Assembly (NCBI GenBank): GCA_037043015.1
Contig: CM073331.1
Location: 6,521,305-6,585,304 of the forward strand
Direction of reading: 5' to 3'
Source: Bryum argenteum
Lineage: Eukaryota; Streptophyta; Bryopsida; Bryales; Bryaceae
DNA: 64,000 nucleotides
Positions 1 to 64,000 of the stretch are shown piece by piece (position 1 is the stretch's first letter; every line of letters begins with the position of its first letter). The translations under genes and the position numbers were made by a program. Under the pieces are notes generated by a model. That model saw only the letters and a list, made by a program, of their open reading frames with translations. It searched no databases and was not told the DNA's origin.

Positions 1-9
1 CATAAACAA

Positions 10-1218
10 AGTCGCGCAGTGTGACTAGGTCCTCTAACTTTTGCTCGCATGTTGTTTTGCCGAAATACATGTTGTAATTCATGTTGTCTGCATGTCGTTG
101 CGATGCAGGGCAAACAGAGATTGTGTAAACCGCAGGAGTGGGGGATTGTTGAGCGGGACCGTTCCGGCAAGCTCCCGAGTTTACAGCCCGGAAAACCACC
201 TCAACCACCATCGGCTTCTAAGCCGCGAACAAGAAGGACGTCGATCGAGATGTCGGAAGAGCTGCAGGACGAGGAGATGTACTCAGACGAGGACATATAC
301 GGAACTGAAGACATTTTTCAGATGTCGGGAGACGAAGATGTGGCAGAGGAGGACGAGCAAGACGAGGAGCTCCCTACAGCAGATGCTCATGCACTCGCAA
401 TTTTGGAGGCTGAGAGGGAGCTTGCGAAGAAGGACCTCGAGGTCTTGAAGATGCGAGGTCCTAATGCCTTCATGGCATCCTCATCCGGGGGGTCAGCAGG
501 CTACGACCGGGACCAGAAGAGGAAGGGTCGGGCGAGGGCCGAGGTGAAGCCGACAGAGTCCTGCAAGCGCATCTGGGTCGAGGTGGATGCGACAGGCAAT
601 CCCACAGGGCTTCACCGGTCGAAGTTTTTTACAACTCTGCGAGGATACAGCAGGAACATCGACTTCAGCATCGACAACTACAAACTTCACGACAAGGCGA
701 TGCTCTTGGATATCAAAGCCCAGGTCGATGCCATCACCGAGTACCGTGGGGGGTTGGGAAGACTATCGGAGGAAGGCTTCCACAAGGTCATGATGGACCA
801 CTTGCGGATGAAGCGGTACCACACCAAGCAGATAATCCTCAAAGGTGGACGGTGCCCCCCCGGATGTCCGCCTCCGTTCTGGCACAATATGACTAAACTG
901 ATAAAGGAAGACCGAAAGAAGAAGGAGTCTGAGGCGCGGAAGGCAAGCCGCAGCAAGGTGCAGAAGAAGAGCCACGCAGGCCAATCAGAAGGAGAGGTGC
1001 GTGATAATTTGGTGAGAAATTTCTGTGCACAATTATCTCAGCTTGTCAAATGTATTCTAGGTATTCTTCCGTTGGCAGGTCTTTTTGCGTTCTTGCCTCA
1101 GAAGACCCCCTTGGTTCTATCATGTCTGCTCTCACATGTGTTGAATGTGACCAGTATTAGTCACGAACACAGTCGCAAGGTGTGACTAGGTCCTGTAACT
1201 TCTGCTGGCATGTTGTTT
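10..1218 (+). repeat. Imperfect 48-bp direct repeat pair (10-57 and 1171-1218)
   Basis: The segment AGTCGC..GTGTGACTAGGTCCT.TAACTT.TGCT.GCATGTTGTTT occurs at 10-57 and again at 1171-1218 with a handful of substitutions. Both copies carry the TGACTA core of the subterminal motif. The second copy lies in the intron after exon 1 of the TnpA-like gene, and the first lies just before that exon. A segmental duplication of intron sequence inside the transposon is the simplest explanation. Confidence 0.75.
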
Positions 1219-4088
1219 CGTGCAAGTACAGACTTCTGAGATTTTTCAGAATTGTTCTAGTTCTGTTGTTTGACTCACATCAATGCTCCGAAAGCTGCCG
1301 TTGTTCCAGGCACTAGAGCTCGAGCGGGATCCATCCCGTTTGGAGTTGGAGACCGAATTATAGCGGGAAAAGGGCGCATCGTCGAGGAAGCAAAAGTATC
1401 ACTCGTCGACAGTGTCCAACGTCTCACCCGCAGCTGAATGGCAACCCAAAGACGAATCTCCTTCTTCACGGAAGAGGGACGCCTTGGGATCGCGAGTTGA
1501 GAATCTAGAGGTTTTGATGCGATCCTTTGGTGGGCATGTTTGCCGCTCGCTTTGGAGCTTGGCCGCCCGGCCAAGCAGTGCAGGTGGCAACCGCTGCCAT
1601 AGCCGGGGAGGCGACCACCGACAACGACGGAAAAGACATTCCAACAGAGCAGAATGTAATGAACTCATTATCCTCTATCATCCCTAAACCGGCCTTAAAC
1701 ATTAACACTGTTGTCCGTAGTATCAGTCATACTTAGGAACAAAGTGACTAAAACCAATTATCAAAATCAGTCGCAAAATCTAAAATCAGTCACGAAATAG
1801 TGACTAAAAGTAGTCGTCTAATTCAGTCACTAGAATCACTCACGAAATCTACGAGGGGGGAGAATTTTGACTTCGTGATCTAGAATGCGACTAGAATTAG
1901 TCATATTCTTGTGACAGGTTTGTGTCACAATATCTTGGTGGGTGACTATTTTCAGTCTTGCTTTTTGAATTAATAACTAGAATCAGTCATCTACTTTCTG
2001 GGTTGTATGACTCACAGAAGTCACGTTTCGGACCCGCAGCGTTAGACTATTAGACTTCAGGTTAATGGAGAAAAATGCTTACGGACTCCGAGGTTGAATC
2101 TGGGTTTTATGAGTGCAGGTGTCTCTGATGGATGCATCCACAGAGTTGGACGACACCGAACTTCCTGCAGAAGGGAAGAAGGTCATGGAAGATTCCCCGG
2201 AGGCCCAGTCCAGGAAGAGGGCAAAAGGACATGAGGTCGATGTTTCTACTCCGAAGAAGGGGAAAGAAAAGGAGGTCGCGGAACGAAGCCCAAAGAGGGG
2301 CCATGGACAGAATGCAGTGGCGACCTCTGAATCGACCCCAAAGAGGGGTAAAGGAAAGGCGACTTGAAGTCTACCCCGAAGAAAGGCCCGACAAAATGCA
2401 GACTATACAGAAGAGCACTGCGTGTTTACCTCTCTCACTAGACGAGGACGGATTTCTGGCAGAAATCGAGGGGAAAACACCGGCCACAACGGAGTCTTTA
2501 CCGCCGAAGAAGAGCACGAGGAAGGTTCTTGACCTTGACGACCTCATCTGCATCACGCACGAAGAGGAGACACGATCGCAGAGATAGGCGCATTGCAGAA
2601 TTTGAGACATGCGAGATTACGCATGTCACACCAAAGACCGGCAAAGCAGACCTTACTCTCTACAAAGAAGTGCTATGCTTGCCACACCGGGACAAAGAAG
2701 AAGTGGCGAACGTCCCCATGGAGAAAGCCGCGCCCCGGTCAAGGCACCCACGGAGAAAAGGCTCGCTAATGAAGTGGACGCACCCAAAAAGAAGACTATT
2801 TTGCCATCAACGCCCCCGTCCAAAACTCGCTAAAAAAGAAAGCTAAGTCGATAGAAGGGAAAGGTACGGCGAAGGGGGCACAGCAGAGAAAGGGCACGTC
2901 GGCCACTTGTTGCAAAGACCACAATACCGCCCAAAGAAGTGAAGGGCATGACCTCATCGGCAAGGAAGGGCACAACGACCTCCGCGAGGAAGGGGGCGGC
3001 CACACGGCAACACCGAAGGCGGGTCTTGAGCCAAGCACAAGGAGCAAGAAACCCGCACAACCAACGAGAGGTTCTTGGCTCCGGTAGGCGAAAGTCACTG
3101 TCGAGAAGACGCAGGCTATCCGGGCGTTGGTAGCCCCCGCTGCTCTTCCAACTCGAACGCGTGCAAAGGTGGCGGCCTTCAAAAATCCAAGGACCTCAGC
3201 CAAGAAAGAGGAGAAGAACGAGAGGGGAGCTGAGGAAGAGGAGGTGGAAGACGAAGAGCAGGCCGAAGAGGACGAGGATGACGATGACGAGGAGGAGGAG
3301 GAAGACGGGGAGGAGGACGAGCCGCCCACGGAGTCCGATGTCAAGACAAGGATGCGGCGGAGAAGTCTGGTGCGAAGGATCCGCCTCCAAAGGCAACGAA
3401 GAAAACAGCAGCGGCAACGAAGACGAACCGGAGAACCACCGATCCGCCGAAGGTAAGTTTGCATCAATAAGTGACAACATGTTGTCAGAGAATTTAGATA
3501 ATGTGACTAAAATTAATCACATTTCATTGCAAATGTAACTAGCCTCAGTCACGAATTGTTACAGTCATAAAAAATGCAACTAATACTAATCACTGGAGTT
3601 ACAAGAGGACTAGGACTCAGCAAGTCTAGGTGGTGATCGTTTGGGCACGTGCGTAGCCGAGAGTGAATCAGGCACGAGGTTGTCAATTCACTGCAGAACA
3701 CTATGACTGAATCTGCCATACCTTGAGTTTGAAGCAGAACACTATGACTAATGTTATCGCTATGGCGTGTGAGCAGGATCATGTATTGGCTCTGCATGAC
3801 TTAGTGTACATCATGGCCGTGGAGAACGACATTGTGAAGCATGTCGGAAATGGGGAGGTGCGCAGTCTAGGAGGCCCTCGAGCCAAACACCAGGGGCAGC
3901 CCATTCCGGAGGGCATAGCAAAGGTCCTTCTTATTGAGTGTCTAGACGACTCCTACCCATTGTATCACCCACACACGAATTGCACTCCTCCGAAGACTTT
4001 GCTGAAGGAGGTGGGGGTGCATGAAATTATGTGGCCGAAGGCGTCGTTGCGATATAGACCGCGTTCCCCCATCCCGCCGCTTCGATGA
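49..4088 (+). pseudogene. CACTA TnpA-like / plant Transposase_24-type protein gene, spliced and frameshifted
   Basis: Exon 1 (49-996) ends at a good donor (GAG|GTGCGT) and joins in phase 0 to an exon starting at 2119 after a TGAGTGCAG acceptor. Exon 1 encodes an acidic stretch, then a domain ending in motifs like KESEARKASRSKVQKKSHAG. This resembles the plant Transposase_24 motif with the pattern KNKANRxKxxxPHxxGS. Exon 2 contains repeated SPKRG/TPKRG basic units (probable nuclear or DNA-binding tails). It then breaks frame near 2350 and again near 3345, inside an acidic tract, before a donor at 3453. The last piece (about 3738-4088) has a pattern GG..HGxP...V.....LP.P...L.EA.G..V.WP, like the C-terminal domain of plant En/Spm-associated proteins (DUF8039-like). 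I infer a decayed DNA-binding transposition protein. The domain names come from remembered family patterns, not a search. Confidence 0.6.
1730..2060. repeat. Internal block of TGACT/AGTCA motifs in the intron of the CACTA gene
   Basis: About a dozen TGACTA or AGTCAC-type hexamers occur in both orientations within 330 bp. A clean inverted pair is GACTA-gaat-TAGTC at 1889-1902. The block lies in the intron between the exons ending at 996 and starting at 2119. The motif is the same as in the subterminal array at 4120-5062. Confidence 0.7.
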
Positions 4089-4119
4089 TACGGGTCTGCA
4101 GTTAGGAAGTAACTCATTC

Positions 4120-5062
4120 CATTTTCTGAGTCTTAGTCATTTTTTAGTATCTGTGACTGTGTTTAGTCATCTAGCAGTCTGACTATTAAGCGTCGCCGTG
4201 CGACCAGAGTATAGACTAGTCCTAGTCACAAAACGGACAAGATGTGACAACAACTGATCAGAGGTTGTCAATAGTAAGACTAATTACAGTCACCGGAATA
4301 AAACATGTGATTGCATTCGATTAAGATTCCAGCACCGATGTGACTAGACTTAGTCTCAAAATGTACAAGGTGTGACTATAAGTAATCACATCTCATCGAC
4401 AATATGACTATTTTCAGTAACGGAAGCAACAAGATGTGACTGCATTCAATCACGATTCATCATGTGTATGACTAGACTCAGTCCCATACTTCCGATAATC
4501 TGACTAGTACTCATCATAATTATAACTGAACACAACTCCCCATAGTCAGGGATTACTGCAGATATGACTATACGCTGTCACATGCTGTGCCGCCTATAAA
4601 CTATAACCTCCAAATGTGACTATATAGGGTCACCGATTGGAACATAGATGACATGTGTGTGACACACACATACACAAAATGACTCCGCTCTGTCGGATTT
4701 ATCCGACTGCGCTTAGTTACATACATGTGGTTTTCCCGGAAGTGACTCTCGGGTGTGATACGATCGTGTCACAGCTATTTGTGTGACTGAGAGTAGTCAC
4801 ATTCATGAAAAATGTAACTAAGAACCTCAGCCCATATCACCAAACCGCTAGTCACAAATAAAAAGTGATCGGTTTTTAACAATGACAACATTCAGTCACT
4901 TTTTCCGGCCACAAAGTAACAGAGTTTAGTCACATAATTCAGGTGCCATCGGGCAGCCCAAAACGAGGTCCCTAAAAAGTCAATGGGAACAGCCCTGGGA
5001 ACATCCCGTAGTCACATATGCAATGTCCCGAGCGACTCAATGTTCACCACACATCATAGTCA
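4120..5062. repeat. CACTA subterminal array of TGACTA...TAGTCA motifs
   Basis: Roughly 940 bp carry a TGACT or AGTCA pentamer every 15-40 bp in alternating orientation. Examples are TGACTAGACTCAGTC at 4468-4482 and TGACTGAGAGTAGTCAC at 4784-4800. The array resumes on the far side of the inserted solo LTR (8512-8590), just before the terminal repeat. In En/Spm such subterminal repeats are binding sites for TnpA. I infer the same role here, with the TnpA-like gene at 49-4088 as the partner. No gene is present in this stretch. Confidence 0.75.
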
Positions 5063-5602
5063 CTGTCGGACCCCGTTTTTTCAATTTTTGTCCATTATGT
5101 TCTAATGCGCATTAAGAATAAGTATAGTGTTTAGAATCCGACCTAGGTTTTTGTTAAACCGTATACTATAAGGCAATTACGTTTTTACAAATAAAGGACT
5201 TAGCTAAAATCTAGTTTGTGTTAAGTAGGACGGATTTGCCAATCCGTACTCTGTCCCCGTACGGCTAGGACGTGCTGTCAGAGGACGGATTAGGAGTTAT
5301 GATGGTAGGTGAAGGACGGAGTGGCGAAGAATTTAATAATGGCAAGAAATCTAGAAGGCGGCCCCGTACGGGGAAGTACAATGATGGCGGCGGACCATGT
5401 CATGATGGTCGGACTTAACTCCGGCCACCTCGATATAAGGCAACCCGTCCGCCCTTGTCGTCACCTGCCTCCTCGTTTTCTGCGCCTCTTGTCGTTTTGC
5501 GCGCCTGCTCTCCGTCTTTCCGCCTTCCGTCCTTGGCTGCGATCCGGCCCACTGGCCGACCTCAGCCCGGCGACACTCTACTTTCTCGCGCACTTTTTTC
5601 CG

Positions 5603-7099
5603 ATGGCCGGGACGGCTTCCACTTCCGCGCAGGAGCCAGAGGAGCTGAAGATCTCCATCAAGCTCGTGCTGCCGTGTATTCCGCTCGATGACACGGAGAA
5701 GAAGACGTTGACGGAAGACCTCGAGCGGATGGGGTTAGCCGGCCTGCTGGATACGCCCTGGGGTTTGCGCGACGCGGAGATGGTGCGCGAGATCAAGGTC
5801 GGCGCGCCAAACCAGTTCGAGGGGACGGTTAGAGGGAAGCCGGCTTCCTGGACGGCCGAGCACTGGAGAGCGGTTTACGGCCTGACCGTAAACAACGGGG
5901 TAGGGTTATGCGGCCGGAAACACAAGTGGGCGAAGAAGGCGTTCCACGGGGATCCGCACAAGAACAACGGCTACTCCATCGAAGACTGCAGGAATCCGAG
6001 GGAGCGCGCCGTCATCAAGTTCTTGGCGCCGATAATTCACGGGGAGAAGCCGCACCGGATCACCGTACGGCTGGCGAACACCGTCCTGGGCTCGTTGCGC
6101 GGAGAAAGGGAGACGGATTGGGGGATGATCATCCGCGACTTGGTCGCCCGGCTCGCGGAGAATGTAGGTAAAACCCGTCCTAGCCCCATCACTCCTTTCC
6201 TTTACCATCTGTACAAGAAGGAGGAGGTGCTGACGGAGGAGGAGGAGTCACTCTACGAAGTCGCGCTGTCTTCACAAAACAACGGCGTGTTCGAGTCGGA
6301 GGAGACTACGGATAGCAAGGCCGTATACTCGGACGAAGAGGAGGACGAGGTCGGATCAGATGAAGGGGACGCCCCACCCGACGCACCAGAGGAGCCGGCC
6401 CCGGAGGCAACTCCACCCCGAGCGCGTCCAGAGGTAATTATCCTTCCGTCCCCGTCCCCTCCCACGAATCCGACCGAGGCCGGAACGCAGACTGAGAGAG
6501 GCCAGCCTTCGAGGCCGGAGGATGAAGGGGAAGTTACGGCCGACTGGGAGAACCCCATGAATCCGAACGACCCCCGACTTCCCCCACTTCTCAGTCCGTC
6601 CGCCAACCATCCGGATCCCATGAGGCGAGCGTGGTATCACTTCACGGAAGCCAGATGCCAGTACTTCGCCTACCAAGAGCTGATTGCAAAGATGTGCCGG
6701 GAATTTGAAGTAAAGACGTTGCTGGAGGTCAAGACGAAGTGGGATTCCAAGCCGGACGCGGAGCAATTCCGACAAATGGAGAAGCAAGTGACCAAGTTGG
6801 TCCTGGAGAATAGACGGCTTCGGGAGACGGTCAGGAGAAGAGAAGAGGAGCTCCTGGTCGGAAGACAGGCCGTAATCACAGCCAACGAGCAGGTCGTAAA
6901 GCTCGTGGAGATCTGCGAGGTTCCGGCCGAGGTGCTGCAGAGGGCAAACTTGTTCGAGGCCGGAATCTTGGAGTCGGAAGTCTTCAAGGCGGATGCGTTC
7001 AAGAAGTTCCTGTTGGCGGCGAAGACGTACGCCACGAAGGTGGAGAAGAGCAACGCTGAAGTCAAGTCTTTGCTTTCGACGCCGCACGGGAGCAGATGA
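5603..7099 (+). CDS. LTR-encoded protein of unknown family, solo-LTR copy
   Basis: The chosen ATG (5603, protein start MAGTAS) matches the MAGERAS start of the homologous ORF in the 4.9-kb LTRs, so the 98 open codons upstream are probably not used. The 498-residue protein has three parts. An N-terminal conserved domain of about 210 residues includes RMGLAG, an EHWRAVYG block, EDCRNPRER, FLAPI, EKP, and a WG...R..A block ending YHLY. An acidic, proline-rich linker follows (about 215-340). A charged, probably coiled-coil C-terminal part comes last (about 345-490). The same order is seen in the 4.9-kb LTR protein. I do not recognise the family. It is not a canonical Gag: there is no zinc knuckle and no Retrotrans_gag motif. 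The frame breaks near 7080, and coding character continues to 7523 in other frames. Confidence 0.7.
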   Translation: MAGTASTSAQEPEELKISIKLVLPCIPLDDTEKKTLTEDLERMGLAGLLDTPWGLRDAEMVREIKVGAPNQFEGTVRGKPASWTAEHWRAVYGLTVNNGVGLCGRKHKWAKKAFHGDPHKNNGYSIEDCRNPRERAVIKFLAPIIHGEKPHRITVRLANTVLGSLRGERETDWGMIIRDLVARLAENVGKTRPSPITPFLYHLYKKEEVLTEEEESLYEVALSSQNNGVFESEETTDSKAVYSDEEEDEVGSDEGDAPPDAPEEPAPEATPPRARPEVIILPSPSPPTNPTEAGTQTERGQPSRPEDEGEVTADWENPMNPNDPRLPPLLSPSANHPDPMRRAWYHFTEARCQYFAYQELIAKMCREFEVKTLLEVKTKWDSKPDAEQFRQMEKQVTKLVLENRRLRETVRRREEELLVGRQAVITANEQVVKLVEICEVPAEVLQRANLFEAGILESEVFKADAFKKFLLAAKTYATKVEKSNAEVKSLLSTPHGSR

Positions 7100-7523
7100 T
7101 GAAGGAGGTAGTGATGCCGGCCTTCACTTCTACTCCGGCCAAGACCCCGCGGCCGGATCAGGCCGAGACGGAAGCCGGACCGTCGATCCGACCGACCCAA
7201 ATGGCAAGGCGAAGGTGAAGACGGAGTCGGATGCACCCGTCCCAGCCCCAACAGACTCGCCGGCCAAGAACACGCGCACAACAAAGAGGAAGCTTACGGC
7301 CGAGGAGTACGAGAGGTCCCCCGGAGCCCAGAAGTTACACGACCTCGGCCTCGAGCATTCCGAAGAGGAGGAGTTGAAGAGCGGAGACGAGACTAACTCC
7401 AGCGAGGACGAGTACGTGCTCACCGAGACGGGCAAGAGGGTGAAGGCAGGACGTATCGCAGCCGACGCCACCAAGCGGCGAAGCATGGAGTTAGTTCGCG
7501 GAAGAAGAGGTAGGACGTCTTAG
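7100..7523 (+). pseudogene. Frameshifted C-terminal tail of the solo-LTR-encoded protein
   Basis: Downstream of the stop at 7099 the coding pattern continues. One frame gives AFDAAREQMMKEVV from about 7077. A second frame from about 7190 gives a basic-acidic tail ending at 7521 with KRVKAGRIAADATKRR, which resembles a bipartite nuclear localisation signal. At least two small indels therefore separate it from the main ORF. Without them the protein would be about 640 residues. Confidence 0.5.
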
Positions 7524-8511
7524 AGGACGGTGTCACAGACGGACGGTTGGGGGGTTAGGAGGCCGGATTGGTATCCGTCCTAGGCGATATAGTATCTTCT
7601 TTTTGAGGAATGCGCGTGCTTTTTTGAGGAGTAGGCACAGTAGGCGGCGCCGCAATCCGATTAGGGATCTAAGTCGTTGACTTAGAAGTACTTATAGGTG
7701 GGAGTTTTGTCCACGAACATTCCTTGCTTGAGTGCTAATCGAACCTTCTTATGCGCATATTCGGTGTGATCATTTCCCTGTCTCCTTTTCAGTTGAGTGC
7801 TTGGAAAGCCGGATCTACTTGTGTGTGTTGTGAGTTGGGAGTTAGGAATCCGGATTCTTTGTTAGATCGTTTCTGTGGAGTTGAAGTCGGGTTGGGCGTA
7901 TTCTTGAGTGCCTTGTGTCTTGAACGGTCTAGGTGTGCGAGAGAGGGAAGCTGCTGTGGTAAACACTTACGGTGCGGGAGGTTACGGGAGTATAGTGTGT
8001 GAGGACGGATTCCAATCCGGCCTCCAGCTGCCACAGACTTGGGTTCCTCTGTTGTCTCAGAGGACGGATTAAGCGCAATACGTGACCAGAATACGTGTAG
8101 ACGTCTTCTAGCCGGATTCGGAGCTCTTGGAATCTGTCATTGTAGTAAGGGTGATAGGGTAACCAGGACGGCCTACGTGACCTGCTAGTTCGGACGGATA
8201 GGACGGATTAGTTGTGAGGACGTAATGTGTGCCTTAGTGTGTGTGTGTGTGTAAAGTCTAAGTGTGGAAGTTTCCGCCACGGTAAACATAAGGGAAAGAG
8301 TCTTTGTGCATCCCCTCTTGCAAAGGGATACCCTTGCCCTGCAAGGCTAAAACATAAGTTGGGACTAGGAAACGTTGGTGGGTTTGGTTGTTTTAGCACT
8401 ACTTGTCTTGGTCACTTCACAGAATCCCTGGAACGATACACGAGTCACCTGAACACGGGTTTTACACCAATAAACGTGTAAGGGAAGATAAAGTGAATAC
8501 ATGGCATCCGA
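7524..8511 (+). other. Non-coding 3' part of the solo LTR
   Basis: No gene is visible. The segment holds several copies of AGGACGGATT (also near 5220-5300), a (GT)n run at 8238-8253, and AATAAA at 8469-8474 as a possible polyadenylation signal about 40 bp before the LTR end. A TG-rich tract lies at a comparable place after the ORF in the 4.9-kb LTR, supporting common ancestry. Confidence 0.5.
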
Positions 8512-8611
8512 CAGTCACCTCAGTCACAAACACATCCAGGCCCAAAAAGGCCATTTGTTATGATTTTCAGTCATAGTGGCCAGTCACACTACCCCGTGTT
8601 TTCTAGTAGTG

Positions 8612-9808
8612 TCCGGGCAAGGAGGACGACTCGCTCTCCACGAACCCCAGGACTCGTCCCGACTTCCTCCGGTGCAGGAGGGGAGCCTCCTCTCCCTCAC
8701 TGTCGTTTCCGTGCACCGGCCTGAGGGGTGGTGGCGAGACAACTACGGGAGTCGGAGGGGTCGCCATGGCGACCGGGGAGTCTTCCTCCGGTCCGAACAA
8801 AATGGGACCCGGATGGCTCGGCCCGGTGGCAGCCACACTCCGGGTTGCCATCCGGTGAGTGGGGGCCGGCCGGGGTGGAGTGCCTCCCTCCGGGAGGGGT
8901 AGCTGAGCTGCTTCTCTCAGTCTAAGGGTAGCCACTCCTCCTGTGCTGGATCCTGGTGCCCCACCCTCTCCGGGTTGAGGTGCTGCCCCTGTCCGTCGAG
9001 GTCTCTGCTCCCCTGGACCCGGTGGTCCTGGTGGAGCTGGTGGCGGAGGCGGTGGGAGTGCTCCGGCTCCGGGGTTAGCCACCCTAGGGAGGAACTTGGC
9101 TGCGGCGGGGACTCCGTCTCCGGGAATCTCCTCTCCTGGAAACATGTCCCTCCTCTTCTCCATGAGCATTCGGAGGTGCGTGATCTCCCCAGGGTGCAGG
9201 CATTCGTACTGTGCGTACAAATGGTACATGTACGGCGCCAGGGGGCACCCCTTTGCACTGGTGGTCTTCTTCGCTGCGCGGGTAACCACCTCCTCGAGGA
9301 TATGTCCCCACCCTATCTGCCTCCTGCCCAGGTAAGACTCCATGATCGCCTTCAGGAGCCGGTTCGACACTGTCTGTGGCTTCTCCGGGTTCAGGATCGG
9401 AACTAGAAATCGGAGAAGGCGTCGCTCCCTCGCATTCACGCAGTCCTCCACCCGGAATCCATCATGCTCGTGTGCCGGGTTGTGGAACTTCCCGATCAGG
9501 GAGGGGTCGTTCCTCACCTAAATGTATCCGGTGGGGGAGTCCGGGAAGCCATAGGTCGCTCTCCAGCAAGCCTCCTGCCAGAAGTGCGGCTTGGCTCGGA
9601 CAGGATTGTCTGCAAAGGTCGGTGGATCCTGTCCGGACGCGGCCTCCTCAATGATCTCTGCATCCTCCACGTTCCAGGGCACCCAATACAACCCCGCGCA
9701 CCCCATCCGTGTGAGATCCTGCACCAACTATGCTCGGGCATCCTCCGCCATCGGAATGCCAGCCTGGATGATCTTACTCCGGGTTCGCGAAGCTCGCTCT
9801 CCGGCCAT
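8612..9808 (-). pseudogene. LTR-encoded protein of unknown family, 3' LTR copy of element A (truncated)
   Basis: The ATG at 9808 gives MAGERASRTR. The frame stays open through the same conserved blocks as the solo-LTR protein (LTRMGCAG, EDCVNARER, FLVPI, EKP, WG, YHLY) and then a proline-rich linker, until the CACTA element cuts it at 8612. Two in-frame TAG codons occur, just before LVQDLTRMG and just before VRNDPSL. Both fit a CAG-to-TAG change, and both are also present in the 5' LTR copy, so they predate this insertion. The first 400 residues otherwise have no frameshift. Function is unknown. Confidence 0.6.
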
Positions 9809-10503
9809 GGTTCCGTACTCTCCTTCTCCGGGCTATGGCGTACAGGACGGCCGCGTGGAGCAGGGGCGTGCGTGCACGAATCGCGGGAGCAGAAGCGTCT
9901 GCGAGGAGCACGAAAACCGAGGAGGAGCAAAAGGAGGGCAACGGCCAAAATTGGGCCGCTAAAGACAACGGAGTGGGGAGGTGGATGGCGGTGCAGCATT
10001 AATCACGGGCTTTTGTCAGCCCGGGACTGTCGGCGCCGCCGCCAGGGTTTTCCCCGCCCAACCCGTTCGTGGCTACCGACCCGGCCGCTGCCTTCCCCGG
10101 TCTTCGACAACCGACCGGGCCTCAACCGGTCGAGCCATACCCGGCTGACCATACCCGGTTGAGGTATACCCGGTTGGGGCAGCCCTTTCCCGGGTAGGAG
10201 TCAACCCGCAAAGAGCCGCTACGCGTTATCCGGGTCCGCAGCGGGCCGACTGGATACGAGTAGGCAGGACCCTAGCTCGAGAACAGGAGATACAAAGCAA
10301 AAGAAAATTCAAAAAGGTAGTACTACCCTACCCCGTCCACTAAGCCTAAGGATGCTCCTGGGTGGGCAGGTTCCTGGCCGAGCTAACCTTACCCGGTCAT
10401 TACCCGGGTAGGCCAGGATATGGGCGTTTATTTCTCCTAATTAGCTATTACTAACCGCTATCCGGACTCACTTGGGCAAAAAACGAAAAAATTAGGTTTG
10501 ACA
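8612..10503 (-). repeat. 3' LTR of element A, truncated by the CACTA insertion
   Basis: The LTR starts TGTCAAACC (minus strand) at 10503. It matches 21472-19594 nearly base for base, except for a roughly 520-bp patch of small indels in the right copy. It stops at 8612, where the CACTA terminal repeat begins. The rest should lie left of the window, beyond the CACTA element. Confidence 0.9.
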
Positions 10504-10522
10504 TTACACCTTTTTTTTTGTG
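10504..10522 (-). promoter_or_regulatory. Polypurine tract of element A
   Basis: Directly upstream (minus strand) of the 3' LTR the sequence reads AAAAAAAAAGGTGTAA before TGTCAAACC. An A/G-rich run abutting the LTR is the usual plus-strand primer site. Confidence 0.55.
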
Positions 10523-10558
10523 AGCGTCCTCGCGAACTCTCCGCCCCTGTAACTCCGG

Positions 10559-11539
10559 TTACTCGGACCCGGACTGTGAGGGTTCGTCCTCCTCCGAAGG
10601 AACCTCCTCATCCGTTAACTCCTCCGGGTGGTACTGTTTCACCCTCGACCCATTCACACGCGTGTCCATGCGGTTACCCTGTAAATCCTCCAACTGGAGG
10701 GATCCGTTGGGAAACACTTGAGCTACCCGGTAAGGGCCCATCCAGCGGGTGTGTAGCTTACCCGGAAAGTTTTGATGGCGGCTGTCGTACAGGAGCACTA
10801 GCCCGCCATCTCGGATTCCATGGTCCCCTGGAAGCCTCCTGTCATACTTCTCCTTCCGGTTTTCCTGCACCGCCCGGTTTCTCTCCATGCCTTCTGCTCG
10901 GCCCTCCTCCAAGGCGTCGATGGCTTGTAACCTCTCCGGTTTGCCGTCTCCCTCTTCTCCGAGCCTCGTAGCCATAACCCGGTGAGTCTCAACTGCAAGC
11001 TCCACTCCGTGAATGGCCTCCTGGCCGAAGACCATGAAGTACGGGGTCTTCCCGGTGGTTGTTTTCTCCGCCGTGTTGTACGCGTGAACTGCGGAGGCAA
11101 GCTTCCTGTCCCAGTCGGTCTTATGGGCGGACACCATCTTGTTTAGCATTTTGCCGATGGTGCCGTTTGACCGCTCCGTCTGAACGTTGGCCTTGGGATT
11201 GTACGGTGTTGTTTTGCGGTGCCGGATAGCATACTTGGTGGTGATGTCCTCGATGGCATCATTGATGAAGTGCGCTTCCCGGTCGCTGACCAGTTCCAGG
11301 GGATGGCCGAACCGCATCATGATCTCTTCGAACAGGAATGACGCTGCTGTCATGGCATCATTCCCCCGAGTTGCCCGGGCTTCTACCCACTTCGTGGCGT
11401 AATCGGTCGCGAGTATCATGTAGCGCTTCCGGTTTTTGGTAATGGGGGCGATCGGACCGACAAAGTCGATTCCCCATTTGACAAAAGGGGCCAGGGGGAA
11501 AATCGGGGTAAGAGGCCAGTGGTTCCTGAAACCCGGTTG
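10559..11539 (-). CDS. Integrase of element A
   Basis: The segment encodes the integrase core and C-terminal region. The acidic residues are visible: Asp in GIDFVGP (upstream of the first internal ATG at 11419), Asp in VSDREAHF and Glu in QTERSNGTI. The downstream part has the GPYRV/LQLEDL region of Ty3 integrase tails, without a recognisable chromodomain. The zinc-binding H-H-C-C region lies just upstream in the same frame but beyond an in-frame TGA at 11540-11542, where related elements usually have a glycine or arginine after CQRT. The stop at 10559 lies 56 bp from the 3' LTR. The element is non-functional unless the stop is suppressed. Confidence 0.85.
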   Translation of the reverse strand, partial: QPGFRNHWPLTPIFPLAPFVKWGIDFVGPIAPITKNRKRYMILATDYATKWVEARATRGNDAMTAASFLFEEIMMRFGHPLELVSDREAHFINDAIEDITTKYAIRHRKTTPYNPKANVQTERSNGTIGKMLNKMVSAHKTDWDRKLASAVHAYNTAEKTTTGKTPYFMVFGQEAIHGVELAVETHRVMATRLGEEGDGKPERLQAIDALEEGRAEGMERNRAVQENRKEKYDRRLPGDHGIRDGGLVLLYDSRHQNFPGKLHTRWMGPYRVAQVFPNGSLQLEDLQGNRMDTRVNGSRVKQYHPEELTDEEVPSEEDEPSQSGSE

Positions 11540-13204
11540 TCATGTCCGCTGGCATTGGTCGCAGCGCTGGACGTACTGCCGGACATCCCGGATTACGAAG
11601 GGCCACCAATACCCCGCACTCTTAATACGGTTAACCGTACTCATGGCGGCTAGGTGCCCTCCGGAATCACCCGCATGTAAGGCCTCCATCACCTGCCTTC
11701 GCTCTCCGGGTTCCAAGCACCGGCGTAGCCTGTCATCGGCTCCCATCCGGAACAGGATTCCGTTGATCAAGGTGTAGGGTGCCACTCGGTGTTGGAAGAC
11801 ACTCTTCTCTTCCCGGTTCATGCCTGCGGGATAGCGCTGAGTCAGGAGGTAATCCCGTATCTCCTGGAACTCAGAAAGTGTCTCGCTCTCCACCCGTAGC
11901 ACCGTAACGTCCGGCTTATCCTGGCTATCCGGGAATTCGTCGGGGAACAGGGAGGAGATGTCTTCCAGGGCCGGTTCGCCTCGCATCCGGGACAAGTAAT
12001 CGGCATTGGCATTTGCCCTACCCGGTTTAACGACTACCTCGTAGGTAAACTCCTGTAACAGGAGAATCCACCGGGCTATCCGTCCAGAAAGGTCCGGCTT
12101 GTTCACCAGATACTTGAGCGAGTCGTGATCCGTATGGAAGACCACCCGATATCCGAGTAGATAGTGCCGAAACTTCTTGCAGGCATAGTCTACAGCCAGG
12201 GCCTCTCGTTCAGTGGTGGTGTAATTTCTTTCCGCTGAACTCATTTGTCGGCTAGCGTAGTAGATAGGCCTTTCCCGCTTCTGCTCATCCGGCTGCCACA
12301 GAATGGCTCCTAGGCACCATCCCGAGGCGTCGAGGGTAACATGGAATTCCCGGGTCCAGTCCGGAGGTGCCAAGATAGGTGCCCGGGTTAGCTGCTGCTT
12401 CAGGTCCTCAAAGGCGGCCTGCCTTCCCAGTTTCCACAGGAAGGGCTCATCCTTTTTCAGCAAGGCCGTTAACGGGGCAGCTTTCCGGGCATATCCGTCG
12501 ATGAAGCGCCGGTAATATCCTACGCAACCCAGGAATCCGCGAACCTCCTTCACCGTTCGCGGTGGTGCCAGTGTCAGGATAGCACTGACCTTGTCCGTAT
12601 CCACCTGCAGCCCTCTCCGGCTCACCACGTGCCCGAGTAGTAACCCGGTCTCCATTCCGAAAAAACATTTCCCGGGATGGAGCTTGAGGTTGGTCTCTCT
12701 ACAGCGCTGGAATGTTTTCCTCAAGTGCTCCAGGTGATTCTCCCGCTTCCCGAACACTGCGAAATCATCAATGAATACTTCTAGGAAATGCCGAAGAAAG
12801 TCCTTGAAGATATCCATCATGAGCCGCTGGAAGGTGCCCGGGGCGTTACACAACCCGAACGGCATCCGGTTAAAAGCGTAGGTCCCCCATTCCGTAGTGA
12901 AAGTGGTTTTCAGTTGGTCACTTTCCCGGATGGAGACCTGATTGTACCCGGAGAATCCGTCCAGGAAACTATAAAGTTCCTGCCCGGCCACGTGATCCAG
13001 GATAATGTCGGTAAACGGGAGCGGGAAGTAATCCTTCTTAGTGGCGGCGGTGAGCTTACGGAAGTCCTGGCAAACCCGGATCTTCACCTTCCCGTCCGCC
13101 CCGGTCTTCTTCGGTACCACCACAATCGGGGACACCCACTCCGTGTTGTTAACCGGATAAATGAACCCGGCCTCCAGTAGCCGGTCAATCTCCTCCTTCA
13201 CCAT
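11540..13204 (-). CDS. Reverse transcriptase, RNase H and integrase zinc finger of element A
   Basis: The 554-residue open segment begins inside the RT fingers. The catalytic Asp of FLDGFSGYNQ (about residue 82) and FIDD (144-147, the YxDD box with F for Y) are intact. RNase H follows, with its first Asp in VTLDASGW (about 292), then TTEREALAV and the DYLSRMR connection. The segment ends in the H-H-C-C zinc finger (CDQCQRT). It continues upstream in frame through PIRQRQYRLNPKYS to a TAG near 13288. The order RT-RH-IN and these motifs assign it to Ty3/Gypsy. All visible catalytic residues are present, so only stop codons inactivate it. Confidence 0.9.
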   Translation of the reverse strand: MVKEEIDRLLEAGFIYPVNNTEWVSPIVVVPKKTGADGKVKIRVCQDFRKLTAATKKDYFPLPFTDIILDHVAGQELYSFLDGFSGYNQVSIRESDQLKTTFTTEWGTYAFNRMPFGLCNAPGTFQRLMMDIFKDFLRHFLEVFIDDFAVFGKRENHLEHLRKTFQRCRETNLKLHPGKCFFGMETGLLLGHVVSRRGLQVDTDKVSAILTLAPPRTVKEVRGFLGCVGYYRRFIDGYARKAAPLTALLKKDEPFLWKLGRQAAFEDLKQQLTRAPILAPPDWTREFHVTLDASGWCLGAILWQPDEQKRERPIYYASRQMSSAERNYTTTEREALAVDYACKKFRHYLLGYRVVFHTDHDSLKYLVNKPDLSGRIARWILLLQEFTYEVVVKPGRANANADYLSRMRGEPALEDISSLFPDEFPDSQDKPDVTVLRVESETLSEFQEIRDYLLTQRYPAGMNREEKSVFQHRVAPYTLINGILFRMGADDRLRRCLEPGERRQVMEALHAGDSGGHLAAMSTVNRIKSAGYWWPFVIRDVRQYVQRCDQCQRT

Positions 13205-13288
13205 CAGGGAGTATTTCGGGTTAAGCCGGTACTGGCGCTGGCGAATCGGGCTAGCTCCTTCGACTAGGTCGATTTGGTGCTCCCCTAG

Positions 13289-13906
13289 CTACGGAGGAAT
13301 TCCTCGGAGGTCTGTGGGCGCCCAGGCGAACACATCGGTAAACCCGGTCAGCAGGGTGCTGTACTCGCTCTTTTCCCGGGTAGTCAGGGTCTTCCCCAGG
13401 AAGAACTTCTTTCCGGGGCCAACTTCGACCTCCTCAAAATCCTTGGGCGATACGACGCCTTTAACCCGCTCGGGTTCGGCCTCCTCCGGGGTTATTCCCA
13501 GGTTTCCCCATGGGATAACCCCCTCCCCGGTGAGCCGACAAGGTTGACCAGCGGGGTCGGCGAGCTGCTTACGTATCCACTTCTCGGATAGGGCTACGCA
13601 CGACTCTCCAAGAGATCTGTCGTCCATCTCCGGTTTATCCTCGACTTCCTCATCTGCACCCAGCTCCCGTCCTTCCTCTGTCACGGAATCCGGGAATTCG
13701 AAGTCCTGCTCTACCAAGCCGGAGAATTCGCCCACCAGGTAGCTGGCCTGTGCATTGGAACTCTCCGTGTCCGACCACTCCGTGGTGTAGCCGTCGGATT
13801 CGTGTGTCTCTCCTTTGTGGGCGGAATGCATCCAGGGGATGATGAGGGTCAGCCGCTTTCCGACCCGGAATTCTTTCTCGCCCCAGTCTACTATTACCCG
13901 GGCCAT
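13289..13906 (-). CDS. Protease-RT linker of element A pol
   Basis: This open segment continues the pol frame between two TAG codons (at about 13913 and 13288). Its start MARVIVDWGEKEFRVG follows the LLGRP motif of the protease segment, where related elements have a tryptophan, consistent with a TGG-to-TAG change. The middle is acidic and poorly conserved. The end, FAWAPTDLRGIPP, is the usual entry to RT in Gypsy elements. It is part of pol, not a separate gene. Confidence 0.75.
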   Translation of the reverse strand: MARVIVDWGEKEFRVGKRLTLIIPWMHSAHKGETHESDGYTTEWSDTESSNAQASYLVGEFSGLVEQDFEFPDSVTEEGRELGADEEVEDKPEMDDRSLGESCVALSEKWIRKQLADPAGQPCRLTGEGVIPWGNLGITPEEAEPERVKGVVSPKDFEEVEVGPGKKFFLGKTLTTREKSEYSTLLTGFTDVFAWAPTDLRGIPP

Positions 13907-13912
13907 GTAGAG

Positions 13913-14740
13913 CTAGGGCCGTCCCAGAAGCATCCGGAAAGGTCGCCCGGTTGCTACCCGGATAATGACAAAGTTCAGGGGGTAAGTAACCCCCCCTATT
14001 ATGGTGGGAACCCTGGAAAGTCTCCCTACCGGGGCTACCCGGGATTGGTCAGCCATGCGGAGGACCAACTGGGTTGTTTCCAGGGTAGTGTATCCGAGGT
14101 CGTAAGCCGTGTCTTCCAACATCAGGTTTACCCCGGAACCACCATCCACTGGTACATCGTGGATGATGCAACCATCCACCTCCACCTGCAGCTCGGGTGC
14201 GCCAAAATCCTCCACTTGTGCAAAGTTTACCGCCACCGAAGGAAGCTTGTATCTCTTCTTCCGGCGTTGAATCCAGGCTTCCCGGACACTCTTCTGATAA
14301 TTGGCGTTATCGTGGAGAAGCTGCCCGATGGTCACATTGGCCTGCGTGTCCTTGATATCTTGCAGGATATCGTACTCGTCGACCCGCACTTGGGGTCCGG
14401 GTTTGATCACGACAGGGTTGTCCTGGAAATGAACAACCCTGCGGTCAGGGTCTGCCCGGGGTGCGGCAAAATCCGCCCTGACCTCATCGCTGATGTCACG
14501 ATCGAGCTTGGTGGGTTCCACCCCTTTTTCTGCGTCTGCTAGGGGTGGTGTGGGAAGTTCTACCCGGGTAGGCTCTTCATCTTTTTCTTCCTGCCCGGGT
14601 TCTTCATCTTCTCGGGCTTTCCGGTTAGCCTCCCGGATCGCCTTCTTCTGTCGCCTCGAGCCTGTGTTGCTCTTTTCCTGGGTGGAACTACGCGTGGAGA
14701 CTTTGTTGACTGCTGCCTCCTGTCCGCCGGGTAGCTCCAC
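13913..14740 (-). CDS. Aspartic protease segment of element A pol
   Basis: The N-terminal half is charged. The C-terminal half is a retropepsin-like domain with the active-site motif VPVDGGSGVNLM (Asp-Gly-Gly in place of the usual Asp-Ser/Thr-Gly) and a downstream hydrophobic-Gly region ending FRMLLGRP. It is in the same frame as gag, separated only by a TGA at about 14750 and three codons. This organisation could be a real gag-pol stop or a mutation. Confidence 0.75.
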   Translation of the reverse strand: MELPGGQEAAVNKVSTRSSTQEKSNTGSRRQKKAIREANRKAREDEEPGQEEKDEEPTRVELPTPPLADAEKGVEPTKLDRDISDEVRADFAAPRADPDRRVVHFQDNPVVIKPGPQVRVDEYDILQDIKDTQANVTIGQLLHDNANYQKSVREAWIQRRKKRYKLPSVAVNFAQVEDFGAPELQVEVDGCIIHDVPVDGGSGVNLMLEDTAYDLGYTTLETTQLVLRMADQSRVAPVGRLSRVPTIIGGVTYPLNFVIIRVATGRPFRMLLGRP

Positions 14741-14749
14741 CTCGCACCC

Positions 14750-16399
14750 TCATTTATCCGGATTCTCTATGCCGGCCGTGGAACCGTAGTTGAGGCCGGA
14801 CTGAGAACGGGGAGGGGCTTGCACCGACTTGTAGATGACCTTCGGAGGAGGCTTCTTTGGACAACCCTCGAGGTTATGTCCGTACTCATGGCAACCCTGG
14901 CAGGGTAGGTTCTTCGGGGCACCGGGCTCGACGTCAGGTACATCACAGCCACTGGCATAATGTCCTCTCCTCCCGCATCGGTAGCAGATGACGTAGTCCA
15001 GGTAAGTGCCAGTGAGGGGCTGCCCGGATCGCTGTCCGGGTAGACTCCTTCCTGGGGCGGCTGGATAGGACCTGCCTCCGGAACGCGGGGTGACACCTCG
15101 GCCGCGCCCATACCCTGCGTGAACCTGGTACAGGGTAACCACTTCCTCCTCTTCCGGTTCCTCCTCCTCGTCAGCTAACACGTATCTGACCCCGGTCTGG
15201 GGGTCTGTCCACTTCGAAGACCTCCTGGTGGACGTGTTGGGGCACTCCGTGGGGTTGTGCCCGTACTCCTTGCACTTGGAGCACCACACATTAGCTCTCT
15301 GGGTCGGGGGATTCTTGCGGCCACCCTGGAGTTCGGCCATGTTTACTTTGATAGCTTCCAGCTCCGCCAGGACTTTCTTGAGGCCATCCTCCTTCTCCAC
15401 TTTCACTTTGACCGTGGCTGAGCTAGACTTTTTGGAGCTCTTCGCCTTCTCCGCTTTGGCCTCCTCCTCGCTCTCCGAGCTATCGGGGTCGTTTGAGTCC
15501 TGGTCGTCGCTAGCCGCGGAACTGTCCGAGTCGGTGTCTTTCTTCTTCTTATCCTTCTCCTTTTTCTTATCCTTCCCCTTCATGCGGCTACTACGGAGGG
15601 CTTGAGCGGAGTCCTCGTAGTCCAAGGCAGCGTCCATAGCCTCCCTGAGCGTCTCCGGTTTGCTCCTCCGGATCTGGAAGGACATATCCTCCGGTAGCCC
15701 GCCCACGTACCACTGGACGGCCACCATCGGAGCGATGTCGAAGGCTACCTTGTTCATTAGGGCCTTTATCCTCTGCCCGTACTTCCGAACGGACTCGTAC
15801 TCGCGCTTCCGGACTTTCCCTAGTTGCATCAGGGCCCGCGCTTCCCCTCCGGCTTCCCGGAAAGCATGAAGGAAGGCTATCCTGAGCTGATCCCAGTTAG
15901 CCTTCACGTCTGCGGGGACATCGTTGTACCACTTCAACGCTTCACCTTTCAGTAACCCGGAGAAGAGGCGGAGCCTGGACTCCGAATCTTCAAGGTTGGC
16001 ATCGGCTGTGGCAACGAACTCCTCAACCCAGTCATCCACGTCCTTGCCACCATCACCGGCGAAGCGGCTATACTTCAGCCTGGTGAGAGGGGCGCGACGG
16101 AGCGGGAGAACAGGGTTAGGATCCATGGGTCCTGGGTCGACTCGGCCCGGACTGGGCGGTCCTTCTCTTCCCGGAGGAGAGCTAGGGGTGTCACTCTCGG
16201 ATGGGGGTGCTGGTACTAGGACCACCCCTACTGTAACCGGGGCGACTACCTCCTCAGGAGGAGATGCGTAGCGGATTTCCTCTTCTTGGTACGTAAATTC
16301 GCGAGCTTGAGCGGCGTGCTCGATCTCGGCTGTGGCCCTTCTCCTGGATGCCCGGGTAACTCGACTTCCGCTTGGCTCACCCGTCTGCCCTCGAGTCAT
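14750..16399 (-). CDS. Gag of element A (capsid and three zinc knuckles)
   Basis: The 549-residue protein starts at ATG 16399, 165 bp after the primer-binding site. A Retrotrans_gag domain (about 110-230) includes FAGDGGKDVDDWVEEF, LKGEALKWYND, W..L...F...F and YVGGLPED. A lysine- and serine-rich acidic region follows. Three CX2CX4HX4C knuckles come last: CSKCKEYGHNPTEC, CYRCGRRGHYASGC and CQGCHEYGHNLEGC. The frame is fully open. Three knuckles are more than the usual one or two. It ends ENPDK-TGA, and the protease frame then continues without a shift. Confidence 0.9.
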   Translation of the reverse strand: MTRGQTGEPSGSRVTRASRRRATAEIEHAAQAREFTYQEEEIRYASPPEEVVAPVTVGVVLVPAPPSESDTPSSPPGREGPPSPGRVDPGPMDPNPVLPLRRAPLTRLKYSRFAGDGGKDVDDWVEEFVATADANLEDSESRLRLFSGLLKGEALKWYNDVPADVKANWDQLRIAFLHAFREAGGEARALMQLGKVRKREYESVRKYGQRIKALMNKVAFDIAPMVAVQWYVGGLPEDMSFQIRRSKPETLREAMDAALDYEDSAQALRSSRMKGKDKKKEKDKKKKDTDSDSSAASDDQDSNDPDSSESEEEAKAEKAKSSKKSSSATVKVKVEKEDGLKKVLAELEAIKVNMAELQGGRKNPPTQRANVWCSKCKEYGHNPTECPNTSTRRSSKWTDPQTGVRYVLADEEEEPEEEEVVTLYQVHAGYGRGRGVTPRSGGRSYPAAPGRSLPGQRSGQPLTGTYLDYVICYRCGRRGHYASGCDVPDVEPGAPKNLPCQGCHEYGHNLEGCPKKPPPKVIYKSVQAPPRSQSGLNYGSTAGIENPDK

Positions 16400-16564
16400 G
16401 AAGCACTACACCGGGTATACCTCCGGCGGCTTCTAGACTTGCGGTTGGCTCGCACTTGCAACTCCTACCTGCAAGACGATGTGAGTGAGCTTTGATCTCG
16501 TCACCAGAACCTCCAGTGTGGCTCTCCTTCGCTCCTGGCAGGAATGTCGAACTTGCAGCTTTAG

Positions 16565-16584
16565 GATCCCCGGCAGCGGCGCCA
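16565..16584 (-). promoter_or_regulatory. Primer-binding site, tRNA-Asp type
   Basis: On the minus strand the site reads TGGCGCCGCTGCCGGGGATC. It is complementary to the 3' end of plant tRNA-Asp(GUC) (...GATCCCCGGCAACGGCGCCA) with one mismatch. It lies 10 bp after the LTR terminus at 16595. This fixes the 5' LTR boundary independently. Confidence 0.85.
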
Positions 16585-16594
16585 AAAGTAATCG

Positions 16595-19500
16595 TGTCGT
16601 AACGTGCTTTCCTGATTCGTGTCCGGATAACCCTTTTTCGTGGTAAAAGAGGTTTCCCAAACAAGAACCCGAGTATTCGTCCACGGAGATCCTGTGAAGT
16701 GCAAAGACAACAATTTCCACCAGTTAGCCAACCCGGATTTGTGCTATCCGGGTATTGTCCTCTCACTCCCGTACCCTGTATCCTGTCCTAGAAAAAGCTA
16801 CCCGGACAAGAGAAAGGGGGGGGGGGGTTAATCTTTGTGGTTTAGTTTAACCTCTGTATTCACCTCAGAGGAGTTTTCCCGCGTTTAGATGAGTGGGGGG
16901 AATTAGACCACTTTTCCCGTTGATTAACGTGACCGGGAAGGTCACCGAGACTCTCTCTCTCCTTACCCTGTTAGGAACTTCCCTTATACCTCCCTCTACG
17001 CCCGGACTCTAGATCCACGCGCATGTCACAAAGGTCGGTATCCGGTTCTCCTATGGTCCGGTTGTCACAACTCACTACCCGGGTTAGAAGATCCCGGGTT
17101 ACTGGACTGGGGGTGGTGCGACTGACCCGGAGTTCACCGCTATTACCCGTACACTAACCCGCCTACCCGGACTTCAGCAATCCAGGGGGACTCAACTGAG
17201 TGCGGCCTCGGGAGTCGGTTAAGCGGCCGGAATCCCTTCCTGGCCGCTGTACTCCTGAAAGCTGCACGGACAGACTAGACTGTGCCCTAAGTAAGAGGTG
17301 CCGTTCGTTGGCCGCACTCTTCTCCTGCCAGCTTCTCTACTCTCTCCACTAAACTCCGTTCAAAAACGGAACCGTTACCTCTTGCCCGGGCAGCAAGGGT
17401 CCTCTGAACTCTGCAAACACCCCGACCCAGCAGACAAGACAGGAAAACGAGAAAGATACACAATCCGACGCACACGCACACACACGAGGGAAATGAGAAA
17501 GAGGCGTACTTGCACTGGATTAGGGTATTGCAAAATCACAAAAAGACCCCGAGGGGGTATCCTCCCCTCGCCTAAGTAGCAGATCCTCCCTGGCATCCCA
17601 GAAGAGGACAAAAATCCCTTGCCAGGGAATCTTTCTAAATCTATCCCTCTGCCAGCCTAGCGCCGTCATTCTCCTATCTGCAAACAAAATACTTCTAACC
17701 TAATCTCGATCCGGGATATCCGCCCATCGTTATCTCAGCCCTGACCGTCCCCCTCCATCCTGACGGTCACAGTGCCTCGGCAGTCGCGGAGGCGCCGCCT
17801 TCCTGCTCTTTCGGCCCGGGTTGGGAGGTGACCTCCTCCTCTTCGTTTCCTGTCTCCTGGAGCAGTGGAGCGGTCCCTCCGCTCCCCAGGACCTCAGTAT
17901 CCCCTGAAGGCATCGGGGCTGAGGTGCCCGGGAGTGCCTCCCCTATTTCCGGGACATCAATCAAGTCCTCGTGGATGAGGGGGGTAACCTCCGCGGTCAG
18001 CACCTTCTCGGGGAGGACCTCGAGGTCAGAGGGCTCCGACGGATCGGCTAAACCCGGACAGCGAGGTGGCCGCGACTCCTCTGTTCCCAATCCGGTTTTC
18101 CGGGTATCCGTCTCCCCCTCCTGTCCTGGTTGGATCGTGGCCTCTAGGGCAGGAATAGGACTCCTGTCCTCGGGGTCCACAGTCCGGTCCGGTAGAATGG
18201 GGGAGGGACTCCTTACCCGGGTATCCTCCTCCGCTACCCAGGAAACCTCTTCCTCATCTATCCGGGGAGCCTCCTCCTCGACTGGGGGTATGCCCTTCAG
18301 GCTTGCCTCAGCGCTCTCCGGTACGTCCTTACTGAGGGAGTGCAAATTTCCTGTCTCCCTCGAGGTCTTCTCCGGGCTCAGGTTCGTGGGCAGGACCGGT
18401 TCCTCCATTGCCGCGGGGTCGGTGGGCTCTTCCTCCTCGGCCCTGGCATCCTTGGTCACTTCGGGGTTGCCCTGGATGGGGGTACCCTCTACAACAGCAA
18501 GGGGAGGTGCCTCCCCGGGAAAAGTCCGGGCCATCTCCCCGATGAGGTCTCTCATCTCCTGGAGAGCCCCTTCCATCCTTTCCGCAGCCTTCTTCATATA
18601 CGCCGCCATCCGGGTTGGAAGGTCCGATCCTGAGGCCTGGAATTGGGCGTCGAGTAGCTGGGCCTTCAGCTGTGCCTCTCCGGGTGCATACAGGAACCTC
18701 CTAAGTCCGAAAAGATGCTGCCGAGCGTACCCCTGCTGCTTGGTCAGCTCCTCTTCCAGCTGCTTAATTTCCCGGGCTTGGCGCAGGATGATGAGGGATC
18801 CCTCACTGATACTTGCCCGGGCTGCAGCGTTTTTGCGGACTAAATCCCTCACTATGTCGGGGTACCGCTCCACTTGGCCGGTTCGGAGTGCCACTGATAT
18901 ACCGCGTAGGGCCTTGTGCATCTGGAGGTGCTCCTGCGTGCATACATGCAGGGCATGCGCAATGGGCTGCAGAGGGTGCTCCTCTGCTATCTGGAATGGG
19001 GGTACAGGGAGGCTGGGATCGAACTCCGGCCTCCGCGGGGTGAAGTCGTCCCACCCTGGCAACCGGGTAGCATTGGAGGGTGCCGCCTCTGCGTGTACCC
19101 GGGTAGCGTGGGCAGGCGAATGCGGTGCGGTGGCCTCTCCTTCCTCTGACTCAGAGGACTCCTCCAGCACCTGCTTCCCCTTCCTCCGGATTTCTCCCTC
19201 CCCGGGTGATGAGGTCCGCTGAACTGCTGGGATTGCTCGAATTACCGGTTTGAGGGGTTCGGCCCGGGCAACAGGAGAAGCGGCCAGGGTTGGTGAAGTG
19301 TCCGCCCTCAACTTCGTGAGCTTCCTCCGGACCCGTGGGCGGGGACTCTCGGCGGGGAGGTCCGCCTTCCTCTTCTTCGCGTATTGCGGGTCTCCCCACT
19401 CTATCCCTCCCGTGGCGGTAGGCTGTCCGGGATCATCTGCCGGGCTATCTGCCAGGAGAAGTACCTCAGTAGGGATGTCCCCCACTGGCGCTTCCCGAGT

Positions 19501-21472
19501 CGGGGTCTGTACTTCCGGGGTAGGGCCTCCTCGCTGCAGAGCTCCCCCAGCCTCGGTCTCTCCTGGCGGGGCCGAGGCTTCCACTCCCTGTTCTTCGGGC
19601 AAGGAGGACGACTCGCTCTCCACGAACCCCAGGACTCGTCCCGACCTCCTCCGGTGCAGGAGGGGAGCCTCCTCTCCCTCACTGTCGTTTCCGTGCACCG
19701 GCCTGAGGGGTGGTGGCGAGACAACTACGGGAGTCGGAGGGGTCGCCATGGCGACCGGGGAGTCTTCCTCCGGTCCGGACAAAATGGGACCCGGATGGCT
19801 CGGCCCGGTGGCAGCCACACTCCGGGTTGCCATCCGGTGAGTGGGGGCCGGCCGGGGTGGAGTGCCTCCCTCCGGGAGGGGTAGCTGAGCTGCTTCTCTC
19901 AGTCTAAGGGTAGCCACTCCTCCTGTGCTGGATCCTGGTGCCCCACCCTCTCCGGGTTGAGGTGCTGCCCCTGTCCGTCGAGGTCTCTGCTCCCCTGGAC
20001 CCGGTGGTCCTGGTGGAGCTGGTGGCGGAGGCGGTGGGAGTGCTCCGGCTCCGGGGTTAGCCACCCTAGGGAGGAACTTGGCTGCGGCGGGGACTCCGTC
20101 TCCGGGAATCTCCTCTCCTGGAAACATGTCCCTCCTCTTCTCCATGAGCATTCGGAGGTGCGTGATCTCCCAGTGCGGGCATTAAATCTTGTGCGTACAA
20201 ATGGTACATGTACGGCGCCGGGGGCACCCTTTGCACTGGTGGTCTTCTTCTGCGCGGGTAACCACCTCCTCGAGGATATGTCCCCACCCTATCGCCTCCC
20301 GCCTGGGTAAGACTCCATGATCGCTTCGAGAGCCGGTTCGACATCTTGTGCGTGGCTTCTCCGGGTTCGAGATCGGAACTAGAAATCGGAGAAGGCGTCG
20401 CTCCCTCGCATTCACGTGATCCTCCACCCGGAATCCATCATGCTCGTGTGCGGGTTGTGGAACTTCCCGATCGGGGAGGGGTCGTTCCTCACCTAAATGT
20501 ATCCGGTGGGGAGTCCGGGAAGCCATAGGTCGCTCTCCGGCCAAGCCTCCCGCCGAAGTGCGGCTTGGCTCGGACGAGATTGTCCGCAAGGTCGGTGGAT
20601 CTGCCCGGACGCGGCCTCTCAATGATCTCGCATCCTCCACGTTCAGGGCACCCAATACAACCCCGCGCACCCCATCCGTGTGAGATCCTGCACCAACTAT
20701 GCTCGGGCATCCTCCGCCATCGGAATGCCAGCCTGGATGATCTTACTCCGGGTTCGCGAAGCTCGCTCTCCGGCCATGGTTCCGTACTCTCCTTCTCCGG
20801 GCTATGGCGTACAGGACGGCCGCGTGGAGCAGGGGCGTGCGTGCACGAATCGCGGGAGCAGAAGCGTCTGCGAGGAGCACGAAAACCGAGGAGGAGCAAA
20901 AGGAGGGCAACGGCCAAAATTGGGCCGCTAAAGACAACGGAGTGGGGAGGTGGATGGCGGTGCAGCATTAATCACGGGCTTTTGTCAGCCCGGGACTGTC
21001 GGCGCCGCCGCCAGGGTTTTCCCCGCCCAACCCGTTCGTGGCTACCGACCCGGCCGCTGCCTTCCCCGGTCTTCGACAACCGACCGGGCCTCAACCGGTC
21101 GAGCCATACCCGGCTGACCATACCCGGTTGAGGTATACCCGGTTGGGGCAGCCCTTTCCCGGGTAGGAGTCAACCCGCGAAGAGCCGCTACGCGTTATCC
21201 GGGTCCGCAGCGGGCCGACTGGATACGAGTAGGCAGGACCCTAGCTCGAGAACAGGAGATACAAAGCAAAAGAAAATTCAAAAAGGTAGTACTACCCTAC
21301 CCCGTCCACTAAGCCTAAGGATGCTCCTGGGTGGGCAGGTTCCTGGCCGAGCTAACCTTACCCGGTCATTACCCGGGTAGGCCAGGATATGGGCGTTTAT
21401 TTCTCCTAATTAGCTATTACTAACCGCTATCCGGACTCACTTGGGCAAAAAACGAAAAAATGAGGTTTGACA
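16595..21472 (-). repeat. 5' LTR of element A (about 4.88 kb) with internal ORF
   Basis: On the minus strand it runs from TGTCAAACC (21472) to ACGACA (16595), followed by a 10-bp spacer and the primer site. The first 1.9 kb equals the 3' LTR at 10503-8612. It contains, in sense orientation, a leader of about 695 bp, a coding region (20777-17767), and about 1.17 kb of trailing non-coding sequence. That trailer has a G/C homopolymer of about 13 bases near 16816-16828 and a TG-rich run near 17470. The LTR length rests on the primer site. The other LTR is truncated in this window and cannot confirm it. Confidence 0.8.
17767..20777 (-). pseudogene. LTR-encoded protein of unknown family, 5' LTR copy of element A
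   Basis: The ATG at 20777 (MAGERAS) begins a protein of about 1000 residues. From about 20151 to the stop at 17767 the frame is fully open (794 codons). This part has a proline-rich linker, an acidic-basic region, a predicted coiled coil with EIKQLEEELTKQQGYARQHL, an amphipathic block AAYMKKAAERMEGALQEM, and a long acidic Pro/Glu-rich tail. The N-terminal conserved domain is the one shared with the solo-LTR protein. It is broken here by about twenty 1-2-base indels at 20163-20680 that are absent from the 3' LTR copy. Two in-frame TAGs are shared with that copy. The layout (conserved head, Pro-rich linker, coiled coil, charged tail) suggests a structural or nucleic-acid-associated protein, but this is inference. 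Confidence 0.6.
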
Positions 21473-21800
21473 CAACGCGACCTTCCACTTTCGCGAGTCT
21501 AGTGGTTAGTGCGTTTATAGCGTTCGTGAGAACGTCAAACTTGGATTCAAAAGACTCGGTCATACTAACATCTTGGCCCCCGGCCATTTCTATACAAATG
21601 AGAGGATTTGAGCAGATAACTCTGAAGCCAAACGCCGATTTAGAGGTGGTCAAAAATGGATTATGTGGCCGTGACAATTTCTTAGGCATCATCATTTCGG
21701 ACATCCAAAATAATGCACTCAAAAAAATTAACGAGATTGTCAAAAATGGCATCAATGGGACCATCTCAAGAATTTCTAGGAGCAACTAATTCTAGTGGTA
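21473..21800 (-). pseudogene. Fragment of an older element interrupted by element A
   Basis: On the minus strand an open frame encodes MAGGQDVSMTESFESK followed by a heptad-like stretch, NAINALTTRLAKVEGRV, then runs into the LTR of element A. It looks like the N-terminal coiled coil of another retroelement protein that element A landed in. It is too short to assign. Confidence 0.35.
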
Positions 21801-21906
21801 GATCTAGCTTCGGACCGGTTTTGTCCTCGCCAATATCTAATAAAAATTGTTGAAAGTCCGGTTGACTTTGTAAACGCATGTTAGTGGGTCAAATAAAAAT
21901 GTTGCA

Positions 21907-23292
21907 TTAATGGAAATAGGTATGAATGTTGCAAGTAAGCCTCAGTAGTTTGCTTGCAAGTCCATGCACAACTTTAGGCAAAGTTTGGCAAAAATCACCA
22001 CCATATAAAACTTCAACACCTCCATTTGGACTATCTATATTGCGTATATTTCTCAAAGATCTATCTATAGCTTCAAACATAAAACAATGCTCAACACAAG
22101 CTTCATCAAGTACAATCAATTGACTTCATGTAAGATTTGACCTAAGGTAGACAGACCTATAACCGACAACTTAAGGATTTTAGCACATGATATTAAAGTA
22201 TATATATTTTTTAGAATTTTTCATGTGTGCAAACATAAGGTTCTTGTTGAATGCAAAAAGTTTCGTGATTTTATTTGCATTATTCAAATAGTTATAATTG
22301 TTTGAAGTGAAAAGTTGCTTGCGACCTAAAACCGATCTCATGCTCAAATATACAAATGAGGTACATCTGTCCTTTCAAAATCTAGGAATTGGGCTAGATC
22401 GGTTATTGGTCGCCTGTCGGTTTTGGGTCTATCTACCTTAATGTAGATTGAGCACTAATATTAAAAATTGATGCCTCATGCAACTGTAATGGAATAGCAA
22501 TAGATGAATGTTCTGTTTGTCTTTCATTCAAAAGGCATGGGACAACTCCTCTTATTGCCATTGCAATACACTTGATACTATGACCACAAAGATAACCTAG
22601 CATAGTGTTATACAAAAAAGATTTACCCGTACCACTAGGACCATCCAATAAAAAAAGGCTATTTGGAGAATTGAAACTTATTACGGTAGTAGTTACCACA
22701 TTGAAAACAATGTGTTGTTTTGCATTAAGCCTACTTACATCCTCGTCTAAAAAAGTAATGTTTTGATTATCAAAATCAATATTTTCATTGGCATTACTTC
22801 TAACATCAACAATGTTAATTTGCATAACCAAACTCATTCAATTCTTTGATATTTAAAAAAATCTGTAAGATGTTTATTTGATGATGACAAATATTCTTCA
22901 ATGGAGAAAATTGCTTTACAGTAGTAATTTTGATCATTGTGCCAATGATCAGGTAAAGCATTAAGATGTATCTTAAGTAAATTAAGAAGGTCTAGTGGTT
23001 GTCCAAACACAAGAAGTGTTACAAACAACCGCTGAACATGTGAAGGCAATGCAATAATAGTTGCTTCTTGTAAGCAATTTTCCCACTCAATATCATTCTG
23101 TAAAAGTCTTCTTGCAATACATGCAACTTTATATGTTGGATGCACTATATCATGAAAACGAAGTAGGTCCTCAAATGAAGTTGGTCCCTCAACATGAATC
23201 AATAACAAATGCAAGTAAAATACTTCGGTATCTACAGGAACCATATTTATCCTATCAAATACTTTTATCTTGCATACTCTTCTTTTCCACAT
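21907..23292 (-). pseudogene. Helitron-type PIF1 helicase remnant
   Basis: Three minus-strand open segments follow the order of a Helitron helicase. First (23292-22834) is an upstream domain with FYLHLLLIHVEGPTSFEDL and an IEWENCLQEA block. Second (22837-22433) is a Walker A box, LLDGPSGTGKSFLYN, with QHIVFNVV upstream. Third (22119-21907) is Walker B LIVLDEA, the EHCFMFEAIDRSLR block and GGDFCQTLP. The family is clear from these motifs. The Rep/HUH endonuclease is not seen. A 298-bp insertion separates Walker A from Walker B, and stops and frame changes make it non-functional. Confidence 0.8.
22143..22440. mobile_element. 298-bp non-autonomous TIR element inside the Helitron helicase
   Basis: The ends are inverted repeats of about 25 bp: TAAGGTAGACAGACC.ATAACCGACA at the left and the complement of TGTCGGTTTTGGGTCTATCTACCTTA at the right. 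Flanks ATGTAAGATTTGACC and ATGTAGATTGAGC look like an imperfect duplication of about 14 bp that has since diverged. It interrupts the helicase frame between the motifs ISAQS and SQLIVLDEA. There is no coding capacity. The superfamily is unassigned; a long target duplication would favour a Mutator-like origin. Confidence 0.6.
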
Positions 23293-23299
23293 GTTATTC

Positions 23300-24010
23300 T
23301 TAACAATCCCACTTGTAATAGAGTAGAAGATCTATGTAATAAAGAAGTCTATGATTACCTTGATTTCCCGAAGCAATTATGGCACTAATGCGGGGAATTG
23401 AGCTCAAAAAACTTAGTGAGTTTAGTCTCAGCATTTTGATTAATCACCGATTGCAAAGATGTTTCCTCCTCAAAAGTACCATATTATTGACCAAAAAGGT
23501 CAACGAGTAAACAATAAATACCATGGCTCATATTATTAATTTCAAAACCAAAAAGCCTCCAACATGCTTCTGGGATAGCCACGTAACGTGGTGTAGGACT
23601 CTAGGATACATTATTAAGCATCTTGCATCATTGAACAACTCTACTTTAGAAATTGGCATCAATGCTTTAGGGCATTGAAGCCACAATGAAACCCACTTGA
23701 AGCAAGGTTCATCTCAAGCTTTTAGTAAATAGAGATCATGGTCAATAGAAATGAGAGGCATATGCCAAAGAGAACCTAGTTTGATACTTGTGAGCATATA
23801 AATATGTTTAATAGGTATTTTTTGCAAGGATATATTGCATTTGCACCTTGGCTACCAAGATACACTAGCATTCTTGAATGAAATGGTGTCCAATATAATC
23901 ATAGGAATGGTGTAGCTAGCTAGAATTTATGCATAATAATGTTCACAATTCTATGTTGAATTTAACACACTGCAATGAGTCTCTAGCTTATGTATAATGC
24001 TTTTTTAGCT
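23300..24010. other. AT-rich region, no gene seen
   Basis: No open frame with recognisable motifs. It is probably degraded upstream Helitron sequence, since it lies where the Rep region would be on the minus strand. I could not identify a Rep motif. Confidence 0.3.
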
Positions 24011-24109
24011 GAATGTACATGGTTGTATATACGCAAAAATGTTCACTACACTCACAACCCCGAAAACCCACAAAGCTCTCGTTGCAGGGACTACGTGTAT
24101 TGAAATCCT

Positions 24110-24700
24110 CAAAAGGTAACAACTTCCAGTTTCGGGGGCCTGCAGGCCGTCAGACCCGTAGACTGTCTACTTTGTGGCGGGCCAGGGCAGACAACCGCGG
24201 CCACAGGGCAACGCGGCGGGACTACCTAGTCCGAGCTCGGCGCCGTAGGCAAGCCGCAGGCGGCCGTGTGGGGAGTCGGAGCGCAAGCAGCTCGCTCCTT
24301 CCGCAGCTTCTCCCACCGCAGAAATGGGGGTAACGTGGGGTAATTACCTCGAGGCTTTACCCCTACTTCTGTGTGGGACTTGGTGCTGAGGAGGTGCCAA
24401 ACGACACCCATTCGCAGCTCATTTTGTTTCGGGTTGCCTTTCATGTTTGTCCACGGAACATCACTGCCCTCTGAGCGGCACATTAATGCGTATTGTAAAG
24501 CGTTTGGGTTGCCTTCTCGTGGGTTGCAGCGACACGCTTGCAATTATCACATTGTATTCCGAGGGAGTCCGATATTTTATCAGAGCAGGGGAGCTGGTGG
24601 TAGTGGTGCTGTCTGCGGAAGAGGCTTGCAAATGCTGCGAGGAGGAGCTTCGGGCCGTGCAACGCTCTAGTTTCAGCGTGTAACTGGCGCTTGCCGCGGA
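24110..24700. other. GC-rich island of unknown origin
   Basis: Base composition rises sharply at about 24115 and falls again at about 24690, between AT-rich flanks. The plus strand holds a 79-codon open frame (24447-24683) ending in a Cys/Glu-rich tail, AEEACKCCEEELRAVQ. I do not recognise it, and no start, splice or family signal supports it as a gene. It may be an inserted or captured segment. Confidence 0.3.
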
Positions 24701-24799
24701 GTGGTCAAGGTACTTGCAGATTCGAGATGCTCTTTCTTATTTCTCTTTTTACGGAAAAATATCTCCGGAATGCACATTCTGTAGACAATAGAGCATTGA

Positions 24800-25032
24800 A
24801 ACCACATCAAAGTGTTTTATACTATCATTGCAAAAAATTGCTTCTTTTTTGTAAGATTGTTCAAAGAACTAAGAACTCTACATGTTCCATCCACAATTGA
24901 CCACTGTCACTTCGTGCTTCAATTACAATGTTCATTTTCACTTGCAAAATTGATATGAGTGCCATAAGTTGTTCTTTAGATACTTGAGCATATGCTTATT
25001 GAATCATTGATATGTTCCTTGTTTGTTTCTTG
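24800..25032. repeat. Partial copy of the 945-bp long-inverted-repeat element
   Basis: This stretch is nearly the complement of 57408-57640 and parallels 56938-57120. Shared blocks include TTGCAAAAAATTGCTTCTTT, CTACATGTTCCATCCACAAT and TGAGCATATGCTTATTGAA. It is a truncated arm that ends 26 bp before the Ty3 element at 25058. Confidence 0.75.
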
Positions 25033-25057
25033 CTCGCGTGAGCATTGCTACCCTCTC

Positions 25058-25908
25058 TGTTAGCCGGGGTCACGGTATGGAGGTGTCCGAGGTACGGGGA
25101 AGGGGAAGGAGGAAGGGTCAGGAGTATGAGAAGACCGAGGGGTGGTCTTCTACCAGGGGTACCCCAGGGGACAGGGTATGCTTGGGAACCGGCGTTGGGG
25201 ATACCCGTGGGTATCATGAGCGAGTTATCTCCGGGTCTAGGCCGGACTACTGTAGCCGTTGACTACACTCGTAATCACTTCAGTGATTGGAGCCGATCGG
25301 GGCAACCTACAGGCCGAGGGAGTGTCTTGGACCGACTGCAGCCCAGGGTTACACTCGCGGCGGGGCGTCTCTGATCGGTGTGCTCACTCCTCGTCCTGGT
25401 CTATGGCTCAGTGTCTCCGTGGCGCAACAAGGAGCTGAGGAAATGGTTACACACAACCACGGCGTGTTCGTCCTTCTGAGACACACTTGATCCGAGGATT
25501 GCCACGGGCCTCGGCGTACACTGGTGTTAGAGCAGAAGAATAGAAGGGAAGAGGGAGAGTTTGGTGACTAGACAGAGTAGCGTAGAATCGAGCCCGTATT
25601 GCATTGCATTAGTGAAACTGCCGAATGGCTACAAGAGGTGTTTGCGAAAAGGGAGCACTCACGGCTATCACTACTCGTGCGATACTGCGACTAGTGTTTG
25701 TGTAATTCTATCACTATTTATAATAAAACCTAATCTTCTTCTATTTGTTGTTGCCTTAATCGCTTTCGCGTCCGCGGTCTCGATCCTCGTGGCCCCTGTC
25801 TATCTGTGACATCGCACCCTCGGCCCCGAGCCCCGTGGTCTTTGTGAACTCCATGGTCTCCCGTGGCTTGGTCTTGGTAATGATACCCGCATGCTATGGC
25901 GGGTAACA
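25058..25908 (-). repeat. 3' LTR of element B (851 bp)
   Basis: It runs from TGTTAGC at 25058 to GGGTAACA at 25908 on the plus strand. It matches 34207-35056 with scattered substitutions and small indels, most of them in the first 350 bp. AATAAAACC near 25722 is a possible polyadenylation context on the plus strand only, so its relevance is uncertain. Confidence 0.9.
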
Positions 25909-25924
25909 TTTTGCCCTCCGCAGA
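25909..25924 (-). promoter_or_regulatory. Polypurine tract of element B
   Basis: Minus-strand sequence GCGGAGGGCAAAA directly abuts the 3' LTR start TGTTACC. This is the expected position and composition. Confidence 0.6.
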
Positions 25925-25949
25925 GTGCAATTCGTCCCGAATTGCTGTG

Positions 25950-28323
25950 TCAACGGCGTGTGGGGGCGGGCCTCCTGTTCGGCCTGGCATGTTCCCGGGG
26001 AAGCTGTCGGCCGCTGCGAGGGGGTTCTTCATCGTTGTGGATCCTTCGAAGTGCCTCGCCACGGCTCGGTGTACCTGGGACGTGGTTGCCACGGAAATTG
26101 AGTGCATGGGTGTATACGTCAAACACCGTGCCTCCCAGTGTCCTGTTGCAGGCTGGGCATTGTCGGCCTTGGGCCTCGGGATCTGTATAATGCGCGGCGA
26201 GATCGGGATGCTTGTGGAAATATTTCAACACAAAGTGCATTGACTCCGTAGCCTCATCTCCGTCCTCGTCCGCGTTCTCGATGTTCCAACCCTCCTGTTC
26301 CTACATTTGGAGGAGGATTTGCTCGTGTCGTGCTAATGACAGGGGGAGATGGCCGCGTTCGCAATGGGGAAAACGTGGGTAGGGGTTCGAGGGCGTCATG
26401 GGTGATTACGCCCGTCGTGGCCGTGGGTACGTACCATCGGCGTTCTGTCTTACAGGAGACTCATATTGTACCGGTGGTGACAGGACTGGGAGGTGATACT
26501 GGGGTGAACTCGCCGTGGTGTGTTGCCGTGGAGATTGATGCGGTGTTTGCTCCTGATCGGTGAATCCCTCCGGTATGTCTACTCTCTCCTCCCCTATCTG
26601 TGTCGAGAACTGGTACAAATCCTCCCCGGAGTTCGTGTCTCCCCCCCTGTCCTCGGTTTGTGCGTGTGTGTGCCCCTCGTATGCCTCGTCGTCGTCGTCC
26701 ATAGGGGCGTGGCTCCGAGGCTGTGTGAGCTCCGGCTCCACCATGGTTTGGGGCTGTGCTTCCTCCTCGTCCTCGCCCAGGAAGGCTTCTCCTTGGCTGC
26801 CCCAGTTATGATCGGAGCCCTCGAGCTCCAGTGCCACCAGTGCATCTCCTGTGCATTGGTCGAGGAATACCGCGGGGGGTTCCATGGATGTGGGTGGTGC
26901 GGACCACAGCATTTGATATGCTGTGGCTGCAATTACTCGGGCCGCGTTGGTTGTCCATGCCAATTTATTGGCCTCGAAATTCTCCCTGGCATTGTCAATC
27001 TCCTGGCGTTGCCGTTGTAGTGCTGTAATGTCCACGGTGCTGGTTGACGGGGCCGAGGATTTACCGGTGAGTTCCTCGGTCAAGGCCTTGCATTTGGCCA
27101 CGAGCTCGACTGTCTGTTGGTCCAGTCGAGCAATCCTCTCGTGGTCCCGGGTGCTCTGCTCTTGAAGGTTTTGGACCTCTCCGTGGTCGCTGTAGTTCCA
27201 AATCCCGTGCGTCGAAGCGGGGTTCGAAGGAGGTCACTGCGCCCTGGATGTGCTCGGTGTTGAGTGAACCTCCCTCTTGTATTCCTCCATCGCTTGCGAG
27301 CAGCGTGTGTGTTGCGTGTGCGAGCCGTGCCGTATGACGCTTGTGCCGGCTTCCCGATCCTTATGTTTGGCCGTGTATTTTTATTCTTCTTCTGCTCCCG
27401 CAGATGTGGAGGAATTTCAGCATTCTCCTCCATACACTTCTCCATGGTATGCTTCGTGCGTTGAATTCCGTGGCGTGTGGGCCTAAGCGTGTGGCCGTGG
27501 AGGTACTAGCGATTTCCATGGGGTCGCTTCTATTGTCTTGTCCTCCTCGGTGCGTGGGCGCTTTCCCGGGGTGTTGGCGTGGTGTCAGGCCTCTCCGCGG
27601 CTGCCAATTCGCGTTGTATGTCCAGGAATGTCCCCATGGCCCGGGGTGGTGGTTCACTCGATGATAATCGAGGAAATGGCCAATAAATTGCGTCAAAAAA
27701 GGGGCAATGGGGGCTCGTATTCATCGCCAGGCGTGCCCTTGGATTTGGTTGACCGCGTTTCGTCCACGAGTTTTGCCCGATTAATCTTTCTCGCCACGGC
27801 CCGCCATGACGCACAGGGCAACTCGATCCGGTGTCTTGCATTGCGATCGTTCGGAAAAACACTTGGCCGAGTATGCCGCGGATCCGCCCAAACCATGGAT
27901 CGGGCATATTCGGGTTGCTCCTCGTGATGTCGCATACATCGAACTTGTTATCTCCTTTCACGGGGTAGCCGTCGAGATAAATCGAGGTGTCGGGTTGGGG
28001 AAGTGTCTTTGATGCGAGGCGACCAACTCGTAACTCGGTGCCATCCCATCCGAAAAACTGGTGTAGGTATCTCGGGAGTACCGCACGAGGACTCCTCTAC
28101 GACCCGGCCACGTCTGTATTGCGAGGGTCCTCCCTCTGTCTTTCCCTCATTGATGCGATGAAGGCTCTGCATCGGCCGAGGTCGATATTAGCGCGGAGGT
28201 GGTCTGCATACCGGAGCAACCCTGCCGTCGCGAGCCACTCCGCGTCCGGGTACTTCTTCCATTCTGCAATCTGCCTCGGGACATACAAGGGCTTGCGCTC
28301 CCGGGGGGCACCTCGCGCCATGG
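25950..28323 (-). pseudogene. Additional ORF of element B between integrase and 3' LTR (unknown family)
   Basis: A new coding region begins at about 28323 with [20 protein letters not shown] and continues through several frames to about 25950. It includes [20 protein letters not shown], then a segment with DPWFGRIRGILGQVF and PFFDAIYWPF (27961-27530). A charged, probably coiled-coil region comes next (27445-27080). An acidic Gln/Pro-rich tail with ALTEELTGKSS, QRQEIDNARENFEANK and EDEEEAQPQ is last (27101-26406). At least four frameshifts break it. It reads in sense with pol. Extra ORFs downstream of integrase are known in the Tat lineage of plant Ty3 elements, but I see no specific homology to them or to the element A LTR protein. 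Confidence 0.5.
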
Positions 28324-30055
28324 CTGTCGAGTCCTGCACCGAGGGATTCACACGGGGAGAGAGAGAGCTGCAAATCGGCGAAGTATGACTAGGAAGCGAG
28401 AGGCAGCAAGCGCAAAGCTGTAACACTGACTGCGAGACACTGAGAACACTCCCTGGGCAATTCCCTGGCTTTTGAGCTTTCACTCGTCGCTGAGAGGAGA
28501 AAGTGGGAGTGATGATGGATCTGCCCGTGGCGGCGGTGTCTTTTAAAGGGTGAGGTGATGATGCCTCGGGAGTAAATGATGCCTCGGTCGGATCCAGGGG
28601 GGTAATTATGGCATTGATTGGCCATTCCTCGGGGGTCGGGTGGTGACTGTGACTCCCTGGGTTTTTGTCATGGATGACATGGATGTGGTTGATGTATGCA
28701 CATGGGATGTGCATGGGTATGGCCGAGGCGGGGAAGTATCCCTGTGCTGCTAAGTCCCAGGGGCTGACAACGTAGTCTTCTGACGGAGTCCGTTCGTGTA
28801 GTCGGTGCTGTTCCCCGGTGCCTCGTGTGTCTCCCTCGGATTTTGGTCTCCCTGGCTCCTGCATTTTTCCACGGTGCGCTGCCTGGCTTTGCCTGATGCC
28901 TTGGTAATTTTGGGTCTTGTGTGGAGTACTCCCGGCTGTCGTGGTTTGTGTGTTGTTGCTCGTTGTGTCCATATCCTGTGCCTCGTCTGCCAATGTCTTA
29001 TGAATGTCTTGCAGACTTAGGGCCGTCGTTAGCCGTGGCACCGTGGCGTGGTACTGTTTGAGCTTGGCGGAATTGACAATTGTAGCATGGGGGTCGAAAT
29101 GGGTGTTGTTGACGAGGAGCACTGTGTTATTGGGCAGCGCTAATTGTACGGTGTAGGGGCCGTGCCATATCGATTCGAATTTGGATCGTTTGAGTTTGGA
29201 ATCTCGGGGGCACCAGAGTACTTGGTCCCCTTTTTGGAACACTCGTGGGGGCTGCGTACCTTGGAAGTGGCGTGCGGCCAGGGTTTGTTTGTGTAGTATG
29301 TGTGTAGATGCCGAGGCCCGAATTTCCTCCAGATGATGGAGGTCCCTGATGCGAGCTGCGAGTACCCTGTGCGGTGTATAATCCCGTGGCTGAAGGGTGT
29401 GAAATGTCGGCACGATGTACTCCGTGGGTAGCAGAGGTTGCGTACCAAAAACCATTTCGAACGGGCTTGCATTTGTGGCGTTTTTTCTGACTACGCGGTA
29501 TGCCCAAAGTGCGGTGGTAGCGATCATCCCAATCGCACGATTTGCATGCACAAATCGTTTTAGCATATTGATCAAGGTTTTGTTTGTTGATTCCGCTTGC
29601 CCGTTTCCTCGTGGATAGTACACGGTGCTGGTCCGATGTTTGATGACATGGTTGTCCAGGAGATCTTGGATCACAGTGTTCACGAAGTGAGTCCCCTGGT
29701 CGGAGATTATCTCCAGTGGGCATCCAAACCGAGTGATAATGTTTTCGTAGATGAACGTGGCCGTGACGACCGCGGTGTTAGTTCGTAGTGGCTTGGCCTC
29801 GACCCACTTTGTGGTATAATCCGTGGCGACGAGTATGTATTTGTAGCCTTGGCGTGTCGTGGGTTTTATTGGGCCCACGAAATCTAAACCCCATCGCTGA
29901 AATGGTCCCAGTGGAGGTATCGATTTTAACGACGACTTGCCTTGGTGCTGGAAATTCGTCGTGGAGATTTGACAGGCATGGCAATTTTTGACGTAGGTGA
30001 TTACGTCTTTGTGCATTGTCGGCCACCAATACTTGGCAGAGAGTATCTTCTTCAC
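28324..30055 (-). CDS. Integrase of element B
   Basis: From the zinc finger (YVKNCHACQ, upstream histidines lost or displaced) it runs through the core, with Asp in WGLDFVGP, Asp in ISDQGTHF and Glu in [12 protein letters not shown], to a C-terminal region with [17 protein letters not shown] and [14 protein letters not shown]. The DDE residues are intact over about 350 residues. The frame runs on through low-complexity linker sequence and into the start of the additional ORF, so the true C-terminus is uncertain. It follows RNase H after a frameshifted gap, as expected for Ty3. Confidence 0.8.
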
Positions 30056-30112
30056 CGTGGTGTCGGGGCCTTGGTGCCCTCCCGCGGGTCCGTCGTGGAG
30101 GTGTTCTATTAT

Positions 30113-31901
30113 CTATTCTTTGTTGTTTGGTTGGTACACACAACCGAACCTCTTGATCCGGTCCTCGTTTGTGCGATTTTTCCTTGACCACGGTGTATGG
30201 CGAGTAGTCTGCACAAAACTGATTTTACGTGTTCCTGTTAACTCCGCGGGGGTAATGCCCGTGGTGAGGTAGCGCACAATGTTGGCCCTCCAATCCTCCT
30301 CGGTTTCCCCGGGGTCCTTTTCGATCTGCATGGCTTGTACGTAGGCCTCGTTAAAAGAATCATCTATTCCTTCCGCGGTGGTGTTAGTATCCCGGGATAG
30401 GTAATCCGCCACGATGTGACGCTTCCTGGAACGTATACCACTTCGAAATCGTATTCGAGCAAAAGATCATGATCCAACGCGCCACTCTCCCTGTAACCAA
30501 AGTTTGGTTTACGAGGTACGACAAGCTGTGGTGATCAACCATGAATCGAAATTTCTTCCCGAGGAGGTAATGCCTAAACTTTTTAACAGCGTATATCATG
30601 GCCAAGGCCTCGCGTTCCGTGGTAGAGTAGTTTCGTTCTGCTTGGTTGAGGAGTCGGCTAGCGTAGGCCACGGGTTGATCGTGCTTACCGTTTATGTTTT
30701 GGGCCAACATGACTCCCACGGCAATGTTAGACGCGTCGGTATGCACGTGGAAAGGCCGGGACCAGTCCGGGGCGATGAGGATGGGTGCATTTGAGTATGC
30801 TTGCTTGATCTTCTCCAGCGCCTTTTGTGCCTCCGGTGTCCAGTCCCTCGGGTAGACGTATTTGGCGTGATTTAACGCCGTGATTGGAGCTGTTATGTGG
30901 GCAAGTTTTTCGATGTAGATCCGATTAAACTGTGCTAATCCTAGGAGTCGTTGTACACCCTTTTGATTGGTTGGCGGTGTCATATCCAAGATGTCCTTGA
31001 TCTTCTCAGGGTCGGGGAGTTTACCATGTTTACACACGATGTAGCCGGGATAACGCGAAGATGGGAACATGCACTTGTCTGCGTTGAGGCTCACCCCATT
31101 GGATCTACACGCGTTGAAAATTTGCCGGAGATGCGAGACGTGGTCTTTCATCCTACCGTAGACGGTGCCATCATCTAAGTAGATTCGGAAAAATTGTTTG
31201 AGGTATGGTCTGAAGATTAGTTCCATAACTCGTTGAAATGTCATGGGTGCATTTTTGGTCCCGAAGGGCATTCTTTCGAATTGGTAAGGTCCCCATTCCG
31301 TGGAAAAGGCCGTCTTGCCTTTGTCTTGTTCTGCCATGGCCACTTGATAGTATCCCGAAAGTCCGGTCCAGAACGAGTACATTTTCGGTCCCGCTACTTC
31401 ATCTATAATTTCCTCCATGTAGGGCAACGGATAGTGGTCCTTTTTTGTGGCTGCGTTGAGTTTTCTGAAGTCCACACAGATGCGCAATGTACCATTTTTC
31501 TTAGGAATGATGACCATGGGTGATAACCATGGTGCCGCGTCCACGGGGGATATGAACTTAGCGTGGAGCAATTTGTCGAGCTCAGTTTTGACCCGGGCAG
31601 CGTAATTCGGGTTCATCCTGTACCGCCGTTGTTGCACCGGTGTAGCACCGGGGACGAGGTCGATGGTATGCTCGGCTAGGGCATTGGGAATGCCCTTCAA
31701 GTCTTCGTGATTCCACGCGAATATGTCTCTCAGACTCATGGAACAAGGCGATGGCGGCTTGTTTAATTTCGGGCGCGTCGGTATTAATTTTGATGTATTT
31801 CGGGTCATCCATTGTTCGAGGTTAACCAACTGCACCCTTTCCTTGGCTCCGTGGGTCCATCCTGTGATGGTCTCGTGATGTAGTGCCTTTTTGCAGGACA
31901 A
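30113..31901 (-). pseudogene. Reverse transcriptase and RNase H of element B, first catalytic Asp missing
   Basis: RT motifs are in order: HTIDLVPGATPVQQRRYRMN, WLSPMVIIPKKNG, FRKLNAATKKDHYPLPYMEE, MPFGTKNAP, and YLDD (residues 241-244 of the open segment). RNase H has FHVHTDAS and STTEREALAMIYAVKKFRHY. In the motif that normally reads F-L-D-G-x-S-G-Y, this copy has FWTGLSGYYQ (about 177-186), so the first metal-binding Asp is replaced by Thr. The frame breaks at about 30412, and the conserved DYLSRD continues in another frame to 30113. The protein cannot be catalytic as written. Confidence 0.85.
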
Positions 31902-33992
31902 AGATTGACCACGACCTCCTCGTCTATCTCCGGGTAAAGTGGGCGGGGATGTCTAACTTTTCTCCTTCCTGCACCAAGGCGGCCAAGTGTATCTCGGCCA
32001 TGGGTACGAGGTCGGGATGGACATGCAACACCGAGCCTCTTGTTCGTTGGTGCGACGCCTTCGCGATCTGTTCCCGTCGATGTCCTAATTTGACTCATCT
32101 TGGCTCTCGAATTGACTGACTATCCACAGTGTATGACCACGGTTCTCCTTGGCGTTGGATGTGTATTTGGTTCTTGGTCCAATCATGAATTGCCTCCATG
32201 TCTCGTAACTGGGGTCTTCCTAATATAACCGAAACCATTGTCTTGAGGCATGTCGATTACACACAAATGTTGCGGGTGGAGACCCGTGTATTGTGATTCC
32301 GACCATGGTAAGAATTCCCGGGTGTGACAAAGTGCGTCATTAGCCATGCGCAAGATGAATCGCGGCTGCTGGGGTTTGTGGTAGTCCCGGCGCTTGTCTA
32401 ACGTGGTTACTCATTACGTTTACACTGATCCCCGTCAACGAGGACGTTGGTCGATGTCTGTCCTCCCAATTGGACATGGATCACCGCGCATCCGGGTCTA
32501 ATGTGGTGGCGTTAACCTCCACGAACTCGGGAAGTGGTTTGGCCGTGGTTATGGCGGTTTGTTGTAGGTACTTGTTGTAATTCCGGGCCGATCTGTAATA
32601 ATTTAGCTGGGGTGATCGTCACATTGGTAGTGTCGAGGATTCGTTGTAATGCGGGGTCCGTGGCACGCCCGTCCGTGGGTGCCATTTCCGGATCCTTTGC
32701 AGATCCGTTCAAGATTATGTAATCGTTGGTGGTTTTCGGGGAATGGTTTCTTGTGTTCCACCACGTGGGTCGGGGAGAGTGTTTTTGACCTTGTGGTTAC
32801 CGCGGAGGCCGAGATTGTAGAAATGCTGGCTTCCGGCCCGTGTACCTCAGTAAGTGTCACCCCTCCTCGCCTGTGACCCGTGGAGTTTGCGTTGGGAGGC
32901 CCCGTGGATGTCTTGGCCCGATTTTGTGCCCACTGCATTTTAGTACCGGGCATTGGCCGTCTATGGTCCAGGCCCCGCATTCCCAAAGAAGCGTCGTGCG
33001 CCCTGGTTGAAAAGCGTCCACATTAACCTCCTCGGGATATACCGCGGCCATGGTGTTTCTGGGGCGTCTAGGATCCTGGGTCGGGGTTGTATTTGTTGAA
33101 TACCAACACCTTCCATGGTGTGTTTTTCCACATGTCTCGCATAAGCGTAGTGCGAGCCTAGCATCTGGCGCGCGCGCGGTAGAGGTAACAGGGGGTTTGG
33201 AGTGCTTTTGTTTGTGAGCTCTCGGCTGATATCGTTGGCCGCGGAGAGGATGTCGGGCAGTGTCTTTACACCACGGATAACGATACCCTGTTGTATCCAT
33301 GGGAGTAGTCCTTTTTTAAACCACTCACACATGTATTCTTCTTCGGGTCGTTGGCTAAGTTTGTCGGCCAACTGTTTAAATCTATCGTAAAATTTGTCCA
33401 CAGGCTCATTCGTGGATTGGGTAATCGAACCAGCGCTCGGAAAACTTCCGAGCTTGTTTTTAATTTCCTAAACTTATGTAGGAAGCTGCGTTCCATGTCC
33501 TCCCAACTAGCATTGAGGTGTTCGGATTCAAGTCAATGTACCAGAGTTGATGTGATTCCCTTGGAGCGTGGTGCGAAGATATTTTGTAGGTCCGAGGCAT
33601 TAACGATGCCGTTCGTGCGGGCTATCACACTTGAACCTTCGATATGCGGTCGGGATCCCTGCACTCGTCAAACACGGGTATGGTATCTTGGGTAACTTGG
33701 CATGAGTGTCAAGGCTCCGGGTGTGTGACACATGGGTAATCCCGTGGGTACCGCTCATCGGTGCCGGTGATGGCATCCCCGAGGTGCTTGAGTCGCCGCG
33801 GCGGCGTTTCCCCTGCGGTATGGTGGCCGACCATCGCTTCACTGGCGGTTCACCCACACTCCTTGGCGTGGAAGCAATAACCTCGGGGGGCAACATTACC
33901 TTGGATGTCTCGATATTTGGTGAGCAACTCCAATTTAGCATTCGTGGCCTCATTCTCGGGCCGCTAGATCCGTCATTTGTTGCTTCATCCAT
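31902..33992 (-). pseudogene. Gag and protease region of element B, heavily frameshifted
   Basis: Fragments in all three minus frames cover the region. 33401-32961 contains FYDRFKQLADKLSQRPEEEY and FKKGLLPWIQQGIV, the gag pattern around the capsid C-terminal half. It continues to a degenerate zinc-knuckle-like CETCGKTHHGRC. Downstream pieces (32986-32603) are acidic or Thr-rich, and no intact protease motif can be read. The ends are approximate. Confidence 0.6.
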
Positions 33993-34139
33993 TGTAGTAA
34001 TTCTCTGGTCTCATCTTCATGTTGCACGATTTCTTCCATATCTCGCAACTATATTTTCCACGGCTTTTTCCGCGGCGTGTTTTTTCGGGGCATTTTCCTT
34101 CCCGCAGGCTCGTAGCCAAAGAATCTTTCTCTTTCTATC

Positions 34140-34206
34140 TCTCTCTCTTTTTTTTTTTTTTTTTTTTTTTACCTCGAGACTCCATCCCCAAAGATGGTCG
34201 CCAAAA
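34140..34206 (-). promoter_or_regulatory. Leader and candidate primer-binding site of element B
   Basis: On the minus strand TTTTGGCGACCATCTTTGGGG follows the LTR end. TGGCGACC... begins with the TGG expected of a primer site. I could not match it to a particular tRNA. A CT-rich tract and a run of about 24 T on the plus strand lie just beyond. Confidence 0.4.
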
Positions 34207-35056
34207 TGTTAGCGGGGTCACGGTATGGAGGTGTCCGAGGTACGGGGAAGGGGAAGGAGGAAGGGTCGGGAGTATGAGAAGACCGAGGGGTGGTCTTCTA
34301 CCGTGGGTACCCTGGGGACGACGGTATGCTTGGGAAGCGGCGTTGGGGATACCGTGGGTATCACAGCGAGGTTATCTCCGGGTCTAGGCGGACCATCGTA
34401 GCCGTTGACTACACTCGTAATCACTTGGTGATTGGAGCCGATCGGGGGCAACCTACACGGCCGAGGAGTGTCTTGGACCGACTGCGGCCCCGAGGGTTAC
34501 ACTCGCGCGGCGGGCGTCTCGATCGGTGTGCTCGCTCCTCGTCCCGGTCTATGGCTCGGTGTCTCGTGGCGCAACAAGGAGCCGAGGAAATGGTTACACA
34601 CAACCACGGCGTGTTTCGTCTTTCCGAGACACACTTGATCCGAGGATTGCCACGGGCCTCGGCGTACACTGGTGTTAGAGCAGAAGAATAGAAGGGAAGA
34701 GGGAGAGTTTGGTGACTAGACAGAGTAGCGTAGAATCGAGCCCGTATTGCATTGCATTAGTGAAACTGCCGAATGGCTACAAGAGGTGTTTGCGAAAAGG
34801 GAGCACTCACGGCTATCACTACTCGTGCGATACTGCGACTAGTGTTTGTGTAATTCTATCACTATTTATAATAAAACCTAATCTTGCTGCGCTGTTGTTG
34901 CCTTAACTGCTTCTGCGTCCGCGGTCTCGATCCTCGTGGCCCCTGTCTATCTGTGACACTGCACCCTCGGCCTCGAGCCCCGTGGCTGCTGTAACTCCAT
35001 GGTCTCCCCGTGGCTTGGTCTTCGGTAATGATACCCGCATGCTATGGCGGGTAACA
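34207..35056 (-). repeat. 5' LTR of element B (850 bp)
   Basis: TGTTAGCGGGGTCACGG (plus strand, 34207) to GGGTAACA (35056). It is the direct repeat of 25058-25908, and the adjoining CTCTC completes the target duplication. Confidence 0.9.
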
Positions 35057-36040
35057 CTCTCCTAGCCTAAAATAGATCAGAAAAATCTAGACCTTCGGAT
35101 CAGGCTGATAGAGAAGATTTTTCTGATCAATTTCTGATCTAGACCTTCGGGCCTCCTGCTGGCCTGTCACTCGAATGTCTGTTTCTGGCTCCCTCCTGAG
35201 AGCTTCGTTGAACGAAGACCCTATGGCTGTAAAAGCACGTGGTCGAAAACACTAAAATTAGGAAATAGATCAGAAAAATCTTCTCTGTCATCCGCACACC
35301 AAAAGCATGAACGTCCTTGTCGCCGTGAGCTTCTCCCTACCTTGCTAGACGATCGCTGCGAGCTGCAATCTGCTCGAAAACACGAGTAGGGTTTTGAAAA
35401 CCCTAAGCGGCGCTTCAGCTGCCTGTCCGTATTGCACGGAGCCCCGGACCCTGTTCAGGAGACTCCGCAAGAATGTTGTTTTGCTGAATTATTAAATGTA
35501 CGGAAGAATATGTGTCAAACTGCCACATTTTTATTTTCAACCACGAATCAAAGCTGCAGTGGGTCTCCAAAATTTCTCGAGAGCTTGAAATTCCGTTGAA
35601 GATCTAGGTTACTAGTTGCTTAGATAGTAACTTAAGCTGTATATTCTACTTATGTCTTACTCTGTCTCCAATGCTTGATGAGTCTCTCAGTTCCTAGCTT
35701 GATAATGTATTGACAGGTACCTGAAGGTTCAAATGTTGCACCAGGGAGCTGGAAGAGCGAGAGGTGGCTTGCCTTCACTGCTGCTGGGGCGTAGGTTTGA
35801 CTTGTGGGCATCTTTTCCTTGGAGCTTGTCATCCACCCCTGACGATCCGTCTTCTCGTCAATCTGAAGGTGAATTGTGTCGTTTGCACCCAAGTTTGAGC
35901 GTTTTTTGAAGTCAGCTTTGTTTCAGTTTTTGAGGAGATGTTTTTGAACGGCCGAGCTCTAAAGAGTTAGTACCACTCAATCAACCCACCTCTTCTACAA
36001 TTCAACAAATCACGAGATATTATATCATTTAAAAACTTCT
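35057..36040. other. Flanking region between element B and the OSB fragment
   Basis: No gene is established. There are two copies of AGATCAGAAAAATCT (near 35083 and 35265) and an inverted form near 35130. A plus-strand acceptor TTGACAG|GTACC near 35715 precedes a short open stretch, VPEGSNVAPGSW. This could be a diverged upstream exon of the OSB gene, but I cannot align it with the OB fold. Confidence 0.3.
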
Positions 36041-36485
36041 ATGCGTCCCTTTTGGAAAGACGTACCGACAGGGATGGAGTTTGTTGCAGAGTATTTGCAG
36101 ACGATCGATGAACTCTGGGAGTTATTTGCGGGTCCTTCTCAGTGGTGGGACAACAGGATTCATAAGGTATCAGAATGACTCTGTTTCTGGCATGCTTGGG
36201 GTCGATCGTTGTAGTTAGAAAGATGTACTCCTGGACTGGCGACTGTTAGGGGAGATTAGTAAGTATTAGTCAGGTTTTCCTATACCTGATTTTTGGGTGG
36301 TTTGTGTAGAGGAATCCGAGGTTACGTGACTTGGAACATAAGGTGACAGGGAAAGCGCCTTGGATAGATGGTTGTTTTACTCCAGAATGGGTGAAGTTCC
36401 AACCCGTGGCTCAGGTGGGATTGCAATCTTATGCTACATATACCACTAAATGTACCGAAGGCGCTGCACAGGGGAAAAGGTATTA
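36041..36485 (+). pseudogene. OSB-type organellar ssDNA-binding protein, PDF motif exons (partial)
   Basis: Two exons join in phase 0 across a GT-AG intron (36167-36309). Exon A (to 36166) encodes WKDVPTGMEFVAEYL, IDELWELF and PSQWWDNRIHK. Exon B (36310-36414) encodes RNPRLRDLEHKVTGKAPW and PEWVKFQPVAQ, followed by an open tail to a TAG at 36483-36485. The pattern LW..F..P..WWDNR..K..P...D..HK.TG.A.W is the C-terminal PDF motif of plant OSB proteins. These bind single-stranded DNA in mitochondria and plastids and restrain illegitimate recombination. The OB-fold exons expected upstream are not recognised, so this may be a broken gene or one with diverged, spliced 5' exons. It lies 0.38 kb upstream of the PPR gene on the same strand. 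Confidence 0.6.
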
Positions 36486-36861
36486 GCACGAGCATGTTAA
36501 TCTGCAATGATAAGGAAAGCAGTGCGACCTAAATCTGGGATTAGAGTCATGTTGAGGATTTGGATTGTGCCACTCTTGCTTGTGTTTCTTTGCTTTTTTA
36601 TTTGCACGTCTGGTGGGATTGCTCTTTGTGGTAGAAATGTGAAGATTGTGATGTATGCTGAGGATGCATGATTGCAACTTTTCTGTGCAGTACATCAGTT
36701 GCTTTGCATTGTTCACTTTGTGTAGTGGTGGTTTCTGCTCGAGGTTGCTCTAACGCTGAATCTGTTGATGAACTAGGCAACCCAAGGGTAACGATGGAAA
36801 ATTTGCCATCGCATGTGAAAGTGCGAGAGTGTTGGGTCAAATTGCGCAAGGTGGTAGTAAG

Positions 36862-38973
36862 ATGCCTGTGCAAACTGCGAATACCTTGAGTGAAGCGATT
36901 GTGGTTCTGATGAATCGTCTGCAACGAGGCCTGATTACAGATTCTTTTATGTATGTTGAAGTTTTGAAGCGGTGCTTGAAGCATAAAGACCTTATGGCAG
37001 CCAAGCAGGTTCACGATTGCATCATCAAAAGCAGAATGGAACAAAACGCACATGTGATGAATAACCTCGTGCATTTGTACATCGAATGTGGGAGATTGCA
37101 GGAGGCACGCTGTGTTTTTGATGCACTCGTGAAAAAGAATGGTGCTAGTTGGAATACCATGATTGCAGGTTATATGGAGCACAAGCATGCCGAGGATGCA
37201 ATGAGACTTTTTAGGGGAATGTGGCACGCAGGTGTGCGGCCAAATGCGGGTACTTATATGATCATCTTGAAGGCTTGTGCCAGTTTGTCCGCGTTGAAAT
37301 GGGGCAAAGAAGTTCATGCGTGCATTAGACATGGTGGACTTGAATCAGATGTGCGGGTGGGGACTGCCCTTCTTAGGATGTATGCAAAGTGTGGGTCCAT
37401 CAACGAGGCAAGGCGTATTTTCGATAACCTGATGAATCATGATATCATCTCCTGGACTGTGATGATTGGAGCTTATGCACAAAGTGGAAATGGCAAGGAA
37501 GCATATCAACTTATGTTACAAATGGAACAGGAAGGATTCAAACCAGATGCAATCACCTATGTGAGCATCTTGAACGCATGTGCAAGTGAGGGGTCATTGG
37601 AGTGGGTGAAGAGGGTTCATAGGCATGCCATGGATGCAGGACTCGAGTTGGACATGCGCGTGGGCACTGCACTTATTCAAATGTACGCAAAGAGTGGTAA
37701 CATTGATGATGCACGAGTGGTGTTTGACAGAATGAAGGTGCGCGATGTTGTATTATGGAATGTGATGATAGGCGCATTTGCAGAACACGGACGTGGGCGT
37801 GAAGCATATGATCTGTTTCTTCAGATGCAGAAAGAGGGCTGTAAGCCAGACGCAATCACTTATGTTAGCATCTTGAACGCATGTGCAAGTGAGGGGGCAT
37901 TGGAGTGGGTGAAGAAGATTCACAGGCATGCCTCAGATGCAGGGCTTGAGTTGGATGTTCGTGTGGGCACTGCACTTGTTCATATGTACGCAAAGAGTGG
38001 TAGCATTGATGATGCACGAGATGTGTTTGACAGAAGGAAGGTGCGCGATGTTGTATCATGGAATGCGATGATTTATGGCTTGGCACAACATGGTCTTGGG
38101 CAGGATGCTTTGGAGGTTTTCAGACGAATGACTGCACACGGTGTGAAGCCTGATAGGGTCACATTTGTAGCAGTTCTGTCAGCATGTAGTCATGCAGGCC
38201 TTGTTGATGAAGGTCGTTCTCAGTATTTGGCTATGACACAAGTTTATGACATCGAACCCGATGTGTCTCATTGTAACTGCATGGTGGATCTCCTGGGGCG
38301 GGCAGGACGCTTGATGGAAGCAAAGCTCTTCATTGATAACATGTCTGTTGAACCTGATGAAGCAACTTGGGGAGCCCTGCTTGGTGCTTGTAGAACTTAT
38401 GGTAACGTAGGATTGGGCGAACTTGTTGCGAAAGAACGTCTGAAATTGGATCCGGAAAGTGCTGTTACATATGTTCTCCTTTCCAACATCTATGCTGAAG
38501 CTGGAAAGTGGGACAGGGTATCGTGGGTGCGGACTATGATGCGCGAGAGAGGGATTCGCAAGGAGCCAGGACGTAGCTGGATCGAAGTCGATAACAAGAT
38601 TCATGAGTTTTTGGTAGCGGACTCATCTCATCCAGAATGCAAGGAGATAAATGAAAGTAAGGACAAAGTGATTGAAAAAATAAAGGCTGAAGGGTACGTT
38701 CCCGATACCCGGTTAGTGCTGAAGAACAAGAACATGAAGGACAAAGAACTTGATATTTGCTCTCACAGCGAGAAGTTGGCAATTGTGTATGGGCTGATGC
38801 ATACACCCCCTGGAAATCCTATTCGTGTATTCAAGAACCTTCGGGTGTGCACCGATTGTCATGGAGCAACTAAATTAATCTCAAAGGTGGAGGGACGGGA
38901 GATCATAGTGAGGGATGCTAATCGATTTCACCATTTCAAAGATGGCGTCTGCTCATGTGGTGATTACTGGTGA
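36862..38973 (+). CDS. PLS-DYW pentatricopeptide repeat protein (organellar C-to-U RNA editing factor)
   Basis: The protein is intronless and 703 residues long from the first in-frame ATG (36862). The frame is open back to 36772 without an ATG, so a transit peptide may lie on an upstream exon. Numbering from GTG 36829, the motifs are L (37-73), S (74-104), three P-L-S triplets (105-407), P2-L2-S2 (408-510), E1 (511-544), E2 (545-581) and DYW (582-714). The deaminase residues are intact: HSE (646-648), CTDC (674-677), CSC (708-710) and the terminal Asp-Tyr-Trp. Such proteins bind one organellar transcript and deaminate a specific cytidine in mitochondria or plastids. The repeats read MYVEVLKRC..., in the style of moss editing factors. 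The intactness suggests an active gene. The target is not known. Confidence 0.93.
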   Translation: MPVQTANTLSEAIVVLMNRLQRGLITDSFMYVEVLKRCLKHKDLMAAKQVHDCIIKSRMEQNAHVMNNLVHLYIECGRLQEARCVFDALVKKNGASWNTMIAGYMEHKHAEDAMRLFRGMWHAGVRPNAGTYMIILKACASLSALKWGKEVHACIRHGGLESDVRVGTALLRMYAKCGSINEARRIFDNLMNHDIISWTVMIGAYAQSGNGKEAYQLMLQMEQEGFKPDAITYVSILNACASEGSLEWVKRVHRHAMDAGLELDMRVGTALIQMYAKSGNIDDARVVFDRMKVRDVVLWNVMIGAFAEHGRGREAYDLFLQMQKEGCKPDAITYVSILNACASEGALEWVKKIHRHASDAGLELDVRVGTALVHMYAKSGSIDDARDVFDRRKVRDVVSWNAMIYGLAQHGLGQDALEVFRRMTAHGVKPDRVTFVAVLSACSHAGLVDEGRSQYLAMTQVYDIEPDVSHCNCMVDLLGRAGRLMEAKLFIDNMSVEPDEATWGALLGACRTYGNVGLGELVAKERLKLDPESAVTYVLLSNIYAEAGKWDRVSWVRTMMRERGIRKEPGRSWIEVDNKIHEFLVADSSHPECKEINESKDKVIEKIKAEGYVPDTRLVLKNKNMKDKELDICSHSEKLAIVYGLMHTPPGNPIRVFKNLRVCTDCHGATKLISKVEGREIIVRDANRFHHFKDGVCSCGDYW

Positions 38974-39364
38974 TGAGGTATGGTGATGGATGCAGGGGTC
39001 ATGGAAATCTGTTGCATCCTACTTGAGAGAGTGAGTCGTTAGTGTACCATGTTGCGACCATGTTTTAATGGAACGTGACTCAAGTGTGAAATTGTAGTGA
39101 TTTATACGAAGGTTGATAGTTTGCATGTCTTCTTCTGATTTTGGGATCGTTGCAGAACTTTGATGTTTAGTTTGCTGCAATGTCATTTGCAGGTCGATGG
39201 AGTCCTTCGCTGGATAATCTTTATCATGGTTTCTAAGATTGATGTTGTGGCATTTGCTCCACCTGGTGTGAAAGGAACACACAATACATTGATTTCTCCA
39301 AGGCACGTGGCCAGAATGGGCACCAGCGGAGGGATCTCCAAGGTGCCGACGACTGGAATGGCCT

Positions 39365-39622
39365 GTTCAACCCCCTGGACGAAGATTCGAGAGCCGAGAC
39401 CATTAGAATCTTGCGGAAGTGACTTATGATGCATTTGAGTTTGATGGTCATTTCCATCAGTGTGGAACATGCAAACATTCCGTCAAAATTCTTGTTCAAT
39501 CCCCTGAACGAAGATTCGAGAGCCGAGACCTTAAGAAGTTTGCAGAAGTGACTTACGATGCATTTGCTTTTGACAGTCATTTCCATCAGTGTGGAACATG
39601 CAAACATTCCGTCAGAAACTTA
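39365..39622. repeat. Tandem duplication of a 129-bp unit
   Basis: Units 39365-39493 and 39494-39622 are about 90% alike. The period is exactly 43 codons, and the plus-strand frame is open through both (HFHQCGTCKHSV occurs twice), as is the minus strand. No family is recognised. It lies in or beyond the 3' region of the PPR gene, followed by a donor-like CAG|GTACC at 39668. Confidence 0.65.
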
Positions 39623-39739
39623 TTCAAGGAAGTGGAGCTTCATGAGGCAGGAAACACGATTAAACAGGTACCAACACTTTATATTTTGCTTGTTTGTTTT
39701 ATTTCTATTCAAACCCCGCCAAGCAAGTTTTGTCTATAG

Positions 39740-42500
39740 TAACCTCTTCTTTGTTGCCATTGAGTTGTGATGGATGATGGTGTAATTTTTTTGTCCAGTG
39801 TGGGTTCATTGGCATTTGTGCGTTGAAGGTGAGATCACCATGCATAGCCCCATAGATAGGATCCTCGGGGAGTACCTGAAATTACAGAAGTGAAATCACA
39901 GAAGTTGTTACCTGAGATCAGTTGGGTGCAACTGAGGGCAAGATTAATGCGATTGTGGTATGGCTCATAGGTGAGCTAGAGACAAGAGGTGTGCTACAAG
40001 ACAAGAAGACGAGTTGGTTTTTGACAAAAATAAAATGTTAAAAGCTTGTGTCATTGTAGATTACATTTCTCTGGAAAATGTCTTTATATTTGAAAAGTAT
40101 CAAAATCTAAAAGAAAATGAAATGATAGAGAACATTTTTTCTATAAGATGGGAGAGGAGTGTTAGCCAAAAAATTTGACTCACAATATAGTTAGAGTAAA
40201 TAGTACAAAGAGATGATAGCATTATAGAAAAGTATATTTTGGTATAATTAAATAGGGTAAATTACAGGAAGAGTTATTTATTTTGAGATTAATAATCAAT
40301 TATAATTAATTATAATGAAATTCTGATATTAAATATTTTTATCAGCCCAAAATTTGAGTAGATAGAGTTATTTAGAATATAAATACTGTATTAGATTAAA
40401 TAGAAAATAAAAATAATGATGGTATGTAATATTAACGATCTAGATATTGTGAATGTTGGATTGGTAGTAGGTGATAATTAATGATGATATTATTGGTAAC
40501 CTTGATAATAAATTGATGGTTGTATTATGTGATTTTTTTGTAAATTTAATATCAAAGAATGTAAAGAAAATGTGAAAATGTTGGTCATATTGATTAGAAG
40601 GTTGTGAAGGAATGAACTTAGGCTCTTTAGATATTTAGAGGTTAAAATAAAATAGGGATGGATGACATGGTGGATTGGTTGTAGCAAAAGGTGAGTACAA
40701 ATGAGAGAAGGGATTGAAATTGGTAGTTGGAGCCTTATTGGAAGGAGTTTATTTGGAGATAAATTGTTGAAAATTATAGAAAAAAGTTATTCTAACTCAA
40801 TCAGTTAATTGGAATGAGTATTAGATAGAATTTATATAGGAACAAAAAAGTTGCATGTGCTAATTTGTAGGTAACATGGAGATTGTAACAAAGTATGTTT
40901 CTTAATCGATTGCTTGAATGAATCAAAACAGGACGTGTTGTATAATTGTGTGAAGGATTATTACCTATATAGTGGATAAATTTTCATTTATATGTTTTTA
41001 TTAAAATTTTCAATAGATGATCCTTTCAATCTTTTGGATTCATACACTATGCAAGGATGATTAAAGGTCCACTATTTAAATCCTCTTCTTCTCTTAAAGA
41101 TGGGGTGGGCCTTCTTCCTACTTCTAGAGGCCTTCTTTTCGGCCTTGTTTCTTAATTAATAAAGCTTATGGCCCTTTTTAAAATTTCAAGTAATTTTTTG
41201 GAATCAAAGACTTCAAATTAATCTAAAGGGATTCAAATACTTGATTTTAGAAAAAATTCAATATTTTTAATGTTTTTATTTTTACCTTTAATCAATAACA
41301 AAAAAGTAGGGGCTTTTTGCCACACTAATGGATGCCCATGTATCATTAAGAGGAGAGGAGGATACATATAAAGGAGATTGAAGGGATCAAGCTTCCCACC
41401 CTACAAAAATGAAAGGGATCAAGTAACTTCCTTTAGAGTGGCCTCGTGCTCTCTCTCCTTTGTACTTACATGACCATTTAAGTCCTGATTTAGATCAATA
41501 TATTAACAATTGAACATGTCAATCTACATCATTTCATGTGCATCATTTCCTGTACAATTGAGGCGAATTGATATTCAATGTTCAATTCATGTACAATTGA
41601 TGTGAAATGATGTACACTTTCACATGAAATGATGAAATACTTGAAACAATGTTTAATTTCTCTTAAATTTGTAATGAAATGATGTTCTATTGTACATGAA
41701 ATGTATCTATAACAATTCAATTGCTACAATTTTCAATTTCTACTTTGATAGAAATTATGATGCTATAAATAGTGGATCCACAATAATTCTCATTTCTAGA
41801 ATACTTCTAATAATGTTGTGGTGTGTAGTAATTCTCATTTCCAAATTTTGTCTTTTGTGGAAAATCACTTTTTTCTCCTAAATGAGATTTTGCCCCTTAT
41901 GGGACATTTCTAAATTTGTCACTTTCTTCTAATGTTAGTTTTATTCAAAAATTTTGAAATCATTTTCTAAGATGTGAAATAACATTAGCTTCAAGGAAAT
42001 ATAATTTTCTCTCAAATTGGACCTTTGAAAGAAAAATTATACTACTCTAAGCAATATTAGAATTTTTATATAAGCTTCCATAAATGTTTGGATTTTTTCA
42101 TTGTCAATGTAGTTTTCTTTTTCTAAGAATTATTAAAATTAAATTCTTCTCATTTGTTAAAAACCCAATTTAATGCAAATCAAACATTTTCACATAGAGT
42201 ACCAAATAGAGTATAAAAAAGTTTTTTTTTGCCATATTAAGTTTAACATTCTCTTAACTTATAGTCTTAATTTGTACTATGGCAAAATGTGGTATATACC
42301 TCTTATATAACAATTGGCAATTTTAAACATGAAATGCATTACATGATATATAGATTCTTTAGAGGACTTCTAAGAAGAGTGCCAAACTGTTAAAATGACA
42401 TCTTTTTATTACCACATGCAAGAGACTAATAGGCTAATATGAAAATGCAAACTATGATAATGGACTTTGTATTACCTACTGCTGCCATTGGTTGGACATG
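39740..42500. other. AT-rich intergenic DNA, no gene
   Basis: Over 2.7 kb there is no supported coding region. Between about 41510 and 41700 short direct and inverted pieces of ATGTACAATTGA / GTGAAATGATG recur. The composition suggests old degraded non-coding DNA. Confidence 0.5.
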
Positions 42501-42517
42501 AAAGTAATCATGCCCTC

Positions 42518-43861
42518 TTAATTTATGGCTATTGTAAAAACTGATGCATTTTGGTAGTGTTGGTCAAACTCAACGTAGATTCTGTTCTCTCCAAGTTCAT
42601 CATTATTTTCAAATGCATTGTGGCAATAGCTACTAAAAAGTGAGACAACTTCGTTCAAATCGGGCCAAAATGGATAACGTGCTTCAAGGTTGAAAGCAGT
42701 ACACAGTCTTGGCAATCAACTGTAGCACTCATACTTACACAAGAATAACTCGATAAACTCATGAACGTAATAGCAAAGTGCCAACAAGGACATGATACCA
42801 ATTAATCCAGCATTCTAAACCTAATGAATAAACTATACCAATGAGTCCAATTAGTGTGGTTTTACTTTTCCATTTACTCAAGGTTATATACTGCTACTTA
42901 AATAAATTTTTTTTTAAAAAAAACATATGTACTACTTCTATGACATGACTACCATCTTTGCAAACACTCGTGGTAAAAAACGTCACTTCAAATAGCATAC
43001 AAGAGCCTTGAATAAATAAAAAAGCAAAACCACACTACTTGGATCCATTGGTGTAGTCCCCAAGAGACTATCTATTTGATGATTAACTCAAAAGGCTTTC
43101 CTTATAACATGTACATAACTATTCGAATATGAACAACTCGAAAATCTTGGTCGCTGCTTGACAAAATATGTTAAAATAGTGCTGCGTTAGAGAACTAGCA
43201 AAACACAATAAGTTATGTGAGCTACCAAAGGCCACTACTGTAAAATAGATTAATGTTCTATTATGCACTATTTTATTATGTTTTGTTAACAACCTTAGGG
43301 ATTCAATGCTTTACTATACTTTGTTAACACCTTATATTACAATAATTGAAGCAGGACACAAGCAGGAAAGACATTTAGCGCATGTCTAGATACCTTCTGC
43401 AATGTTTTCCACCGTTTTGAAAGTCTCATGACTGCAGACCACGAAAAGTTGATAAGAAGCACTTGTTCAACTGTATTCGCAACGTACAAATATTGTATGC
43501 AGCTTGGCACCACTGCTTGCAGGACATATCACTACTAACAAAAAATGATAAAACAGTGAATCCCTAAGGCTGTTAACGAAACATAATAAAGCATTGAATG
43601 AAAATAATATACATGCTACTCGTGTACAAAATCATATATAGAGGTAAAGGCAACAAACTGGATTTACCCTAAACCTTGATCAATTTTGGTGTGAGGAAGA
43701 TAAGAACACAAACTGCTATTTTCCAGCGATAAATCTCAACGACAACTGTCTTCAGTGTAACACTCGCAATATCCCATTGTTGTTCTTTACTAGTAAGGAG
43801 TTTTTGGCACAAGGGCTTTACAACTCTACCTTCATGGACCGTCTTCAGTATTGGTGCCAAG
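42518..43861 (-). pseudogene. CAND1: CAND1 (cullin-associated NEDD8-dissociated protein 1) remnant, one exon inverted
   Basis: Three pieces match consecutive parts of the CAND1 N-terminal HEAT repeats. Piece A (minus, 43861 to about 43735) follows acceptor TATGCAG and reads LAPILKTVHEGRVV, then CQKLLTSKEQQWDIAS and LKTVVVEI. Piece B reads on the opposite (plus) strand at about 43371-43450: CLDTFCNVFHRFESLMTADH. Piece C (minus, 42680-42550) reads LEARYPFWPDLNEVV and YCHNAFENNDELGE. Order A-B-C follows CAND1, but B is flipped in place between inverted repeats. CAND1 binds cullin-RING ligases in the nucleus and cytosol. The remaining exons are not seen. The Copia element sits just upstream of piece A, so this copy is broken. 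Confidence 0.7.
43267..43595. repeat. Inverted repeat pair flanking the flipped CAND1 exon
   Basis: Arm 1 (43267-43317) contains TTATTATGTTTTGTTAAC and CCTTAGGGATTCA. Arm 2 (43541-43595) contains their complements (TGAATCCCTAAGG, GTTAACGAAACATAATAA). About 40 of 47 aligned bases agree by eye. The plus-strand CAND1 piece lies between them. Confidence 0.7.
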
Positions 43862-43904
43862 CTGCATACAAAATTAGTGTGAATTAGCAAATAGTTTAGA
43901 TGAG

Positions 43905-44095
43905 TGTTAAGAGAGTTGGATGAGCTGGATAAGCACATTCATCCGAGGATGTAGATCCTCCGAGGATTATGGCGGCTAGTGCCGCCTACCAAACTGTTCC
44001 CCTCCCTCTCTGATAAAGCTGGCTCCTCACGAAGCCATTTCCCCTTCTTGTCAACTTTCGTTTGTGCTTCTTTACACTCGCAGAATCTCGTAACA
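43905..44095 (+). repeat. 5' LTR of the Copia element, with adjoining primer site
   Basis: 191 bp, TG...CA. Immediately after it, CGTTATGAGCACG resembles the CGTTATCAGCACG sequence found after the 5' LTR in many plant Copia elements. By eye the LTRs differ at four positions, suggesting a moderately young insertion. Confidence 0.85.
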
Positions 44096-44719
44096 CGTTA
44101 TGAGCACGTTGGAGCTTTCCCATTTTTATTTTATTTTTTCTCTTTTTTCTGCACGTTCGGCAACGTAGACAGAAGCGCCGAATAAGTAGCTAGAAGTCTG
44201 AGCGACCAAAAGTTGAGCCGGAAGAGAGATTGAGCGGCTAGGAGCTGAATAGCATTTCTGGTTCATTTCTGCATTTCTGCATCTTTTCTGCTCTGCCTGC
44301 AATCCTGCACTTACTGCTTCTCGCTGATTTATATCTGGCAGTGGTTACCTTTTATGTTGTGAAGATAGGAATTAGTTTTGAGTCCTACAAAGTGGTTGAC
44401 CAGTGCACGAACGTCAATTAAGGTTTGAAAGTGATAATCTTGGACCCGAATCGCATTTCCAATTCAGTACCGACCAGTCAGCAGTAAAAGCTAGCCAACA
44501 GTAGAAACCAGCTTTTCGTCCACCAGATTTTATTTTATTTTTGTTTCAAGCTGTCGTTGTAATATCTGCCAGAAGGACTCCATAGCAACATCTCTACGCC
44601 ACAGGGCAGACATTTGCAACGAGTCTTCCCTTTCGGGATGGCATCTCTGCCTAAAGAATTGCTCAGAATTTCACTCAAGCTCAGTTGTGAGTGAAGCGAG
44701 CAACATCGAGCGGACGGTG

Positions 44720-45988
44720 ATGTCGTCGATTGCGAAGCCGATGAAGGAATCACGCACCGCACCATTGATTTTCGATCAGTTGGAGGAAGATGGCACAAAC
44801 TACACCAATTGGAACTTCAACATACGCGCGACCCTGGCTGCAGATGAGATCGACCCGACGCTGAACCTGCACCCACAAGAAGAAATACCGACATCGCACC
44901 GTTGGCAAGCAATGATGATCATGCGCAAGCACATGGCGCCAACGCCCCGCATGCAGTATATCGCCGAAGAAAACCCCGCCAGACTCTGGGCGGACCTTGA
45001 AGCGCGTTTTAAACATGAAGAAACAATTTTTCTCCCGCGCGCTCAGACCGATTGGAGTGCACAGCGAGTTCTCGACTTTCCGAACTTCTCAACATACGAC
45101 TCTGAGCTTCACCGCATCACTGCCTAGCTCAAGCTTTGCGGCATCACGATCACGGACGCCGAGCTGATCAATAAGACACTAAACTCTTTTCCTCCCGCAT
45201 GTGCTATTTTATCTCAGCAATACCGAAACATGAAATTTACACGTTACACAGAGCTTATGAAGTATCTGCAGGTTGGAGAAAAACAACAACAAATTCTCCT
45301 CCAAAATGCAGAGAAACGATCGGCTCGTGAAATTCACTCTACTGAGAAGACATCAGCTACCACCAGAACTACAACCACACCAACCTCGGCATCAAAAGCC
45401 AGCAATTCGAGACGTGAAACTCGCACTTCCGAAGCACCCACGCGACCCCCGAAAGTCGGTTATGTGAAGCCGAAAAACCATTGGAGCAAGCCTTACAACA
45501 ACACGCGCTATTCACCAGGTCAGAAATCTGGAACCTCAAGCAATCCTCCTGCACGTCAAGTCAAGGGGAACTGCCACAAATGTAGTAGACCTGGGCATTA
45601 CGCCCGGGAGTGCAGAGCATCCGAATACATTGTAAATATGTACAAGGAGCTCCAAGCACTCAAAGGTTTGAAAAGAGAGGCTCATACGTTAGATGCCCCC
45701 TCTTTATCGGACCTCGATCCAGAGAACTACATGGTGGGTTGCGGATCCACTACCGTTGAGGCCAACATTGCCTTACTCGATAGTGCATCCACCCACACCA
45801 TACTCCAAGACCAAGCATTCTTTGAGTTCAAAACTCATAATGAGCCTTGGCAAACTTGTGATCTAATCACAATCGCACAGAAACAAAGTTTCCGCTTCCG
45901 TGAGGGCCGGGCATACATAGTGTTACCCGGGGAGCCCTCCTCATCTGCGAACGAGCAATGTATGCTCCTGGCGCCCCCCGTAGCCTGA
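44720..45988 (+). pseudogene. Copia gag and protease
   Basis: The first ATG is 44720. The N-terminal part has the UBN2/gag pattern LDEDGTNYTNWNFNIRA-like (seen here as LEEDGTNYTNWNFNI) and ENPARLWADLEARF. A TAG at 45125-45127 interrupts ITA-LKLCGI, where relatives have glutamine. The frame then continues to a zinc knuckle, CHKCSRPGHYAREC, and a protease active site, LLDSASTHTI. The frame shifts near 45955, before the integrase segment. Confidence 0.85.
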
Positions 45989-47364
45989 TCAGCTACAGGG
46001 ACTTAAGGGCCAGTAATATTCACATCTCCACAGCGCATGAGAAGGGAGGAGAAGTGTTGGAATTGCGGAGCGGGCATAGCCTGTTGGCCATAGCACGAGC
46101 GGGTGCTAGCGGTCTTTATGAGCTTCCAATCCGAGGAGGAGTTCCAACTCCTTGCAACTCGAGTCCCAGCACTCCCAAGGGCAATGGATTGGCCTCCTTC
46201 CTCACGACAGTCAGAAGGGCGGATCTCTGGCACCATCGATTGGGAAATCCCGGCACAACGATGATGAGGAGGACGATACCAATCCTAAGCGGCCACGAGT
46301 TGAACACCCGAGACGCGGAGCACACCTCGGAGTGCCAAGCATGCGCCCAAGGCAAGCTTATTCGGCAGCCTGCAAAGTGGAGGTTTCCGAACGAGATGCC
46401 AACACCCCTCTTTCGCCTCCAAGGCGATTGGTGCGGCTCCATCTCCCCTGAATCAGGTCAATTCAAATACTTCTTTGTGTTAGCTGATGCGTCGGGGAGA
46501 CATACGGAAGTATCACTTCTCACCACCCGAAACATGGTATTCCCCAAAATCTTAGCCATGCTCATTAGATACAAAAACCACTACCCAGAATTCCCTATAT
46601 GTCATCTTAGAATGGACAACGCTTCAGAATTCAAATTCCATGCATTTGAGGATTTTTGTGTAGCTTCAGGGATCGAGCTTTCTTATTCTGTGCCATATGA
46701 GCATGCACAGAATGGCCTTGCAGAAGCTGTAATCAAGAAAATTCAGCTGATAGTTCGACCATTGCTATTTCACGCCAACCTCCCCTCCCAGTTTTGGGGA
46801 CATGCGGTGCTACATGCTGCAACTCTCCTAAAACTGAGACCGACTCTTCTACATACTCAAACCCCGTTAGAACTAGCATCAGGAAGAACACCTCACATAG
46901 CTCACCTTAGAACGTTTGGTTGCGAGATCTGGGTACCAGTCTCAGAACCAAAACAAAAGTCTATGGAACCTCATCGAGTCAAAGGTGTGTACTTAGGATT
47001 TGACTCGCCGAGTATTATACGATATAAACTTCCCAACCGGGACGATGTATACAAAGCTAGATTTCAGAATTGCAAGTTCGTAGAATCTCGCTTCCCCAAA
47101 ACTCAGAGCCCCAACAAACCTGCTGTTACACTAAACTTTTGTGATTCAGAAACCCTTACTCTTAATCCAGATCCTAGAACTGCACTCATAGATAGTGAAT
47201 GCCAGAAACTCCTCAATCTTCAGCAGCTAGCCGAAAAGATTCCGGACGGATTCCATTCCGGCCCCAGAATCATACGCAGTCCAGCACCAGGCTCAGGGAA
47301 TCCCGTTCCGGTAGCAATTCCAAGTAAGAAACGCAAAGTCCGAACCACTCTCCTAGCTGACTAG
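45958..47364 (+). CDS. Copia integrase
   Basis: The segment begins APGAPRSLISYRDL and includes the GAG-pre-integrase motif LWHHRLGNPG with downstream CQACAQGK. The catalytic core follows, with Asp in the GDWCG block, Asp in RMDNASEF and Glu in NGLAEAVIKKI. The QFWGHAVLHAATLL and KGVYLGFDSPS blocks follow. It is fully open for 468 codons and ends at a TAG that lies in frame with the RT segment. The DDE triad appears intact. Confidence 0.88.
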   Translation: MYAPGAPRSLISYRDLRASNIHISTAHEKGGEVLELRSGHSLLAIARAGASGLYELPIRGGVPTPCNSSPSTPKGNGLASFLTTVRRADLWHHRLGNPGTTMMRRTIPILSGHELNTRDAEHTSECQACAQGKLIRQPAKWRFPNEMPTPLFRLQGDWCGSISPESGQFKYFFVLADASGRHTEVSLLTTRNMVFPKILAMLIRYKNHYPEFPICHLRMDNASEFKFHAFEDFCVASGIELSYSVPYEHAQNGLAEAVIKKIQLIVRPLLFHANLPSQFWGHAVLHAATLLKLRPTLLHTQTPLELASGRTPHIAHLRTFGCEIWVPVSEPKQKSMEPHRVKGVYLGFDSPSIIRYKLPNRDDVYKARFQNCKFVESRFPKTQSPNKPAVTLNFCDSETLTLNPDPRTALIDSECQKLLNLQQLAEKIPDGFHSGPRIIRSPAPGSGNPVPVAIPSKKRKVRTTLLAD

Positions 47365-47409
47365 TCTTTTGAGGTCGACAATCTATCATGGAACGACCCC
47401 GAAGCTTTT

Positions 47410-49033
47410 GTGTCTACTCTATCCAAATTTGATTCTGATCCCCAAATTCTAGAACATGCAAAGAAACGAGTAGATTGGCCTCAGTGGCACGAAGCTTTAC
47501 AGGCTGAATATAACTCGTTACGCAAACGCGAAGTTTTTAGAGAATTGGTCCGGAATCTTAGCTCACCGCCTATTGGACACAAAATTGTGTCTACTAGGAA
47601 AAGGGATGAACAAGGAAAAATCCTACGCTATAAAATTTGCCTTGTAGCCCAATGATATGCTCAGAAACCCGAGATAGATTTTGAGCAAACATACTCTCCC
47701 GTGATAGATAGTACATCCTTCCGCTACTTACTTAGCTTGGCAACTCAGCATGCACTAGAAACGAGACTAATGGATGTAGTAACAACGTATCTATACGGAA
47801 ACTTAGATACCGAGTTGTACATAAAACCTCCCCCAGACTTCTTGCCTCCTTCACGCCCACCTCCAACTGGGAAATTCTCTGGATTGCGTATCCGGAAAGC
47901 CTTATACGGACTTAAGCAGGCAGGAAGAGCATGGTATCACCACCTCAAAACCTACCTTATGGCTCATGGTTTTTCAAATCACCCTGCCTTGCCTTGTGTC
48001 TTTGTGCTTAAAAAGCCACTGAATTTGTCATCCTTGCTGTATATGTTGATGACTTGAATTCAATTGGCACCCCGGAGTTATCCAGAAAAGTTGAATCAAT
48101 ATTGACAAAACAGTTTGAAATGAAACTACTAGGACGCACAACCTATGCCTTGGCCTCCAGATCAAGTATTGTGCAAATGGAAGTTTGCTACTTCACCAAC
48201 AAACGTACACCAAGAAGCTCCTCCGCACCTTCAACATGGAGACTGCCAATGCGCTCACTGCGCCCATGATCAGGAAATCCAAGAGCGAGGACAACCCCTA
48301 CCGCCCAGCCGAAGAAAATGAGGAGGAGGTTGAGAAGCGCCAATACCTCGCAGCAGTTGGAGCGCTACTCTACTTAGCCACCAACACCCGCCCCGACATC
48401 AGCTTTGCAGTTAGTGTACTGGCACGCCACAGCCAACGACCTACCACACGTCACTAGCAAGGTATCAAACATCTGATGCGGTACCTACGTGGCACCGAGG
48501 ACCTCGGCCTTCACTTCAAGCCGGGCCACAGCGAGATCATTGGATACGCCGACGCTGGTTACAAGACCGATCCCACTTCCGGTAAGTCCCAAACCGGTTG
48601 GACTTTTCTGAAAAATGAAGCCCCCATCTCATGGCGATCATCCAAGCAAACAACAACCGCTACATCAACGAATCATGTCGAACTACTTGCGTTCCATTAG
48701 GCATCAAGGGAGTCTGTGTGGTTGCGGACCATGCAATCTGCAATCGGTGACATGACCGGCCTTCCCACCGCCACGAAGCCCACGCTTATTTTGGAGGACA
48801 ACACCGCGTGCATCGAACAAGTCTCGTCCGGATTCATCAAGTCCGACAGGGTTAAGCATATTAGCCCGCAGTTGTTCGGCTACACCCAGGAACTCACGAG
48901 CACAGGCCAGATCGAAATACGGAAAGTTGCCTCAGCGGAGAACATCGCGGATCTCCTCACAAAAGCACTTCCAGCTCCGCAGCATCGCAAGCTCATACAA
49001 CTGGCAGGCATGTGTAGCTTATCCGAACTGTAA
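47410..49033 (+). pseudogene. Copia reverse transcriptase and RNase H
   Basis: RT motifs are WPQWHEALQAEYNSL, KIVSTRKRDEQGKI, CLVAQ-stop-YAQKPEIDFEQTYSPV (a TGA where glycine is usual), MDVVTTYLYGNLD, KALYGLKQAGRAWY and YVDDLNSIG. The YVDD box is intact but sits after a frameshift near 48025. RNase H follows (YADAGYKTDPTSGKSQTGW, HVELLAFH-stop-ASRES, LEDNTACIEQ, HI..Q). At least three in-frame stops and two frameshifts are visible. It ends at 49033, 69 bp before the 3' LTR. Confidence 0.85.
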
Positions 49034-49089
49034 GCTCCGAAGGCGTCATCACTCTTTTCTCCACTAGAGTTTTTAACGAGGATGACACC

Positions 49090-49101
49090 CTCGAAGAGGA
49101 G
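49090..49101 (+). promoter_or_regulatory. Copia polypurine tract
   Basis: CGAAGAGGAG directly precedes the 3' LTR start TGTTAAG. Confidence 0.55.
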
Positions 49102-49429
49102 TGTTAAGAGAATTGGATGAGCTGGATAAGCACATTCATCCGAGGATGTAGATCCTCCGAGGATTATGGCGGCTAGTGCCGCCTACCAAACTGTTCCCCT
49201 CCCTCTCTTGGCCCTCGCACATGGCAGGGGGGCTGGCGCCGGCGCAGCGCCTGGCACCCTATTTTGGGCCAGGTGCCGACCGGCCAGCCAAGCGCCGCCC
49301 CTGGCCGCCGCGAGACGTGGGCAGCCAGTAGGGCTGGCCCGATTCGCTTTTTTAAAAAAATTTGATTTTTTTTTTTAAAAAAAAACTGATTTTTTTTTTT
49401 TAACTTATTCTCATGGAGTCTTCATGTAC

Positions 49430-49622
49430 TTAGTACTTAGTACTTGGAATCATTTTGACTCCTACTTTTTGACTTTTTGATACCGAATACAAAGTAGATA
49501 TTTTAAAATTTGATTAATGAATGGGGCTACTTAGTACTTGGAATCATTTTGACTTCTACATTTTGACTTTTTGATACCAAATACAAAGTAGATATTTTAA
49601 ATTTTAATTAATGAATGGGGCC
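49430..49622. repeat. Tandem duplication (about 94-bp unit) in the Harbinger 5' region
   Basis: Two copies of a unit with TACTTAGTACTTGGAATCAT, TTTGACTTTTTGATACC and AAGTAGATATTTTAAA lie head to tail, upstream of the transposase start. Homopolymeric T/A blocks occupy 49340-49400. Confidence 0.75.
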
Positions 49623-49772
49623 CATTAGAATTAGTCTTACTAATTAATGCATGGGTTCAATTTACTTCTAGGTTTGGCATTTTGTTTTGCTTCTTCCATG
49701 AATGTGAGTCCATTTCGCGTCTATATTGTTTGTAAGGTAGTTTTTATTTTTTTATAGTTTTCGTTTTCGCAA

Positions 49773-51119
49773 ATGGCGGATCCTACAATCGCCGAGATAG
49801 TCGGCGTTTGGTTTCTTTTGACGATCTTTTTCACAGTTCCTCGACCCTTGAGGGCCAAGAAGCGTTTTAGACCGGTTCGATTTCGCCCGTTTCGTATTAC
49901 CCCTAGGCCGATTCCATTCACTGACGAGCGTTCCCTCTTACAGCGAGATTTACTTGCATTGACCTTGTTACTTCCCAGTGAGATAGAGGAGCTCCAGAGA
50001 ATGTGGTGGAAGATTCCTAGACAGAGTATACATTCTGATATCATAGAGAGGGATGTGTGGTTTACATCGCCAGAGTTTCTCGATAGACAGTACTTATCTT
50101 CTTACAGGATGACTTTTTTTGCTTTCGAGCAGCTCGTGGCTCTTATCACCCCCTTCTTACGTTTTGCACCTTTCTATGTTCGCTGTCCGTTATCCCCTCG
50201 TACCATTCTCAAGATTGTTTTGTATAGATTGGCACACGGGATTAGTCTAGAGCGTATGGTAGATTTGTACAATGTAGGCGCTTCCACCATCAGGAAGTAC
50301 ACCGTCATTGTCTGTGATATTCTCTCTGATAGAGAGAAATTGTTCGGTCTATACGTTCAGATTCCGAGTGGTGCACGCTTAGCTTCTACTATTGCTAGGT
50401 TTGCGGAGATGACAGGCATTCCTCAGATTTGTGGGGTTATTGATGGGACCCACATCCAACTAGCTGCTAAACCCCCTCTCAGACTCACACCCGCTGCCGC
50501 TGATTTCTACAACCGTAAGAGATTTTTGAGTGTGGTTGTGCAGGGCGTATGTGATGCAGATAAGCTTTTCTGGGATGTGTCTTGTACGCAGCCTGGAGGA
50601 GTACATGATGCAGGAGCGTTTAGAGCTTCTGCTCTAGGAAAGATGCTAGCTGCTGGATCTATTCTGAAGGAGCCCGTTGTTCGTATCGGAGACGTGGAGG
50701 TTGCCCCGTTTCTCTTGGGTGATTCGGCTTACCCTTTGCGCCCGTACCTGCTGAAGAACTTCAAGATGAGGACTCCGGAAGCAATAGACGAAAATAGGTT
50801 TGATTCTTCCATGAATGTGGCTAGGGTTTTGATTGAGAATTGTTTTGGTTCTCTCAAGAACCGTTGGAGGATTTTGCGTCTGTTCACTCCTATGATAGAT
50901 AGGGCAGGATCATATATTTTAGCTTGTTGTGCATTGCACAATTTTTGCCAGCTACGGGGGATGCCCGAACCAGCTGATGGATTTCCTCGTGATGTAGAGT
51001 GTAACCACATACCTTGCCATCAGCCTGTGATTGACGTTGATGCTGCTAGGGTAGCTGGTGGGCGTGTTAGAGATGCGATTTTTGCATCTTGGTTAGCTAG
51101 TCATCCACGTCAGGAGTGA
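49773..51119 (+). CDS. PIF/Harbinger DDE transposase
   Basis: 448 residues, uninterrupted. A helix-turn-helix-like stretch (ILKIVLYRLAHGIS...GASTIRKY, about 145-176) precedes the DDE_Tnp_4 catalytic domain. All three acidic residues are visible: Asp224 in GVIDGTHI, Asp317 in LLGDSAYP and Glu355 in VLIENCFGSLKNRWRIL. The final conserved ILACCALHNFC block follows. The length and the intact triad suggest a functional or very recently functional enzyme that excises and reinserts the element in the nucleus. Its partner is normally a Myb/SANT-like protein, found here convergently at 52315-51520. Confidence 0.93.
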   Translation: MADPTIAEIVGVWFLLTIFFTVPRPLRAKKRFRPVRFRPFRITPRPIPFTDERSLLQRDLLALTLLLPSEIEELQRMWWKIPRQSIHSDIIERDVWFTSPEFLDRQYLSSYRMTFFAFEQLVALITPFLRFAPFYVRCPLSPRTILKIVLYRLAHGISLERMVDLYNVGASTIRKYTVIVCDILSDREKLFGLYVQIPSGARLASTIARFAEMTGIPQICGVIDGTHIQLAAKPPLRLTPAAADFYNRKRFLSVVVQGVCDADKLFWDVSCTQPGGVHDAGAFRASALGKMLAAGSILKEPVVRIGDVEVAPFLLGDSAYPLRPYLLKNFKMRTPEAIDENRFDSSMNVARVLIENCFGSLKNRWRILRLFTPMIDRAGSYILACCALHNFCQLRGMPEPADGFPRDVECNHIPCHQPVIDVDAARVAGGRVRDAIFASWLASHPRQE

Positions 51120-51519
51120 TCTGTATTCATCTTTTATATACATATATATATATGATTGTGTGATTTCCATATTATACGTGGTATTTGTTCAAATGTCTCA
51201 GATATATTGGATATACTTATAATAATAAATAATTTAAAATTAAATTTCGGTTTTATATACAATTAAAGCTTAAGAGATTTTAATGTGTAAAATTATATGG
51301 TACCAAACACAATGCAATGTAAGTAAAATTTTATCAACAAAATATAACTATATATATATATAACCAAATAAAATAGTTTATTTGGTAAATACGAAACATA
51401 CAAAGTAAATCATATAATAAAGATAATACATATGTAATAATATATCTATATATCTATATAGATAATATAAATAACCCTATGCAAACGTGATAGTACGTAT
51501 AAAGTAATAAATAAAACAT

Positions 51520-52315
51520 CTAGGCGCTATCTGGCTTCCTAGCCTGAAGAATACTGGCAAAAAGCTTCGCCATTTCCAGCTGCCCGCTAAGAAACCGATC
51601 GGTGATGCGCTCTTCGGACGCCATTGCCTCGCGGGAACGACGCTCTTCCATCTCGATCGCTTCGCGGCGGCTCCGCTCCTCCATCTCCAACCGCTCTCTC
51701 TCAAAACGCTCACCGCTCCCGAGCGAGAGTATGGGCCTCAAACCTCTTGCGTTCAAGATCGATGTAAGATTTTGCATACTCGGCAAATAAATTTCTCGCA
51801 GAATCGCAGAATCAACACCGACCTTCCGACGCTTGGAATTTGGCTTGCTCGAAACTCCGTGCCTCGGCATCTTTGCAAAGACGGGCGATGGAGGTCGTGG
51901 GGTCGGGGTGTCTCGTCATCGATAGGTACCGGGCGTTCGGGTGTACAGTTTGATTGAAGTCGGGACGCCATTGTCAATCCCTCCCAGATGCTATCACTTT
52001 GGCGGTGCCTCCGATAATCTCGTTCATCTTCTCGAAATGACACCACCCTTCCGCAGCAGACTCTCCCGTCTGGCCCATCCGATCAACCATCCTCTTGCGC
52101 TTATCCTTCAACTTCCGTATCTTATCAGAACAAGTCTTGTGATTGCGCGCGGGAAAACACGGGTGCGAAAGATTCAAAGAATCAGCGATGTCTATGAAGT
52201 GCTTTTGTGTCAAAGTCCCCCGACCAATGTTGAAATACGTCTCGCATACAATTCCAACAAACGTCCTCGCAGGGAGGTATCCCATACACGTCGAGGAGTT
52301 TGCGAATCTTAACAT
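51520..52315 (-). pseudogene. Harbinger Myb/SANT-like accessory protein, frameshifted
   Basis: The first segment (52315-51974) contains VCETYFNIGRG, KHFIDIADSLNLSHPC and HKTCSDKIRKLKDKRKRMVD, the pattern of the Myb/SANT-like protein encoded by PIF elements. A stop and a one-base frame change lead to a second segment (51870-51520), rich in Arg/Glu, with RFERERLEMEERSRREAIEM, typical of the C-terminal helical tail. The second protein is normally needed for transposition, so this copy may depend on one in trans. Confidence 0.65.
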
Positions 52316-52658
52316 CTTCTAAACTTGAGAAACGGGAGGAGGAGAAGAAATGGGAGAAATGTCCATGGAAGGAGCCCCCTCATAGCTAGAAAGAAGTAGA
52401 GAAGTGTAATGGTTGGCCATGGTAGGAAAGTGGAAAAAATTAGCAAGAAAATGAGAAGAGGCAAGAGGAAGTAGGAGAGAGATTGAAAATGTGTGTATGT
52501 TTGTGTCCATGTTTGTTTTATGGGCATATTTTGGATGATTGTTGAAATAATTTGGTTATGGAGGATGAGGAAGAGGCCAAAGAATATTGACAATTGCAAA
52601 GGAAAGAGGAAAAAATAGGAAGGGGAATACTATGAAAAAGGAAGGGGTAGGTGGGGTC

Positions 52659-52706
52659 ATGGGGTGTGGGGATAATGGGGTGTGGGGATAATGGGGTGTG
52701 GGGATA
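52659..52706. repeat. Three tandem copies of a 16-bp G-rich unit
   Basis: ATGGGGTGTGGGGATA is repeated exactly three times, giving six runs of four G. It lies near the right end of the Harbinger element. Confidence 0.9.
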
Positions 52707-53001
52707 AGTGGGAGTGACCCAAGTAGATGGGTCACTTTTATTTTTTGTTTGTGGGTGGGGCAGGTGCTGCAGCGTTTGGGCAGGGTGCCGCAGAGACGGG
52801 CGCTGGCTGGGCGCTGGCTGGCGCAAGGTTTTCCCGAAGCCTGCGGGGAGCCTCCACCGTCGGCGTTTTGGGCGTCAGCGTCGGCTCGACGCCTCATGTG
52901 CGAAGGCCTTCTGATAAAGCTGGCTCCTCACGAAGCCATTACCCGTTCTTGTCAACTTTCGTTTGTGCTTCTTTATACTCGCAGAATCTCGTAACAATGA
53001 G

Positions 53002-53870
53002 GTTGAGAACGAGTTAATCAAACACACTTCAAACAGCCCTTCAAGTGTTAGCGCACAGCCAAACTTGAGCCTCTTTATTCTGTCAATTATCCTTGACTGG
53101 CTTGACATCAATTCCGTGAAGATAAAACTTTACTTGGAATATCATGTACGAGAACTTTTTGGTAGTCGTATGTAAAAAGAGCAGGGCAGTTGCTAACCCT
53201 AGACCTAATTTTTTGAGCATTTCTTTGTTGCGGATGGGACAGACTTCGATTGAGGGAGAGGTGGGTAAAGCGTCGGGAGATCTGGCACCCTCATCGCCAC
53301 GGAGTGCCGTGGCTTCGGAAGAGTCTACAGGGGTTCGTTTTCGCGGTGGTGCCATTCCTGCGAAGAGCTCCGAGGAGGTCCTGAAGGAATTGCAACAGTT
53401 GTGGAGAAAGACCTAATGACAGAGAGAAAGACCTAATGACAGTAGAGCTGCTGGCCCGCAGGGATCCCGCCGCAGTAGGCAAACGGCGGCGCGTTTGCGG
53501 CATCAGTCCTCCATCACTTTTATCTTGTTTCTGTATAGTGCTTGGCTGGAACGCTTGTTGTCAGTTTGAGGCATAAAAAGTGTCAAGAACTGGGCATAAT
53601 CATCGTCTCCAAGGTCCTCTTCCTCGCCCTCAAGTTCGTCATTTTCGCCATCACCATCCTCGTCTTCTCCAGGTTTTTTCTCCCCGCCGCCTTTGTCACC
53701 TTTTTCCTGCAATGAACAGTATGCTACAAGGTTACTGAGTGACCAGGTTCCCTGGAGCTCTAGTAAATTATTTGTGAGTCGCTTGAAATATGGCAACAGA
53801 ACGAGGGATCTGTTTCTGTGTCGAGATTTTTACTTTGTAACGATCACAGGTAGATTGAGGGGGAGCAGCA
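53002..53870. other. Region between the Copia element and YJU2, with gene-like fragments
   Basis: No complete gene is seen. A minus-strand piece (about 53709-53590), after acceptor TTCATTGCAG, encodes EKGDKGGGEKKPGEDEDG and LGDDDYAQ. It resembles the acidic tail of the RNA polymerase III subunit Rpc31/RPC7. No further exons fit in the space before YJU2, so it would be a fragment. A plus-strand open stretch at 53236-53416 (MGQTSIEGEV..., ending ELQQLWRKT) has coding-like composition but is unassigned. The 5' end and promoter of YJU2 must lie here. Confidence 0.3.
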
Positions 53871-53876
53871 GATAAG

Positions 53877-56378
53877 ATGGGAGAACGGAAGGTTTTGAAC
53901 AAGTACTACCCGCCGGACTTCGATCCTGCAAAGATACCTCGGCGAAAGCAGCCGAAAAATTTGCAGATCAAGGTGCGCATGATGCTTCCCATGAGCATCC
54001 GGTGCAATACATGCGGGAACTATATCTACAAGGGGACCAAGTTTAATTCTCGCAAGGAGGACGTTGAAGGGGAGACATACCTGGGAATCCAGATCTTTCG
54101 ATTTTACTTCAAGTGCAGCAAGTGTTCAGCTGAATTGACTATGAAGACCGACCCTCAGAATAGTGACTATACCATGGAAGCTGGGGCATCTCGGAATTAT
54201 GAGCCTTGGCGAGCCACTGATGAGGTTAGATTTTGAGTCTCAGCACCTCTGCATTACGTGGCTTACCAATTGCTTGCCTTTCAGTGCCATCTGCACAGTC
54301 AAAGTTGGATTCCCTCCATCTTAGAATATGTAGGATGGTTAACGTGTTGTTCTTATCTTGTGGTTGGTCTCGTGGTTGCTAGGCGACAGACGAGGCAGTG
54401 AAAAAAAGGGAGACTGAAGAGCTGGGTGATGCAATGAAGGCATTGGAGAACCGGACTTTGGATTCCAAGCAGGAGATGGATATTATGTCTGCACTAGACG
54501 AGATGAAATCTATGCGGGTACGCGCTTGGTGTTCTTAGTTATTAAATTTGAAACTACAATTGCTTGCAAGCTTTATAGTTTGGAGTCATTTTGGTGCGCT
54601 TTTTGTTTATAGTTGGTGCGCTTCTGAATTGGTGCAGTCCCGCCATGCAACTGTTGGTGTAGAAGACATGATGGCCGCTCTTCGTCGCACGGCTTCTGAA
54701 AAGGTAACTCTACATTTAACGGATCAATTGTCTATCTGTCAGCTTTATACGGCAGCACCCAGACGATTACTTATGGTTCTATTTAGCAGTATTCAGTTCT
54801 ATGTCTTTAATTTTGTGTGAAGATCGTGAAATAGAGGCTTCTGCAGATAATTCCATTTAGCCTGAGATCCAAATTGCATTTCGAAGTGTTTATTCTACAC
54901 TGTGAGGCTTTTAAGTTTTTTTCAATTCTTGTCATTTTCTTTGATATCTGGCGATGACAAAGTGTCGGATCCTTTTTTCTGCGATGCATTCTTCGTGCCA
55001 CTGCTTCTGAACTTCAGTAGGCGACTGCTTGCAGGAGAAGGAGATGGAGGAGCAGGACGAAGCAGTCTTAAAATCAGTTGTATTTCAGGTATCTGCTGCG
55101 TTCATTTGTACTAAGATTGCAGTTTCGTAAGCAAATCTTTTATTGTTCTTGACCTGCCTAAGCCACGTCTGAGCAGCTTCTTTCAAATTTGTGCTCTGCT
55201 CTATGGAGCAAATTGGACTAACTGTTACATTTGGATTTGTTGTTATCTTGCTTGTTACTGTGCTGACACAGTGCTTACTTGTAACAGAATTCTAGCAAAT
55301 TTGTGCGGCGTATTGACGATGCTGAGTTGGAAGAGGATTATACGGACGAAGAAAGTTCACCTCATCGGTTCAAGACAACAGAGGGTCTAGATGTTGCAAA
55401 AGTATGCCTCGGAACATTACTCATAACTATCGTATTGTATCGAACTTTTATGTTGATGTGCGTGTTATAACAACTTGAGAGTTCAAGGCAATGTGTTGGC
55501 TAATATTCCTTTCTCTTCTAGTTGAGTAGTTTCTATGAATCGTCCATTGGTATGCTTAGAACTGAGGATGCTCACCCTGATTGCAACACTTCGGTAATTC
55601 AGGGTCATGTTTAGGTTTGAGTACAATTTAGTTGCCTGGTAGTGGCATCTTCTAATGGAGTCAATAGCACGCTTGAGTTCCTCGTGGTTCATGAACAGCT
55701 GATAAAGCTTTAAATTTGAAACGGTTACTTTCTGTGGGTTTTGTAGAGAAGAAAGATTGAATCAGATCCTCATGTCAGTAAAGATCCTCCTATACAAGCA
55801 GCTGGAATACTTGCAAGTGACATACGGGAATCAGAAGTTAAAGGTAATGAGTATTCCTGTAAGTGGTTTCATGAGTTTCTATTACGGTGTATGTTGTAGT
55901 CCTAGCTCAGTCCAATTAAGCTGTTCCATCATTAATCAGAAAGGCATCATTAATATTATTTATGATAAACGTGAAGACTTGCATTACACACTAACTTTCT
56001 TCAAAGAAACCGTCAACCTGGTGACGATAGAAGCTTCGTTTGTGTTCGTAACAGTAGCGCATAGATCTGTTTACCTCCACACCAGTGTCAACTGCTTCTA
56101 CTAGAATGTTTACGTATAGTTTATTGTGTATTGGTTCATCTGCAGGTGTCAGCGGAATTACGAAACCCCCATCCTTTGCTGTAAGAGGGAAACCTGTGGC
56201 GTTTAACATTAAGCCGAAAGCAGGTTCAGTAACGACTTCTTCAAAACAGTTAAGAGATGCAGGTAGCCATCAGACCACGGATCTAGCAGAGGTCACGGGC
56301 AGGCCGGGAGATACACTGTCGGGAAGTGCACCGACTTCTCTTGGTTTGGCTTATAGTAGTGACGATGACTCTGACTAG
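53877..56378 (+). CDS. YJU2: YJU2 / CWC16-family pre-mRNA splicing factor, complete seven-exon gene
   Basis: Exons 53877-54224, 54383-54517, 54638-54703, 55035-55088, 55288-55401, 55747-55843 and 56146-56378 all have GT-AG borders and join in phase to a 348-residue protein. The start [20 protein letters not shown] is the diagnostic N-terminus of YJU2 (CCDC94). A zinc-binding pair of CxxC motifs (Cys43/46 and Cys80/83), [18 protein letters not shown] and [14 protein letters not shown] follow. The C-terminal third is variable and ends [11 protein letters not shown]2 joins the Prp19-activated spliceosome in the nucleus and promotes the first catalytic step. Exons 1-5 end in phase 0. No defects are seen, so this is an ordinary functional gene. 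Confidence 0.93.
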
Positions 56379-56820
56379 CATATACTCTGCAAATCAGATT
56401 GTTGTATATGTTCAGACGCACTCGTTCTCTGAATATTTCAGCAGCAGACCGATCGGATATTTCAAAGCATACATGAAGAGGTGTTCTTTAGCACTGTCAA
56501 ATTTGGCAATTGGCTGGCAATTTATCAGGCTTTTAATCATTGTGAACGTAGAATCCACATTCGAACCTAGAAATATCAGAAACTGCTAGAATATGAAATT
56601 TGCGAATGAGAAATTTGTGAGCTTCCTTTGAGAAATTCTGCACACGTAGGCTTTAAAGGATAATTCTTGAGGTAGTAAAGTGGTTTTATAAGTTTCCATA
56701 TGAGTTCCCTGCGATGACTTCTACAGTGGTTTCCTACAATGACTCTCAAATGTACTGTAGAACGACAAAGATTAGAATAAGTCTCAACTTCTAAGTACAC
56801 TCTGTCAAAAGACTTTAATG

Positions 56821-57765
56821 TACAGTCGGGTACAGAGATAATTCGAACTGCATTTGAAGGCAGTTTTTGAAAAAAGTTTGAAACGTGCCTGTATATTCAA
56901 AAATGATCGGAATTGCAATCCGTAAATGGCATTGGAACCACATCAGAGTGTTATATACTATCATTGCAAAAAATTGCTTCTTTTTTGTAAAATTGTTCAA
57001 AGAATTAAAACTCTACATGTTCCATCCACAATTGACCACTGTCACTTTGTGCTTCAATTACAATGTTCATTTTCACTTGCAAAATTGATATGAGTGCTAT
57101 AAGTTGTTCTTTAGATACTCGAGCTCATTGTTGAATGTTCAAAAATACTTGCTCCCTCTAAACTTTGGAGTTGGAGTAGTTTCGTGATAAGTTTCCAATC
57201 AACACTTAATGTGGGAAATTGAACTTTGATTTAAACTTGGCGAGAATGTTAAAAGAATTTGAGTTCGGCAATGAGCTTATGAAAGTAATCACCCTAACTT
57301 TCTCAAACCATCCTTTAAGTTCTTGTAGGACATTTCTAGTGGTGTGAATGGTTTCACAAATTTTTGAGGAAAATTGAATAGTCACAAGCACATTCTAAGA
57401 CATTCGTCCTACCCAAGAAACAAACAAGGAACCTATCAATTGTTCAATAAGCATATGCTCAAGTATGTAAAGATCAACTTATGGCACTCATATCAATTTT
57501 GCAAGTGAAAATGAACATTGTAATTGAAGCACAAAGTGACAATGGTCAATTGTGAATGGAACATGTAGAATTCTAGTTCTTTGAACAATTTTACAAAAAA
57601 GAAGCAATTTTTTGCAATGATCGTATAAAACACTCTAATGTGGTTCCAATGCCTTTTACGGATTGCAATTCCGATCATTTTTGAGTATACAGGCACATTT
57701 CAAACTTTTTTGAAAAACTGCCTTCAAATGCAGTTCGAATTATTTCTGTACCCGACTTTACAGTA
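56821..57765. mobile_element. Long-inverted-repeat (foldback-like) element 1, 945 bp
   Basis: The arms (56821-57130 and 57455-57765) are inverted copies of about 310 bp, starting TACAGTCGGGTACAG. The spacer has no coding capacity. A truncated related copy is at 24800-25032. Terminal TACAGT is shared with the abutting element 2. It is probably a non-autonomous DNA transposon of unassigned superfamily. Confidence 0.75.
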
Positions 57766-58703
57766 CCCTCCAGATGATTTACGAATTCTGCAGTGAGGGA
57801 CAATTTTCCATCAACTTTGAACATTGTTTGTGCACTCAAAAATGATCCGATTTCAAAAACGTAAAGTGGGTTGCAACCGCAATGAAGACTACTACCTCTC
57901 CAATACTATTGTACACATTCAACAATGAAAGGAATATAAACGATTAGAAATACTTCAGACACTATCGACAAACAAGTGTTATCATTCTTTGCTTCAATTT
58001 GTATGTTCATTCAAGCTTACAAATCTGGAATGAGCTTGCAAGCTTGTTCTTTTGATAGTGTAGCTCATTCGTAATGCATGATTTGTATCTCTTCCTCTCG
58101 TGTTGTGGTGTGGAGCAATTTTTGTAAAGGTATTACATAGTATTTATAGTAGATTGATAAGTCATTCCTTAAAATCGGCAAGAATAACAAACATATCTCA
58201 GCTTAGTAATCAATTCATGAGAGATATCACTCAATGTCTCATGCACCACCCTTTACTTTCTAGTGCAACATTGTTGAGGAGTGGGAAGGGCTTTTACATG
58301 CTTTGACAAAAATTCTTTAAATATCAAGAATATTTAAAACTCCGCTCCACATTGTAGCATGAGATAGAAGTGATACAAATCATGTATTAGAATGATCTAC
58401 AATATCTAAAGAACAAAATTGCAAGCTCATTTCAAATTTGCAAGCTAGAATGAACATTCAAATTGAAGCAAAGAATGGTAACACTTGTTTGTCGATAGTG
58501 TATGAAGTATTTCTAATCGTTTATATTCCTTTCATTGTCGAATGTGTGCAATAATGTCAAAGATGTAGTAGTCTTCATTGTGGTTGCAACGCACTTCACG
58601 GTTTTGAAAACGGATCATTTTTGAGTGCACAAGCAATGTTCAAAATTGATAGGAAAATTGTTCTGGAATGCTGAATTCGTAAATCATGTGAAGGGGACTG
58701 TAC
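57759..58703. mobile_element. Long-inverted-repeat (foldback-like) element 2, 945 bp
   Basis: The arms (57759-58045 and about 58405-58703) begin TACAGTACCCTCC and TACAGTCCCCTTC and both contain GATTTACGAATTC. The inner blocks (ATGAACATTCAAATTGAAGC) are diverged relatives of those in element 1 (ATGAACATTGTAATTGAAGC). Its left terminus overlaps the right terminus of element 1. No ORF is supported. Confidence 0.7.
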
Positions 58704-60022
58704 AGTACAGTAAAACACTTGCAGGTCACATACAGTCGCAGGACATACCACAGCGACCGCGCGCCAGGGTAACCCCCATGACTGACATCCAGGCTAGTAA
58801 ATGTATGCTAGGATGCAGCAAGCCCGCGCCGCAATCAGGGTCACATTCATATGGACTAATCATATTCCAATCAAATACTGCACCTGCAGGCCGCCGCTTC
58901 ACTTACCAGCTTCACCCATGCAGCCGAAGCTGTGGCCGACTCCATTGAATCGTTGCTCATCTGCGCTTAGATTGCGAGAGTGATCCATCATGTTTCGTTA
59001 AGAACCAAGCTCTGTACCAATATAGCCCCCTACATGCACAAAATTTCCAAATCTAATTTAGTGAACTGTGAGCAACTGCACGGTACTAATCCTCCTCGGA
59101 CCAAGGTGTGAAGAACTGTGGTGTCCTGAACTGTCCTTTTCAGTCATTCAAAGTAATAGCGTACCTCACAAGCCTTTTCTACACTCCGAAATGTTGCTTC
59201 TTAACACGTGCACCAATGTCCAATCGCTGCTGTCATAGGCCGAGCATTCGAAGTGTAACAAAAAGAACTCGCAGAATCGTTCCCTAGAGGGCTTTAGTTG
59301 AACCACAAGCACGGAGAGATAAATCACATTTCTTGCTGTACTACATGCGACAAATTGCTTAGAATAAAAGAACATGCGAACACGTCCAACTATCTTCTCT
59401 GTCACGCTGCTATGGACGTCTACCTAAAACCCCATAGTGTGCCTAAAACCGACATTGTCTACAAAAATCCTCGAAACAGGGATTTGAGTGTACTCTGACG
59501 CTAGATGGTGTCGAGTTCAGGGATTTGAGTGTACTTTGACGCTAGATGGTGTCGAGTTCAGCTGAATTGGCGGTATCACAGTGAGCAAAACTAAAGTGTA
59601 GATTCTACAGTGAAAGCGGAAGCATGACGTCACTGATCACACTTACGTTCGTCACCTCATCGGAACCCCCTCCAGGTCACGTTCGTCCCATCACCGAACG
59701 GAAGAGGAGGCGTTCGAGGAGTTTCTTACGAAGTTGGTTGTCTCTCTTTTTGGCTTATGAAATGAGGGTTTGCAAATTGCTCTGGGTGTTTTTCTACATA
59801 CTGAGTTTCAAGTACAATGTGGATAGGCTGTTCGAGAGAGGTGTTTTTGTTGAGTGTGGGTTTGAGCGTGCACGTATCTCTTTGGTAGATAATTAAGTCT
59901 GTCACATATTTCTTAATTGCTGACAAACTTCATTTGACGATGATTTATTGGATTGTTGGTATCCAAGGGTTTTTGGTTGCAATCTTGATGTTCAATGTAG
60001 TTTAACAACAATCTGGTGACAG
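58704..60022. other. Intergenic region upstream of the coiled-coil gene
   Basis: No gene is established. A 41-bp tandem duplication (GGGATTTGAGTGTACT.TGACGC...) spans 59479-59560. A plus-strand open stretch at 59624-59896 starts MTSLITLTF and contains a basic ITERKRRRSRSF. It could be the 5' exon of the next gene, but no splice junction decides this. Confidence 0.35.
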
Positions 60023-63000
60023 CGTTTTGGTTTTAACCTTTGGAATGAAAATTCTGATGCCGTTGGTCTTCGTCCAAAAGAAGAAGAGGGATTAGATCTA
60101 GGCGTGTTGTCGTTTGTAAAAGTAGAGCTAGTGGAGGAGCTGGAAGAGAAACCTCAAGTTATAGTTCCAGCTGTTCTTTGTAGGCCATTTGAGCGTGTAT
60201 CCTTTTCATTGAGTTTTTTAGAGGTATTTAAACTGCAAACAATGTGTCACCATATGGTTGTAGGGGTTCTGGTCTATGTTTCACTTGAAACGCTTAGAAC
60301 CGAATTTTAATGACTTGTCTTCTTCCTCCTTGTGTACGCTTTTTGACTGTCGCATTTCTTAACGACATTATTACAGCTCAGCATCAATACTCGTTACTTG
60401 CCTGCCTATCCTGGATATGCTCGTGTTCTGGTTTGCGCATGGTCTTTTCGGTTCATATCTATCCTTATATTGTGCTTGAAAATGACCATGCTATAAGTTT
60501 TTGAAAGTGCTCTTGTGATCTTTACTTTCAGACTTCGACATCCTAAGATCTGTGTGGAGCGCATGGCAGCAGGAGGACGCGGATGCTCTGGACAGGACAT
60601 CGAGGTTACCTTTTTTGAATTGCAATGCGCTTGTCGATTTCAAATATTTGTTTTTATTATGAGTTGTGGTTGCCGACTGATTTCAATTATAAGTATGCTG
60701 AGGTTTGTCTGCTCGGTGTCTGTCTGTGTTGGAGGATATGGACGTGTAAGGGTATTGCAGCTTATTCTCGCATTCTCCTTCCTAATTTGGATTGTTTACT
60801 CTTGTTCTCTACACTAGAACATGATTATAGTCTTGGAGCTAGAAATTTTTCATGATAAGGCCACTTTTGAGTTTGTCTTAGATTGTAGTGAAGCTTTTCT
60901 ACTTCGAAAGGTAAGCATAGAAAGGGCAGAATCAGAAGCCAATCTGAGGGCAGGTTTGGAGCGGAATTGTGTGGAAGCAGCCGAAAATCTGAGGCGCGAT
61001 AAGGAAGTAGCGACGAGTCAGCAAGAGCAGCAAAATCAGGCACGTCAGGCTCTATTACTTTACAAAATATCTAGCTCATTTTTCTGGATGTCCTAGTTTC
61101 TTACCACTTTCATACTTCAAAAGAGTGCTCACCGTTGTTCTTAACCCCTAAGAGCCCAATCGACCATTTTATGGTCGATCCCGATTTTTGAGGAGCTGTA
61201 CCTGGATAAAAGAAGAATTTTTTTGGAATTTTTTTTAACATTCCAGAAGTTTGGTAAGCTGGGAACCACATCCAACTTACACAACTCTGTTTGAATTCAT
61301 AGATTGTTCATAATAAGCCTTCAAACACAAACAGGGCAAAGTTTTGTTAGTGTAAGAAAACTTACTATTTTGGGAAACTAATAAGGTTCCTCATAGGTTA
61401 CTTGTGGCCTCTCTTCATGCTATCATATAATATGTGATTTTAGCCAATCATAGCAATTTCCAATTACTAATAATAGAAATTACATTTTATATTGATTTTC
61501 AAAGTTTTACTCTCTTTATTTAATTATTAAAGAAAGCTTACTTATTTTAGGAAATTTAATCGTATAGATCTAATTCGGGGTTTAAGGTCTTTATACTATC
61601 TTTGGAGCGCTACTTCATAAGGGTTACCGAATTCATATTTTATAACACATCTAAGTTTTTCTTCAAACCCCTCGGGCCTTTAGGGGTTAAGCTGCGTGAA
61701 CCTTGAGGCTTTCTGGACGTCTCCTTTGTGCAATGATTATCTCATTGACAGGGAAGTGCAGCTTTCTTGATCATCGAGAATTCTGAATGTGTATTTGCGG
61801 CAATTTTCTCATATTATTACAGTTAAGTTTTTGCAGGAAGTGCGGAGAGTATTGTGAGGCTGCTGAAATTTTGCAAAAGAAGTTGGTACGTTTGCTTGGA
61901 GTGTTCAGAGACTTTTTAAACTACATTTGATCTCTCACTTTCGCTCTCGCTGTCCATGAATAAGTGAGGAGTTTCTATTTTGAAAAGTCGATTCTCCTTT
62001 CCAAGAAAATTTGTTCTAGTATGTTCATGGTATTGTTTGTCTATTTCAAAATTAAGCTAAGCAAGTTCCTTGTTCTCAGGATTTGGAAAGGGCAGCCGCT
62101 GTTGCTGCAGAAGAAAGAGCTCGTCGTCTGGAACCCCTACTTCAGCAGGAGAAAGTTGTGGGTTAACATAAAGCAAGGTCCCTCGTCCATTTCTTATCGT
62201 AGCCGACATCGCTTAATCTAAACGTTTTGTCTAAAGAATACCTGATCACTTCACAGGTTTTTCTTAAGAGCTTTCATCGCTCATGATTTTTGATGGTGTA
62301 TTCTTTCCATACCTCAGCGATCAGATGATCTCCATGTCAAACTTCGGGAGACATGCAGAGAGTTGGAAGAAGAAAAGGTAGAAGATACTCTGTGAATGAA
62401 TCCTACAAAAACAACCCTAATCTCATCACTTGGAGTTCTGATTTGTCATATCTAATAGATGGCAAGAGAAAGCGCCGATAAAAGGTTTGTGGTGCTCGAA
62501 TTGGAAGTGAAAGCAGCATCTAGCGATCTCAAGTTAGAAAAGCTGCGTTTGCAAGGTGCCCGAGAACGCCTTGGTACATGCCTCTTGAGCTTTATTTTTC
62601 TGTGGTCATGATCATTTTATTCTTCACCTTCACAAGACTTTCAACCATGAATCCGTGATTATTTCTGTCCTTCCAGATCTTCGCTCTTAAATCTACAAGT
62701 CGAGCACAATATATGATTCGAGTTTCTAATACGCATTATATGTTTATCTAACAGGAAATCTCTACTTCGAGTTTTCATTCCAGGATTTTACAAAAATAGC
62801 TGAAGTCCAGCAGGACCAGTTTTCGATGATGCTCCGAACTCTTGAAGATGGTGACAGTGATGATGATCTCGACAACTCCAATGTGCGGAGTAGTAGGAGT
62901 CCGTCCAGTACAACACGCCCTGATCCCCTGTATGAACACGCCCTACAGCAACAAAGCAGCAAGCGAGTCTGGACGACATCTCAAAGTACCACCTCCTCAA

Positions 63001-63089
63001 AGCGTACAAGTGGTGACAATTGGAGCCACACAACCAGAAATTGTCGGAGTTGGCTTCACGCTCATCGCTCAGACTGCTTGTACGTTTAA
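60023..63089 (+). CDS. Multi-exon coiled-coil protein, possible F-BAR (FCH) domain
   Basis: Exons supported by GT-AG borders and phase are 60023-60157, 60532-60604, 60889-about 61040, 61837-61885, 62080-62157, 62318-62377, 62459-62573, and 62756 onward to a stop at 63089. The 60604/60889 and 62573/62756 junctions restore split codons exactly. Phase shows at least one short exon is missing between 60157 and 60532, and the 60889 exon end is unresolved. The first exon (FGFNLWNENSDAVGLRPKEE, then LSFVKVELVEELEEK) resembles the start of an F-BAR domain (F...LW...G...L..R.K.G...L..F.KER..IEE). The next has ILRSVWSAWQQEDADAL, like the following FCH helix. The rest is charged helix (ERAESEANLRAGLERN, DLERAAAVAAEERARRLEPL). 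The start is not found. The F-BAR call is inference; coding status is firmer. Confidence 0.5.
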
Positions 63090-64000
63090 GAAGTCTCAAT
63101 GGATGGTTGCCAACAGTCAGTTCCTACGAGACCTAATCTGTTGCCTGTGTGAACCACTTTCGACCTCTAGAATTACTTGCTCAGGCTTTGGATTACGTAA
63201 TAACCAATGCTGATTTGGTGGCAGTATGTTCACAGAATATCAAGAGATACAACTCGGGACGTCAGGAGCTGGGACAACTTTAAGGAAAATTCTCTTAGAC
63301 AGCAGAAGGCATGGCAGGTCGGCCATGCCCAAACCGACCAGAGTCCGTAAAGAGCGGCGTGATCCTCGGATGGAAGCGATCCGCAGGATCAGTGGTGAGG
63401 GAGGTGAGAGATATCAGAATTTTATGGGAGTTCTTGGATGTGGATGCTACCAACATTCTACAGCGGCTTCTTGAACAACTCTCATCCTCAGATACTTTAG
63501 GCAGCTGCCCGACGGGCCTCTCAGTTTTTCTATTACTGTCCAGGTATGTCAATTTTTGGTGAGGCCTGTGTAGTTTTCGAAATTTTTCGATGCACTTTCA
63601 CTATCTTCGTTTTTCGGCTTTTTGGTTGTGTCCGAGTCCCAGAGATGAGATTTGAATTGTTAGCATGATTATTATGTTTTTCAACGTATTCAGCTAGAAC
63701 TGATTCCTGTCAGCATTTCGTTGGTATGGACTAAAGATCTAGCATTCACTTCCTCTTATTGCTGACTTCTGAATGCCTTGTCGCTTCGGGATTCAAAGAG
63801 ATTTTACTTTTGGAGATGATACAGATGGGTCGCTTTTCTTCAAATGATTTGCAGCAGCTGCTACAGGGTTTTTTTACGGTCTCTGACAGTCCACTTCAAT
63901 GAACAATAACTTTAAAATTCTGTATAGAGCTTTTTTTATTTATTGATTGTTGGGGAAAAGATAGGATTGAGAGGTGCGTATAGCGGAACTTCAACAGTTG
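63090..64000 (+). other. Region beyond the coiled-coil gene, possible further exons
   Basis: After a plausible acceptor (TTGGTGGCAG near 63224) one frame reads RDTTRDVRSWDNFKENSLRQ to a stop at 63350. Another is open from about 63311 to a donor-like CCAG|GTATGT at 63542 and encodes LWEFLDVDATNILQRLLEQL. I cannot choose between these frames or join them to the upstream gene. The last 450 bp show no coding. Confidence 0.3.

What the first reader, a model, noticed from the sequence alone, without database searches (positions are those of the whole stretch)
5063..21472. Two different LTRs carry homologous, sense-oriented ORFs of an unrecognised protein family
The solo LTR at 5063-8511 and the 4.9-kb LTR of element A (21472-16595, minus) each contain one long ORF in sense orientation, beginning MAG about 540 and 695 bp from the LTR start. 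The proteins share an ordered set of blocks (RMGxAG, EDCxNxRER, FLxPIxxxEKP, WGxI, YHLY), then a Pro-rich acidic linker and a coiled coil. The two LTRs also begin alike (TGTCxxACCxCxTTTTTTC). Coding LTRs are rare. Conservation across diverged LTR families suggests selection on an LTR-encoded protein, expressed either as a 5' leader ORF or from the 3' LTR.
Basis: partly seen in the sequence, partly recalled or inferred. Interest (0 to 1): 0.88.

Follow-up and report, generated by a model that had tools for sequence, protein, structure and literature searches.

The report
Conserved protein encoded inside retrotransposon LTRs
Two related plant retrotransposon families carry, inside the repeats at their ends that are normally non-coding, a gene for a protein that evolution has preserved, so even a lone leftover repeat can hold an intact gene; what the protein does and whether it is made are not yet known.

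Summary
The solo LTR (5064-8511; TSD GTCAC) and the 4.9-kb LTR of element A (21472-16595, minus) carry homologous sense ORFs; the window copies are broken. In two full elements of the solo-LTR family (E1, E2), ORF sequence sits in both LTRs, intact (635 codons) in E1's 5' LTR; element A has it in both LTRs. Seven of 12 TSD-flanked solo LTRs read keep an intact ORF. Purifying selection is strong: dN/dS 0.11-0.18 for 13 diverged family-B copies, 0.08-0.20 for the N-domain of 8 diverged family-A copies, near gag and pol (0.12-0.13), against 0.45-0.69 between sister LTRs of one element. Five outside proteins match (26-43% identity). No Pfam family is met, but the N-domain weakly resembles Transposase_32 (PF20167), carried by extra ORFs of other elements here, apparently outside LTRs. 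In family B, a TATA box, an AUG-free leader and AATAAA bracket the ORF. Best reading: an extra ORF moved into the LTR, which became a self-contained gene for a probably nuclear coiled-coil protein. Expression and function are untested. My limited paper searches showed coding LTRs only in retroviruses.

The parts
5064..8511 (+). solo LTR of family B, TGTCGGA...TCCGACA
5059..5063 (.). target-site duplication GTCAC, left copy
8512..8516 (.). target-site duplication GTCAC, right copy
5434..5440 (+). TATAAGG, candidate promoter of the LTR ORF; no ATG in the leader up to 5603; inferred function
5603..7099 (+). LTR ORF of family B, MAG..., 498 codons then stop; frameshifted relative to the 633-635-codon ORF of relatives
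6993..7523 (+). second frame that holds the C-terminal remainder of the LTR ORF after the frameshift
8413..8422 (+). CACTTCACAG, also near the end of LTR A; candidate 3' splice site or U5 signal (inferred)
8469..8474 (+). AATAAA, candidate poly(A) signal 43 nt from the LTR end
16595..21472 (-). 5' LTR of element A, 4,878 bp
17767..20777 (-). LTR ORF of family A in the 5' LTR, MAG at 20777; frame broken in the N-domain, open from 20151 to 17767
16692..16701 (-). CACTTCACAG in LTR A, 97 nt before the LTR end
16566..16584 (-). primer binding site TGGCGCCGCTGCCGGGGAT
14750..16399 (-). gag of element A (Retrotrans_gag, Ty3_capsid; zinc-knuckle match below its cut-off)
10559..13906 (-). pol of element A in pieces (RT, RNase H, integrase zinc-binding above cut-off; rve just below)
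8614..10503 (-). 3' LTR of element A, truncated after 1.9 kb; second copy of the ORF, MAG at 9808

Best explanation
A lineage of Ty3/gypsy elements carries an extra ORF that lies within the LTR instead of the internal region, so an element bears two copies and a solo LTR one. Shown: location in both LTRs, homology between two families whose LTR DNA gives no blastn match, purifying selection, intact ORFs in solo LTRs. Suggested: the N-domain is a remote relative of the Transposase_32 domain of ordinary plant extra ORFs, so the gene was moved or absorbed into the LTR rather than invented there. Inferred: in family B the LTR is a complete gene (TATA box, AUG-free leader, ORF, AATAAA), transcribed on its own from any LTR, while gag-pol RNA comes from a start downstream of the ORF or from a spliced or read-through transcript. 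The product (helical N-domain, acidic/proline-rich linker, coiled coil, basic C-terminus) is most likely a nuclear protein acting in trans for the family, for instance countering silencing or handling the element's RNA or DNA. That last role is a guess.
For: Paired LTRs: E1 and E2, 3.4-kb LTRs 98.2% and 97.7% identical, 5-bp TSDs, PBS and PPT in place, ORF sequence in both LTRs. Family A: both LTRs of the window element and seven more same-strand pairs of hits 9.4-12.5 kb apart among the 150 places listed (recounted; not read as sequence). Selection: 13 of 13 family-B copies with LTR identity of 92.2% or less to the window give dN/dS 0.11-0.18 against E1, dS 0.27-0.35; codon positions diverge 0.060/0.040/0.196; other sense frames give above 2; family-A N-domain 0.08-0.20 in 8 of 8 distant copies; gag 0.13 and pol 0.12 between E1 and E2. 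Outside homologues: 5 proteins, best E 1e-142. Fold link: hhalign score 33.9 against at most 19.6 in 40 column shuffles and 11.6 reversed. Promoter: TATAAGG and no ATG in the leader in 18 of 18 copies where a MAG start was matched (of 21 examined); AATAAA 43 nt from the end in 14 of the 15 of these with a complete LTR. Solo LTRs: 7 of 12 intact.
Against: No expression data of any kind. Family A has no TATAWA/TATAAG match before its MAG and has an upstream overlapping ATG frame, so the LTR-as-gene reading rests on family B. The PF20167 link is weak: hhalign probability 31-39%, P 3e-4 to 5e-4 for one comparison, carried mainly by one of the PF20167-like groups (L067); three other groups alone gave nothing. 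Pfam scans do not report it for the LTR-ORF proteins. Private changes in nine B2 copies are less constrained (dN/dS 0.25) than shared ones (0.13), so nothing here shows selection on the solo copies themselves. Thirteen of the 21 family-B copies examined are broken or truncated in the ORF.
Confidence: 0.6

Rival explanations
1. Leader ORF: the genomic RNA starts at the family-B TATA box, the LTR ORF is its first cistron, and gag is reached by splicing, reinitiation or an internal entry site. The LTR is then nearly all R.
For: TATA and AUG-free leader upstream of the ORF and AATAAA near the LTR end in family B; CACTTCACAG near both LTR ends could be a 3' splice site that would lead to gag.
Against: No strong 5' splice site seen between the TATA box and MAG (sequence, by eye); gag would lie behind a 635-codon ORF; family A shows no TATA box there.
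Confidence: 0.25
2. 3'-LTR (Sag-like) expression: the ORF lies in U3 and is translated from a spliced RNA that ends in the 3' LTR.
For: Works like the MMTV LTR ORF (MMTV papers seen only in the listing; mechanism recalled); a TATA-like TATAAGGGAAG after the ORF in LTR A and ATAAGGGAA in LTR B could start the genomic RNA.
Against: The family-B ORF has its own upstream TATA box; no splice evidence.
Confidence: 0.15
3. The ORF is not made into protein; its DNA is conserved for cis functions or the open frame is a by-product of composition.
For: LTR DNA is regulatory in general. One antisense frame also gives a low ratio, 0.23.
Against: Codon-position pattern and frame-specific dN/dS, full-length open frames in 8 of 21 copies, protein homologues at 42% identity over 99% of the length, 33% protein identity where the LTR DNA gives no blastn match.
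Confidence: 0.03
4. The LTR ORF is a captured host gene unrelated to plant extra ORFs.
Against: Collinear profile match and matching order and length of predicted helices and strands with the PF20167 domain of other elements in this genome.
Confidence: 0.3

Closest known systems
Extra ORFs (eORFs) of plant Ty3/gypsy OTA elements (Athila, Tat, Ogre, Retand), Neumann et al. 2019 (PMC6317226; passages seen)
   Same: Accessory ORF of over 250 codons beside gag-pol, heterogeneous sequence; some carry plant-transposon domains (the paper names PMD, Transposase_28, Athila ORF-1); non-chromovirus elements with LTRs up to about 5 kb; possible remote Transposase_32 relation here.
   Different: [quoted passage not shown] Here the ORF is inside both LTRs, alone in solo LTRs, and conserved between families, whereas the paper stresses lack of conservation.
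PF20167 (Transposase_32) ORFs of other Ty3/gypsy families in this same genome
   Same: N-terminal helical domain followed by a long coiled-coil-like tail; L059 has one about 1 kb downstream of an integrase-like frame (by eye).
   Different: No duplicated same-strand pairs at LTR-like spacing among the 15, 34 and 8 places scored, so one copy per element, apparently outside the LTR.
MMTV LTR ORF (superantigen) and LTR-overlapping accessory genes of complex retroviruses (recalled; MMTV papers seen only in the listing)
   Same: Protein coded within an LTR, duplicated in each provirus.
   Different: Homology not tested; animal retroviruses, U3 ORF expressed by splicing (recalled); here a plant gypsy lineage with, in family B, promoter-like and poly(A)-like signals around the ORF.
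Phygy clade (non-chromovirus gypsy of Physcomitrella), PMC6317226 passages
   Same: Gypsy element without a chromodomain hit.
   Different: Described there as rather short, with a preference for NCGN target sites; A and B are long and the 12 solo-LTR TSDs are varied. Tree placement not tested.

Membership tests
LTR retrotransposon, Ty3/gypsy | paired LTRs with TG...CA, PBS, PPT, short TSD | tested here: met
   E1 and E2: 98.2% and 97.7% LTR pairs, TSD CCCGA and GATTC read by eye, PBS and PPT
LTR retrotransposon, Ty3/gypsy | gag, RT-RNase H before integrase | tested here: met
   Pfam hits on element A; E1 has one 1,354-codon pol frame matching the A pol pieces at 44-74%
LTR-encoded gene | ORF lies wholly within both LTRs of one element | tested here: met
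   E1, E2 and element A; frame fully open only in E1's 5' LTR among these six LTRs
LTR-encoded gene | purifying selection at protein level | tested here: met
LTR-encoded gene | transcript and protein | not testable with these tools
   no RNA or protein data
Transposase_32 (PF20167) | Pfam model match above cut-off | tested here: not met
   not reported for LTR-ORF proteins of either family
Transposase_32 (PF20167) | remote homology by profile and predicted fold | tested here: inconclusive
   hhalign P 3e-4 and 5e-4, probability 31-39%; matching helix/strand order; mostly one group
Phygy / OTA clade | position in an RT tree | not tested
   no reference RT set at hand; no chromodomain hit on element A

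The most novel reading that the evidence does not exclude
The LTRs of this lineage are stand-alone protein-coding genes: solo LTRs, which are dead ends elsewhere, go on expressing a conserved nuclear protein that acts in trans for the family (for example against silencing), so that LTR-LTR recombination does not remove the accessory gene but leaves a working copy behind.
Probability: 0.3. Interest if true: 0.85.

Novelty: new variant of a known kind. Interest (0 to 1): 0.62.

Why it matters
LTRs are treated as regulatory DNA, and genes of such elements are usually sought between them. A conserved protein encoded in LTRs of a plant lineage means accessory genes of retroelements can be missed, that solo LTRs can be genes, and that selection on the mobile lineage can be read from LTRs. 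It also gives a testable setting for how an LTR can host a gene and still serve replication.

Tried and rejected
Looked for the ORF outside LTRs in full relatives: rejected by E1, E2 and element A. Looked for a composition artefact: rejected by frame controls. One antisense frame (offset 1) also gave low dN/dS (0.23); it has 8 stops in E1 and may mirror the sense codon positions; not followed.

Paper searches for coding LTRs: (concerned Phygy and moss elements, moss genomes; two searches were format errors). Listings named retroviral cases (MMTV, foamy virus). Passages opened to check other matching phrases: a fungal paper (PMC12037069) means polyprotein ORFs, a butterfly paper (PMC4016481) non-LTR ORFs, a mussel paper (PMC10974842) a protein of the element, a maize paper (PMC8547701) ORF length in TEs; PMC2664473 mentions an ORF of the human HML8 LTR in a figure title. 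No plant case was recognised; the other listed papers were seen as titles and abstract starts only, and most subscription journals are not in the library.

Full report
What is there. The solo LTR is 5064-8511 with TSD GTCAC. Element A runs on the minus strand from its 5' LTR (21472-16595) through PBS, gag and pol to a truncated 3' LTR (10503-8614). Both LTRs of A hold a MAG codon at the same place (20777, 9808), and the solo LTR holds one at 5603. The window copies are decayed: the solo-LTR frame ends after 498 codons and continues in another frame; in A the N-domain frame is broken in both LTRs. The LTRs start alike (TGTC..ACC...).

Is the ORF in the LTR? Of 443 candidate places for the solo-LTR family (B), 40 were scored. 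Two same-strand pairs 9.4-9.5 kb apart were read in full: E1 and E2 have 3.4-kb LTRs 98.2% and 97.7% identical with ORF sequence in both LTRs. E1's 5' LTR has an open 635-codon ORF; its 3' LTR copy and both E2 copies are broken. Between the LTRs lie gag and, in E1, a single 1,354-codon pol frame. Of 21 family-B LTR copies examined, 12 are solo with an exact 5-bp TSD, 2 are 5' LTRs, 5 are 3' LTRs, 2 undetermined. Eight of 21 have an open ORF of 633-635 codons; seven of these are solo LTRs. Among the 150 family-A places listed (150 of 902 candidates scored), eight same-strand pairs lie 9.4-12.5 kb apart, the window's own included; nine more same-strand neighbours lie 0.2-5.3 or 15.5-24.9 kb apart. 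Only the window pair was read as sequence.

Is it a protein under selection? Against E1's 5' LTR, the 13 copies with LTR identity of 92.2% or less to the window give dN/dS 0.11-0.18 with dS 0.27-0.35; six closer copies (not counting E1's own 3' LTR) give 0.09-0.23. Divergence between five B1 and nine B2 copies by codon position is 0.060, 0.040, 0.196. With E1 against the nine B2 copies, the ORF frame gives 0.13, other sense frames 2.34 and 2.43, antisense frames 2.02, 0.23 and 3.66. In family A, eight of eight distant copies (L051-L058 against L036) give N-domain dN/dS 0.08-0.20 at dS 0.81-1.12, and 0.17-0.31 over the part of the ORF read. Nearer copies give N-domain values 0.05-0.31, except L049 and L050 (0.75 and 0.68), which look misaligned or recombinant there; L039 gave 0.81 over the whole but 0.08 in the N-domain. 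E1 against E2 gives 0.13 for gag and 0.12 for pol and 0.18 for the LTR ORF of the 5' LTRs. Sister LTRs of one element, which diverged only after insertion, give 0.45, 0.69 and 0.68 from few changes. So selection acts in the mobile phase and relaxes after insertion, as for gag-pol; private changes in nine B2 copies (0.25) against shared ones (0.13) agree, with single copies from 0.07 to 0.75.

What is the protein? Families A and B share about the first 225 residues (33% identity, E 3e-39), while their pol pieces are 44-74% identical and gag 57% over 171 columns; blastn at E of 0.001 or less finds no match between the A and B LTRs themselves. Outside relatives: P0001-P0003 at 42-43% identity over 82-99% of the query, P0004 and P0005 at 26-28% over 67-79% (7,991 candidates scored); no names and no genomic context. 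No Pfam family is met; weak hits to coiled-coil families (best GrpE 0.0015) fit the tail. The C-terminus is rich in K and R in family B and P0001/P0002, which suggests, but does not show, nuclear entry.

A link to known extra ORFs. PF20167 (Transposase_32) has 18 matches in this genome, 4 above cut-off. One was read with its surroundings: a 939-codon frame about 1 kb downstream of a frame that looks like integrase by eye. Its domain scored 46.8 bits and 42.7 (E 7.4e-11, cut-off 45) on the whole protein. Such ORFs show no duplicated same-strand pairs at LTR-like spacing among 15, 34 and 8 places; close same-strand neighbours match different parts of the query. Profile comparison of the LTR-ORF domain (12 sequences) with 10 of the 13 PF20167-like sequences fetched (L065, L069 and L070 left out) gave score 33.9, P 3.2e-4, 139 collinear columns (one search gives P 5.3e-4). 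Forty column shuffles reached at most 19.6, the reversed profile 11.6, gag 16.1 and pol 13.7. The signal comes mostly from the L067 group (P 1e-3 alone); the L066, L059 and L069 groups alone did not match. Predicted secondary structures agree: E123-125, H132-145, H155-165, H173-187 in the LTR protein against E115-117, H123-136, H148-158, H165-178 in L067; the second model is weak (pLDDT 60.9). I rate remote homology at about 0.6.

How it may work. In family B, 18 of 18 copies in which a MAG start was matched have TATAAGG 166-169 nt before MAG and no ATG in the 140-143 nt of leader checked; 14 of the 15 of these with a complete LTR have AATAAA 43 nt before the LTR end (in 3 of the 21 copies no MAG start was matched, so they were not scored). 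The LTR thus looks like a gene in itself. In family A the ATG context is ACCATGG or ACATGG, but no TATAWA/TATAAG stands before it and there is an upstream overlapping frame. LTR A has TATAAGG after the ORF, 393 nt before the LTR end, and LTR B has ATAAGGGAA 223-224 nt before the end, possible starts for gag-pol RNA. CACTTCACAG ends 89 nt before the LTR end in B and 97 nt in A; it could be a 3' splice site. All this is inference from sequence.

Known or new? [quoted passage not shown] they do not say whether any lies in an LTR. My searches for coding LTRs (five papers opened at passages) showed retroviral cases (MMTV, foamy virus, an HML8 LTR ORF) and no plant case. I call it a new variant of a known kind: an accessory ORF housed in the LTR.

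Noticed in passing
L009:6081-6083; the same junction in E2 (L012+L011, minus); window A gag end near 14747-14750: gag and pol lie in one frame separated by a single TGA in E1 and E2, suggesting stop-codon readthrough; the A gag also ends in TGA.
   Followed up: partly
genome contig C1 (44.1 Mb): 95 of the 150 best family-B LTR-ORF hits (of 1,418 candidates) lie on C1 against 25.6 expected by length; 79 of the 108 lower-ranked ones. C1 accumulates old copies, as a sex chromosome or low-recombination chromosome might.
   Followed up: partly
8413-8422 (+) and 16692-16701 (-): CACTTCACAG is shared near the ends of LTRs that otherwise hardly align; the window has one further match, at 62247.
   Followed up: partly
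L059:577-3393 (-): A 939-codon extra ORF with a Transposase_32 domain, about 1 kb downstream of an integrase-like frame, in another gypsy family.
   Followed up: yes
25058-25908 and 34207-35056: 93% direct repeats about 9.1 kb apart, likely the LTRs of another element.
   Followed up: no
56816-58706: A cluster of inverted repeats of about 200-360 bp, some shared with 24793-25032.
   Followed up: no
8517-8613: The 3' LTR of element A is cut off about 100 bp before the TSD of the solo LTR; the solo LTR's own TSD is intact, so its insertion did not cause the cut.
   Followed up: no
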